Below are positions 1 to 64,000 of a stretch of DNA of 64,000 bases, piece after piece (within the stretch, counting starts at the first letter, position 1; each line of letters starts with the position of its first letter). This stretch comes from Epinephelus fuscoguttatus (lineage: Eukaryota; Chordata; Actinopteri; Perciformes; Serranidae), in contig NC_064756.1 in the NCBI RefSeq assembly GCF_011397635.1, forward strand, positions 3,428,922 to 3,492,921, given 5' to 3'. A program made the translations under genes and the position numbers. The notes below the pieces were generated by a model. That model had not been told where the DNA came from, searched no databases, and saw only the letters and a program-made list of their open reading frames with translations.

Positions 1-813
1 TGGGGGGCGTGAGCAAGTAACAAAACGTGTAGCTCAGCGTGTGACGTAAACAGTGACGTGGGAGGGAAGCCGCGGCTGGTCAGTCCTTCGGCGATTCTCT
101 CATAAGTCGGCCCGTTCTTCACCGTCCCCGTCATCTGACGGTTAATGGCCTCTTCGTTTGCGAGGACAAGGAGGGCGCGCAATTCCTTGTCTCCCCAGTT
201 GCTCATCTTTACAGTGTCTGTCAGGTTTGTGTTTCCCTCTTGCTACTAGCTGCTCGCTAATTCCTGCTATCAGCTGTTTCCTGTTTATCCACCGCCAGTG
301 GCTCACACGTGCGGTGTCATCAACAGCTCCTCCCACAAGTCATCAACAGCTCCTCCCACAAGTCATCAACAGCCCCTGCTGTAGCAGAAGGCCGCCTCGG
401 TCTGTTTAAACTAAAAGGGTTCCACCAATATGTCTACCCTACGAGGCGGAAAATTGGGCACCTTGGATCAACTCACCAATCTGGCTCTGTGTGTCTAAAC
501 GCTCACAGCTTGCTGGCAAAACGACCCATCATTCGCCGAAAATCTGGCAGTGTAAAAGGGGCTACCGGCTTCCTGGGTGACGTCGATGGTTGTTGCACTC
601 CAGTCACAATTTTGCCGCCCTAACTTGAATCCTTCTCCTGCTGTGTTTCCCTCTGACGCCTCCAGGTGCTGTCAAAATATTACACACACACTGTGCATCT
701 TTTTCATTTGTTTTATTCTGAAAAATTAAAAAAAATATATTTGTTCCTACCCGCGTGTATTTCATTTTGCATGTTATTCTATAGAAAATACGTTAAAACT
801 TTAGGTTTCATCA
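1..813. other. Left-edge sequence without a recognised gene
   Basis: The first 120 bases are relatively CpG-rich and contain two TGACGT-type (CRE-like) motifs at about 40-58, so this could be the edge of a promoter region for a gene outside the window. At about 317-378 a roughly 23-bp unit containing tcatcaacagctcctccc is repeated two to three times in tandem. The stretch 380-620 is open in one frame for about 100 codons but has no start context, domain or splice pattern I recognise, and it reads more like a dispersed repeat than an exon. Confidence 0.3.
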
Positions 814-1170
814 ATGCAGTGGCAAACGTGGTTAGGTTTAGGCACAAAAAAGACTTGTTTATGGTTAGGAAAAGAAAACAGGTTGCTAAAAACACCAACG
901 TTTGGTGGCTCAAAGCTGCAGGAAACACAACGAAGACTCGCTAAAAATAACACGTTTTGTTTGTTGGTCTTGAGCAATGATCTGCAGCTTGGCAGGCGTC
1001 TCCACCAGCTGTCACTCCATCCACCACCCCCTCCTCCTGATGACAGTCAGCTCATGTACTACGTCACTTTAGAAACTTTGATATGATTCGTATGAAACAA
1101 ATTTAACATGTTTGTGGATGGCAGAAATGTACAATGCAAACATTTGTCGTCTGGCGACTGGGCTGCCACC
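814..1170 (+). repeat. Dispersed repeat A, copy 1
   Basis: This is the first of several copies of a non-coding element. Recognisable segments in order are ggttaggtttaggcac, cagcttggcaggcg, a C-rich ccaccaccccctcctcctga tract, cactttagaaac and gcagaaatgtacaatgc. The same segments recur, in either orientation, near 5.9, 27.2, 29.1-30.5 and 49.7 kb. The clearest full copy (27157-27635) has inverted terminal repeats, so the family is probably a non-autonomous DNA transposon. Confidence 0.6.
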
Positions 1171-2031
1171 ACGGCTCTGTCACTGTTTTTTTGGTGGTCT
1201 AAAAACGGGGAAAATGCACTTGTCAGTATGTCAGAGAACAAAAGAAGAGGTGGAGTCAGAGTGATGTAACAGCAGCAAGAAAAACACACAATTTCTTACG
1301 CGTCAATTAAAGCCCAACATACAGTATATATTGTCTGATCAGCTGATAACAGACACGGAACTGAAGAACAGAAATGCCAAAGATTTGTTTTGAAATGTTT
1401 TTATTTTGTCACAACTGTAAAATGTCCTGCAAAGTATATTTCTCAGTTGCAAATATATATATATATAATATCTAAAAAACAACAAGCAAAAACCACATCA
1501 ACAATGTGTATAAATGTTCTGCAAAGTAAATATGTTATCATCAGATTTAAATAGTCAAATATTAGTTTTGGTATCAGCCTCAGAAACAATGCATCATTCA
1601 GACTTTACTCTTTAATTTTCTAACATGAATTATTGTGCTCATTCTGCAGCCCTGGTGTCTGTGTGCATGCTGTCATGTGTGAGTCCGTGCTGACTCACAC
1701 GGCCGTGTTGCGTAACCTTTGTCGTGGCCTCGGCTGAGTCCTGTTTCAGATGGTAATCACCGCTCGGTTGTGTTCAGGCAGGACTCAACCAGCTGAGGCT
1801 GCAGCCGGCGTTACATAAACCTCATCACAGACACACAGACAGAATTCACCATTCAGCGTCACGACAGGAAGTTTTCATCAGAGCGTTCATGCTGGACGGG
1901 AAGCTGAGGAGCACACGTGTTGTCGTCACGTGATCACTACATTGTTACTCTGTCTTGAGGAGCTGCAGTGTTTTTTATTCTCAGACAAACTGAAACCAAC
2001 ACTGAACATTTGCTGCTTGACAACTTGACTG

Positions 2032-2410
2032 GGGCGGCACGGTGGTGTGGTGGTTAGCACTCTCGCCTCACAGCAAGAGGGTTGCCGGTTCGATCCCGGG
2101 CGTGGGAGCCCTTCTGTGTGGAGTTTGCATGTTCTCCCTGTGTCAGCGTGGGTTCTCTCCGGGCACTCCGGCTTCCTCCCACAGTCCAAAGACATGCAGA
2201 TTGGGGACTAGGTTAATTGATAACTCTAAATTGTCCGTAGGTGTGAATGTGAGCGTGAATGGTTGTCTGTCTCTATGTGTCAGCCCTGCGATAGTCTGGC
2301 GACCTGTCCAGGGTGTACCCTGCCTCTCGCCTGATGTCAGCTGGGATAGGCTCCAGCCCCCCCGCGACCCTCAAGAGGATGAAGCGGTTAGAAGATGAAT
2401 GAATGAATGA
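2032..2410 (+). mobile_element. tRNA-derived SINE, apparently full length
   Basis: A tRNA-like head begins ggggcggcacggtggtgtgg and carries Pol III box A-like (tggttagcactc) and box B-like (ggttcgatccc) motifs. A conserved body follows (tttgcatgttctccctgtg, ccacagtccaaagacatgca, aattgtccgtaggtgtgaat, gggataggctccagc), and the element ends in an (atga)n tail. The 12-base sequence acaacttgactg lies at 2020-2031 and again at 2411-2422, a perfect target-site duplication. This marks a complete and comparatively young insertion. Related copies lie at 8075, 46826 and 51310. Confidence 0.85.
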
Positions 2411-2850
2411 ACAACTTGACTGCTGATTTCTTCTCTGCTCCGATCGCCTCTCATGACACGAGTCGTCATTCCCAACTCAGTCTGATGTTTTTCTCTGAGA
2501 CACAATGAATTTTTTGACCGCCATTTCATCAGCTAGGTGACTAAGCCTGCCTGTCTTTGTCTGACTGGCCAGAGATGGTACTTATCAGATAAAGTAGCAC
2601 CTGCGAACAATCTCTTCTCATTCTGAAGTCGTCAAATAACGCTGTTTGATTAGTGATTTCCACGTCACACACCAATGAGAAAAGCCGTCCTGTAGCGGTG
2701 CTGTGATACCCAGCTGGGCGGTGTGTGTTTATAACTTCACCAGACGGTGTCAGTTTGAAATGCTGTTGGAAAACAATGTGATTTTAGGAGCTGGAAAGTC
2801 CTTGTTCAGCGGACGGGAGGGGAGGTGGATGGTTCCAATAAACGGTCCAG

Positions 2851-3466
2851 AAGTTCAAACATTTATATTTGTATTCTAGATCTAAGCAGCTAGCTAACAT
2901 TAGCTCAGTTGGATCACCAGCAACCTGTTTTATACATCGAGGAACTTCTACAAAAAAAATGAGCTGCTTGGCAACCAGACCAGGCCTCTAATTGAGACAG
3001 GCCTTAATTTGTTAAAATGTGTAGCCACACCAGGCTAGTAAACTTTTATTTTACATTTGATTATGACTCTTGCATTAATGCACTGGTTGAGGTGAAGGTC
3101 ATTGTAAACTATTAACTAATGTTAATTATTCCTCTGTACTGCAGATAGCTGTGGCCCGAGGCATTATGTTTTCGGGTTTTCCATCCGTCCATCTTTGTGA
3201 ATGCGATATCTCAAGAACACCTCAAGGGAATTTTTTCAAATTCGGAACAAATGTCCACTTGGACATTTTAGGAAATTATTAGATTTTGGTGGTGACATCA
3301 TAATGGCAACATTTTTCTGACCATTACTCAGCGTCATATCTCAGGAACAGAAGGGGAGACATTTGGTCAGATACTGAATTGGTGACTCTGATCTTGAAAC
3401 TGTGCTGATTGTATAGATCTTCTGTGTGTGAAGCATCCATGTTTTCACTGACATGGATGGGGACTA
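2851..3466 (+). repeat. 0.6-kb block duplicated inside clip3 intron 3
   Basis: This block is almost the same as 15848-16457, which lies in clip3. Both run through tctaagcagctagc, the a-rich tctacaaaaaaaatgagctg, aattgagacaggccttaat, gcattaatgcactggttgag and the repeat C sequence. By eye only scattered substitutions and a short indel near 3255/16255 separate them. The second half contains dispersed repeat C (gatatctcaagaacacctc and atctcaggaacagaag). No coding potential is seen. Confidence 0.75.
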
Positions 3467-5690
3467 TAAGCGAAACTTGACTGGTGCGAGGAGGCACACA
3501 TTTACAAGGCGGTATTTCCAGTTTTTCTGCACCTCGACATGTGCTTTTGTTGCACAAGGAAATAAATGTAAATACGTGGATGTTTTCCCAACGGTGTAGG
3601 TTTATTTAAAAAAGACCATCTGCATCTAACGAGCAGAAACTGCACATTTCCTGTGAAAACAAAAGTGTATTTCACAATGCACGTGACAGGTGTAAAGTGA
3701 CATGGTGTCCCAAAATGTCAACAACAGACACACCCATGCTGCCTAGTGTGTCATATGTAGACGTTAAAAGTCTACTGAACAATCAGCGATAGTTGACGAG
3801 TCCGGAGAGAGAACATGTTGCAACGACAAAATGTAATTTTATTCTTAATATTCAAAGTGCAACATGGCAGCTATGTGTTTATCGCACAAGTTGACATCAC
3901 GATGATGATACAAAACAACATGCTGTGACCTGTTAATAATTTGAGGTCAAATTTAAATTGAACTGTTTTCTAACAGTCAGAATCCCTCTGTGTGAACAGT
4001 GACAGTAACAGAGCTGCTGCTTGTGTGGATTAAACTGAGCAGACTATAGAGACATCTCACACCCCTCCCTTGACCTACTTGTGATCAGTGTGTGTGTGTG
4101 TGTGCAGGCGGATAAAGAGGATGTTACTGGTTTAACTGGCTTCTTGTACGAGCTGAATGCTGCTGCTGTGCTCTCTCGTGGCGTCCTTTAGGTGCAGTGA
4201 AACTGTTCTTCCTGTGTGACTCAGATGTGATGGTTTCTGATCAGTGTGCGCCCGCTGCTGTTCACAAGAGTTAGGTTCATATTTAAACATCCAGTGCCGA
4301 TACAGGAAGAATTTAACCTGGTTCCAGAGCTCTGAGTCTCTGCAGGGAGTTACGCCTCCTACAGACTGTGAGATTTTAGCAATCCTATAAGTTTAGTGCA
4401 GCTACACTGTGTGACATGGATCTGATAAACATGGGAACAACATCAGGTTTGATGTCTGCAGACTGTACGATGACAGCGCTGACTGAATCACAGGCTACGA
4501 TGTACGATGGAGTTATTACCCCTCCAACTGTGAAGTTTTGTGGGCGCTATATACTGAGGCATGTGTGTGTGTGTTTGCAAACTGCTAGGTGTCTCACCTG
4601 GCAGCTGTAGCTCCACCTCTATTTCCTTCCATGCTTCGTCCTTCTTTATGCGATCATGGTGGTAACAGCAGTCACACAGTGAGATGGTCATCCCAAAGAT
4701 ATGACACTGTTCCAGGCTGTCTTTGATCGTGAGACTGTGACAATGTTCATCCTTGAACCTCTCTCACTGTGTGATGTAGGACCACTGTTTTAGAGCCACA
4801 ACCAAAGATATCACCACGTTACTTTATCGTTGGTCATCCTTCATCTGGGACAGCCATTTATACCGGGCTTAAAACCTGTCTGATGTTGTGCTCAGTGACA
4901 GCTCTTTCCGTGACTGGAAAAATGGCTGAGCCAATCACAGTGTTGTAGGAGGGACTGAAATGAAGACATTTCCGTACGAGGAAAACGTGGACAAAAAATG
5001 TCCTTCAATGTGAGCCCAAGTTGACCTCTCTATCTTGAAAGCTACACTTGCTTTGGCCTAAATTCGTCACAATACCTCACATCAGAGAGTTTTCAGTCAC
5101 TTCAGAGAGTCTACATGCCAGCAGTGTGAACCCAGGAATGTTGAGTTCCCCAAAGTTTTATGTTGGAAATGTACAGAATGTTTCCCCAGCATTTAGAAAC
5201 TGTACCCTGTACCCCTACACGTATCATATCATATTAATGGACACTTTTATAAAACGTTGACTGCTGAGATTGTTGCCATCTGTTGATCCATTGACATGTT
5301 GATTTAAAAATGAAAAGTCAGTAATGTCAATATCAGATTAAGTCCAGTTTAAATTTACGTTGATGAAAAAGACGTGCTAAAACACTTTTTATCCTCTTTA
5401 AGACATCCGTGTGAATCTTTCTGTTGAGAAAATGTTTCAAGAATTTCCTTCCTCCCTCGGATGTGTGATGGTGATAGAGGAGAAGATGGAGGCTCGATAA
5501 CGGAGGGAGTGGCCGCTGGATGGAGATCAGCGTCTCGTCCATTTGCTAAAGTGGAGAGTAGATTTAATCCAGTCAGGTCTGTCAACAGCTAATGACGGAC
5601 AGTGAGCATTAGCATTAGCCTTTTTAGCCACTGCCATTATCAGTACAATGCAGCGGGTTAATTATCCTGCTTCTCCCTATTTTCTCCCTC

Positions 5691-5693
<3 letters not shown>
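3467..5693. other. Intergenic stretch, no gene recognised
   Basis: A short reverse-oriented piece of dispersed repeat B (tttcctgtgaaaac and related words) lies at about 3646-3740. A short (tg)n run is at 4088-4103. Open frames here are short, lack splice context and show no recognisable protein motif. Confidence 0.35.

Positions 5694-5739
<46 letters not shown>
5694..5739. repeat. (CA)n microsatellite
   Basis: An uninterrupted CA dinucleotide run of about 23 units, followed by gctaaacatagcc. Confidence 0.95.
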
Positions 5740-5740
<1 letters not shown>

Positions 5741-5892
5741 CTAAACATAGCCTTCATCTGCTGATGCAGAACAGAAACCAAGAGGACCTACACCCAGTCA
5801 CCATCAGTCGGCACCACACCCTCTTACTGGGACCATGTGGTGGTTTACAGGGACTGGACCTGGTTCAGACCCCATGAGTCTGAGTTGCTTTT

Positions 5893-6155
5893 TGATCAGA
5901 TGACTGTCAAGCCTTCTGATGTCGCCACATGAAAATGTTGGCATCGTACATTTCTGCATACCACAGACACATTACATTTGCACGTTTATGTATCATATCA
6001 ACGTTTCTAAAGTGACGTAGTGACGGAGCTGACTTTGTCATCAGGAGGTGGAGGGGATGGTGGATGGCGTGACACCTACACAAGACGCCTGCTGAACCAC
6101 AAACCACTGTTCAAGACCAACAATTAACAAAACCAGTTGTGATTTAGCGAGTCAC
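5893..6155 (-). repeat. Dispersed repeat A, copy 2
   Basis: A reverse-oriented copy: gaaaatgttggcatcgtac, then tttctgcataccac, then gtgacggagctgac, catcaggaggtggagg and the degraded equivalent of the cagcttggcaggcg segment. It supports the family defined at 814-1170. Confidence 0.6.
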
Positions 6156-6224
6156 ACCCCTATTATTTTTGTGTACAGCCTCACACCGCCGGCCGCTAGA
6201 CGCCAGCGTGGGGTTGAATATGTC

Positions 6225-6430
6225 TCATTGTAATGAATGCAATATCTTAAGAACACCTTGAGGGAATTTCTTCAAATTCGGTCCACTTGGACTCAACAAT
6301 TAACTGATTAGGTTTTGGTGGTCAAAGGTCAAGTTTTTGGTCACAACTTTAAAGCAAACACAAGTGTCTAATATGATGAAGTGATGACATTTTACACCCA
6401 AAAGGTCAAAGGTCAGCTTCACTGTTACTA
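6225..6430 (+). repeat. Dispersed repeat C, copy
   Basis: This matches the family seen at 3190, 16196, 21998, 23860 and 31400: atatcttaagaacaccttg, agggaatttcttcaaattc, tggtggtcaaaggtca and caaaggtcagcttcactg. It is non-coding. Confidence 0.6.
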
Positions 6431-6507
6431 AGGTTGCGATGCTATGGAATTTTCATGGTATAATAACTGTCTCAGAAAAGATTATTATCAGTTGCAATGA
6501 CACTTAA

Positions 6508-7729
6508 AGAGGCAACAGATAGGATTCGTTTTTTTTTGTTTTTTTTTAACTTGGTGCCACCTAGCGTCAGCGGTGTTGCGTCGCACTGTCGCAACAACCA
6601 AATTGAACGTGGGGATCAGAGATAATCAATAAAATGTAGGCTGTAAAGCCACCAGTATACCTCTATGTATATGTAGAATGAGAAGGTGTGTGGACACTCT
6701 ACTAAATAAATGAGTAAAGAGACCGAGCAACAATTATCAGATTTATCTGAAGAAAAAACAAATAGTAATGCAAATAATTATAGCAGAATGCACAGTACCA
6801 GTAAATGATACCAATATGTACAGTACCAGTACAAACAACAGTAGACACAGTGGAATTATACCAATATGCACATGTAAACAGTCCCCATTCTAGAATAAAC
6901 GCTACCGTATGGAAACCATGCGGCCGGTTGGAGCTCAAATTGAATGGGAAACAAAGTTCAGTGTTCACTTAGCTGGGCGTAACTTAGCTGGGCGATGTCC
7001 GTGGATAGCTGCCTCCGTGAGAAGAGAACAGAAGGAAGGGAGGGGGGTATCACTGTCCGAGGGCTGCCGTAGAATGGCAACCAGGATGTCAGCCGACCAA
7101 CACTCGCTACCCGCTCCCTGGTCCTGGTTGCGGCGATTTGCGATGCTGGCCAGCTAGGAATGAACTAGCAGCCAGTACAGTCCAGTCCTCGCTGGTCTAG
7201 CTAATATTTAGCCGTGTTACTTACTGATCCATTAGAAAGAAAGCTAGCTGGACATGGGTTTTGAAGCCTCTTTGGTCACGGAGCTCCCTCCATCTCTTGA
7301 ATGCCTGACTGAGGTTTACTCTTGTTTTTCCTCTTCTTTTATCACTCTCCTTTTTGCTCTTCTTTGCCTCCTCACACAGAGGAGCTCCTTTTCTTTTGCT
7401 AGGCCGTTTTTCACTTGTCTCCAAACTTTGTCCGTCTGCCATTGTGCTCGTGACTCAACTATCTCATGGCCAACTCCTCATAAGGACCAGCTCCAGTCCC
7501 TGATTGGCTGACCAACCAGTTTCGCTATACACGACGCGTTTCCTGCTGTAAAGCAGATTTTTTCCGCAAAATTTCGCCCCCGGTGGCAGAAGCTTATTGC
7601 AAAGATTGCAAAGCCACTAAGAAACCTATGTAAACACTGATAGTCTGATTTTACTGTGGCCACTACCCTGTGCAACCCACATTATTTTCATCATGATATA
7701 TTTAGGAAAACATGCTATCTGTTGCTTCT
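6508..7729. mobile_element. TTAA-flanked inverted-repeat DNA element, 1.2 kb
   Basis: The left end reads TTAA then agaggcaacagatagga. The right end is its inverse, ctatctgttgcttct then TTAA. The TTAA copies are at 6504-6507 and 7730-7733. An imperfect inverted terminal repeat of about 17 bp with a TTAA target duplication is characteristic of piggyBac-like and Kolobok-like DNA transposons and their non-autonomous derivatives. The interior contains no transposase that I recognise. Confidence 0.65.
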
Positions 7730-8074
7730 TTAAAGGAAGGAAAATGGAAGGGCTATTGTTGGTTGAAACTTGAAACCATTTTGGAAATAGCTCAAATAAA
7801 GGGGAGATTCTCCGTCCAGAGGTACACAGTATATGGGGTGCCGTTTGTAAAGTGTCTCACACTGAAAATGACATCAACGTTTTGCCACATTTAGCTTCAA
7901 ACAATGTTTAAAAAAGTATTGTGAATTTTTTAACGTCACCTTTTACCACATTTACAGCAATATTTGTTAACATAGAAATATATTAAGTAGTTAAATCTAA
8001 ATATTAAATGTGGCACCTAAATGTTAAATGATAAATCTAAATATTATATCTAAATCTAAATCTAAATCTAAATG

Positions 8075-8433
8075 CATTCATCTTCTAACTGCTTCATCCT
8101 CTTGAGGGTCGCGGGGGGGCTGGAGCCTATCCCAGCTGACATCGGGCGAGAGGCAGGGTTCACCCTGGACAGGTCACCAGACTATCACAGGGCTGACACA
8201 TAGAGACAGACAACCATTCACACTCACATTCACACCTACGGACAATTTAGAGTCACCAATTAACCTGCATGTCTTTGGACTGTGGGAGGAAGCTGGAGCA
8301 CCTGGAGGAAACCCACGCTGACACAGGGAGAACATGCAAACTCTACATAGAGGGGCTCCCACGCCCGGGATCGAACTGGCAACCCTCTTGCTGTGAGGCG
8401 AGAGTGCTAACCACCACGCCACCGTGCCGCCCC
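8075..8433 (-). mobile_element. tRNA-derived SINE inserted in the fold-back left arm
   Basis: This is a reverse-oriented copy of the SINE at 2032-2410. Its (atga)-type tail is at 8075 and the tRNA-like head ends at ccgtgccgcccc (8433). It splits the (taaatc)n array of the left arm, with taaatctaaatg-like sequence on both sides, so it inserted after that array existed. Confidence 0.85.
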
Positions 8434-8802
8434 TAAATCTAAATCTAAATGCTAAATCTAAATCTAAATCTAAATCTAAATATTACTGGACTAAATATAA
8501 ATGGACACTTGAACATACATTAGCGTGATAATAACTACCTAAAATAACAAGAAACGTGTTTGGAGAGATTTTATTTGATGTGTACTTTGAGTTGTTAGTG
8601 TCCCTTCAGAGAGTTGTTTACAAATACTTCCGGGTAGAAAACCAGCGGAGTTTAGCTACATATATATATGAATATCTCACGTTTTTCACGTCACTATATC
8701 ACCGTTTAGACTAATCTGGTGTTTGTAAAGTCTATAAACACAATGATTGAACAAACCTTACTATCACGTTCTGAAATTAATAACATGGTTATCGTAGATT
8801 AG

Positions 8803-8830
8803 CGGGGCTAACCGTTAGCTGTTAGCCCCG
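8803..8830. repeat. Perfect 10-bp hairpin
   Basis: cggggctaac (8803-8812) and its exact inverse gttagccccg (8821-8830) are separated by 8 bases. It lies in the part of the left fold-back arm that the right arm lacks. Confidence 0.6.
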
Positions 8831-9436
8831 TAAGCGGTGTCTGTAATGACTCACTAACTCTAAACGGTCCGTGAAACAAATATTTTTTCCAGCGGATGTC
8901 TTAGTTACAACATGATTGAGCTAACTGGAGTAGTTTCATGTCGTATCCGACAACGGGAGGCTTTTAACAGATGACGTCCTGATAGCTTTGCTGCTGCTGC
9001 AGCCACTGATGCTTTCTAGACATCGTGATTGATGAAACTAAATAAATACCACACACACAAATACCAACACACTGCTTTGCTAGCTCAATCATGTTGTAAC
9101 TAAGACATCCGCTGGAAAAAATATTTTTTTCACGGACCGTTTAAGAGTTAATGAGTCATTACAGACACTACTAACAGGGCTAAGAGCAGACGGTTGTTAA
9201 TCCCTACGAAGGGACACTAACAACTCAAAGTACACGTCAAATAAAATTTCTCCAAATATGTTTCTTGTTATTTTAGGTAGTTATCATCACGCTAATGTAT
9301 GTTCAAGTGTTCATTTCCCCCGATAAGTTGGTTTTAATTCGTTATTTGATTCTATAAACACAGTCTGACCATCTCGAGCTTTTATTTTGGTACTTCCGGT
9401 GACCGGCAGTGTGAATTTGCATATTAGCTAAATATT

Positions 9437-9957
9437 TAGTTTCACCCAGAACATTTAGATTTAACATTTAGATTTAGATTTAGATTTAATATTTAGATTT
9501 ATATTTAGATTTAGCATTTAGATTTAATATTTAGATTTAGATTTAACATTTAGATTTAGATTTAGATTTAACATTTAGATTTAGATTTAGATTTAGCATT
9601 TAGATTTAGATTTAACATTTAGATTTGGATTTAGATTTAGCATTTAGATTCAGATTTAACATTTAGATTTAGATTTAACATTTAGATTTAGATTTAGCAT
9701 TTAGATTTAGATTTAACATTTAGATTTATATTTAGATTTAGCATTTAGATTCAGATTTAACATTTAAATTTAGATTTAGCATTTAGATTTAGATTTAACA
9801 TTTAGATTTAGATTTAGCATTTAGATTCAGATTTAACATTTAGATTTAGATTTAACATTTAGATTTAGATTTAGATTTAACATTTAGATTTAGATTTAGC
9901 ATTTAGATTCAGATTTAACATTTAGATTTTTAATATTTAGATTTAACTATTTAATAT
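9437..9957. repeat. (atttag)-type hexamer array
   Basis: About 520 bp are built almost entirely of tttaga hexamers, with atttaac and atttagc variants that give a loose higher-order period. It occupies the right fold-back arm. The inverse array in the left arm (about 7996-8074 and 8434-8485) totals only about 130 bp, so the right array has expanded or the left has contracted. Confidence 0.9.
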
Positions 9958-10199
9958 ATTTCTAAGTTAACAAATATTGCTGTAAATGTGGTAAAAGGTG
10001 ACGTTAAAAAATTCACAACACTTTTTTAAACATTGTTTGAAGCTAAATGTGGCAAAACGTTGATGTTATTTTCAGTGTGAGACACTTTACAAACGGCACC
10101 CCATACACAGTATGATAACTGTCACCTTTTTATCACAGTGTGCCTTAAAACCAGTTTATCGCTGCAGCTCTGACTATGACATAATAATTTGCAAAAGAG

Positions 10200-10375
10200 G
10201 AACTGTTTTTAAGAACAGGAACAGAAGGGGAGACGTTTGGTCAGATACTGAATTGGTGACTCTAATCTTGAAACTGTGCTGATTGTACAGATCTTCTGTG
10301 TGTGAAGCATCCATGTTTTCACTGACATGCATGAAGACTGTCAGAGACACTGGACTGATGTGCATAGACATACAA
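10200..10375 (+). repeat. Dispersed repeat C, copy
   Basis: gaacagaaggggagac, ttggtcagatactgaattgg, gtgctgattgtacagatc and gaagcatccatgttttcac match the copies at 3330, 16330 and 24120. It lies just outside the right end of the fold-back element. Confidence 0.6.
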
Positions 10376-10796
10376 CTGCAAGGTGATAATTCTAGTTATT
10401 AACCTATATTAATTTTTTTCCCAACACAATACAGCTGCACACCTGAGCTTCAGTAATCCTGCAGTAAAGTAAAACATTTTGAATGTGTTTATAATGTGTA
10501 AATACAACCTGTACCCGGTGTCTCGTGGTATTGTGTGTAATATCCATGATGGTGATGAGGCAGGGAGAGCAAACAGTTGAAGTTTTTCAGTTGAAGTCTT
10601 TTACATGTCTGTGTCAGGGGCACACAGTCTGTCATTTCAATGCAGAGACTTTATAACTCAGTGTTTAAACCATGCATGGCTGACTGTCTCTGTCTTATTA
10701 ACATGGAAGCAGCAGGAATGTTCCAACACTAGAATATAGAAGTGATTTAGTGCTGCTTAGAAACATTATTAAAGTGTGGTTCCTCCTCTCTGACAG

Positions 10797-13700
10797 GCCC
10801 AGCTGCAACATCCCTCATCATGACTAAAGAGGAGAACCTGGAGGCGCAGGAGAAGGAGAGGCACGACCGGGAGGAGCAGGAGGAGGGGAAGGTCCAGAAA
10901 GAGGAGGAAGAGGCATTGACCGAGGAGGAGGACGAGGAGGAGGAAGAAGAGGAAGAAGAAGAGGAGGAAGAAGATGAAGAGGAAGAATATGAGCTAGGAG
11001 AGGAAAGAGAGGGGGAGGAGAGGACGGAGGTGGAGGATGAGGACGACGACGAGCAGGAGGAGGAGGAGCGGGAGGAGCGGGAGGAAGAGATGGATCCAGA
11101 AGCCGGCCGGGAACGTGACGTCGAGCCGGAGCCGGAGCCCGAGCCGCTGTCAGTGTCTGAGTACCAGAGTCCAGTTCATGAGCCACGCCGACGAGCCATG
11201 GTGCACCCCTCCGCCCAGGCGCCGCTACCCAAAGACTACAGTACGTCTTACCACCTTAAATACACACTGGTACAACACGTTGAATTCACACATTCACATT
11301 AATTCTAGTTTTGAAAATGCTCAAAGCTGTCCAGAGATTTGTCGGAGGTATTGTATGATGTTTGGATGAACAGACAACAGGTAAACAGAGTGGGCTCACT
11401 GCCTCTAACGCCCATAAAACAACAACAACAACCTCAGCAGACTTCACACAGCTACAGAACACACACAGGAAGCAGCGTGCAGTGGTGAAAGTAAAGAAAG
11501 CATCTGAGTCACAGAGCACAGTGCACACAGTGTGTATTACTGACAGCTTTAATCGATCCATAGCTTTGAGAAGCTCTGTAATGACTTCTGTATGGACGAC
11601 AGGCTCATTGGTATTCATCAGGCAGACTCCATTATACACTCTGCATGTCATCCCCATTATCCAGCCGTGAATACAGAGCGGAGCGACCCTCCTCCCCCTC
11701 CAGCCTGACACACTGCTTCTGTCTGAATGTGAAGCCGTGCGTCTTCCTGAGCTGTCGACAGTTAGGAAAAGTGAAGTTTGTTGATTGCAGTTACTCAGTG
11801 AAATGAAATCTGCCTCAGAGCTCAGACTGCAGAGCTGGCAGGAAGAGAAACTGCAGAGCTCACAGGTCACTTCTGATCTGATGAGGGTGACAGAAACGAC
11901 TCGGCAGTGATAACTGTTCTCTGCTCTCTGTATTTCCTTCTGTTCTTTCCTCGTCCGTCTGTCTTTCCACTTCTACTCTGCTGTTTCTCTTTTACATATC
12001 AGTGGTTTTAACTCTAACTTTTTCTTATCTCCACCTGCCTGCAGCTTTCACTTTCTTCGACCCCAATGACCCGGCCTGTTTGGAGATCCTCATGGACCCT
12101 CGGACCACCATCCCCGAGCTGTTCGCCATCGTGCGTCAGTGGGTTCCCCAGGTGCAGCACAAGATCGACATCATTGGCAACGAGGTGAGGACAAACACAC
12201 CAATGTTGGGCAGGTTACTTTCAAAACGAAATATACAGTGGCGTGCAAAACAAAACTTTGGGCACCTCTGGTCAAATTTCACTTACTCTGAGTAATTAAT
12301 TAAGTAAAAGATGAACTGATCTTTAAAAAGCATGAAGTTAAATATGAAACATTCCTTCAATATTTTAAGCAAGATTACTTTTTAATTTCAATTTTTCACA
12401 GTTTCAAATTAACAAAAACTGAAAAAGACCTGAAGCAAAAGTTTGGGCACCCTGCATGGTCAGTGCTCATAGCGCCCCCTTTGGCAGGTATCATCTAAAC
12501 ACTTTGTGTATCCAGCTCAGAGTCTTTCAGTTCTTGTTTGGAGGATTTTCAGCCATTCTTCCTGCAAAAGGCTTCTAGCTCTGTGAGATTCTTGGGCCGT
12601 CTTCATGCTCTGCTCTTTGAGCTTTATCCACAGATGTTTAATGATGTTTAGGTCGGGGGACTGTGAGGGGCGTGGCCAAACCTTCAGCTGGCTCCTCTTG
12701 AGGTCGTCCATTGTGGATCTGGAGGTGTGTTTAGGATCATTGTCCTGTTGTAGAAGCCATCCTCTCTTCATCTGCAGCTTTTTTACAGATGCTGTGATGT
12801 CTGGAATTTAACTGAATCCATTCTTCCCTCTACCTGTGAAATGTTCCCCGTGCCACTGGCTGCAACACAAGCCCAAAGCATCATCCATCCACCCCCGTGT
12901 TTAACAGTTTGTTCTCCAAACATACCTTTGCTCATTGTGTCCACAAAGTTCTGTTTTACCTTCATCAGTCCACAGGACTTGTTTCCAAAAAGCATCAGGC
13001 TTGTTCACATGTTCCTTTGCAAACTTGTGAGGCTGAATGTTGTGGTGAGGACACAGGAAAGGTTTTCTTCTGATGACTCTTCCATGAAGCTCATATTTGT
13101 CCAGGTGTGTCTGCACAGTAGAACAGTGCACCACCACTCCAGAGTCTGAGAAATCTTCCTGCAGGTCTTTTGCAGTCAAACAGAGGTTTGATTTGCCTTT
13201 CTAACAATCCTACGAGCAGCTCTCTCAGAGAGTTTTCAGCTTGACCTCCACAGTTCCTGTTAACTGCCATTTCTTACTGACATGACCAACTGAGGAAACA
13301 GCTCCCTGAAAACACTTTGCTATCTTCTTCTAGTCTTCATCAGGTCTTTTAGTTTTCAGAGTGCTAGGCAGCTGTTTAGAGGAGCCCATGGCTGCTGATT
13401 GTTGGGACAAGCTTTCAGGAGTCAGAGTCTTTATAAAGCTTTGAAATTAGCATCACCTGGCCTTTGCTAACGATGACTGTGAACAAGCCAGAGCCCGAAC
13501 AAGCTCGTTAAGGTCTGAGACCCTGGGAAAAGCTGTCTGAGAGCTCGGGGTGCCCAGACTTTTGCATGATGCTGCTTTCATTTTTTGTTTCACTCTAAAA
13601 TTGTACGAAGTAAAAATATAACACTGATTTTGCTTAAAAGTTGAAAATCACTTCATCTTCTACTTCCTTAACTATTCACAGTAAACACAATTTTGACCAG

Positions 13701-16700
13701 GGGAGCCCAGACTTTTGTAGGCAATATTATCATTATGTGTGGGCTATACATCAGTACATATTATAGATGTATAAATGAAATATTCCAACCTCAGCTGGAG
13801 TTTGACTGCCCATTGCAACGCTGTTGACCGCAGCGGTGGTTTCTTTCCAGGCTGTGGTTTTTTTTCACTTCCTTAAATGAAACGTTTCAGGCCACCAAAT
13901 AGAACGAGTTGGTTAAATTGGACCGGCGACATCTGCGTTTCCATTTCTAGCTCAGAGAAGTTTCTATTCTTGGTTGTGTTTGTGTTGAAAACAAGGATGC
14001 AGACTTTTGTCTTAATATTGTCTTGTTACTAAGGAAGTTTTTCATTGATTAATGTGGATACTTTAAGACTCAACCCAGTTTGAACCACTGGAAGAATGGT
14101 TTAAGAGATTATATTTCTTCCCTTGATACATATCCTAACTTTTACTTAAACTCTATTCTTAACCAAAAACAAAATCTGAATCTATCATCTAATGGTTTTC
14201 CTGGTGGAGACCTTTCTGTCCCCTGTGGGCGGAGAGTCCCCACAATGTCAGTAACACAAGTACTCACACAATCATGGTGATGCTGACCCAGTTAAAATGG
14301 CTACACGGACTTGAAAAGACAGAAAAGGAGAGCAGGGAGAAAGTGGTGCAGAGGGAGAGAGACTGAAAGTCATCGAGGCTCTACCATGACTCAGCAGGAA
14401 GCTGACTCAGCCTGGAGGAATAAAACAGTGACATGACTCAGAAACAGACAGAATGATGAGGGGAAGTCTCATCGAGACAATTGCTGACCTGTCATGTCAA
14501 ATTTTGTGCAACTACTTCCCACATGAAGTTGATTTAAAGCCTCATGTCATTATTTTAATTTGAATTTGGTTGGTAATCATTCTGTGAGATTATATGATGG
14601 AGAGATGAAGAGCTCAAATTAGAAAACCTGATATTGTGTAATAACACAAATATCAAAAACAAGTATTCACTCCAAATCTTTTTAACAGGATTAACTAAAG
14701 ATTCACTGAACAAACAAACAAAATGGTGTCTTTGAGCTGTCTCTGTCTCTCTCTGTTTTTGTCTCAGATCCTGAAGCGCGGTTGCCATGTGAACGACCGT
14801 GACGGTCTGACCGACATGACGCTGCTTCACTACAGCTGCAAGGCTGGTGCACATGGAGTCGGTAAGATATATTTAATGTGAATCCAATCAGTCATTCTGG
14901 TGCTGGACTCTTCAGCTGCACTGCAGCATTTGTAGGAAGGTAATCAGTGACAGGAAACGCCTGGTGTTATTTTATCTTTCAGTTAGTTAGGTAATGATTG
15001 TAATAATGAATGTCGACTGTTTAGCCAAAGCTTGATCGAACTTATTCCACCATGTAGAGTCGAGTCAATTATATTTATATTCTGAAACAGTAATGGAGGA
15101 AGTATTCACATCCTTTACTGAAGTAAAAGTACTAATACCACTCTGTAAAAATACTCTGTTACAAGTAAAGTTCTGCATTGAAAATGTTTCTTCAGTAAAA
15201 GTATGTAAGCATCATCAGTAAAATGTAGTTAAAGTATTTAAAGTATCAAACTGTCCCCTGTGACTGTTAAAGCCCAGGCTATTTCTAAAATCACTGAACT
15301 CATCAGGCCTATATTTGGGACAGGCCTTTAATTCCTTTTACACAAAACTGTTGCTCAGCAAAGATGGGAGATACGATCAAATTGTTTATTTGAACCAGTA
15401 TGAACATTACTTGTATAAAAGTTATGCTTCAAATAACATATCAATTATGAATCATTCATTTGATCGAGCTCAGAGAGAAAACACATCAGAGAGAGTTACA
15501 ATACTCAAGGATTACGGCACCTGGCATACCAACACAACACCACTCCTGTTAAAGCAATATTCATAACTCTGATTAATTTTTATTAAAAAAACCCTTCAAT
15601 TCTTTTGGTTGGTGGACCCCTCCAGACTGAAGGAGTATAAATAATTAACGAAATCAAGGAATGGACACGTTTTATCTCTTCGACAGCTCCAGAGGAAGGG
15701 AGTCACCACTTGTTTTTTCATCGTAGTGGCAAATCCAAATGAATTACGGTCGTCTCTGGTGCTGATGGTTTTAGTAAAATGAACTGAACCATTGAACTGC
15801 AGAGAATCTAACCGAGCTAACGATGTGTAGCGTCTCCATTTTGACAAAAGTTCAAACATTTATATTTGTATTCTAGATCTAAGCAGCTAGCGAACATTAG
15901 CTCAGGTGGATCACCAGCAACCTGTTTTATACATCGAGGAACTTCTACAAAAAAAATGAGCTGCTTGGCAACCAGACCAGGCCTCTAATTGAGACAGGCC
16001 TTAATTTGTTAAAATGTGTAGCCACACCAGGCTAGTAAACTTTTATTTTACTTTTGATTATGACTCTTGCATTAATGCACTGGTTGAGGTGAAACTCGTT
16101 TTAAACTATTAACTAATGTTAATTATTCCTCTGTACTGCAGATAGCTGTGGCCCGAGGCATTGTGTTTTCGGGTTTTCCGTCCGTCCATCTTTGTGAATG
16201 CGATATCTCAAGAACACCTCAAGGGAATTTTTTCAAATTTGGGACAAATGTCCACTTTTAATTATTAGATTTTGGTGGTGACATCATAATGTTCTGCATA
16301 AAACAGTTTTCTGTCCATTATTTAACGTCATATCTCAGGAACAGAAGGGCAGACATTTGGTCAGATACTGAATTGGTGACTCTAATCTTGAAACTGTGCT
16401 GATTGTATAGATCTTCTGTGTGTGAAGCATCCATGTTTTCACTGACATGGATGGAGACTGTCAGAGACACTGGACTGGTGGGCGGAGTCATACAACCACA
16501 GGGTGGACTGGTGGGCGGAGTCATACAACCACAGGGTGGTTATTCTAGTTTTCATTATGGATTAATCTGATTATTTTTTCTCCAGTAATGAATTGTTTGG
16601 TTTGTAAAAATACTGAGACAGTGAGAAATAGCATCACAATGACCTAGTGTAGAGCTGAAAGTGACAGTGAAACAGTGTTTGTTTTGTCCAACCAACAGAC

Positions 16701-17082
16701 CAAACCTCAACTTTATTATAATTATTAACATTATTAACAGAAAACAGTTGTGAAGCTGTGAAGCTAAAATGTTTTTTCCTTAAAAAGTTACTCTCAGAAA
16801 AGTTTCATCAGTTCAGTCAGAATACTGGGCGAGGATCTGAGGATCTGTTGTGCACTTAGCAGCGCTGATACGAATGTTGCTTTCTGCTCAGCCTTAGCTT
16901 TACCCTCACTGTGTGCGCAGGTGACCCAGCGGCTGCACTGCGTCTCAGCAGCCAGCTAATCGCTCTGGGCGCTGACGTGAGTCTGAGGAGCCGCTGGACC
17001 AACATGAACGCTCTGCACTACGCCGCTTACTTTGACGTCCCAGAACTGATCCGAGTCCTGCTCAAAGCCTCTAAACCAAGAG

Positions 17083-17145
<63 letters not shown>

Positions 17146-20100
17146 ATGTATGGAGCTCCAGCTCAGGGGTGAAGGTTAATCTGTGACCTCTTCTTCTTCT
17201 TCTGTTGTTTCCACAGTGTTGAACTCCACCTGCAGTGATTTCCACTATGGCACAGCTCTCCACATTGCTGCCTCCAACCTCTGTCTGGGTGCAGTCAAAT
17301 GTCTGCTAGAGCACGGAGCCAACCCCACTGTCCGGGTAAAAACTCTTTATTTTATTTTATTTTATTTTATTTTATGCTTGATAATCACACTGAGCCATCA
17401 TTTGGTTTCACTTTATTCTTCTGTTTGACACTGGTCATGAGGTTACTTTGCTCTGACCAGTCAGTTATGACTCATCTTCAGTCTTCTCATGAGTTCTTGT
17501 TGTGACAGTTCAACTTAGGACCCAAACACAAACACAACCAGGAAACTTGGAATGGTTAAAGGCAGTTTATTGTAGTTTGAAGACATGGAGCTGATGGCTT
17601 GAGTGAAATGATGGCTGAGGTGGGCAGGGAATGGCAAAGCAGAGCAGGCAGATTAGCTGAAGGCAGAGCAGTCCAAATCAGGAGGCAGAAGACAAGCTGG
17701 GGGGGGAACCAGGAGGCCACGCCCAGCAACACACACAGAGACAGACTGAAAACAAATATGAGACACTAGGGCCGACAAGTTCTGGTAGAAGTTGTAAGGA
17801 CTGCAAACTTTAAAGGGTAACTTCAGTATTTTCAACCTGGACCCTTTTCCCATGCTGTTTAGTCAGTGACTAATGGAAACGACAGCTTCTCAAGTTGGTC
17901 CAGTATTAAGCAACAATGCTGCAGACGACAGCGACAAAACAGACATTGTTAAGCTAATGGGTATTTGTGCAGCGTCAATGTATGTTCTCAAAAAGTGTTC
18001 GAGAGTGTCTCAGATTGCACACTTCTGTGAGTGCACTTTGATGTAGTACACTATGCACACTACGTACTTCTTGCGTGGTGCACTAGTTTCCTGCCGTTTT
18101 ACACTTATCGGTTTTGCACTTTGTTTTTTTTTTACTGCCTCTTCCTCTTCTTTACCATGTTTTTAGATGGAGAAGTGCAAACGGATTGTGGAGTATTATC
18201 GCCAACATTTGGCCACTGTCTCTGCCCACACATAAATCAAACTTACGCCACAACGTTGATGCTGATTAAAATGTGCCGCCATAGCAAGTTAGCAAGCTAG
18301 TTATTGTTCGCAGCACCAAATCATAACAGACCCAACAAACATTATTGACAACTTTTATTCAATAACAGTGTTGGTCCCAAAAAAAACATGTATAACTAAC
18401 ATGCTTCTTGTTGTCCGGCTACCATGTCAGAAGTTGAGAAGTTTGCTACGTCACAAAGATGGCGACCACTGAGAGTGAGAAGTGTCCATCATTCTACACT
18501 CAACTTTTGGACTCTTTTGAGTGCGTCAGTAGTACACTGCATTTTCCCATACTATGCAGCGTGAACGCACTTACAGTAGTGCACTTGGCACTCAAAATAT
18601 GTGTTTAGTACAGAAGAAGTGATTGAGAAACCTTTTTGTTTAAGGGTAAGTTTCCAGTTTCCAAGTAACCAGAAACAGCCCCGAACTCACCCAACTGTTG
18701 AAATAAATTCTTAATTCACCCAGTCAGACAGGACAATAGGCCGCCTCAGTACACTCTTAAAATACTGCTTATTTAAATGGAGTCTGGTGGGTTTGAAAAT
18801 GTTTCCTATTAAACAAAAAGGATCTTACTCTTTAACTTAAGGTCTATCTCTGTAGGGATCCTTTCCATAATGTTGTCAGAAAAAACAAACACTTTTAGTG
18901 GATGCACACTGATGGTGCACAGATGCCCTGAGTGGTTACATTGCAGCTTGTTTTGCTGCTGCTGACTGCATCACTCAGTACAGTTTCAAAAACAGTACAG
19001 TTCCAATTAGTCACATGGACACAAAAACATGAGAACATAGGGTCCAAGTTGAACATTTATCCCTGAACATCTTCATCCCGCCTACACAACAGTAATTGAC
19101 TCGCTTGGTTTTCCAACCAGGGGCACAGCCATTATTGAGCACAACAAACACGCACGTATATACACCTTTACCCAGACACTCTTCCTGTGGCCTGTGGATA
19201 ATCTATCATGGTCATGATTCTGTGCACATTGCCAAAACTTGATTACTTGATCTAACCAGAGAATGGTCTGTTTCTCTGCAGAACGATAAGGGCCAGGTTC
19301 CGGGGGAGGTGGTTCCCGACCCGATGGACATGAGTCTGGACAAGGCGGAGGCTGCCATGGTTGCGAAAGAGCTGAAGCAACTGCTGCTGGATGCCGTCCC
19401 TCTGAGCTGCAACCTTCCAAGAGCCACGCTGCCAAACTACGACAACATCCCAGGAAACCTGATGCTGTCCTCGCTGGGGCTGAAGCTGGGGGATCGTGTG
19501 CTGCTGGACGACATGAAGGTCAGAGGCACACTGAGGATCAGAAATGTTGTTAAACAGAGAAAGGACAAAATGTGTCGATGCACAAAATGTGGCATTTTAA
19601 CGGTTGCCTACTGTATTGAATACACTGACTAAGGATAGGGGTGTAACAATACACGTATTCGTATTAAACCATTCAGTACAAGGCTTTCGGTTCGGTACAC
19701 ATTACAAACCAAATGAGACGTTGAACTATTCTATTACATTTGGAAAATCTAATTTTCAGTGTCCGTGTCAAACATAATGCAGTCAGGACCACTTAAGTCT
19801 TAAGTTTAAACGTTATTTCCATTGCAGGATTATATTTTGAGGCATGGCTCTGTTCTGGGGCCTCTCTTCCTTTTGGCGGGCCTATGCAGAAAGCCTAAGG
19901 TGGAGAGAGCACACCTCTCTGCCCTTTCACACGCATACAAGGAAAGCCTAAGGCAGAGAGAGCAAACCTCCCTGCCCTTCCACGTGCATTTGCAGAAAGC
20001 CTGAGGCAGAGAAAGCAAACCTCCCTACCCTGTCATGGGCCTACACGAAAAGCCTTAAAGCAAAGAAAACACACCTCTCTGCCCTTCCATGTGCATACAA

Positions 20101-22813
20101 CAAATAATTACAAATTACAAAAAAACAAAAGGATTTCTGTAGCATTTTTACTTTTTGCTTTATCAACAATGTACTGTATACCACTGTATCGTACCGAACC
20201 GAACTGTGAATTTTGTGAACACCCCTGATAAGTACCTCACACAACACAACTTCAAACTATCCCTTTAAAGCTTGCAGTTGTGTTGTGTGATGGATGTCAG
20301 TTTGTCCTTCACACCTTCAAGCTGTATGAGCTCTGAACAGTGTGTTCTCGCTCTGTAGCTCCAGACAGACCAGAGCCGAGATGACAGCCCGGCTGCAAAC
20401 CTCACACAGGTTGGTTGGACTGGGCGCCGGCTGGAACATAGACTAACTGAACTGACTGCACCACTCTGACAACACTTTCTCTTCCTGTCACATGACAAAT
20501 GAAAACCTGATAATCTGCACGCCATCTGTAGCGTTAATGTTACACTTCCTCCCCGTCCCCTCCATAAAACACAGCAGCAGACACTCAGACTTTCTGCTTC
20601 CACGCTACCTGAATGGATCTCTGCAGGCATGTTTCCAGCCGGGGAGGAATTTCACCTCTGACTTTATCTTTATCTTTCTTTATCTTCATCTCTGTGTGTC
20701 TCTCTCAGACCGGCACTCTCAGGTTTTGCGGTACTACAGAGTTTGCCAGTGGTCAGTGGGTCGGCGTGGAGCTCGACGAGCCAGAGGGAAAGAACGATGG
20801 CAGCGTGGGCGGCGTTCGCTATTTTATCTGCCCTCCTAAACTAGGTAACAGCATTCTCCATGACTCCAGTGGGATGATGGTGTTGCTCTGCAGGTTCTTT
20901 GAGGTTTCACTGTGTTTGTCTGCAGGGATTTTTGCACCGGTGTCAAAGATTTCCAAAGCTGTGGATCAGACACCTTCATCCGTCACCTCCACCCCCCGAA
21001 CCCCCCGCATGGACCTGGCCTCCCGCCTCGCTGGAAAGACCAAGAAGGAGAAAGAGAAGAAGGAGAAGGAGAGGGAGAAAGGTAACATAGTAGTGATGTG
21101 GTCCAGATTGTGTGTCATACATCAAAATTCTTCAAACTGGACACGTTTTGAAATAGAACATTTATCTATTGATGAATCAGGTGTGAATCTCTGTGGTACG
21201 ATATATTTGTCTGCTGTGCGTTCTCAGCCCAGAAGAAGAAATCATCAGTAGCCAGTCTGGATCCAGAGGGACTCAACGTGGAAGTTGGAGATCAGGTTCT
21301 GGTGGCCGGACAGAAACACGGCATCGTCCGCTTCTACGGCAAGACCGACTTTGCTCCAGGTCTGTCTGCTGGGCTTCAGCACATCGTCTATATTGTGTAT
21401 TGCACACACATCTCAATAGGCTCGTTAGATGCACTGTTTAATTCAAAATACAACTACACAAAATCTATCAACATGAAACAATTTTTACCTGAGCTGTTTG
21501 TGTCTCTGCAGGTTACTGGTTTGGAATTGAGTTAGATCAGGCGACAGGGAAACACGACGGCTCAGTGTTTGGAGTCCGCTACTTCAGCTGCCTGCCCAAA
21601 TATGGAGTGTTTGCTCCGCCCTCCCGAGTCCAGAGGTAAGTCACCACAAACCTGACAGTTTCTCATAGTTTTAGTTCCTCTTATCATATTCTGCCAAAAC
21701 AAGACTTTTAATTCAGCTTTGATGCATGAAAGGCACCGGGTGAGGACATTATAGGTGCATGATGTTCAAACCAGTGGAGGGCTGGTGCAATGTTATGGTC
21801 CACTTTACACCAGACTAACATTTATTTTAAGTCAAGTTTTCTTCTTTTAATTAATTCACTTTGACAAAATCTGTTGCTCTGTCAGAATTGGAGGTCCTAA
21901 AGAAGGCTCACAGAACGACAGCTCCATGGTGAAGAAAGTCCACCAAGTCACCAGTAAGTATCTTTCATTGTGTTGTTGTGTCACCGTCCTCTCCTTGTGA
22001 ATACGATATCTCAAGAATGCCTCAAGGGAATTTCTTCAAATTTGAAAGGATGAAGTGATTAGTTTTTGGTGGTCAAAGGTCATTAATCAAGATCACTGTG
22101 ACCTTGTCTGTCTCATTTTTATGAACGTCATTTTGTGTATGTTGTGTTGCATAAGGGCAATAAAACCTGGAACAATAATACAAAACGTATGGATCAGAGG
22201 CATACAGTACATTTATAAACCTGGAAATATTATCACTGGGCTCACCTTTATGTTCACCCCCAAATCCATAAGTAATGGTGACGTCCTCCTCGTTTCTGTA
22301 TCATTAAAAGTCCGTCATTTGTTTGTTTGTGTTCTGCAGTGTCACAGCCGAAGCGTAACTTCAACACGATGCGTTCTCCTAAAGACCTGACCTCTGAGAG
22401 CTCCATATCCAGGTGAGGTCACAGAGACAGGATCGACTCTCTGACAGCTAATAATAAACCTGTCAGGCTGCGTTCACAACACAGCTGTTCACATCCAAGT
22501 CTGACCTTCTGCCTAAAAATATCTGAAAATATTCCATGTGGGTTTAGAGAAGGAAAAGATTCTCACGTTTACACCTTGCACAGCTAAAGATGGATGTATG
22601 ATGGAGAAGCTTTTACCAGGCGTGTAAACAGAGCCTCAGTTTATGAAAACTGCTGTACTTCCTGCTCTTCTTTCTCTTCATCAGCTCCTCTTCCTTTTGT
22701 TCTTCTGTACGCTCATGCCCCTTCCTCTCCTTATCTCTCTCTTCCTCTTCTCCTCCAGGTTGCTGTTCTGCTGCTGGTTTCCGTGGATGCTGCGCGCTGA
22801 GATGCAGTCCTAA
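10797..22813 (+). CDS. clip3: CLIP3 (CLIPR-59), CAP-Gly domain-containing linker protein 3, 13 coding exons
   Basis: Coding exons: 10820-11240, 12045-12184, 14768-14861, 16921-17082, 17217-17335, 19282-19518, 20709-20844, 20926-21081, 21228-21359, 21512-21635, 21886-21953, 22340-22412, 22759-22813. All junctions are GT/AG and phases agree, giving 638 residues. The first ATG (10820) follows an acceptor at 10796, so the 5' UTR begins in an upstream exon I could not place. Residues 1-140 are acidic, then ankyrin repeats (about 195-322, including [19 protein letters not shown]), CAP-Gly 1 (about 382-447, GKNDGSV) and CAP-Gly 2 (about 507-577, GKHDGSV). The tail is [17 protein letters not shown]. 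In mammals this adaptor acts at the trans-Golgi network, endosomes and plasma membrane, binds microtubules and AKT, and is palmitoylated on the C-terminal cysteine pair, present here as C625-C626. It is longer than the roughly 547-residue mammalian protein because of the N-terminus. Confidence 0.95.
12236..13727 (-). mobile_element. Tc1-like transposon in clip3 intron 2, inactive
   Basis: Imperfect inverted ends (cagtggcgtgcaaaac... and the inverse of ...ggggagcccagacttttg) sit between TA dinucleotides. The transposase lies on the minus strand between about 13180 and 12517 in disconnected frames. Recognisable pieces are a helix-turn-helix region with [11 protein letters not shown], the first catalytic aspartate in [10 protein letters not shown], the second in [10 protein letters not shown], and the third-residue region [11 protein letters not shown], where the expected glutamate (IEHLW) is lysine. 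The frame breaks plus loss of a DDE residue mark a dead copy. The host intron is otherwise intact. Confidence 0.85.
15080..15260 (+). repeat. Dispersed repeat rich in agtaaaagtac
   Basis: ggaggaagtattcacatcc, tttactgaagtaaaagtact and attgaaaatgtttcttcagt resemble sequences at 40160-40330, 56080-56115 and, inverted, 60790-61270. It is a short non-coding family common in fish and lies in clip3 intron 3. Confidence 0.5.
15848..16457 (+). repeat. Duplicate of 2851-3466 within clip3 intron 3
   Basis: This is the second copy of the 0.6-kb block described at 2851, in the same orientation. It ends in repeat C sequence, and at 16474-16540 a short unit containing ggactggtgggcggagtcat is tandemly doubled. 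Confidence 0.75.
17085..17139. repeat. (AC)n microsatellite at the clip3 exon 4 donor
   Basis: The AC run begins at the third base of the intron: the exon ends at 17082, the donor GT is 17083-17084, and acacac starts at 17085. It replaces the usual +3 to +6 donor bases with acac. The intron is only 134 bp long. Confidence 0.95.
17346..17375. repeat. (TTTTA)n microsatellite
   Basis: About six tttta units start ten bases inside clip3 intron 5. Confidence 0.9.
17813..19066. mobile_element. Inverted-repeat DNA element with a nested second element, clip3 intron 5
   Basis: The left end agggtaacttcagta...ttcaacctggaccc has an approximate inverse at the right end, gggtccaagttgaac...ttatccct. About 17990-18615 is a separate repeat family rich in gtgcact/agtgcac words (for example actacgtacttcttgcgtgg). 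An inverted copy of that family, sharing gttggcgataatg and ttttaatcagcat-type words, lies at about 47870-48115. The right-hand TTAA flank is not preserved. No transposase is seen. Confidence 0.45.
19638..20230. mobile_element. Non-autonomous inverted-repeat element carrying a minisatellite, clip3 intron 6
   Basis: The ends are ggggtgtaacaatacacg and, inverted, gtgaacacccc, with internal cggttcggtac/gtaccgaaccg inversions. This is a layout common in fish hAT-type non-autonomous elements (inference). The interior 19878-20100 holds about four tandem copies of a roughly 55-60 bp unit containing gaaagcctaaggcagagag and acctccctgcccttcca, each diverged from the next. Confidence 0.55.
21990..22090 (+). 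repeat. Dispersed repeat C fragment, clip3 intron 11
   Basis: gtgaatacgatatctcaaga, atgcctcaagggaatttctt and tggtggtcaaaggtcatt match repeat C. Confidence 0.55.
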
Positions 22814-23555
22814 CCACGCCCTCCTCCTTTGTCCTCTTCCACCAGATCGATCTCTCCGCTCTTTCTCTCTTCATCTTTTACTTTGTCGCTTTCCTCTCTC
22901 TTTCAGTCTCTTCAGATGTTCACTGTCGCCATTCAGACTTCTCGTATAGTGAAACCCTCTTCTCTCGTACTCTCAGCCCAAATCCCTCTAATTTAGCCGT
23001 TCTATAGCAAAATCTATAGTGCCTTGTATCTGATCAAAATGTCCTGCATTCCTTTAACGAAACTCTGCTAAAGCAATCCCCCTAAAATATTCTCCTCACC
23101 CCTTTACACGTCTTATCTTTTAGTTTCAACAAGTCCTCATCTCATTGTCCCAGCTTCGTCCGTCTTTATTTCAGGACATCATAAACCACAAAACATCTGT
23201 TTGTGCTGCTGCGTGTTTTGTTTTTGCTGCTGCTCGATTTCGGTCTCACCGAATTTGGAGGTTTGCACCAGCGAGCTAAAAATTAGGATGTAAAGCTGAT
23301 GTTTTGACTCGTGGTTTGCAGCTCGCAAATGTACGCACGCTCGTTAAATCCCATGACATACTCTGCCTGCGTACCTGAACACAGACAACAGTGAGGTTTG
23401 CCAAACAAATGACAACTGTACATGAGTCTGAGTCCAGAAGAGGCCCAACGAACCAGGCCGACAGTTGTGAGGAAGCATTAATCTTCTGAGTACCTGCGAC
23501 GCTTCAAAATGCACACTTGTGTCACACTGAGAATTTTAAGTGCCCAAACAGAACA
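22814..23555 (+). other. clip3: Likely clip3 3' UTR, extent unknown
   Basis: Pyrimidine-rich, non-coding sequence follows the clip3 stop codon (taa, 22811-22813) directly, as expected for the 3' UTR. I could not fix the polyadenylation site. A repeat element begins at 23560. Confidence 0.45.
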
Positions 23556-23559
23556 CACA

Positions 23560-24676
23560 CTACGTTTACATGCACACAGTAATGCCCTTATCCTGAAAAA
23601 GACAGCATTCCTACATGGGTAATGTTTAAAAATGAATATTTCACTAATACTCCTGCTTACATGCAGCTGTGTATGCTCTGATAGACTCTAGTGCTCTAAC
23701 GTCTTTTTATAGGCAAAATATGGAAAATTAGAATGGCTGGAGCCGCTTGTACCATTTTGCTTCTTTGTGTCAAAATTTTACGGCTCCATGCCGGTGAGTG
23801 TTGTGGCTGGAGCCATAATGTTTTGGGGTTGTTTGTCGATCTCTGCCCCAGTCTTGTGAATGTGATACGCCTTGAGGGAATTCCTTCATATTGGCACAAA
23901 CGTCCACATGGACTCAAGAATGAACTGATCAGACTTTGGTGGTTTGGTGGTCAAAGATCCCTGTGACCAAACATGTTTTTGGAAGTCACCCACTAATTAT
24001 TACAAAACTTCACACAGAATGACGTGACAACATTTAATATCCAGAAGGTCAAAGGTCAGCTTCACTGTGACATCATAATATTTTGTAAAAACACTTAACT
24101 GGCCATTACTCAACGTCACATCTCAGGAACAGAAAGGGAGACATTTGGTCAGATACTGAATTGGTGACTCTAATCTTGAAACATCTGTGTGTGAAGCATC
24201 CGTATTTTCACAGACATGGATGGAAACTAAAAGAGACACTCGACTGGTATACGGAGGCGTACAACCATGGAGTGGTAATTCTAGTTTCAAATTTTTCCCA
24301 CCGGTGGCGGACTCATTGGCACGTGATAACGCAGCCTCCTTCTCTCATTTCGTTAACCACCTTCTTGAAAATGTCGGCATTGCGATATGCACAATGGATT
24401 TTGCACAAATCCATAAACCTGCATGCATCTCTACCCCAGCCTGTGAACTGTTAGCTAGTTGGTTTGTGTACAACTCACAGAGCTGACTAAACAGGCAAGA
24501 GGCCAAGTGTTGACAACTGCAGCAAAAACCACAACTGAGAGAAATATTCCAAAAGTATACATGCCCAAAGAATGCTCCTGGCGTATCCTACATATCTTAA
24601 TCTGGAAAAGGCCAAATTCGGAATAGCCAAAGGAAATATGCTGTTTATTAGGATATTAGTGTGCATGTAAGCGTAG
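23560..24676. mobile_element. Inverted-repeat DNA element containing a nested repeat C copy
   Basis: The left end ctacgtttacatgcacac is mirrored at the right end by gtgcatgtaagcgtag. Inside, 23845-24290 is a long copy of repeat C (ttgagggaattccttcat, caaaggtcagcttcactgtg, atctcaggaacagaaagg). It is non-coding and apparently non-autonomous. Confidence 0.6.
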
Positions 24677-27156
24677 TCACTGTGTGAAATTCAAAGTGTA
24701 GAAAATGTTGGATCCAGATCTGGTTTCTGCTTCCTCACTTCTCACCTGAGACCAAGAACTCAGTTGTTATAACTGTGGACTGCGTGTGAATTTTCATCAC
24801 CTGCATGCTTTAATCTCAGACGTCAAACTGAAACCAGTTAATCAACGACTGACTTTGTCGTTTTTTATCATAGTCTCACAGTCAGTTATATTTTTTTATC
24901 TCATGTATTTAAGCCTTAGAAAACAAAAAAGTTCTTGGTCTCTATCAGCCTGTTTACACCTGTTATCACAAGTGGACGGCGCTAAACACAAACAACCACC
25001 AAGACACATTGTGATGCGGTCACTCAAACCGCTTGTCAGGGACGCATTTGACCACATGTCATCTGTGGTGTGAAAGCTAACACTTCCTGATGCGCCACGA
25101 CAAGGACTGCGTCATCAGTGTCGGACATGGTGGTTGCTTTGGTGACAGTGTGCTAACCATCCATTGTTCCATTGGATTCTGCTGGCACACAGCCGCTAGC
25201 ATGACTGGTGAGCATGTGGACTTAATAACTGTGCACGGGCCCCTTTGAAATCTGAACACAAGTGTTCAGCTGCAGACGCATGGCAGACACCAGTGTGGAC
25301 GGTGATGCGTCTCAGCTGTCCACTTGTCCTCTGATTACAGAAACGCATGCCAGTACCAGGTGTAATCAGGCTCTGTGTCTCCCGTCACATACTGTTCAGG
25401 GAACGCTGCTCTGAAGTTGATCTGGGTGCCATTTTATTACAGTAAGATGAATCTGATGTTTCTTAAACAACAAATCTAAACAGTAACTTTTTGCTTCATC
25501 ACTTAGAAGAAGAAAAAAACAATCTGTTCATTTAGTCGTTTTAGATGACGAACTGTAGTTAGACATTATAGTGACTGAACGCCTTAGAACAACTGTCATT
25601 ATTAATCAGTGTGTTGCCAAATAGAAACATTAGTCCATCTAGTTACATTTAAAATACAGTATATTATAGAAATCTTATAAAGAGCTGCAATCTGTAGTTA
25701 ACCAAAAGTGCTAACAGACCCAAAATGATTATTCTTTTTCCAATGCAATTTAAAATCAAAAAAGGTGTTTTCAGCCCTGCTACATGTGATATTAATGTTT
25801 TTGTGTTGCTGCCGTCACACTCGCGTCTGAAAATAAGCTTAATTTAAAGTTAATATCAGCTTTAATCCATTGGGAAATTAGTATTTGTTTATAATAGTAA
25901 TACCGCTCGTGTCCCTTCATCATCTCTGTCATCTCAAGGTTTTTAATTTCCTAACACAGAAATTTAAACCCTGGATAAACTCTCCAGAGAGTCCATGATA
26001 TTTGTGAAAGTTTTCCTCTCTGCTTCTCTTCCCCTCTTCTCTTATCCCTCTCTTTCTCTCCGTTTAAATAAGACCTTGCTTCCTTTTGTGAATGTGAGCA
26101 TCTGCGAAAAGACGAAACAAAAACACGAGTTAAACTGAACTTACGTGTGTTCGCTTAATGTTAAAAATCTCTCTCGAAGTGTAACTGAAAACAGCAATAT
26201 GTAAACAGTGTACCTATCTCTGTGTGGAAATGGTTCCTGTGTTAATGTCTCTTTACACTCTGTAAGCGCACTGATACAGAGAGATGAACACGCTCACACA
26301 CTCTGATGGCCGAGGCTGCTGGAGACGAGACGCTCAAACAAGTGTTCATACAGACGAGTCAGAGGAATAATCTGTGGAGGCATGTTTACACCTCAGGGAC
26401 TGGTGGAGTCAAAAGTTCAAGAGCCAGTGAGAGACTTTGTTTTTGTTTCTGTCGATGAAGTGGCCGCAGTCGCAGGAGAATATACAGATAAGTCCAACTC
26501 CAACTGTGGAGGTCCAAAGCTGCATCTAAATCTGTAACTGACAAACATGTATCGGAGGTTCTCCAGGTGAAATCCTCAGTTTATGGCCATGAGTCAGCAT
26601 TCAGTTTTTTTTTAGACAAATGTTTGTTTTACAGCTCCAGGAAGACTTGAGTATAAATGATGTATATTCTGGACATAAAACACACAGGGATTAGCAGAGC
26701 TCAGCAGGGTCCCACCATCATGGGAAACCTGGAGAAGTCATGGAATTTCAGTCTCATTTTCCAGGCCTGGGAAGGTCATGGAATTCCTAAAAATCATTTA
26801 AAATTTTGGAAAACTCATGGACTTTTGTTGTTTATAATGAAATGAATTATTACAGTAATTTTCAGGGGATAACCCTTCACGTCATGCAACATAACAGCAA
26901 ATTTATATTCTGTAAGTTAGCCGTTGACAAGCATAGCTCTAATATACGCCAACTTAGAGCCGTACAGTATATCCTTTCAGCATCACATTACCACTGAACC
27001 TTCACTTCCCCTACAAATGTGTTTAACTGTGTGTTCAACTCTTGAAGTTTTGGTCAAATCCATTTGTTCTTGACTTTTGAAATCCACCAGCCTGTGCAGC
27101 TGCACAGTGAGACACTTTGTTTGCTCTGGTGAAAGACCTGACTCTTCACTATCAAC
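24677..27156. other. Intergenic stretch, no gene recognised
   Basis: AT-rich sequence with no splice-consistent coding exon, long open frame or clear repeat family. Parts of 25900-26300 could belong to a long clip3 3' UTR, but nothing here proves it. Confidence 0.3.
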
Positions 27157-27635
27157 CCAGTCGCCAGAATAAATGTTGGCATTGCACCTTTCTGCAAACT
27201 AAATGTTACATTTCTGTGTGATTTAACAACACTGTGGTTAACATGAAGTTATTTAGGCATAAAAACAACTTGGTCATGGTTAGATTGTGTTTTGGGTGAA
27301 AATGCCCACTGCTGGAAATGCACTGATGTCTCAGCAAAAACGACCACTTTATGAGACACAGTCTTAGCTGGAAAAACAGTGAGAGGTTGCTAAGAAACAT
27401 GCATGTTTGGTGGCTAAATATTTGCTGGAGGACAAACGCTTGCTAGAACACAACCAGTCTTGTAGTTTGTTGGTGTTGAACAGTGGTCTGCAGCTTGGCA
27501 GGCGTCTCGTCTAGGTGACCTCCTCCTCCATGACAAAGTCAGCTCATATACTACATCACTTTAGAAAAGTGAAACGTACAAATCTGTGGTTTGCAGAAAT
27601 GAACAATGCCGACATTTTTTTCAGGCGACTGGCCT
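27157..27635 (+). mobile_element. Dispersed repeat A, most complete copy, with inverted ends
   Basis: The left end cagtcgccagaataaatg / ttggcattgcacctttctgc is mirrored at the right end by gcagaaatgaacaatgccga / catttttttcaggcgactg. Inverted terminal repeats of about 40 bp enclose about 400 bp with no coding capacity. This copy defines repeat A as a short non-autonomous DNA transposon; its autonomous parent is not in the window. Confidence 0.65.
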
Positions 27636-29064
27636 GTCACTCTGATTGTGTCTGTGTGGAGTTCAGACTGACAGCAACTTTGTTGTTTCAGTATCTCTCT
27701 GAGTCTGTCTCTGTGCTCTGCAGCCTCGGCTAAGGGAAACACTTTGTGGTTGCTCCTGCACACTGCTGTTGATAACTGTTCTTTTTGTGCCCGTGAAATC
27801 AGCTTCAACATTATACTGATGATAACTACAGCGCTTTGCACTCATCAGGTGCTCAGTTTAGCTCAACCAGCTGCACAGTTTAGTCAGGCTGTGATCGGAC
27901 CGAAAACTTGTCATTGTCATCAATAAACTCAAAGCAAATGAGACGTCAAAATATCAAATGGTGCAAGTTATACTTCACCAAACTCATAAGCTTTGATACG
28001 AGTCGTAGGTTGAGTTATGTGGCATCCTGATAGGTGAACGGAGCACTCAACAGTTTTGCATTTTGAACACAAACTCCTGCTCTGTTTACGCTTATGTCAG
28101 GGTGTTTGTTGGCTGGTTAAATCAGCTTGATAAGGTGCAGAGCACTTGCAACTAAATGGAAAGAATAGAGTTAGCAAATCTAGCACTCTCAATGTTTTTG
28201 GAAAAATTGGAAATTGACAAAGGAGCTTTTTAGATGTGAACATGTCCTTAAACATGACAGAAATTACTGTTATTTCCTGAAAACTAAAATTTGTCCTGGT
28301 TTGATTTATTCGGGTTATCAGGAATTCACATTTGCCCAGATGTATTGCTGTACAATGTCCCTTTAAATTCCAGTTTTGTTTAAGGACAGCCAAATTAAGC
28401 ATTCCTCTGAAGTTAAATTGGGAAAACTAAATTAACTCTACTTAAACACCACTTTTCTGAAGGACTCATGGTTATTGAAACTGTCCTTAAAATATGTTTT
28501 GCGAGACAGTTTTTTGAAAAGTGAGAATGTTGATGCCACGATATGCAGATGACTCACAGCTTTACCCTTCTACATTCATGCTGTTGGCTACTTTCCCCCA
28601 CCATCCCATCCAGACCTGAACAAAAGAGCCTGATGAACTGAAGCAACTCCACATGTTGCAGTTTACATCTCTTTATAATTTTACACAAAGGAAAATGTTT
28701 TTGCAACAAACGCGCTGCTGCTGCTGCAGCAGCCCTGCTTTTCAATGCTAAAGCTGCACAGAGTCAGGACGTGCTGACTCCGTCACCTTAGAGCATAGAC
28801 GTCAGTGGACCACAGTGATGGTGAGGTTTGTCTTTGTACAGTAAACGTACAGTACAGTTAATGTGTCCCAGTGAAGCCTCTGTTGGTTTGAACATAGTGT
28901 TCTTACTGCTGTGTAAATGTGGAGCTTTCTCTGGTTCGGCCACTAAGTGTCACTAGTGAGTCTCTGGTTAATCATTTCAAGACAAACAAATCGTTACATA
29001 CGCTTTCCTCATTACATAATCTCTGTTTGATTTGCTCCATTTAAAGGACTACACTGGTTTTGCA
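27636..29064. other. Intergenic stretch, no gene recognised
   Basis: No repeat family or exon is recognised with confidence. A short ctgctgctgctgcagcagc run at about 28717-28735 is the only low-complexity feature. Confidence 0.3.
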
Positions 29065-30555
29065 GCCAGCAGAAGAAAATGCTGGCGTCGTACGTTTCTG
29101 CAAACCATGCATACGTTACATTTGTACGTTATTATGTAGCAGATACATTGAAATTTTTGTATGAATAACGCTGTGGTTAATATGTGGTTAGGCTTAGGAA
29201 CGAAAACCATTTGTTATGGTTAGGAAAAGATTGTGTTTTGGCTTAAATTACCTGGTTTGGGGGACACAGTCCTCGCTAAAAAAGGAATGTCTCAGTAAAA
29301 ATACAGCCGCTTTTCATACCACTATCCAGACAGGACAAACTGACAGGTCACTACAAAATAGCCACATTGAAAGACAGCAATGACTTGCTAAATCACATCT
29401 GGTTTTATTTTTTGTTGGTTTTGAGCAGTGGTCTGCAGCTTGGCAGGCATATCACCAAAGTGGCGCGCCATCATGGCTGCACCTTGAAAGTCAGACCCCT
29501 CAAACGACTAAGATCGCTTCAAATCGAGCAGTCATTTTTTGTTTTGTTTTTTTGGTAGTCAGTGTGCTGCTAAGTGTACTCCTGGGGAGGTTTTGGTTCC
29601 GAGCAGCTACCGTATGTTTTATTGTATCATCACATGATCAAATACAGACTTGACGTTGAACAATATCATCATACATATTACCAATCGTCACTACAAATCT
29701 GCACGTGACAAAAATACCAAGTAAATTAAGAAGTTATACATTAAATTGATTTTTTAAAAGTTTATTTATAATTTATATTGTTCACGTAAAATGAGCAAAT
29801 AATTTTATTATAGATTTCTACTGATTTTCACAAAATAAAAGCAAAGAAACACTGACGGAGATGGGTTTGCCTTCTCCAGTGCATATATAGCAGATAACAG
29901 CATTTATATTTTGTGTTTGTCTTTAACCACCGGCGTAGTTCTGAGGTGGGAAGTTGAATCCCTCACAAGGTCCCGTTCTCCAGCTACTCTGTCTACGGGA
30001 CCCACCGCACTGCCTGCACTGTCTATATTCACACCCCTGGTCCCCAGATTGAGCTGAGTGAGTGCTCTTGACTTCCATGCTACTCTTTGGCACAGACAGC
30101 TGCGGACACAGAGGAGGAGAAACTTTCCACCATAAGGCTCCGAGATAACGTTATCTTCTCTCCTCTGCATAGAAGTGGTTATTTTAAAGCTCACAGGTTA
30201 ATACGACACAGCGTCTGGCTTTTGTTTGATATCTAGTGTTGGCAGAAAATGTTGTTGCACATTTCTAATTGGTCGTTAGCGCCGTTAGCTTGTTTGCTGT
30301 GAATGCTGCTGTCACACTGAACGTCTGGCTGAGCCCTGTTCAAACTTTAAAACTTTATATGGAAAAAAAATGTTTGTATTAAATGGCCGTATCCGATTCA
30401 ACTAACATAATTCTAGTTTGCCCTACGCGCCATCCACCATCCCACTCATACACTTCGTCACTTAAGAAACCTTGATATGATGTATGAGACGTGCTAATGT
30501 AACGTATTTTGCAGAAACTTACGTCAGCATTTTCTTGTAGTGACTGGGCTGAGTC
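29065..30555 (+). mobile_element. Dispersed repeat A copy interrupted by about 0.95 kb
   Basis: The left half (29065-29475) has gaaaatgctggcgtcgtacg, ggttaggcttaggaac and cagcttggcaggc. The right half (30420-30555) resumes with ccatccaccatcccactcat and ends gcagaaacttacgtcagcat. The inverted ends pair as in the 27157 copy. The 29480-30420 insert has no transposase or domain that I recognise. Confidence 0.5.
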
Positions 30556-31594
30556 TTTCCTGATTTAGCTCTTTAACTATAAACTATTGTATATATACTT
30601 ATATTCCGCTGACTCCTTTCCAAGCCCTTCCTGTAGTTTTTTGTTTTATTTCCTTCGGTTCCTGTTTATTTCTAAGAAAATCAACATGAAACCTGCTCCG
30701 GAAACTTTGAATCTCTGTCCAAATTCAGTCATGTTTATGTTATGTTCTCACATAAAACTCCAAGAAATCAATCAATCACTGACGGATGGTTTGGAGACTG
30801 ATCAGCAGGAATGTAAAGTATTTGTGATTTGTAGTTGATGAGTTAAAATATTTAGACTCACCGGTTTGGTCCTTTTAAATCTTCCTATAATCGATCGGTG
30901 TACGTGTCTGAGAATATAATGTTGAAGTCATTCTCATAGAAACTAACTCAGCACTGGTTGTTTTAACATTAATACGTCTTAAGAATAAACAGTATATAGC
31001 CTATATTTTGATAACTTCACTAAGTGTACTTTTTGTTCTCCGGTTTTGTAGTGTGTGTGTGTGTGTTATATTTTGTGCTCGGTTACAGTCCATGTGTGTG
31101 TGAGTAACTCCTGTTTTAAAAGCGTGTGAAGCTGACGGACGTTTAAGAGGAAACAGGGGAGAACGAGCATCGGACGTCTTCATCTTAACAGATACTCACT
31201 GCATGCTCTCTCTTCTCTCTCTGTAACTTTCTCTCTCAGTATTTTCTCATTTGGGTTTTTCGATATGTGTATCTTCTTCTCATCAGCATGGAAATGCTTC
31301 TAATAATAACAGTGACGACTCTATGAATATAATAAAGAATTTGATGTTGTTTTTCCTACCTCTCCTGTCCATTGCTTTTACTCACACAAAACAGTTTTGG
31401 GACTTAGCGAAGGGTCGATTTTGGCATGAACGTCCAATTTGAGTTGAGGATGGACTGATTAGAATGTGGTGGTCAAAGGTCAGGGTCAGCACCATCCATC
31501 GGAATCCTGCACCAGGTCATCAGGTAACCTGCAAAATACTGTGTAGTGGGTAAAAATTAAATTAAATCATCAAGTTGCGGGTCCTTTTATTTTG
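30556..31594. other. Intergenic stretch with a repeat C fragment
   Basis: A short (tg)n run lies at about 31051-31066 and a degraded repeat C piece at about 31395-31490 (agggtcgattttggcatg, gtggtcaaaggtcaggg). No gene is seen. Confidence 0.35.
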
Positions 31595-31900
31595 AAAGTC
31601 AGTGACACAAGTGTAACCTTTGACCCCGTGGTCACATTGGTCACCGACATGGAGGACTCCAGCCATGCAACTTTGCAGCCCGAGGATGAGGTGGCAGCCT
31701 ACATGGAGTTCAAGACACCCAAGGAGGATCCTTTGGAGGTTTGATGGTGGTGGAAGCAGCATGCTAACATGTTTCCTAACCTGGCAGTGATTGAATGTTT
31801 TCACCATCCAGTCAAAGAGAAACATGCGTCCTCTCACAATAATCTTTAAATACAGTACAAACAGACTCATGCTTGTCTGTGGCGCCCCCCTGAGGATGAA
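31595..31900 (+). pseudogene. hAT transposase C-terminal fragment
   Basis: Translation gives DMEDSSHATLQPEDEVAAYM then KTPKEDPLEV, followed after a stop and frame change by WWKQHANMFPNLAVIE. Acidic EVAxYxxxK...DPLxWWK.....FPxLAxIA is the hallmark of the hAT-family dimerisation domain, as in ZBED-type transposases. Only the C-terminal part remains, so this is a dead DNA-transposon relic. Confidence 0.75.
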
Positions 31901-32079
31901 AGCTCACAGTGCAGATGGGAAGAATCACAATCTGGAAAGCTTCTTATATTTAATTTCTACCCTTTGGCCTCTGACTAAATTTGTGGCCTTTTTGCAGGAC
32001 TTTGTTTTTCTATTTCTTTTGATAATTGTACATACATATATACATATGTATATATATATATATATATATATAAAGTGGT

Positions 32080-32450
32080 CCGCTTCATTGAAGGTCTCAG
32101 CCTTAGACATAGGGTGAAGAGCTCGGACATCTGGAGGGAGCTCGGAGTAGAGCTGCTGCTCCTTCGCGTTGAAAGGGGTCAGTTGAGGTGATTCGGGCAT
32201 CTGATCAGGATCCTCCTGGGCGCCTCCTGTCAGAGGTGCTCCAGGCACGTCCCACTGGTAGGAGGCCCCGGGGCAGACCCAGAACACATTGGAGGGATTA
32301 CATATCTCATCTGGACTGGGAACACCTTGGGGTCCCCCAGGAGGAGCTGGAAAGTGTTGCCGGGGAGAGGGACGTCTGGGGTGCTTTGCTTGGCCTGCTG
32401 CCCCCGTGACCCGGCTCCATATTAAGCAGATGAAAATGGATGGATGGATA
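32080..32450 (+). mobile_element. LINE 3' end, reverse-transcriptase C-terminal tail
   Basis: The open frame about 32188-32409 reads DPPGRLLSEVLQARPTGRRP, RGRPRTHWRDYISHLDWEHL, GVPQEELESVAGERDVWGAL, ending LGLLPP. This GRPRTRWRDY...LAWERLG...VAGEREVWxxLL block is the widespread C-terminus of a fish non-LTR retrotransposon. A short 3' region and a gatg/ggat-type tail (ggatggatggat) follow, fitting an RTE/Rex3-like element (inference). It is 5'-truncated. Confidence 0.75.
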
Positions 32451-32544
32451 TATATATATGTATATTATTTGGCCCATGGCATTTTCTCAGTTAAAAGCAT
32501 GTAGTGTGCCAACAGCTGCCTTTGAGTTGAGCCCCTGCCCCCTC

Positions 32545-32825
32545 CTCCTGTCAACTTCCCATTCCACAGCCATTATACAGTAAATACATGCAAATGAGAC
32601 GTCCTGAATGGGCCTCTGAGTCCGAGAAGAACACCGTGTACTGGATGGCCTTAAAATGCAGCACTGTATCAGGTTTCTCTTCTTCACTTTGCCTTGTGAT
32701 CTCAAGTGGGTCTGGAATGAGGCCGATCACTGAGCCAGCCTCTCTGATCATCTTACTGATCCTGTTTTTGTCATCCACACTGATGTGCGCCCCCTCTCCC
32801 CCAGAGGAGCACAGCATAGGACAGG
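32545..32825 (-). pseudogene. LINE ORF2 C-terminal fragment
   Basis: The minus-strand reading SVDDKNRISKMIREAGSVIG, LIPDPLEI...DTVLHFKAIQ resembles the region after the reverse transcriptase in fish LINEs (the usual pattern is ...KNRLNKIVKxAGKVIG...LxSLxxxY...). It is an isolated fragment with no polymerase core. Confidence 0.5.
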
Positions 32826-33365
32826 ACAGGACAGTAGTTAAGATTTCCTAATAAAAACATAACATACAATTACTATACACACAGTGAGCTAGTTTAATCT
32901 AGTGGTTCCCACCCTAGGGGGTCGGGCCCCTCAGAAGGGTCACCAGATAAATCTGAGGGGTCGTCACAGGATTAACGGGAGAGAAGAAGAAACGAGGTTG
33001 TGTTGGCTGACGTGTGTGTGTTTGTGTTTGTGTCTGTGTGTATATACTGTACAGGTTTGACAGGTGAAAGTACGGGGAAGGGGAAAGAGAAAATAAAAGA
33101 AAGGGAAGAAATTATATTAAAACTAATCCTTCCCTTACCCTGTTATTACCAACACCAATGATTAATTATAATAAAGTTAGGAGGAGTGGCCCCCATCCAG
33201 TGAAGCAGTACTGGGGCACCATCAGAAAACTCCAGAATGGGTCAGCAGGGAGAGTGTGGCAGGATCAACCAGGTTATTGTTGCATCTTAATGTTAATGAC
33301 ATAAAGTTTGGGCTTTATCTCACTATATAATGATAATGATAACTCTGTGTGTGTGTGTGTCTTCC

Positions 33366-34290
33366 AGGTTTTTCTCCTCACTGACTTGGTCAATCCATGT
33401 GAAATTTGGTACAGTGGTAGAGGGTCATGGGAGGATGCCAATGAAGCAATATTACATCAATTGGCCAAAGGGGGGCGCTATAGCAACCCATTGAAATGTC
33501 AAACTTTGAATGGGCATATCTCATGCCCCGTATGTGGTAGAGACATGAAACTTTGCACAGAGATGCCTCTCCTCATGAGGAACACATTTGCCTCAAGAAC
33601 CCATAACTTCCGCTTATATAGATTTTCCACCATTTTGAATTTTTTGAAAAACACTTCAAATGGATCTCTTCCTAGGAAGTTTGAGCGATCTGCATGAAAC
33701 TGGGTGAACATAATCTAGGGAGCAATATCTAAAGTTCCCTCTTGGCAAAAGTTGGAAAACTTCCTAAAACTGAGCTTCTATAAGGCAATGAATATTGCGG
33801 AGGGCGTGGCTCATCACATAAAGGTGTAGAACATCTCAAGGGTTTCACCCATCACCACGCAACTTTGTAGGCATATGACCACACATAATCTGAGGGGACC
33901 CCTCCATTATTGACCCCATCAAACAAAATGGGGGCGCTAGAGAGCTCATTTCTTATCTAGGCCTAACCGCCATATGGATTTTTACTAAACTTGGTAGATA
34001 TGTAGAACAGGACGCCTCAAGGTGACTGGAGAAATTTAACTCTAATTGGCAACTGGGTGGCGCTATAACAACAGAAAAATGCTTCAAAATGGCTAAAATG
34101 CGACCGATCGCTGTGGCTCCCCCTGTGGACCAATGTTGGTGTAGTTTTCTAATGTTTGGTATGACTAAGTCATGGTATGGTATGCTGTACATAATCACGG
34201 AAACTGTCAGTGTGTCATTCTGTCAGTCAGTCATTCTGTCTGTCCCACGTTTTTCTACTCACTGACGTGGTCAGTCTATGTGAAACTGCA
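33366..34290 (+). repeat. Dispersed non-coding repeat with a duplicated head
   Basis: The head ggtttttctcctcactgact / tggtcaatccatgtgaaat at 33366 recurs as cgtttttctactcactgacg / tggtcagtctatgtgaaac at 34239, in direct orientation about 870 bp apart. The body includes aaaggggggcgctatagcaa and atgccccgtatgtggtagag. Open frames are incidental, with no domain or splice pattern. The direct repetition could mark the two ends of a unit or a tandem copy. Confidence 0.5.
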
Positions 34291-34859
34291 CATAGGCATT
34301 GAGGACTGGCATAGGTAGAAGGTGAGCAATGGGTATGGACTAGTAGATATGATTTAAGAGGGAAATCCTAAAAAAAATACTTTCACCAGGGTGGAACAAG
34401 CATGACACAAGTTTCCAGAGGATGCAAAAATAGATTGGATGGATTTTGGTCAACATAGAATATTTTATATAACTTTAAAGCTCATTTGTGATTATTTGTG
34501 TAATTATTGTTATCTTAAACATTGTAACGTTAGTTTGTTGTATGGTTTGTTTGTTGTAGTTGGTGAGTCTGGTGTGGAGGCTTTATATCCTGTACCAGGA
34601 TATTTTTTCATTAAATTTAATTACATTTCATTAAATATGACTGAGGGCTGCACAGGAAACATGCACACAATATGATTTCTTTATTATACCATGACATTTG
34701 TGATGACTTTTTCATGACCTTTTCATGGCATTTTTATAACATACTAAGACTTTACAAAAACTACAACAGTTGACAGTGATGGAACAAACACAACACTAGT
34801 TTTCCACTTTTTAATACATTAAATTATAATGTAGATGTGTATTAGATAATGTACCTACC

Positions 34860-35080
34860 CACAACAGCAGTTATGTAACAGCCTCACAGTGACCTTTGAC
34901 CTCCAAATTCGAATCAGTTTATTGCTGAGTTCAAGTGGATGTTTGTGCCAAATTTAGGAAACAAGATAATAACCTCAATGTGTTCTTGCGATATTGTGTT
35001 GAGGAGAATGAGATGGACACAAGGTCACAGTGGCCTTGACCTTTGACTACCAGTTTGTGATGATAATGTTGTTATGTTGT
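34860..35080 (+). repeat. Short dispersed repeat (cagtgacctttgacct type)
   Basis: cctcacagtgacctttgacc, gtttgtgccaaatttaggaa and the related words of repeat C suggest a repeat C relative directly upstream of the candidate exon at 35093. Confidence 0.4.
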
Positions 35081-35092
35081 TTGTGTCTCAGC

Positions 35093-35188
35093 TCAACGAG
35101 AGGCTGAAGGACCATGGGCTGAATGATGACATCAAACTCAAGTGGAAGAAGCAGCCGGATGGAAAAGTCTTCCACAAGACACATTAGA
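35093..35188 (+). CDS. Unassigned candidate terminal exon
   Basis: A good acceptor (tgttgtttgtgtctcag) is followed by 31 codons reading LNERLKDHGLNDDIKLKWKK then QPDGKVFHKTH and a TAG stop. The reading is charged and compositionally protein-like, unlike neighbouring sequence, and the following non-repetitive sequence to about 35915 could be its 3' UTR. I do not recognise the protein and found no convincing upstream exon on this strand. It may be the last exon of a small gene whose other exons lie in 22.8-35 kb, a retained fragment, or chance. Confidence 0.35.
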
Positions 35189-35919
35189 AAGGAGCTGCAG
35201 CAAAATGCTGATTAATCGATCAGTCACAACTGTTTTGATAATCAACTCGTGCTTTATGTCATTTTGTAAGCTGGTTCCAGCCTCTCAAATATGAAGCCTT
35301 GTTGCTTCTCTTTGTCCTTTGTGAGCTTCTTGCTCTGTTTTCATTTCTTAAACTGTTGGCCCATTAACAACAGGACATTGTGTTTTATCTGTTCGGGCTG
35401 TTTGAAATTCAAACGGGCTTTTTCAGTGTTTTATTACATTTTGTCATAGAAAATACTGTAAGACGTGAAGGTTAGATAAGAAACGTTAAGATAAAATAAG
35501 ATAAAATTTGACAGAAGGAAACTCCAGTGAAAAAGATGAGCTATAATGTTTTGAAGAATTTTTAAAATCTATTTTTATGGGGAAAAATCTTCAAGAGCAA
35601 TACTGCATCATAATCTATTTATTGTGTCTCTGTAATGTGTCAGAATATCTTCAAAGGAATTATATAGCAAATAGTCAGATGTATCTCATGTTGTCACCTT
35701 GTTAATGATGCAAATTGTTTTAGTGACTTTTTTATGTGACTTTTACAGCTTCATGGCAAAAATGGCAAGTATTTGCTGGTTCCAGGTTTTCAAATATGAA
35801 GTTTGGTTTTTTTTGGTTGTATATGATCATTTACTTAATATTTTTGAGCTTTAGACTGGCATGTGAATTGATATGTTTGGGCTGTGTGAAAATATAACAG
35901 GCTTTTTTTCACGATTTAA

Positions 35920-36927
35920 AGCCGCTACAAGGAACTTTTAACTGGATATGCAAAAGTCTCTGGTTTCTGCTGATGTCTGTATGTGACCTACAACAGCAAA
36001 TGAGACCATCGGTGTGAAGATAAGCTATTTCTATATAGTGTATATCCATACCTTTAGGAAACTGTCTCCAGGTCCGCCCCAGGTCGCTTCCAGGATGAAA
36101 CGATTTACGGCACTCAGATGGCACACGTCATCTTACCTAGCTGCTTACATTTATAGTGACTCTGATAAATAGTCGCTATTCCTCCTCCTCGACCCGACGT
36201 CCGCGGGGAGTTAAAATAGCAGCAATCATCGGGTGAAAGTTCTGTGAAAGCACTGGACTCACCAACAGTCAGCCACGTCTCAGTCACACAGAGAAAATCC
36301 AATCCTCAGGAAGTCAGGAAATCCTTCAGGATAAACGTTTTGTTCACTAGCGATCTAGCATTTACCAGCCCAATCCTGGCAGGAGCCGGCGGGTCCACGG
36401 CGTTAGCTGTCCGGGGAGCCACACACAGAGGCCGCAGGTTGCACAGATTCACCCCGCACCAGAGGGGACGAGGAGAGCAGGGGCCACGGGGCTGGAACAC
36501 CTCATCCGGGCCGACGACAGATACCAGCCAGGCGTCGACAGGGTCCAACGAGTGCCGAGAAATAAAGAGGTGAGGCACCGCTCCATACTCAGTCCAAGAA
36601 GCTGTGGAAGTGCTCGCCAAACAGGCCTTCAGCCTTACCAGCTGACTGCTGCGTTTACCCCGGCGGTGGTGGCGCTTATGCCAGAGAGGTGGAGCTGGGG
36701 CGCGGCAGAGGTGAGCTGGGATCCCCGATAGGAGCGGGGGCAAAGTTTTCCCGTCTTGTTGTTTCATTCATCTCCAAAACAAACACATGCGCGAGCCAGG
36801 TAAGCGTCTTTACGACAATACGCGCTAGAGCTCATGGGAAATGTAGGCTTCATTCCGGCAAAACACTACCGCTTTTGTCCACAGGGTCGCCAAAAGCAAC
36901 TCAAAATGAAAGTTCCTTGTAGGGGCT
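35920..36927. mobile_element. TTAA-flanked inverted-repeat element enclosing a LINE fragment
   Basis: The left end is TTAA (35916-35919) then agccgctacaaggaacttt. The right end is aagttccttgtaggggct then TTAA (36928-36931). The ends are inverse with one mismatch over about 18-20 bp. The 1.0-kb interior includes the LINE endonuclease piece at 36114-36767. TTAA duplication points to a piggyBac- or Kolobok-type non-autonomous element (inference). Confidence 0.6.
36114..36767 (-). pseudogene. LINE AP-endonuclease N-terminal fragment
   Basis: The minus-strand reading has ARIGLVNARSLVNKTFILKD followed in another frame by MDFLCVTETWLTVGESSAF and FNSPRTSGRGGGIATIY. NARSLxNK...D...TETWL and SGRGGGxAxxY are conserved blocks of the exonuclease/endonuclease/phosphatase domain of CR1/L2/Rex1-type non-LTR retrotransposons. 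Only the N-terminal half of the domain is present and the reverse transcriptase is missing. Confidence 0.75.
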
Positions 36928-36931
36928 TTAA

Positions 36932-37513
36932 GTACATTTTGTAGATTAGATAAGTTTAGATAAAACACATTTTACAAGATGCTGTAAAATAAGATATTTC
37001 AAGATAAGATTTGACTGAAGGAAACTCAGTGAAAAAAAACACCTTTTAAAATGTTGAGCTTTATGTTTTGAAGATATATTTTTTATGAAAAAAGTCTTTG
37101 TGTCAGAGTAATATTGCATTTAGACCTGTAAGTTGTCTCCCTGTAGTGTGTCAGAATATGTAGAGAATAATTAGATGTATTGTTCTTATGCTGTCACATT
37201 ATTAGGGACAGGGCAAACTTAAAGCAGTTATGTGACTTTTTATGTTACTGTTTTATCTTCTGAGCAAAAATGCAGAATATTCACTGGTCTCAGATATTAA
37301 GATATGATGCTTTTCTCATAAAAAAAAGTGTCATTGTAAAAATGCCATTTTGAAATTAAATGTTTTTCACAGTGTGCTGAAATACAAAGTACATTATAAA
37401 TCATGTTTATCTAAATTTTGCTGAAGCATAATTTATACAGTAAATAAAGATACACAAAAATGAATAAATGTATAAAAATAAACCAACACAAGACTAAATT
37501 CATTTCAACAAAA
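36932..37513. other. AT-rich intergenic stretch
   Basis: No gene seen. Words such as agataagatttgac and aggaaactc at about 36990-37030 repeat those at 35490-35525 on the far side of the inverted-repeat element, suggesting an older local duplication into which the element inserted. Confidence 0.35.
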
Positions 37514-38220
37514 TTTATTTTTTGAAGAAACCACTCAATGGTGCTCATGTTTAAAACCTGCACATGGCATCTGTAATACACAAATCTCAATAAATTACAT
37601 AAAAATACAAAATAATTTAAAAGCCACAGAAAAGTCACTCCGTTGAGATAAAACTGCAGCTCAGGCCGAACAGGTCTCCTGACTCATCAGGGTTTGAAGT
37701 CTCCGGTGTCGGACTTTCCCTGCAGCTTCTGAACGCGTCACCACCTGCAGTCACATCAGAGCAGCCGTCTGTTTAGCCAAACCTGTTATCCAACAGCAGG
37801 ATGCTGTCAGCCGACCTTTGACCTCTGATAGCAGAAGTCATGTTACAGGATGAGTTTGACCTCTGAGCAGCAGGTGGACAGTCAGTGCTTCACAAAGTCA
37901 AGGATGCTTCCTTTGGAAGGATGGGTCCTTCAAAGTTGGGTCCTACAGAGGCAAGGCAAGACTCCTTCCTAGTGTTCAGTGAGCATACATTCGAACAGGT
38001 GTGCATCACTGAAGAGGCCACACCTTTAAATCAGGCAAATTGTGTGCAAAGAATTGTGGGTCTTGTGGGTATGCATCCTTTAAAATTCTCTGAAGGAAGG
38101 ACTCAGTCCTCAGTGGAATCCAAGGGTCCTTGACACTGGTACAGTCCTTCTTGAAATTCAGGGTATTGAAGGATCCTTCCTTGACTTTGAGAATCAGGAT
38201 CAGCATCAGGTTTGTCGGGT
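37514..38220 (-). other. Probable 3' UTR of the dharma-like gene
   Basis: This segment follows the homeobox-gene stop codon on the minus strand. An AATAAA signal (ttattt/tttatt on plus, 37514-37519) could end the transcript, giving a UTR of about 0.7 kb. A dispersed repeat occupies 37880-38190. The portion about 37640-37770 is relatively GC-rich and unique-looking; it keeps an open minus-strand frame ending GDLFGLSCSFISTE, but no protein is recognised. Confidence 0.4.
37880..38190 (+). repeat. Dispersed repeat, copy of 54040-54370
   Basis: aagtcaaggatgcttcctt, atgggtccttcaaagttggg, ctacagag, attctctgaaggaaggact and gatccttccttgactttga are shared in the same order with 54040-54370. It lies in the presumed 3' UTR of the homeobox gene. 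Confidence 0.7.
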
Positions 38221-39838
38221 TCAGAGGAAGGAGGTGAAGAAGTTCTTCTCTGCTCCAGCTCTGGTGGGAGAGGAGGGGGATTTGACCTTCGACCCGCTGC
38301 ACTGTCGCTTCCTCCTGGCTCTGCGGTTCTTAAACCACACCTGGAACCACAAACAGAAAGAGAGACAAGATTAAACCATCGGAAGTTTGAAAATCCAGAA
38401 ATAATTTCTGTTTTACAGTTTCTAGTTGTGATAAATGGTGTAATTTTGGTGATTTGTCTTTCTTTAAAAATCCGTTATAAAAGAAATACAAAATACAGCT
38501 ATTCAAATGTGTATGCTCCTCCCCTAAGCCAGAAGTCCCCCACAAGTGCTTACTAAATTATCTGACATGCCTCCCCTTTTTGGCACCACTCCCACCACCT
38601 TCATACGAACACTCCCTACGAGGTGAGAGCGGTCTCAGATAGCTTCCATGTCTTTTTTTAATACATAGTTAAGTATTTCAGCAGATTTATTCAGCCAGTT
38701 TCGGGAGCCCTGGGTAATCAGTCCCACTTTCCCCTCCCACTACGACACCAGAAGAATATGGAACGAGAAAGCGATCGTGCGTAAAACTGCCATATGGACA
38801 GGTTCTGCGCATTCCTTGTTCACACATGATTAAAATAAATCACCTGAGCGGCTCCGCATACGCATTTGGGTTGTATATGTTTAATACTGTGAATTATATA
38901 ACTATAAATAATAATTTTCCTTGTAAAAGGACAGACTTGATTTGCCACATAAAAGAAAAAAACTTCATGGATAAGAGCGTGCGTAAAATCCAAACTGGCA
39001 ACATTTTACGCAGGGGCTTTGCGGCCTTTTTCTTTCTCCGGCCTATTAAATTAATGAAAAATAAAAATAAAGGCAACACTGAAACATCACGTGGGACTCA
39101 CCCTGACCGTCTCCTCGCTCAGGCCGGTGCTCCTCGCCACCTCAGCGCGTGCCTCAACTGCCGGATACTCGGTGAGCTCGAACAGCGCCTCGAGTCGCTT
39201 GGTCTGACTGTCGGTGAACACCGTCCTCATCCGGGCCTTCTGACGCGACTGCGCCAGCATCCCGGTTTGATGGTAACCATGGTGACTTGCAAACTGTTGA
39301 GCACCTGGTAAAAAAAAAGTAGCATTTAAACGAGTTAATGGAGCGAAAAACGGAAGAAATGCGCGAAAAGTGATCCTGAATTAAGTATCGCTCTAAGAGT
39401 TTACTCTTAAACTAAAAAAAAGTTTAAATTCAAATACAACTTTATGTCAACAAACTTTTAAAGATTATCTTTAGAAATGTAAAAAATATATATATAATAA
39501 TAACCTGCAGAGTCCTGGCTGCTGCTGAAATGCACGTGAGCTCCTTGTTGTAAGTTTGGATAAATGCTGAAGTCTGTGTGATGGAAACCGGCTCCGCACG
39601 GGCACAACGCCTCTCCGAAGCTCATCCCTCGGTACTGAAGGCAGCCTGACACTGGCACCGGCACCGGCACCAGGACCGGCGCAGGAGGTCTGATGTTCCC
39701 GGAGTCCAAACTGAATCCGCCCTGGATCCTCTGGAGACAGCCTCCTGGTGGAAACTCCATCACCGAGGTCTTGTGTCCGAACTGTGGGGAGAGGATGCGC
39801 TCCATGCTGAAGTCCGACACGCTGCTCCCTCTGTCCAT
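38221..39838 (-). CDS. dharma: Dharma/bozozok-like K50 homeodomain repressor, three exons
   Basis: Minus-strand exons are 39505-39838, 39102-39304 and 38221-38340, with GT/AG junctions in matching phase, encoding 218 residues. Residues 10-17 read FSMERILS, a Goosecoid/eh1-like Groucho-binding motif. Homeodomain residues about 134-193 include RMRTVFTDSQTKRLEALFEL and VWFKNRRARRKRQ; homeodomain position 50 is lysine (K183), as in Goosecoid/Otx/Bicoid types. In zebrafish Dharma, about 192 residues, this pairing of an N-terminal repressor motif with a paired-type K50 homeodomain drives dorsal organiser formation downstream of maternal beta-catenin. The ATG at 39838 is the first in frame and has A at -3 and G at +4. 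An out-of-frame upstream ATG (near 39930) exists if transcription starts further out. A divergent goosecoid-like paralogue is the main alternative. Confidence 0.8.
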
Positions 39839-40016
39839 CGTTACACTTGAATGTCTGAACAAGTTGCTTCTGAGCTCTGGAGCTCCAGTGTCCAGTTTTA
39901 AAGAGAAGCACAAAGTGTGAAGCCGCCATCAAACACCTGACTGCGCTTTAATATGTTAATGAGCTTCTTGAGCGTTTGATGGCTGAAGTTCAGTCAGACA
40001 TGAGAAGAAATCTGGA

Positions 40017-40053
40017 CTTTGATTTGACCTCTTGAACCCTTTGATTCTTTGAA
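40017..40053 (-). promoter_or_regulatory. Cluster of three TCF/LEF-type motifs upstream of the homeobox gene
   Basis: CTTTGAT occurs at 40017-40023 and 40039-40045 and CTTTGAA at 40047-40053, that is 180-215 bp upstream of the start codon. These match the TCF/LEF consensus CTTTGA(A/T). Known dharma promoters are activated directly by beta-catenin/TCF. The motif is short, so chance occurrence is possible; three in 37 bp at this position is the argument. Confidence 0.5.
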
Positions 40054-40159
40054 CTGGACGATGATGTGATGATGGGACTGAGTCTGTAAACTGGAATCAC
40101 TTAGTTTGTTCATTTCATCTTCGAATCAGCTGTTAACTTTCACTTTTCTTCAAACAACT

Positions 40160-40340
40160 GGAGGAGGAGGAAGTACTCCGATCCTTTACTCAAGTAAAAG
40201 TACTAATATCACACTGTGAAAGTACTCCACCACAAACTAAAGCCCTGCATTGAAAAGGTTAGTTAAGTAAAAGTAAGTAAATGTAATTAGGAAAATGTGC
40301 TTGTGTTAGTACAGTAAAAGTAAAAGTAGGGGAGACCAGG
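40160..40340 (+). repeat. Dispersed repeat rich in aagtaaaagtac
   Basis: aggaagtactccgatccttt, actcaagtaaaagtact and aagccctgcattgaaaaggt match the family at 15080. Confidence 0.5.
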
Positions 40341-40616
40341 TAGCATATAGTTAACAAACAGCAGTCTTTCCAACTTCTCCAGCTACATCACAGACGTCAT
40401 TAACTGATGTCCAACACAAGGAGAGCCATAGTTACAGCCTGCTCCACTACACTGGGACAGGTTGGAACACAGCCTGGGGTAAGATCTAACAACAAGAGTG
40501 AAGAATTAAAAACTACACAGTACAAAAATTATACATAAAGACACTGATACATACAATACTAACCAGTTCCTATAAGGTGGAACACACTAAGCTGTACGTC
40601 TCAGATGCTGAGTACC

Positions 40617-40656
<40 letters not shown>
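40617..40656. repeat. (AC)n microsatellite
   Basis: A CA run with one A interruption (acacaaacacac). Confidence 0.9.
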
Positions 40657-40814
40657 TTAAAAGACTGTTGCTCCAGTCAAATAACCAGGGGTCGTCCTGC
40701 TGCGCCCACACAGGGCAGCTGTGCAGTTGCTGCACACATGCCGCATTATTTTGCGTCCTCAAATTAATTGTCTTCACTGTAGACACATGGCAGGCACACT
40801 CAAATGCCGGAGCA

Positions 40815-41078
40815 ACAGTATAAAGTGGCATTTGCACAGTCCATAGGGACTTTGGTCGCTGGTTCAAGTTCCCGTCTGGACCAAATGTGGAGCGTGGACT
40901 GGCAGCTGGAGAGATGTCCCTGAGCAAGGCAGCAAACACCCGACTGTTTAGGGTACCTGTCCATTAGTAGCAATTCTTGCTCTAACATCTCCTCATGTAT
41001 GGGTCCTGTTTGTGAATGTGTGAGTGGCAAAACTGAATTTCCCCTCAGGGGTTAATAAAGTTTATCTTCTTAAAATTA
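40815..41078 (+). mobile_element. SINE-like element
   Basis: A Pol III box B-like segment (ctggttcaagttcccg) is followed by a body and the 3' terminus gaatttcccctcaggggtta then ataaagtttatct. This terminus is shared by many fish SINE/LINE tails. The 5' boundary is uncertain and no target duplication was identified. Confidence 0.5.
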
Positions 41079-41587
41079 AAGACTCAAGCACAAGTACCTC
41101 ATATTTGTACTTATGTACAGTACTTGAGTAAATGTACTTTACGCTACACAAAGACTGGGACAGTAGGACAAAGTGTACAGGTACATGTTATTTATTCAGA
41201 ATACCTTGTCAGCCATCTGTGCACCCCAAATTAGGTTTAAATCTATGTTGATCAGTTTGTTTTTGAACTTTTTAGAGATAAAAAAAAATATATTTCAACC
41301 TTTTAAAGTGTTGGAAACGTCCATCTATGGACCAGAGGTGCTGTAAACACACACTTTGTAGTTATTTCTTTCCTTTCCTTTTATTCTCTCCTCACTGTCT
41401 TCTGCCATCTGCTACTGTCTGTGATCAGCATCATTTGGATTTTTGAGGAGAAATAATCTGCAGTGAACACCGGTGGCCTGCAGATGTCACCGGTAGTGTT
41501 TGTTACAGACTGCAAATAACCTGCTGGCTTCTGAATTACTATTTCTCCAAAAACAAAATGTGAAAAGGAAAAACAGCCAACAGTGTC

Positions 41588-41655
41588 AGAGAGAAGAGAA
41601 GAGAAGAGAAGAGAAGAGAAGAGAAGAGAAGAGAAGAGAAGAGAAGAGAAGAGAA
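41588..41655. repeat. (GAGAA)n microsatellite
   Basis: About 13 near-perfect units of gagaa/agaga. Confidence 0.95.
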
Positions 41656-41834
41656 TTCACATGCGACAGCAGCTAAAGAGTCAGAATCAAAAGACAAAAG
41701 ATATGACATGAGATAAAATAGGAAACAAAAAGAAATATATAAATATTATTGCACAGTAAGATGTTGTAGGAAACTGTGCAGGAACGTTACACAGTGTTAA
41801 TATAAGGATATGTACATGCACACACAAGCTGACA

Positions 41835-42000
41835 GAGGTGGGTAGTAACTAGTTACATTTACTCAGTTACATTTACTTGAGTAACTTTTTGGATAAATTG
41901 TACTTTTCAGAGTAGTTTTAATGCAAAATACTTTTTACTTTTACTTGAGTTATATTGTTTTAAAGCAACAATACTCTCACTTGAGTACAATATTTGGCCA
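41835..42000 (+). repeat. Dispersed repeat with ttacttgagtaac words
   Basis: gtagtaactagttacattta, ctcagttacatttacttga and actttttacttttacttgag are typical of a short fish repeat related to the aagtaaaagtac family. An AC/AT microsatellite follows. Confidence 0.45.
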
Positions 42001-42023
42001 CTCTACCCCCCTCTGAGTACATA

Positions 42024-42026
<3 letters not shown>

Positions 42027-42106
<80 letters not shown>

Positions 42107-42240
42107 TCTTATACTGTACATATGTATATATATATATATGTATGTATATATGTATATATTCTTATACTGTACATATGTATATATATATATATGTATGTAT
42201 ATATGTATATATTCTTATACTGTACATATATATATATGTA
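42027..42240. repeat. Compound (AC)n/(AT)n microsatellite with tandem higher-order units
   Basis: An AC run (42027-42069) passes into AT. A roughly 64-bp unit containing gtatatattcttatactgta then repeats about three times to 42240. Confidence 0.9.
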
Positions 42241-42609
42241 CAGTATAAGAATAAATTAAATAGTAAATTGTTCTAAAGTATCAGCACTCTTACTTGAGTA
42301 CAATATTTGGCTAAATATAAATATGTATTTGCTTCGTCACTACACAGCGAGTGTTAGAGTGAAACCAGCTTTGATCTGCAGCAGAGGATCTTTGTCACGT
42401 CACAGCAGATCAAAGCTGTAAATGACACTGAGCTTTTCTCACCTTCTCACTTCAAACAGTTAAAAACCTGCAGGAACCGAAACTGACTCAAACTAAATAT
42501 GATCATAAATAAAACTGTCCACAGGAATGTGATGTATTTTATTCCACACTCCTTTGTGCTACTATAGTAAAAGCACAAGTGATGTGAGTGATGCTGACAA
42601 CTCATCCTC

Positions 42610-42900
42610 ACTGTGACCTCGTCACATGTCCACGTTTGGTCATGGACTGTCCACGTCCACATATGACGTGTGTTGGTTGTTGACGTTCTGGGACGCCGTG
42701 TCAACTTCAGCCTGTTACATGCATTGTCTGTTTTCAAAATACACTTCTGTTTTCACAGGAAATGTACAGTTTGCATACAGTCTCTTTCAAAATAAAAGCA
42801 CTACGTTGGTAGAACTCTACAAATTGACATTTTTTTCCTTCAGCAACACACGTGGTTGGGTTTAGGAAAAAAAGAACAGAGTTTGACTTTATATTCAAAT
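42610..42900 (+). repeat. Dispersed repeat B, copy
   Basis: Hallmarks in order: tgtccacgtttggtcatgg, cgtgttggttgttgacgtt, ctgttacatgcattgtctgt, ttttcacaggaaatg, cagtctctttcaaaataaaa, gcactacgttgg. Other copies are at 48930 (+), 57470 (-), 53345 (partial) and 3646 (partial, -). Confidence 0.65.
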
Positions 42901-44675
42901 GGGAAGCGAATAGCGGATATTGAGGTAGTAGTTCTGCCTGCAGCAGATGTACTTAGATGTACTTAGTAGGAGTAAGTACAATATACATGTATACAGAGTA
43001 GACGTGTTAAGATTTTTTTTGTGCCACAGTTTATTTACAGGTTTAAATAAAGAAAACGTACAGGCCTCATGGTTTGATTTAGTAACAGCTTTATCAGAGT
43101 TTTTAAGACTTGTTGTTTCATCATCTATAATAATGAGGGATAAATAAGAAAATATTTAAGTGTCTTAAGTCAAAAATGAAAAGCATTAATATGTTTTGAG
43201 TTTCAGTTTCCACAGTTTGTTTCCCTGTGAGTGTGTCGGATGTTAGTTCAGTCTGACTTCTGAGAGAAGATCAATCAGTGATCAATAACAGATCAGTCAG
43301 CGCCGTCTCTTTAAACTCTCTCTGATCTGATCGATCACTAACAGACATGAAGGGAAGGAACAGAAAGAGCAGCAGATTATCAAACATCCTCAGACTGACG
43401 ATCAAACAGCACATTCACACATTTCAGTGGTACAAACGTGTTCAGTGAGGATCACAGTAGGCTCGGCTGCACAATATACAGACATTAAAGACAAAGAGAC
43501 AATATCATGATAAATAATTTACAAGTTGTGAAGAACATTTTGAGTCCTGTGGGATTTTAAAAGTCTGTTTGTCTTTGGAAAAAATTTTGTGTATTTGTGC
43601 TGTGATGATTAAAATTCACTTTACAATAATAAAATCAGAAAACAACATTTTATGGGTCCAAAATGTTGAAATAGTTCCCTAGAAAGTTTTTGGATAGAAC
43701 TGAGTAATGTGATACTCATCTGGGGAAAATAAGAATTTCCTTGACAGAAAATAATTCAAATTCAAATTCAAATGAATATTCTGTTATTGCAAATCACACT
43801 GCTCTTGTTTATTCTCTATTACCGACAAAGTCCTTTCTTAAAAAATTATTTGGAATTATCTCCTAAATGGATGTGCTACTTGTGCTTTGATGTGATTTTA
43901 AAATGTTTAAAATGAATTCTTGAATCATTTTCTTAATAAATATTTCATGAGTAACGGTTGGTTGTCAATTGTTGTTTGATATGAGTAACTATTAACAAAC
44001 ATTTATGTCATGATTTGAGTGAAAACACATTTTATAGAGGCTATTGTACACATATACAAATACTGGTGTGCCTTAGGCATAAAAAGTTTGGTCTACATAA
44101 TACAGTCCATCACAACAATAAAACATGGAAACTTTCACCGCTGTAAAATCTCACAGTAAATTAGTTAATGTCTTTCTTTAACTAAGGAAACCTTGTAAGG
44201 GATTCTGTGCCTCAGCTAAGGAGAAATTAAGCTTTAAGTGTCATATTTAAAGAGAAAACTAAAGGTGTGCTGTGCAACTGGTCCCTGACGTCAGGAGGTT
44301 ATTAACAGGAGCTTGTAAGGCCCCACCCTTGGTAGGCTCTATGGGGTGAACACAACTCCACCACTGACCGAAAATAACCTCAGAAGACACCTTTAAAATA
44401 CTCAGATCTATTAACAAATAAACAAACAAGACAACAAAAATTGCAGGCTGAGTGGCAGCAGGAGCAGCAGGAGCAGCGGGAGCAGCAGGACAAGCACCAG
44501 AAGCCTCTCTGCTCTGCTGCTGGTACAGGAGCTCTTAAGCACCTCCTCCACACCAGGTGCAATGGACCTTGTTAAGCAATGCAGCACACCTGGACAGGAA
44601 GAAAACACACACAGCTGTAACAAAGCTGAATTATCCACCGAGGTCTCTTCCTCTCCAGAACAAATGGACCAGGTC
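42901..44675. other. Intergenic stretch, no gene recognised
   Basis: AT-rich sequence. A gagcagcaggagcagc-type low-complexity patch at about 44455-44500 creates long open frames on both strands but has no protein-like context. Confidence 0.3.
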
Positions 44676-44678
44676 ATT

Positions 44679-45294
44679 AAGGCCTTGTTTACACGGATAC
44701 CGATACAAATAAAAACTGATTTTTATTTCTTCCGTATAAAAAAAAAAGGTTTACACGATCAGTTGTGAAAGCGATATCCCTGTTTACACGAAAACGCAAA
44801 AACTGCAGCTTTTTGCTGCAATTAGCATGCCAGGCCAGTAGGTGGCGATACGCCATACATCAAACACCATAGAAGAACGTTCTGCGTATGCACAGTGATT
44901 TGTTTTCCTCTTGGCGCTCGTGATAAAAACAATGATAAACTACATTTGAACCTCATGTAGCATAGTTAGCTGCTATGCACTGACTAATATTGGGCACAGC
45001 AGACGTCTTTGTGCTCCGATGTAGCGGTGATGTTGATGCAGCAGTGCTAAGTTCATTTGTAAGCTCGTAAGTAGTCCCAAAAGTGCTAACAAAACGTAAA
45101 CAACCCGGCACATATCTGCCATTGTTGTTGTGGTTACCGGTCGCCTAGTGGGCACAAACTTTCACTTTGGAAGGCCTTTTTAAAAATCTCCATTTTCATC
45201 GAGAAAAACAGCGCTTTCGTGTAAACGACAGACGCAAACACAAAGATAAATACTTGTTTTCAGAAATATACAGAACCATATAAACAGGCCCTTA
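44679..45294. mobile_element. Inverted-repeat element (ggccttgtttacac type)
   Basis: The left end ttaaggccttgtttacacgg is mirrored by the right end ataaacaggcccttaa. Inside, gtttacacgaaaacgc and gctttcgtgtaaacg are also inverted. No coding region. It is probably a non-autonomous DNA transposon of the group whose ends carry tgtttacac, abundant in fish. Confidence 0.55.
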
Positions 45295-46825
45295 AACCAG
45301 TAAAAACACTGACACTACTCCTTTCAGAGGGGCTTCTTACTACAGTGGTTGACATGGAAACATGAATGTCCCCGTCTAGAGCCAGTGTTTGGTTTGCCCG
45401 TTCTGGGCTACCGCAGAAACATGGCGGCACAACATGGTGACTCTGTAGATGGAGCCCGGTCTCACTCCGAAGTCGTCAAAATCCAGCGCTTGGGCAGTGA
45501 GAAAGGCGTCCTTTAAAGCTGGCATGAATCGCGGCCAGTTGCCGTTATAGTTTAATGGCGCCCGGCAGCGTCAGGGAGAAACATGGCAGGACAAGGATTA
45601 AAGTTAAATATAACCAAATAAGTCATAAATTAAATATACATATCATAACCTGCTGCCGCTTTCTGCTGTTGTCAAATGGCACTTGTTGGCACACACTGCT
45701 GGACTGAATGTAAGCACGGCTGTGATTCGGTCGTAGACACGAGGACGCGGGCCTACTTTGTATTAATAATCTGAATCTGTGAAGTAACCAAAGCTGTCAG
45801 ATAAATGGAGTGTTGTAAAAGTACAGTATTTCCCTCTGAGATGTAGAGTAGAAGTATAAAGTACAGGTACTCAGTTACTTTCCACCACTGCTGATATCTG
45901 AACCAGGCGGGGTTAATTAGGGACAGGAAGTGACGACGTCTCCCCCTGTTTCTCACTGAAATGAATGAGGACCCAAATCTAGGGTGACTGCACCGTTAGG
46001 GGTCGTGGGCGGACTTTTGTTTCAGCCAGTCCCAGTGAAGGATGTTTTTACACAGCATGAGAGGAAGCAGAGGTCATCTTGTTGTTGTCTTACAACACTG
46101 AATGAGTCCAGCTGGGTTATTCATATTAGCCGCCACATCAGGTGTGAGTGTTTCTGTCAGACTCTCAGCTCGTCTCAGCATGAATCAGCAAAACATCATG
46201 AGGCCCCAGACTGCTCAGTGAGCTGGACTCTCCCTCTCTGTCTGCTGGCTCACTGTCTGTACTGTCGCTGATTAGTAAGCACGGCGGGAGTTCACTCGTA
46301 GGGCTTTTTGGACGAGTTTCAGTTCTTCTCTCACTCTGCCTTTTGGCAACTGCTCATCCCTCCTTCCATGTCCGCTCGCTGTGTCGGCTGGGTTTCAGTT
46401 CTGTGTCTGCTCTGCAATGTGTGTGAGACATTTCACTGGCTTCTGGCTGCATCTCAATACTCTGACCAATGGCCTCAGGGCTCGATCTCAAAACTGTGTT
46501 AGTTTACTGGCTGGATTTCAGTACTATTGAGTCACTTTGTTGGCTGGCTGCAGTGTAACGTAGTGTATCTTTGGGCTGGGTTTCAACACAGTCCAATGAG
46601 CCTTCTGTTGAGGCCTCAGAGCTGTTTTTTGATGTAGTTTTATTACTGTTCAGTGGCTGTTTCTTGCTTTGGTAATTTGAGAGTTTCATATTTTAAAGAT
46701 TATCTTTCTCAGAATGTGTCTCATTACATCAGCACTCATATAAAATGTTGACCACGAATAAAAACACATGCAGGAGCTCACTGTGGCCTAAACCACACCA
46801 ACTAATATTGACACTACTACTATTC
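45295..46825. other. Intergenic stretch, no gene recognised
   Basis: The word cagttactttccaccactgc at about 45870 belongs to the aagtaaaagtac repeat family. At 46290-46690 short phrases resembling ggctgggtttcagttctgtg recur loosely. No exon was found. Confidence 0.3.
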
Positions 46826-47177
46826 ATTCATTCTTTCATCTTCTAATCGCTTCATCCTCTTGAGGGTCGCGGGGTGCTGGAGCCTATCCCAGCTGACATC
46901 AGGCGAGAGGCAGGGTTCACCCTGGACAGGTCGCCAGACTATCGCAGGGCTGACACATAGAGACAGACAACCATTCACACCTACGGATAATTTAGAATCA
47001 CCAATTAACCTGCATGTCTTTGGACTGTGGGAGGAAGCTGGAGCACCTGGAGGAAACCCACACTGACACGGGGAGAACATGCAAACTCCACACAGAAGGG
47101 CTCCCACGCCCGGGATCGAACTGGTAACCCTCTTGCTGTGGGGCGAGAGTGCTAACCACCACACCACCGTGCCGCCC
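46826..47177 (-). mobile_element. tRNA-derived SINE, third copy
   Basis: A reverse-oriented copy of the 2032-2410 family, tail at 46826 and head ending ccaccgtgccgcccc at 47177. It lacks the roughly 12-bp cactcacattca segment found in the 8075 copy. Confidence 0.85.
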
Positions 47178-47460
47178 CCAGAAAAAAGTCGTAATATTAT
47201 GAGAATAAAATTGTAATTTAATGAGGAAAAAAGTCATAATTTAATGAGAATAAAGTCGGAATATTACAAAAATAAAGTCGTAATTTAATGAGAAAAAAGT
47301 CATAATATTATAAGAATAAAGTTGTAATATTACAAGAAAAAACCCGTAATATTACAAGAACAAAGTCGTAATTTAATGAGAAAAAAGTCATAATATTATG
47401 AGAATAAAGTCACAATTTAATGAGAATAAAGTCGTAATATTACGAGAATAAAGTCTGAGT
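47178..47460. repeat. Minisatellite of gtcgtaatattacgagaata units
   Basis: About 14 short units alternate between aaagtcgtaatattac-type and aaagtcataatttaatgag-type forms, each about 20 bp. The array begins exactly where the SINE head ends. Confidence 0.85.
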
Positions 47461-47599
47461 TTTTAAGGATATAACCAACAACAAACAGAATGGGTTAGAT
47501 ACGGAGCCCCTTAATGGTCAAGTTGGGAGATTTTTTTGGACTGACTTTTGTATTACCTTGCAATACATTGCTTCCCCTCGCAATAGTTTTGCATTGCCT

Positions 47600-48115
47600 T
47601 GCAGGGCGTGACAGACAATCAGACACAGGTGATGTCATCAAAAGGGAGGGAAAACACACAGGGGCAGGAAGTGAAGTGATCTGAAACGAGAGGAGATGTG
47701 AGTTTCAAAGTACAACAGGAAACAACATGAATGAATGAAATAAAAAACATAACCTGAGGAACCTGACCTGTGACAGTCAGAAATGTTTGTTGGCTCTGTG
47801 ATGATTTGGTACCGCAAACAATGATGAAAATGCTAACGTTAGCATTCACCACCTAGCTAACTTGCTCCTAGCCACAGCGGCACATTGGTAGCCTACATTT
47901 TAATCAGCATTGACATTGTGACACAAGTTTGGTTCATGTGTGGGAAGAGATAGCGGCCAAATGTTGGCGATAATGCTCCACGATTTGAGACAACACTACC
48001 CTGCTGAAATTAGTGCACCATGCAAGAAGTACGTAGTGTAGTGTGCTACATGGAAGTGTACTAACAGAAGTAGGCTACTCTGCTGAAATTGGTGCACCAC
48101 GCATGAAGTACATGC
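47600..48115. repeat. Composite dispersed repeats
   Basis: 47603-47685 (gacagacaatcagacacagg, agggagggaaaacacacagg) recurs at 50764-50853. The part 47870-48115 is an inverted relative of the gtgcact-rich element at 17990-18615, sharing catgcaagaagtacgtag-type words. Confidence 0.5.
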
Positions 48116-48929
48116 AGGTTGGGATCTGGCATAAAAAAGGAGGAGGAGAAAGAGAGAAAGAGGAAGGAGGGAGAGTTTGAGGTTTGAGTCTCATCCAGAC
48201 TGATGTGTGTCACCCAGCGATGACCTGAACTCTCTGAGGACAGCAGACAGAAAAGGGAAACTGGAGGAGAGAGGAAATAATATGAAGATTGATGGTGATC
48301 GTTTATTGATGCGGATCAGTCAATAAAAAGAGAGAATCACTCTCTCTTTCTGTCCACAGGTCAGATCAGCTGATCCAGATCTCCCTGAAGAAGAGGGTTA
48401 TTGTGGTCTGCCTTCTGAAACTGTTTGGAGTTCAGTTTGTGAATGAAGCGCCCTCAGTCTGACGACACGCCTGCTGGCATCAAACTGAAAACTCTCTCTG
48501 GATCTCTGCTCGGTGCATGACTCATCTCACAGCCTGCAGGCACACAATCAGATGAGTTTGGAAATATTGACTCTCGTAGAGCTGAATGGTTTTCAAAATT
48601 AATTACATGCAGATTTAAAAGCTGCAGATTCTTTAGTTAATAACCTGCTCTGGCTCAGGATCATGAGTGACATCAGTGATGCAGATAAATGTAGTTTCAC
48701 TGACTGACAGCAGACTGATGTCTTCATTTTGAAATGCTGTAAACATGCTGAGTGCAGGCTTTCAGTTCACATGATTCAAACTGGCTTAATTTGATATGTT
48801 TAAATTGCTCTTTGACACCAAGAACAAATTATAACTGAGTCCAGGAGTGATGTGACTCAACCCACACAGTCTGATACTCAACCTGGAGCAAAGAAGGGCA
48901 CGAGAATCAGCACATTCTCCCTTCGACCT
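48116..48929. other. Unique-looking stretch, no gene recognised
   Basis: A polypyrimidine tract and tttctgtccacag at about 48350 would make an acceptor, and the following sequence is open for a short distance, but no domain, partner exon or stop context supports an exon. Confidence 0.25.
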
Positions 48930-49265
48930 CGTCACGTGTCCACGTTTGGTCATGGACTTTCCACGTCCACATACAACGTGCAAGGTACCCTGGGTGTGTT
49001 GGTTGTTGATGTTCTGGGACGCTATATCTACTTCAGCCTGTTACATGCATTGTCTGTTTTCACAATGCACTTCTGTTTTCACAGGAAATTTACTGTTTGT
49101 ATACAGTCTCTTTCAAAATAAAAGCTTTATGTCAGTACAACATCGCAAATTGACTTTTTTTTCCCCCCTCCAACAGCTAATGCCCGTGGTTGAGTTGAGG
49201 CAACAAAAGCACGTGGTTAGGTTTTTGTTTTTTGTTTTTTTTATAAAAGAACAGGGTTTGACTTT
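48930..49265 (+). repeat. Dispersed repeat B, copy
   Basis: cgtgtccacgtttggtcatg, ggtaccctgggtgtgttggt, gttacatgcattgtctgttt and cagtctctttcaaaataaaa match the 42610 copy. A further shared segment (gatgccacaagtcactgccc) continues to about 49505 and recurs at 52990 and 53740. Confidence 0.65.
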
Positions 49266-49654
49266 ATAATCTTACGGGACACAGACGCCATTCTCCGGGT
49301 GAAAGTTGGTGTTTGTTGGACACCCCTCCTGCCTGCCCTGCTTGGACCATTGCCGCCTTATTTTTCCTTTCTTTCTGCCGCATTTCCCCAACGCTGCTGA
49401 GCGACTGGCCGCGTCTCATGCTGATGTTAAAAAACAGCTCTTTTGTCAGTGTCTGATGCCACAAGTCACTGCCCAAACGCTGGAATTCGACGACTTTGGA
49501 GTGAGGCTGGCTTGACAGAACAGTGTTGATATATGTCCCACTCTGTCTCTCTGTCCCTCCTCGCTGACCCCTTCATTGCCATTTTCCATCCATCCACCAG
49601 ATGCCTTCAGACTTTCCCTCCTTTCCCCATCACCTGACTACACCACCATCCACC

Positions 49655-49905
49655 AGCCCAGTCGCCTGGAGAAAATGTGGGCATTGTACATTCCTGCAAA
49701 ACACGTTTCACTTGTACGTTTCATACATATCATACCAATGTTTGTATATGAGCTGGCTTTGTTATCTGGAGGTGGCGGGGATGATGGATGGTGTGTCACC
49801 TCAGAGTGATGCCTGCCAAGCTGCAGACCACTGATACACCAACACACAACAAAACTGGTTGTTTTTAGCAACTCATCATTTTTTTTCCTGCAGCTCTTTA
49901 GACAC
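49655..49905 (-). repeat. Dispersed repeat A, copy
   Basis: cagtcgcctggagaaaatgt / gggcattgtacattcctgca, tatctggaggtggcggggat and gcctgccaagctgcagacca match repeat A in reverse. The right terminal repeat is not evident. Confidence 0.6.
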
Positions 49906-51309
49906 AAATGTGAGAACTGTTGCTGGGCTAAACGAGGGTGTTTTTCAGTGGCCTGTCACTGTGTCTCCCACCCCTTATTAGACACGTTAGTGTTTTTTGG
50001 TTGTTGTTTTTTCAGAGGGGAAAACACCATGATAAATGACTGGTTTTATACCAAGGTACTGCTGCTTTGCACCCCCGAGACTGGGTATTTTACAGGGTCT
50101 GGTTTCCTAACCAGAACCTGTAACAACTGGTGAACCAGGTGAGAGTGGACTCAACTGCACGACTCTGTGGATAGTTTGGGTAGAATGAAACAGTCTTCAG
50201 GTGGTTCATTACACAGAGGGATAATCAGTGGAGGCAAACAAATCTTATAGGGATGAGATAGAGGCAGAGTCAATCAACACGTAAAATAAAAATTCCAAGA
50301 AAAGGACACAGGAAAACAACACACACAAGGAGCTAAGATGAAAACTGAAAGAAAACAAGACACAAGCCATGTTTCCATCAGCCTGTTTAGATGTGCATCT
50401 AGAAGTATCGCATTGGAAAATTATGATGAAACGCCAAAATTCGAATTAAAATCCCCTGATTCGCACAAACTAAAATACGCTTTAGCCAGGTTTGGTTGAT
50501 TCACAAAACAGGGGATGGAAACAGTTATGTTCAAATTAAGTCTGACGTAGCGCACCACTCTCCATGGTGATATCCACACTCCGGCTCGGGAAGGCGGTAA
50601 TGCATTTACAAGCTGGTTGCCAACCGCCAGAAAACGTAGAAGAAGAAGTGGAAACACACAGGATTTGTATTTCTTATAGCACGCATTTCCCAATGATTCA
50701 AATCACTTTTGGATGTAAACATAGCTACACACTAAATACTGTGGTGAGGGGAAGGATAACGAGACACAGGTGAGGCTAATCAGGGCCGGACAGACAATCG
50801 GACACAGGTGTAGTCATCAGAAGGGAGGGAAAACACACAGGGGCAGGAAGTGAATCAATTCAATCAATCAATTTTATTTATAAAGCCCAATATCACAAAT
50901 CACAATTTGCCTCACAGGGCTCACAGGGCTTTACAGAGCTGTGACATAACCAAGTGGTTTTTGTAAACCACAGTCCTGCTGACACAGAAAGTTTCATTGT
51001 ACCTTCTACATAATTACATACAAATGTGTGTGGGCTTTGCAGAAATACACAATCAGTGCCAGTTCTGGTGGATGAGTTGCATTGGCACACCTGTTCCCAC
51101 TGTCCTCCTCAGCTCTGCTACGGGCCTTCTTCACCCACCTCCTCACCTGCATCTTTACCCTCATCGGTCTCTCTTCATATATATGTAAAACAGAAGTGGA
51201 CACAAACACATGAGCATAAACTTGACAGAATATAGTATGTACTTTTTAAGGGCAGCTGCATTACCTACTAAAAGTAAAAAGAAAAAGTTTGCGATGGGGA
51301 ACGCACCCT
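49906..51309. other. Intergenic repeats, no gene recognised
   Basis: A second copy of the gacagacaatcggacacagg repeat is at 50764-50853. A common fish repeat, caatcaattttatttataaa / gcccaatatcacaaatcaca, is at 50861-50945. No exon is seen. Confidence 0.4.
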
Positions 51310-51475
51310 CCACCTTCCTCCCACAGTCCAAAGACATGCAGGTTAATTGGTGACTCTAAATTGTCCGTAGGTGTGAATGTGAGTGTGAATGGTTGTCTGT
51401 CTCTATGTGTCAGCCCTGTGATAGTCTGGTGACCTGTCCAGGGTGAACCCTGCCTCTCGCCCAGTGTCAGGATAA
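51310..51475 (+). mobile_element. SINE fragment (3' body only)
   Basis: ccttcctcccacagtccaaa to ccctgcctctcgcccagtgt equals the central body of the 2032 SINE; the head and tail are missing. Confidence 0.75.
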
Positions 51476-51961
51476 GCTATTATGGAAAATAAATAAACAA
51501 CAAAGACAATGTCATGACTTCAGTTAGAGTCAGTTCAGTTCAGTTATATTTATTATATTGTTTGGTGCATTTAATTGGTGCAAGGCTGACACTGTGTCAT
51601 CAGTGAGCCCACTTACATAATAATGAGCCTGACTGAATATTCCCAGCTGTGAGCTTCAGCTGCAGTTTGTCGGTGTGACCAGCAGGAGGCGGCGCAGACA
51701 GTAGAGCAGACAGACGGCTGCTAAAAACCATTATGTAACGTCTCTGTCTTCTCTCTCTGCTTCTCTCTTATCCTTTCATCGACTTATCTTCCATTCAGCC
51801 TTCCTCCCTCTCTCCCTCCATCCTCTTTCAAAGTGACTCACTCTTTTTCTCTCTCCGCTGTCTCCTTCCTCTCACTCTGTGCACCTGTTTCAACCTGTAG
51901 TATCTTAATACAATATAACCAGAGAATAACGTGAAGACATTTAACTGTTGGCTCTTTGTCT

Positions 51962-51963
<2 letters not shown>

Positions 51964-51994
<31 letters not shown>

Positions 51995-52081
51995 CAGACA
52001 GTCATTAGACAACTGTCCGACCTTCATTGCTCCACATAGCCCACAGGAGACACACCACACACACACACACACAGCCTGCCT

Positions 52082-52136
<55 letters not shown>
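51964..52136. repeat. Clustered (AC)n microsatellites
   Basis: Three AC runs at about 51964-51991, 52053-52072 and 52085-52135, separated by short unique pieces. Confidence 0.9.
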
Positions 52137-52139
<3 letters not shown>

Positions 52140-52626
52140 TCTCTCGTCACCTGAGGCGATACAGAAGTCTCTCTCTGAATAATGTGATCTCTCTTCAGGC
52201 GTGCTTGATTTAGCTCCATTCTGCAGGATTTTTTCTTTCCTCAGTTAGACCCCCCGCCCCCCCCCCTTCTGATAAATCAAACGCGCCCCAGGTTTCCACA
52301 GAGGTGCATGATAACCTCTGCTTCTACCTGAAGACAGAAGGAGACACACAGAACATACAGACATGCTTCTAATTATCACATTTTAAATCCTGTGAAGTCT
52401 GTCTCTCAGTACTGTCTGACTTCCTGACTTCCTGTCTGTGTCCCTGTCTGGTTCTTACCAAAGATGTAAATCTTTAAAAACAACTCACAAATATTTGGGT
52501 TCATATTTTTTAAAAAAAAAGGCTCAGTAATTTCCCAAATGGTGGAGCGATTCCTCAACGAAAGATCACAGATCACTCAAATTCTGCAGAGCAAGAGAAA
52601 ACACCATGTCTGCTGCATGAAGTTGT

Positions 52627-52718
52627 TTCTCTGTGGCGCAATGGATAGCGCATTGGACTTCTAGACAAAGACAGAAGAAGTGTTTCAAAGGTTGTGGGTT
52701 TGAGTCCCACCAGAGGTG
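52627..52718 (+). tRNA. tRNA-Arg(UCU) copy 1, intron-bearing, degraded
   Basis: The anticodon segment cttcta and a 19-nt intron are in place, but the first two acceptor bases are tt instead of gg, position 38 is changed (tttcaaagg), and box B reads ggtttgagtcc. The 5' terminal pair is lost, so it is probably a pseudogene. Downstream sequence (gatctttaaagattgcaaag) is shared with copies 2 and 3. Confidence 0.6.
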
Positions 52719-53115
52719 ATCTTTAAAGATTGCAAAGTTAGGTGGGTGCAAGGTCCTGAGAAGGGAGATCACAGTCCCGGACACACCAAACCGACATCAA
52801 AGAACAAGCAGAGATGAAAGCCACCCATGCGCCACTCCTCGCACTCGCCCTAATAGAACTCCTGCCCCCTTAACTTTCCTTGTTATCCCACCACATTTCC
52901 CCCTGATGCTGCTGGCCGCCATTAAACAATAATGGTGACTGGTTGCGTATCATGCCAACGTGAAAGGATGTTTTTTTCATCGGCGTCTGATGCCAGAAGT
53001 CACTGACCAAGTGCCCGTATTCGACCACCTCAGAGTGAAACCTGGTCGAAATTTTCAAGCAATACTGGGAGTCTTAAGACCAAGAAGACCCACTACATCA
53101 GGCGAAGCAACATGT

Positions 53116-53207
53116 GGCTCTGTGGCGCAATGGATAGCGCATTGGACTTCTAGACAAACACAGAAGAAGTGATTCAAAGGTTGTGGGTTCGAGTCCCACC
53201 AGAGTCG
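53116..53207 (+). tRNA. tRNA-Arg(UCU) copy 2, intron-bearing, intact
   Basis: 92 bases: 37-base 5' half ggctctgtgg...cttcta, a 19-base intron gacaaacacagaagaagtg, and a 36-base 3' half ending gagtcccaccagagtcg. The acceptor stem pairs ggctctg with cagagtc (one G-U), the T stem gtggg/cccac is perfect, and box B ggttcgagtcc matches consensus. Anticodon TCT decodes AGA. The intron position after base 37 is that of vertebrate tRNA-Arg(UCU) genes. No T4 run follows within about 30 bases. Confidence 0.9.
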
Positions 53208-53788
53208 ATCTTTAAAGATTGCAAAGTTAGGTGGGTGCAAGACTTCTGAGAATGGAGATCACAGTCCTGGACACACCAAACCGACATCAAAGAACAAGCA
53301 GAGATGAAAGCCAAATGTTCCGCTGCCTAACGTCACCTGTGTCTTGGCCAAAACTCTCCATACCAGCATTGTGTTTACAGTCTCTTTCAAAATAAATGCA
53401 CTACCTTGGTACAACTCCACAAGCTGATGCTTTTTCCCTCAACAACAAACACAGTTGGTTACATTTAGCCAACACATGCACATGGTTGGGTTTAGAAAAA
53501 AAGAACAGGGTTTGGCTTTGCAATCTTACAGGAAGCAAACACCAGCCTCCCAGGTGAAAGGCTGGGGTTGTTGGACCCCTTCACCCCCTCATGCACTCAC
53601 CCTAATAGAACTTCCGCCCCTTTAACTTTCCTTGTTATCCCACCACATTTCCCCCTGATGCTGCTGGCCGCCATTAAACAATAATGGCAACAGGTTGTGT
53701 ATCATTACAAACGTGAAAGGACAGTTTTTTCATCGGCGTCTGATGCCAGAAGTCACAGACATCATAAGAATCATAAGCAACAACATGC

Positions 53789-53880
53789 GGCTCTGTGGCG
53801 CAATGAATAGCGCATTGGACTTCTAGACAAATACAAGAGAAGTGATTCAAAGGTTGTGGGTTCGAGTCCCACCAGAGTCG
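53789..53880 (+). tRNA. tRNA-Arg(UCU) copy 3, intron-bearing
   Basis: Identical in layout to copy 2, with an intact acceptor stem, anticodon and T arm. The one body change is in the D loop (caatgaatag for caatggatag), which removes one of the conserved GG bases that contact the T loop. It could still be transcribed. It shares upstream and downstream flanks with copy 2. Confidence 0.8.
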
Positions 53881-54039
53881 ATCTTTAAAGATTGCAAAGT
53901 TAGGTGGGTGCAAGACTTCTGAGAATGGAGATCACAGTCCCGGGCACACCAAACCGACATCAAAGAACTAACAGAGATGAAAGCCAATTACTCTACTTCT
54001 GAATCTCTTCACACCAGCAGATGGCAGTAGCCTGTCAGT

Positions 54040-54370
54040 GCCTCTCAAAGTCAAGGATGCTTCCTTGATAGCATGGGTCCTTCCAAGTTGGGTTCTACAG
54101 AGGGTAGGCGAGACTCCCTCCCAGCATTTACTATTCATTTTCTATTTAGCATTTACTATTTATTGAACTCAGATTGGCCCCCGCCTTTAATTCAGGCAAA
54201 TTGTGGGTACTTTATGCCAGCTGAGGATACACTCATGTGTCCTTTAAAATTCTCTGAAGGAAGGACTCGGTCCTCATTAGAATTCAAAGGATCCTTGACA
54301 TTAAAACAGTTCTTTGGTGGGATTCAGTGCACAGCCTCCTTGACTTTGACAAGCATTATGTATTTGTCAT
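54040..54370 (+). repeat. Dispersed repeat, copy of 37880-38190
   Basis: tcaaagtcaaggatgcttcc, atgggtccttccaagttggg, gtcctttaaaattctctgaa and ccttgactttgacaagcat align in order with the copy beside the homeobox gene. Confidence 0.7.
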
Positions 54371-54964
54371 TCAGAAAGGGAAACCTGAGGATCGACAGGA
54401 CGGATTCAAGATGCTTGTCAGCCAGTCAGCACGTTAACAACACAACCTGATGGTGAAAGAGCAAAGCATATTTACTGTGCGCCAGTGATCAAGGACACAA
54501 ACAGCTACTAACCATCTCTGCCAAAGACCCCAGTGGATAAAAAATAATCATACCTAATATAAAAAGTTTGTTTTGATCTCAGTTGGCTAAAACATGATCC
54601 TTGACCCCATGAACCTTTTTTTTTCCTATAACCAAGTGCTTCATGTGCTGTAACCTACAAACACATTAACCATAGCACCGTTGGTGATTTTTGTCTCAGT
54701 TCCACTTCAGCTCTCCTTTTCCACTAACTGACAATCATTAGTAGTTTTTGTGACCTGTTTTACGTTAAACACAAGGCCTGCTCAGTGGAAATATGAGGAA
54801 ATGTCAGCCGTAATCAACAAGGACAACAAAACACAACATCTGACCCTTTTCCTGTCGTTTCTCTCCTCTTAGTGTGTCACATTAAGTGGAAAAAATACTC
54901 CCACTCGCTGCCATTAAAAAGGTCGGAGCTGATGTAGCAGTAAAGGTCAGGAAATGCATACAGA

Positions 54965-54967
<3 letters not shown>
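54371..54967. other. Intergenic stretch, no gene recognised
   Basis: Nothing beyond short AT-rich words. A microsatellite follows. Confidence 0.3.

Positions 54968-55002
<35 letters not shown>
54968..55002. repeat. (CA)n microsatellite
   Basis: An uninterrupted CA run. Confidence 0.95.
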
Positions 55003-55005
<3 letters not shown>

Positions 55006-55320
55006 CATACACAGTGCGCAGCTCATGTACAAGTGTACGGCTGAACAAAAGAAAGGGTGAAGGGAGGAGAGTTTGAGTTCAATTATGCAGGGTCTGTGTT
55101 CGTGTGTGTCTGTGTGTGTGTGTGCGCATAAAGAAGTGGGCGTGGCGTAAAGATGGTAAGGAGCTGATTGGTCCATTTGGGGGTACATACAGCGCTGTGA
55201 TTGGCCAGTTTGCATCACAATAGGAGCTGAGATTGGCTGACAGGCGGACAATGGCCGTGTCATTGGTCAGTTCAGGGAACAAAAGGCTGTTTGGGCATCG
55301 AGGCGGAAAGGTGAGGAGGT

Positions 55321-55323
<3 letters not shown>

Positions 55324-55366
<43 letters not shown>

Positions 55367-55370
55367 GTGT
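55324..55370. repeat. (GT)n microsatellite
   Basis: A GT run with one C interruption (gtgcgtgtg). Confidence 0.95.
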
Positions 55371-56813
55371 TCAGTCTATTGTGTTGTATGCAGGACAAGA
55401 CGTCTTCTGCAGCACGTTGGGAAAAATATGAAGTGAAATAAAATCATTTGAGACTCTAATTTGTGTGTTTTCGTAGCCTGGATATTTTGATATTTTACAT
55501 TTGCTTGGTCATACTTCCCCCTTTTATTTTATAAATCAGCTGATGGATAACTAAACTGATCAATATATATTTACAGCTCTCTGTGTTACTGCAGAATGAC
55601 TGTAGCTTTAAAAAAAGAAGTTATTATTTCAATAATAATAATAATAGCGTTCATGTGACCCATCGTTACTCCCACATATTGTAACCTAATTAACATTATA
55701 TTGAGCCTCATACAAGAAACAGTATACGGACAAGTTTCCTGCTCTTTTTGTTCATGTCCATGACTTGTTCTCATTTTGTCAGTACCCATTGATTTCTGGT
55801 ATTCACCAATGTTGTCTTATTTTTGATCCTATCTGAGGTCAGAGAACATTTTACATGAGATTGAGGGCACGCTGACTAAGATGCGAGAAAAACAAACCTT
55901 AGGTACCTTCACTTTACTTGAGAACACTGTTTACTCCGCAAAAATGAGTTGATAACTTTAGGGACTTTACAAATTAAAGTATCTGGAAACAAACAATATG
56001 AAAATATACACGTGCAGCTGAAATGATTAGTTTCATTATATCAGCTTCTCAAATACAAAGACTTGAAGAATTTTACAGTGTAATAGTAGTACTTTTACTT
56101 AAATAAAGGATCTGAATACGTCCACCACCACTGACTGAACGTAGTGCTAATTCAGGCAGGACATGATGTCAAGCTTAGCCCACATCCCAGCTTCATCATC
56201 TGATCTCAAGCAGCCCAATCAATTGGTGGATCATCATGTTGATTTGGCACTATCGCTACCTGTTGGCGCGACAACTGTGTACCCCCATTATGCTATACAG
56301 AACCCTGATGTGGAATAATGCCGCATTCGTTTGGCAATCCAGGCCGGTCATTCCTTGTCGGATTTATATGACTGTATGACACGTCTGATCTGAAAGCGTT
56401 TCATTGCAACAGTCCGGAAAACATGGCGGTGTGCCGTAACTTTGTTTTTGTTTGCATGGTTGCTGAGCAACGGAGACTTTGCTGGTTCAAACGACTTTAG
56501 GATACCATAGGCTTGCACAGACTTTTTTTTTCAACACAAATCAACAGTGGAAATAGAAATGCCATTGCAAAGTACTTGTATGATTTTTACGACACAAATG
56601 CTTAATTAAACAGCATATACGAGGACAAATAACTTTGTTTACCATTCACAATGTGTGCAGCCATCTTTGTCGTGACGTCAATTCTACCGACTCGGTCTAC
56701 GTGGACCTTGCCTGAGTTTGATGACGAGACCTCCGGGTAGAACGGGTGTTCTTTTGTACCTTTCCGGCTTTTTAATTTTTTTGTACTGCCTAACACTGTA
56801 AACCTTTAAAGAT
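55371..56813. other. Intergenic stretch, no gene recognised
   Basis: A short aagtaaaagtac-family fragment lies at about 56080-56115. No other repeat or exon was identified. Confidence 0.3.
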
Positions 56814-56905
56814 CGACTCTGGTGGGACTCGAACCCACAACCTTTGAATCACTTCTCCTGCGTTTGTCTAGAAGTCCAATGCGCTATCCATTGCGCCACA
56901 GAGCC
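56814..56905 (-). tRNA. tRNA-Arg(UCU) copy 4, intron-bearing, intact, opposite strand
   Basis: The reverse complement starts ggctctgtggcgcaatgg and ends accagagtcg. All stems are intact, box B is ggttcgagtcc and anticodon TCT is present. The 19-base intron has the same layout as copy 2 with a few substitutions. It is the only well-preserved copy on the minus strand, oriented head-to-head with copy 5, 214 bp away. Confidence 0.9.
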
Positions 56906-57119
56906 GCAAATTTGATACTCCAGTGATTTCAAGTCATCAGACTTGAAATGTTCTGTACGAATTCAAACATACAAGACACAACACATGATCCAGGATCTGG
57001 ACGCTAGATTTTGACGTGGTGTCTGATGCACAACTTAAAACCACATAAGTACTGCATATTTAATTGTTCCTCTACATCAAGTTTGCCAACAAAAACAGTC
57101 ACATTAGCACTAAGCCTGT

Positions 57120-57211
57120 GGCTCTGTGGCGCAATGGATAGCGCATTGGACTTCTAGACAAACACATGAGGAGCTATTCAAAGGTTGTGGGTTCGAGTCC
57201 CACCAGAGTCG
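57120..57211 (+). tRNA. tRNA-Arg(UCU) copy 5, intron-bearing, intact
   Basis: The mature sequence is the same as copy 2 and the intron is gacaaacacatgaggagct. Its flanks (catcaagtttgcc upstream; gatttcctttgatgtagata downstream) resemble those of copy 6, showing local duplication. Confidence 0.9.
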
Positions 57212-57299
57212 ATCCTTAAAGGTTAAACCATGATTTCCTTTGATGTAGATACTTGTTAAGTTGATGCAAACCATGAGCTGAAATCAACTCAATCAAATC

Positions 57300-57499
57300 T
57301 CAGACATTCAGAACAACTGATGCATCATAATGGCTAAAGCAAAATTTACAACCTTGTAAAACCCAAACTGGTCTCATGCTTGATCAGTGATTTCTGGCAT
57401 GAGTGCTGGATGAGTCCAACAACCACCAACCTTCAGGCCGGTGTTTGCCTCCCGCAAGATTGTAAAGCCAAACCCTGTTCTTTTTTCCTGAACCCAACC

Positions 57500-57531
<32 letters not shown>

Positions 57532-57790
57532 GCAAACTGTAACCATGTGCATTTTTTGCTGAAGGAACAAAAGCATCAATTTGTAATGTTGTACTGACGT
57601 AGTGCTTTTATTTTGAAAGAGACTGTATTTAAACTGTACATTTCCTGTGAAAACAGAAGTGTATTTTGAAAACAGACAAGTGAAACATCTCTGAACATCA
57701 ACAACCAACACACCCAGGGTACCTTGGACATCATATCTTGACATGGAAAGTCCATGACCAAACGTGGACATGTGACAAGGTTGGAGTGAG
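57300..57790 (-). repeat. Dispersed repeat B, reverse copy, with short (tg)n
   Basis: aaagagactgtatttaaact, acatttcctgtgaaaacaga, acacccagggtaccttg and ccatgaccaaacgtggac are the inverse of the 48930 copy. A (tg)n run is at 57500-57523. Confidence 0.6.
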
Positions 57791-57875
57791 AATGTGTTGT
57801 AAAACCATTACAGTACTATAATGTCGATACATCAAGTCTGCCCAGAAAAACCCATCACTTCAGCACAAATTGTGT

Positions 57876-57967
57876 GGCTCTGTGGCGCAATGGACAGCGC
57901 ATTGGACTTCTAGTTAAGCACAGGAGAAGAGATTCAAAGGTTGTGGGTTCAAGTCCCACTAGGGTTG
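57876..57967 (+). tRNA. tRNA-Arg(UCU) copy 6, intron-bearing, weakened acceptor stem
   Basis: The 5' half and anticodon are intact except for ggacagc in place of ggatagc. The 3' side of the acceptor stem reads tagggtt, which pairs with ggctctg through four wobble pairs. Box B is ggttcaagtcc. It is probably a diverging or weak gene copy. Confidence 0.65.
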
Positions 57968-58251
57968 ACCTTTACAGGTTTAGAATGCTTAGAATTAAGT
58001 CATTATTTCCCTTGATATTAATACTTGTAAAGCTGATAAAACCATACAAACCAACTGCAGACTCCGACTGCATCCTGCTCTGCCATTGAGCAAAAAGGGA
58101 CAATAGGGTCCCAGTTAAAAGTGACTGAAGTTACCCTTTAATGATTGACAAAACTTAAATTGCTGTAAAACCCCCACAGCAATATATATTTCATCATTTC
58201 TCTATGTAAAGTCTACCTGCAAACAAACATCATCGAGTATGTATCATGTGC

Positions 58252-58343
58252 GGCTCTGTGGCGCAATGGATAGCGCATTGGACTTCTAGTTGAGAAGAGG
58301 AGAAGTGATTCAAAGGTTGTGGGTTCGAGTCCCACCAGAGTCG
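58252..58343 (+). tRNA. tRNA-Arg(UCU) copy 7, intron-bearing, intact
   Basis: The mature sequence is identical to copy 2. The intron differs most (gttgagaagaggagaagtg), so selection appears to hold the exons and not the intron. It lies about 90 bp from the decayed Tc1-like element. Confidence 0.9.
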
Positions 58344-58431
58344 AGCTTTATATGTTTGTACAAAGAGAGGTTTGGCATCATGTTACAACACACAGTAGAA
58401 GTGTCTTGTTTGTAGTGTAGTGAGGTAAACA

Positions 58432-59318
58432 CACACTCAACAGCTAGGGAACACCTTGCCAGTACTGTTCCTCCTTTTGGTCCATATTGACATGATGACA
58501 TCACACAGTTGCTGCAGATTTGTCGGCTGCACATCCATGATGAGAATCTCCCGTTCCAGCACATCCCAAAGGTGCTCTATTGGACTGAGATCTGGTGACT
58601 GTGGAGGCCATTGGAGTACAGTGAACTCATTGTCATGTTTGAGATGATGTGAGCTTTGTGACATGGTGCGTTATCCTGCTGGAAGTAGCCATCAGAAGAT
58701 GGGTACACTGTGGTCATAAAGGGATGGACACGCTCAGCAACAATACTCAGGTAGGCTGTGGTGTTTAAACCATGCTCAGTTGGTACTAAGAAAATCTCCC
58801 CCACACCATTACACCACCAGCAGCAGCAGCAGCCTGAAGCGTTGATACAAGGCAGGATGGATCCATGCTTCCATCTGAATGTGGTTTTTCCAATCTTCTA
58901 TTGTCCAGTTTTGGTGAGAAAACCCGTGTGAATTGTAGCCTCAGTTTCCTGTTGTTAGCTGACAGGAGTGGCACCTGGTGTGGTCTTCTGCTGCTGTAGC
59001 CCATCTGCTTCAAGGTTGGACAAGGTGTTGTTGCTTCAGAGATGCTCTTCTGCACACCTTGGTTGGAACCAGTGCTTATTTGACTTCCTGTTGCCTTTCT
59101 ATCATCTTGAACCAGTCTGGCCATTCTCCTCTGACCTCTGGCATCAACAAGGCATTTTGGCTCACTGGATATTTTCTCTTTTTGGGACCATCCTCTGTAA
59201 ACCCTAGAGATGGTTGTGCTGAACATCCCAGTAAATACTCAGAGCAGCCCGTCTGGCACCAACAACCATGCCACGTTCAGAGTCACTTCAATCACCTTTC
59301 TTCATCATAAAGTGGCCG
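58432..59318 (-). mobile_element. Tc1-like transposon, decayed
   Basis: Minus-strand transposase pieces run from about 59230 to 58440: the helix-turn-helix region with MFSTTISRVYRGW and RMARLVQDDRKATGSQIS, VMVWGRFS, the second catalytic region FQQDNAPCHKA, and the third, PPQSPDLSPIEHLWDVLERE. Frame changes separate the pieces. Unlike the 12236 copy, the final glutamate is present. The right end may be near agtggccggtgagtg (59310-59324). The left end and target TA pair were not fixed. Confidence 0.8.
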
Positions 59319-59368
59319 GTGAGTGCATATCAGTTAAAATAAAAGGAGACAAAAGACAACATGCTGTT

Positions 59369-59386
59369 GCGCCACAGAGCCGTAGC
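59369..59386 (-). pseudogene. tRNA-Arg 5'-end fragment
   Basis: tgcgccacagagcc is the inverse of the first bases of the tRNA-Arg genes (ggctctgtggcgca). Nothing of the rest is present. It sits just beyond the Tc1-like element. Confidence 0.4.
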
Positions 59387-59389
59387 CTG

Positions 59390-61522
59390 TCTACAGCTGA
59401 CAGGACAGAATAAAGTCAGCCCCAACAATTTTCTATAAATCATAAATATTTACATAAATCATCTGTATAAATCAATTTAAAATGAAGGTCAGTTTAGCTG
59501 CACAACATTTGCAATGACTGATTTCATACACACACAGAGTTGAAAACATACACTCACACACATGCACACACACATCCGCAAACAGTGGCACATATAAAAC
59601 CCGAGGAGAGCTGACAGACACAACAAATCAATGCCTGGCTTTTGTGTGTGTGTGTGTGCGTGTGTTTACATGTGTGGCCAATCTGCATATATGTAAATGA
59701 GTTCACACACACTCTGCCGTAGATTGGTGCAGTGACTTTATCTCTATGCAATTATGTAAATGAGGCCTGGTGTTGTAGGACAGTTACGTAAGCATCGTAT
59801 TTCAAAAAGAGGTTTAGCAGGAAATTACATAAGATGCTGGTTCTGAGGCTATTTACAGCCACGATGAACTGCGCTCTGCCGACACAATCACACCAAGACA
59901 ATGCACTGTATTTATGGCTACGAGTGAGGAGGGAATTACTCTGAGCACGAGCCAAGGAGCTGGTCAATTTAGGCTGGTGGCTGCTGAGTTCATCACTTCT
60001 GTCATTTGAAGGAAGACTTCAGAGCCACCGCTGAAATTTGGTAACTGAAATTACACATGCAAAGATCCGCAGTTAAATCTGGTCTCCTGCTCTCTGCTGG
60101 GAACCAGAAACTTTTGGCATCAGTCACCAGACAAAGGACAAAAGGGAGAGTCCATATCACCTCAGGTATGGAGGACTTGGCTCAGCTGTTTACTGAAACA
60201 TTTTGCAGAGCGCACCTTTCAGTGTCCACTGAGCTGAGTAAATGAGGGCGTCATGACCCCCGCCTGTCTGTCTTCAGTCTCTGTCTGCCTCACTTTCAGC
60301 TGCTGATCATAATAATTCATGAATCTCAAAGGAGTCCTGTTTCATCTGGCACTGATTGTGTTTGATGTGCTCCTTTCAAATTCTGTTTCTGACTAATACA
60401 GTCTGATTAGAGGGGGCGTCATTGTGAAAATCTATTAGACTGTTATCTTTAGAGCTTTTGTCGTGGACTTTTGCTCTTTTTTGTATCTTAAATGACTGTA
60501 TTTCCCAATTGTCTATCCTATTTGTCACTTTTCATGTTTTGAGTAGGTGCTTTACAGTAGAATATCCAAGTGAAGTGAAGTTACTTCACTTGGATATTCA
60601 GCCTCTGCTCAGAATGAGGTCTGTGTGTTTCTTTAGTGCTCACCTTTAATCTCAGTTTGAGATGTGTTTGCATCACAATAGCCAATCTTGTGTCCAGTAG
60701 TTGAACTTTTTGAATTAAGAATGTGCACATGTTCAAAGATTCAGGAGGTTTCAATGAGGGAAATGGGGTAGATGTAACTTTCAGAGTTATTAAAAGTAAA
60801 TGCCCTGAGTTAGAAATGTTACTCAAGTAAAAGTATATGTGTCAGGAAAATGTATTTGCATAGCTAAAGTAAAAGTACTCACGCTCAGTGGCTCACCGGG
60901 TAGAGCAGGAAACCCATATACGAAGGCAAGGATACATTAAATACTAGTTTAACTAGTATTTAATGTATCAAATAAATGTAGGGCAGTGAAAAGTAAAATC
61001 AGAATTATACTGTACTTTGTTACCTTCCACCACTGCTGCAAACTGCAGATTCAGACTTATAATTATAAAAATATTATGAACAAATAAATTATGATGGATA
61101 AACATAGGACTTGACTGTGACCTGTAAAGAAGCCCCACATTTACCAGGCTCAACATTAAAGTGAAGAACACATTAATCTGAAACTGACTGTTCTGCATGG
61201 TTAATACTTTTACTTTTTGTTTCTCTTGTACTTGAGTAATGAGTAAAAGATCCGAGTACTTCTTTCACCACTGCAACCCTGTGTCAAATTAGGCCATTAG
61301 CTTGATGCTAACACATAATGGGAATTACCATTATGCGCTATTGAAAATTACCATTGGGAAAATATTATCCTTGCAAATGATCCATTTTTATTTCAAATGC
61401 TTAACATTACATAAAATAACACAAAGGAAACGCGCTCAAACCGAAAGGGCAAAAAATTCTCCATGCTCTCTGGAAACGAACTAACAGCGGCTGACTCCTG
61501 CCGCAGTAGGAATTGGACAGTA
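59390..61522. other. Intergenic stretch with short repeats
   Basis: A GT microsatellite lies at 59643-59665. An 18-bp inverted repeat (atccaagtgaagtgaagt / acttcacttggat) lies at about 60563-60598, and another (aaatactagtttaactagta) at about 60941-60964. Inverted aagtaaaagtac-family sequence is at 60790-61270, including a SINE-head-like piece gctcaccgggtagagcagga at 60892. No exon is seen. Confidence 0.35.
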
Positions 61523-61526
61523 TTAA

Positions 61527-62079
61527 AGGGATAGTGCACCCAAAAATGTAAATTCAGCCATTATCTACTCACCCATATGCCGAGGGAGGCTCAGGTGAAG
61601 TTTTAGAGTCCTCACATCACTTGCAGAGATCCAAGGGGAGAGGAGGTAGCAACACAACTCCACCTAATGGAGGCTGACGGCGCCCCAGATTCAAACGTCC
61701 AAAAACACATCATTGAAACCACAAAATATCTCCATACTGCTCGTCCGTAGTGATCCAAGTGTCCTGAAGCCCCGACATAAAAAGTTGTTTGGAAAAACCT
61801 CATTTGAACTCTGTTTTTAGCCTCATTGTAGCCTGTAGCTCTGACTGTCGCTGTGGACCGTGCGCGAGACCAGCGAACGCACATGAACACACATGAAGGC
61901 AGTGCCCATGTCTCACGGTCTCGCGCAAGCGCGCACACGTCAGCGCAGTCTACAGAGAGGCAGTTAGAGCTACAGGCTACAATGAGTGTTGTGAGGACTC
62001 TGAAACTTCACCAGAGCCTCCCTCGGCATATGGGTGAGTAGATAATGGCTGAATTTTCATTTTTGGGTGCACTATCCCT
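61527..62079. mobile_element. TTAA-flanked inverted-repeat element with about 88-bp ends
   Basis: TTAA (61523-61526) is followed by agggatagtgcacccaaaa. The right end is the inverse, ttttgggtgcactatccct, followed by TTAA (62080-62083). The terminal repeats stay recognisable for about 88 bp (through gccgagggaggctc and gagtcctca) with few mismatches. The 550-bp element has no transposase and is a typical MITE with a piggyBac-type target. Confidence 0.85.
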
Positions 62080-62083
62080 TTAA

Positions 62084-63083
62084 ACAGATACACAGAACAC
62101 ATGTCACAAATGTCACATGACCTGCAAACTTACAGGAAGCAATCCACAAATGTGCAAATCCAGTTTCAAAATGGATCCACAAATGCTAAAGTATGACTTT
62201 ATGTGTATTTGCTGTAAACTCTTTACATTTGTAACACCTGTAACATTTTATGTGAAATTAAAGTACGTGTTTACAGAGTAAGTTGTATGTATTTTTGTGG
62301 ATATGCCCTTACAAAACACAAATGTAAAAAGACATGTTTGTGGATAGATTGTCTTGTGTGGGTTACAAATAATAAAATAATCCACACCAAACAATGATCC
62401 ACAGTCGAACACTTCAGTGTTGAGTCACAGCAGACATAAAGCTCTGCAGATGAATCTGAAACACTTCCAAATCCTGAGAGATCTCTGGAAAGTTTGCTTC
62501 TGGATGTATAAGAGCTAAAAGTTTTTCTTTATTCCCTCTGCACTTCACCAGAGATTCAGTTGTACGGGATGGACAAATTCCTGTTGATTCCCCTCGGCTG
62601 GATGTTGGTAACCACAGTTAGATGTGTTTCTGAGATGCCTTACAGATATACGAGGGCTCTTTATCTTTCCTTGGGTTTTGTTTGCCAAAGTGCGAAGCAG
62701 CAGGCCTCCTAAGGTGCTGCGTGTGTTGTTTTCAACGGTTGATTAGCCTCACTTGCGGCTAAGTAGCTAAAGAGCTAAGTAGGCACACTCCCAATGTGAT
62801 GCTCTCTTTGCCCTCTCAGTAGCTTAATTCAATGGATTTGGTTTAAGCAGTTATGGAGCTAAACAGAAGCAGTTCTCAGATGGTGAGGAGATGCTTTGGA
62901 GGCATTGTGAAGAGGATTAGCTGATGGCGGTCTGATGACAGATGCTATTCTTGGCTTCAGCGAAGTTATTCTCCATGGTTCACTGAGCTAAGACCGCCCC
63001 GCTCTTCAAACCCCCCACTCCATTTTGAAAGAGTACTCCAAGTCTGCTGACCAACACAAACTGTCATATCAATGTAACAATGT
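62084..63083. other. Intergenic stretch, no gene recognised
   Basis: No repeat family, exon or RNA gene recognised. Confidence 0.3.
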
Positions 63084-63175
63084 TGCTCTGTGGGGCAATG
63101 GACAGCATGTTGGATTTCTAGACAGACACATGAGAAGTGAATCAAAGGCCTTGGGTTTAAATCCCATCAGAGTCA
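63084..63175 (+). tRNA. tRNA-Arg(UCU) copy 8, degraded
   Basis: The layout and length (92) are preserved, but box A is hit (tggggcaatgg), the anticodon arm reads ttggatttcta, the T arm reads ccttgggtttaaatccca, and the discriminator base is a. It is a pseudogene. Confidence 0.6.
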
Positions 63176-63638
63176 ATCTCTAAAGGTTTTCAGGGTTAGG
63201 TGGGCATCAGAAAGAATTTATACTTCCTTTACATGCAACAATAAATCTCCTGCGTGATGGCATACATACAGCCAATAGATGGCACTGAAGACGGAGTTCA
63301 TAGTTTCCAACAACAATCGAGGCAACAGTGGAAGTCGTAATAATGTACCGTTTAACAGAGGTAGCATTGTAGACTGAGGTGGCCTGTGATAACACTGCAA
63401 GATGTGGCTGGAGAATTATTTTCACTTTATTACTGATTTGTTCCATTTTGCCATTTTTCACATTTCTTCTTTGTCTCCTATGGTCGTATCTTACTTGAAC
63501 TATACTACACTGCCCCCACAATCTATTTCATCTGTATACCTAAACTTTAAGAAAATGTCCATAAACACAGACAAAATGAACTTAGAGTACTCTGTGTCTT
63601 TAACATTTCCCTGTACTACAAGGAAGTCTTATAATGCT

Positions 63639-63730
63639 TGCCTTTGGTGGAACACCAACCCACAACCTTTGAATCACTTTTCCTGTGTTCGTCTAGAAGT
63701 CCAATGCGCTATCCATTTTGCCACAGAGCC
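63639..63730 (-). tRNA. tRNA-Arg(UCU) copy 9, degraded, opposite strand
   Basis: In the reverse complement the 5' half is good (ggctctgtggcaaaatgg, anticodon segment cttcta), but the T loop and 3' acceptor strand are disrupted (ggttggtgttccaccaaag). It is a pseudogene. Confidence 0.55.
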
Positions 63731-63931
63731 ACACACTGTGCATTGCTAACTTGAGGTTTTTGTTTGCAGGTAGGTAGGTATGTGAATATAAATGTATCAT
63801 TGAATATGTAGCATGGTGGTGTTTTTTACAGCATTTTAAGTTCTGTTGATCTTCAAAGGTTTACAGGCTAAGATATACGACTGGGAGTCTTAAGACCAAG
63901 AAGACCCACTACATCAGGAGATGCAACATGA

Positions 63932-64000
63932 GGCTCTGTGGCGCAATGGATAGCACATTGGACTTCTAGACAAACACAGAGGAAGTGATTCAAAGGTTGT
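63932..64000 (+). tRNA. tRNA-Arg(UCU) copy 10, cut by the window end
   Basis: ggctctgtggcgcaatggat, then agcacattggacttcta (one change, g to a, in the D stem), an intron, and attcaaaggttgt at the edge. The upstream 45 bases (gggagtcttaagaccaagaa, gacccactacatcagg) equal those before copy 2, so the duplicated unit is shared across almost 11 kb. Confidence 0.8.

Follow-up and report, generated by a model that had tools for sequence, protein, structure and literature searches.

Mirror-image halves that each hold a short tandem array form a layout best known from insects. Rehavkus is linked with MULE-NOF of RepeatMasker and with FB/NOF of Drosophila, FB/NOF being the type element of MULE-NOF. According to the available part of PMC6446971, Rehavkus transposons generate 9-bp target-site duplications (TSDs), have terminal inverted repeats (TIRs) of 26–400 bp with a minisatellite before the 3' TIR, and encode a PHD finger. 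They are placed as an outgroup or a relative of Mutator-like elements (MULEs), and the same part of the paper reports them from insects and annelids only. It also describes the evidence for MULEs in chordates as limited, judges the MuDR entries of zebrafish to be misidentified, and poses the question of whether Mutator-like elements are truly absent from vertebrates. A teleost table seen in part (PMC4746887) lists both MULE-MuDR and MULE-NOF in the column that comes first, which is read here as zebrafish; the MULE-NOF entry is 1159, taken as the number of copies.

The descriptions of the other comparable systems follow the accessible parts of the cited papers. Tetris of Drosophila virilis is composed of outer, tandem-repeat and inner domains and a non-coding middle. 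Its tandem unit is ~220 bp, its duplications are 8–10 bp, and neither conserved ORFs nor a transposase-bearing copy are reported in the part seen (PMC4079207). Tm1 of root-knot nematodes, which is of the Mutator/Phantom type, has composite ends with 1–9 tandem units of ~14 bp and asymmetric 7-bp termini. Duplications of 8–10 bp, most often 9, flank 45 of its 53 complete elements, and one element is known with a putative Phantom/Mutator-like transposase (PMC3169594). Galileo of Drosophila, a member of the P superfamily, has TIRs of 18–1,250 bp, which in some cases contain tandem repeats of a ~210-bp unit, and 7-bp flanking duplications; its longest-ended copies are without a transposase ORF (PMC3573991). 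Single elements of Tm1 (PMC3169594) and F copies of Galileo (PMC3573991) are reported to have arrays of unlike length at their two ends. In fish, gadMor-hAT-1784 of Atlantic cod is assigned to hAT. It is ~1.3–1.4 kb in total, with no ORFs and with inverted ends of ~600 bp made of 167–169-bp tandem repeats (PMC12368964). The fold-back form alone carries no superfamily information; it arises in different superfamilies (PMC3169594, PMC3573991).

Here, a fold-back element of 2272 bp is located at 7833–10104 of the window, which is the whole 64-kb stretch of Epinephelus fuscoguttatus DNA analysed. By structure it is a fold-back TIR transposon, present as a single copy: inverted ends, a flanking direct repeat, mirrored blocks and minisatellites in both arms are seen. 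The fairly probable explanation, in our view, is a single non-autonomous fold-back DNA transposon, inserted as a unit with a 9-bp stagger by a Mutator/Rehavkus (FB-NOF)-like mover. Its parts are as follows, with the strand where one applies.

7824–7832: left copy of the TSD, ACACAGTAT (end comparison; at least 9 bp in 7 of 56,907 controls)
7833–8008, plus strand: outer terminal domain of the left arm, 176 bp, 28% GC, 4/176 mismatches against 9929–10104
8009–8075, plus strand: TAAATC-based minisatellite of the left arm, outer part (tandem-repeat analysis)
8076–8433 (about): retroposon-like repeat nested in the left array (dispersed copies in the window)
8434–8485, plus strand: minisatellite of the left arm, inner part (tandem-repeat analysis)
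8499–8605, plus strand: inner block 1 of the left arm, 6/107 mismatches against 9210–9316
8606–8791: segment specific to the left arm, 186 bp (arm alignment)
8810–8922, plus strand: inner block 2 of the left arm, 9/113 mismatches and one 1-bp gap against 9082–9195
8923–9081: central spacer (loop), 159 bp (arm alignment)
9082–9195, minus strand: inner block 2 of the right arm (arm alignment)
9210–9316, minus strand: inner block 1 of the right arm (arm alignment)
9317–9445: segment mainly specific to the right arm, with 9 bp (9432–9440) matched to the left arm
9446–9928, minus strand: minisatellite of the right arm (tandem-repeat analysis)
9929–10104, minus strand: outer terminal domain of the right arm, the mate of 7833–8008
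10105–10113: right copy of the TSD, ACACAGTAT (end comparison)

The left end opens with ATGGGGTGCCG, and the right end is its exact reverse complement. The terminal letters are ATGGGGTGCCGTTTG... at 7833 and ...CAAACGGCACCCCAT up to 10104, and the outermost 37 bp of both ends form a perfect inverted repeat. An earlier note on this DNA had placed the ends at 7833 and 10104 with ACACAGTAT on both sides, and these ends, coordinates and flanking repeats are borne out. The maximum length of the flanking direct repeat is 10 bp (TACACAGTAT), and it permits two symmetrical readings. One has ATGGGG...CCCCAT ends and a 9-bp duplication, and the other has TATGGGG...CCCCATA ends and the 7-bp duplication CACAGTA. 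The choice matters, since the guess at the superfamily rests on the duplication length. By an estimate that counts chance matches alone, 9 bp is favoured over 7 bp by ~4:1. The 9-bp duplication of the earlier note is thereby retained as the better reading, while 7 bp is equally symmetrical.

Control pairs of boundaries, 2272 bp apart, were taken from the remaining window, both boundaries being allowed to move symmetrically by at most 4 bp, and pairs touching the element were excluded. End-flanking direct repeats of at least 9, 8 and 7 bp were found in 7, 18 and 62 of the 56,907 control pairs, respectively. These counts bear on the possibility, opened by the 7-bp reading, that the mover is of the P/Galileo type. 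The element would then be a Galileo-like fold-back of the P superfamily, mobilised by a P-type transposase, and its perfect ends would be 38 bp long. Galileo itself combines 7-bp flanks with long TIRs that sometimes contain tandem repeats (PMC3573991, in part), and the teleost table (PMC4746887, in part) lists P elements in the column read as zebrafish, its first. However, chance matches on both sides would have to extend the 7-bp repeat to 9 bp, which is estimated at ~1 in 16 versus 1 in 4 for the one additional end match that the 9-bp reading requires. Chance also produces a 7-bp end repeat more often than one of 9 bp (62 versus 7 control pairs), and P coding was not recognised in the five ORFs searched against Pfam. 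A P-superfamily origin is unlikely, if the least far-fetched of the other movers.

Two other superfamilies can be compared at the same ends. hAT transposons have CAG-type ends and an 8-bp duplication with symmetrical ends. The ATGGGG or TATGGGG ends here differ from these, and an 8-bp duplication is possible in this single copy only with asymmetric ends. A hAT-derived fold-back like the cod family, with an 8-bp duplication, has a precedent in fish in the ORF-less, tandem-repeat ends of that family (PMC12368964, in part), but the repeat unit is 19 bp here versus 167 bp in cod, and we regard this derivation as improbable. Merlin, reported from zebrafish with 8–9-bp duplications and GG ends, agrees in duplication length and has TIRs of 24 to 462 bp, while its ends begin with 5'-GG in the part of PMC8101967 available. 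When starts at 7829–7836 and ends at 10101–10107 were compared, a start at GGGG (7835) left no direct repeat of at least 5 bp. Because a GG start leaves no duplication, derivation from Merlin is disfavoured and largely refuted for this copy; its probability is very low.

The inverted match in BLAST does not stop at 7833 but continues for 7 bp, to 7826, and has 2 mismatches there. This overrun is explained by the partial self-complementarity of the duplication. As the inverted similarity has no clean stop, the outer edge of the element is defined by the direct repeat. The same overrun beyond the proposed end might be expected if there was no transposon but a local inverted duplication (palindrome), produced by repair or template switching, and long palindromes with arm-specific indels can form in this way. 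A palindrome of this kind is argued against by the 9-bp direct repeat lying exactly at the ends, a coincidence as rare as 7 in 56,907 control pairs, and there is hardly any likelihood left for it. The insertion of a transposon with a 9-bp stagger is preferred.

Inverted repeats were scanned with a perfect 14-bp seed, at distances of up to 4 kb and with arms of at least 22 bp, after removal of low-complexity arms. The window contains 65 such pairs, 51 of which are internal to the fold-back element. The fold-back element is alone among the 65 pairs in having a flanking direct repeat of at least 5 bp at its ends.

Another element with inverted ends is present at 61523–62083. It is 561 bp long, its 99-bp inverted ends are 96% identical, and it starts with TTAAAGGGATAGTGCACCC. 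The TTAA start presumably indicates a MITE of the Kolobok or piggyBac type.

The arms extend over 7833–8922 (left) and 9082–10104 (right), or ~1.0–1.1 kb each. The "roughly 1-kb arms" of the earlier note are correct as extents, but the matching unique sequence between the arms is just 396 aligned bp (176+107+113); a minisatellite, longer in one arm than in the other, comes in addition. The matching blocks occur in mirrored order across both arms, and the long inverted arms occupy most of the element, leaving a middle of 159 bp. The minisatellite between the outer and inner blocks is composed of TAAATC/TAAATG words; its unit is 19 bp, and its higher-order period is 82 bp. Its length is ~120 bp in the left arm versus 483 bp in the right arm, where Tandem Repeats Finder reports 24.7 copies of the 19-bp unit over 9450–9929. 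In the right arm, at least 115 bp from 9317 are absent from the left arm. The mismatches are 4/176 in the outer block versus 15/220 in the inner blocks (Fisher p = 0.056); the lower divergence of the outer block is suggestive only.

As single-stranded DNA, the whole element folds with -548 kcal/mol, versus -237 to -372 for nine stretches of the same length from other parts of the window. The predicted fold contains 504 pairs in five long helices, in which the unique blocks pair in register and the arrays pair partly. The inner hairpin at 8810–9195 has a z of -20.75, and none of 100 shuffles was as good. The designation of the locus as a fold-back element in the earlier note was reasonable and is not contradicted.

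Short motifs are repeated within the element. The left outer domain contains near-identical 14-mers, TTTTRCCACATTTA, at 7880 and 7941. Of 200 shuffles, 3 had a direct repeat at least as good as this one (TTTTGCCACATTTA at 7880 and TTTTACCACATTTA at 7941). The pair is at most a candidate binding site for a protein, present twice. The arm-specific segments at 8606–8791 and 9317–9431 have TCTATAAACACA and ACTTCCGG in common in reversed order. The TCTATAAACACA match between them was reached in 0 of 100 shuffles, and each of the two motifs occurs twice on the plus strand and is absent on the minus strand of the 64-kb window. The left-only segment was considered as the mate of the right-only segment, but no common alignment was seen, because the shared motifs are in reversed order. 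A terminal-like motif, GTTTGTAAAGT at 8721, was not accepted, as 4 of 60 shuffles were as good. The 10-mer AATATTTGTT, found in inner block 2 and in the outer domain, was matched in 0 of 60 shuffles; it came from one of ten comparisons and is not used.

The repeat nested in the left array (~8076–8433) is 358 bp long with 56% GC. Its relatives in the window are at 2031–2404 (minus strand), 46835–47178 (plus strand) and, partially, 51308–51470 (minus strand), with 91–98% identity. One end of the copy at 2031–2404 has an ATTC run, and this copy is flanked by a 12-bp duplication. In the same test, no flanking duplication of at least 8 bp was found for the copies at 46835–47178 and 51308–51470. The copy inside the element has CTAAATCTAAATCTAAATGC on both sides as a 19–20-bp direct repeat. 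Since this copy is located in the array, its flanking repeat is ambiguous between a duplication and the array period. It can be inferred that the nested repeat entered after the left array already existed.

A second instance of the nested repeat beside a tandem array is seen at 47180–47455. This array has a 22-bp unit, AGAATAAAGTCGTAATATTATG, and directly adjoins the copy at 46835–47178.

Eleven ORFs of at least 45 aa overlap the element. The Pfam search (E up to 1) covered five of them, of which two lie in the inner blocks, with 59 and 58 aa, and three in the nested repeat. Of the other six, five straddle an element end and one belongs to the nested repeat. No transposase was recognised in the five inner ORFs searched, of the 11. 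The two inner-block ORFs and two nested-repeat ORFs hit no Pfam family with E up to 1, and a match of a nested-repeat ORF to Big_12 with E 0.2 was taken as chance. The element is regarded as non-autonomous. It lacks a recognised transposase, so its movement probably depended on one supplied from elsewhere.

Coding sequences of other kinds are found in the window. A fragment of a Tc1-type transposase is at 58786–59238 on the minus strand (HTH_Tnp_Tc3_2, E 5.2e-11). A CAP-Gly exon at 20613–21251 has a domain core nearly identical to the solved chain of CLIPR-59 (E 5.4e-29), from which the host is read as an animal and, by the CLIP3 type of the gene, as a vertebrate. At 39087–39928 on the minus strand, ORFs resemble by eye two exons, one with a homeobox and the other N-terminal, with the FSMERIL (eh1-like) motif. 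These ORFs are perhaps from a dharma-type gene. In the Pfam search, the overlapping ORFs at 39458–39928 and 39471–39947 hit no family.

Apart from the relatives of the nested repeat, no further copies of the element are present in the 64-kb window, the first list of matches being that outside 7700–10200. The terminal 18-mer, allowing up to 3 mismatches, matches the two ends alone; neither another copy nor an empty site came to light, nor a transposase of this element. Viral contigs gave 0 exact matches to patterns from four parts (ends, outer domain, minisatellite, inner block 2), and the end patterns gave 0 matches in prokaryote contigs; these collections say little on fish. Letters of the ends, the minisatellite and the nested repeat gave 0 papers in a search of open-licence PMC literature, and none of the titles listed there named the element; Repbase or Dfam may list the family.

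A dispersed repeat is present at 2848–3500, 15845–16494, 10216–10400 and 24067–24286, its long copies being 93% identical. One part of it begins ~110 bp to the right of the fold-back element. The Rfam search of the whole window at the gathering score gave 7 matches, all of them tRNA and all outside the element. These seven tRNA genes, 92–96 bp long and on both strands, lie in a locally repeated stretch at 52626–58344. Six are tRNA-Arg (anticodon TCT), and one is without a clear anticodon.

Comparison with the known systems might shed light on the mover. The minisatellite in both arms indicates a likeness to Rehavkus, Tetris and Tm1. Of the Mutator/Rehavkus features, a minisatellite beside the inverted ends is present, and the duplication, which is 8–11 bp in this group and 7–8 bp in the P superfamily, is readable as 9 or 7 bp. 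Rehavkus is like the fish element in having a minisatellite that adjoins inverted ends of similar length and, under the better of the two readings, a 9-bp duplication. In contrast, its known members encode a PHD-finger transposase, which was not recognised in the ORFs searched of the fish element, and its minisatellite precedes the 3' end only, while the fish element has one in both arms (PMC6446971, in part). Tetris resembles the fish element in its order of domains, its non-coding middle, its duplication length (under the 9-bp reading) and its lack of conserved ORFs and of a transposase-bearing copy in the part of PMC4079207 seen. Its unit of ~220 bp is unlike the 19 bp here, and the likeness is one of description, not of sequence. 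Tm1 is alike in its composite ends and short tandem units, the number of which differs between the ends, and, under the 9-bp reading, in its duplications of 8–10 and mostly 9 bp; its asymmetric termini, its few units and its element with a putative transposase are unlike the present case (PMC3169594, in part).

Galileo is alike in inverted ends of up to ~1.25 kb, in the internal tandem repeats of some copies and in the missing transposase ORF of its longest-ended copies, and unlike in its ~210-bp unit and, under the 9-bp reading here, in its 7-bp duplication (PMC3573991, in part). The cod element is alike in being from fish, in having no ORFs and in its tandem-repeat inverted ends, and unlike in its assignment to hAT, its unit and its total length. 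It also provides a precedent in fish for long arms that bear repeats, which weakens the claim of the earlier note that arms of this length are unusual for a non-autonomous fish element (PMC12368964, in part). The suggestion made there of a Mutator-like mover, from the 9-bp duplication and long inverted repeats and with the family left open, was reasonable and is not contradicted; it mentioned neither the 19-bp minisatellite nor the 7-bp reading.

By analogy with these systems, the element is probably of the Mutator/Rehavkus type. The family is probably new and of a known kind. In the probable course of events, a transposase encoded elsewhere acted in trans and bound the outer domain of 176 bp, perhaps assisted by the repeated TTTTRCCACATTTA motif. 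This mover would be Mutator/Rehavkus (FB-NOF)-like. The element would have been excised and inserted at a target site where the cut was staggered by 9 bp, so that ACACAGTAT now stands on either side. The minisatellite might have grown or shrunk independently in each arm by slippage or unequal exchange, each arm might have gained or lost a segment, and the retroposon would have landed later in the left array.

Beyond this single copy, there might be a vertebrate branch of Rehavkus/FB-NOF, related to Mutator, in the form of a fish fold-back family with minisatellite arms and a MULE-type autonomous partner; this is a tentative proposal, and its truth is doubtful at present. Membership of a vertebrate element in Mutator/Rehavkus would be notable, because the available part of PMC6446971 doubts the MuDR elements of zebrafish and has Rehavkus from insects and annelids only. 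Fold-back elements are reported to seed satellites (Tetris; PMC4079207, in part), and repeat-bearing inverted elements are reported at inversion breakpoints (cod; PMC12368964, in part). A fish family with minisatellite arms would therefore be a further case to examine. With a Rehavkus-like anatomy in a fish, the element provides exact ends, namely its outer 176 bp, for seeking an autonomous partner in vertebrates.
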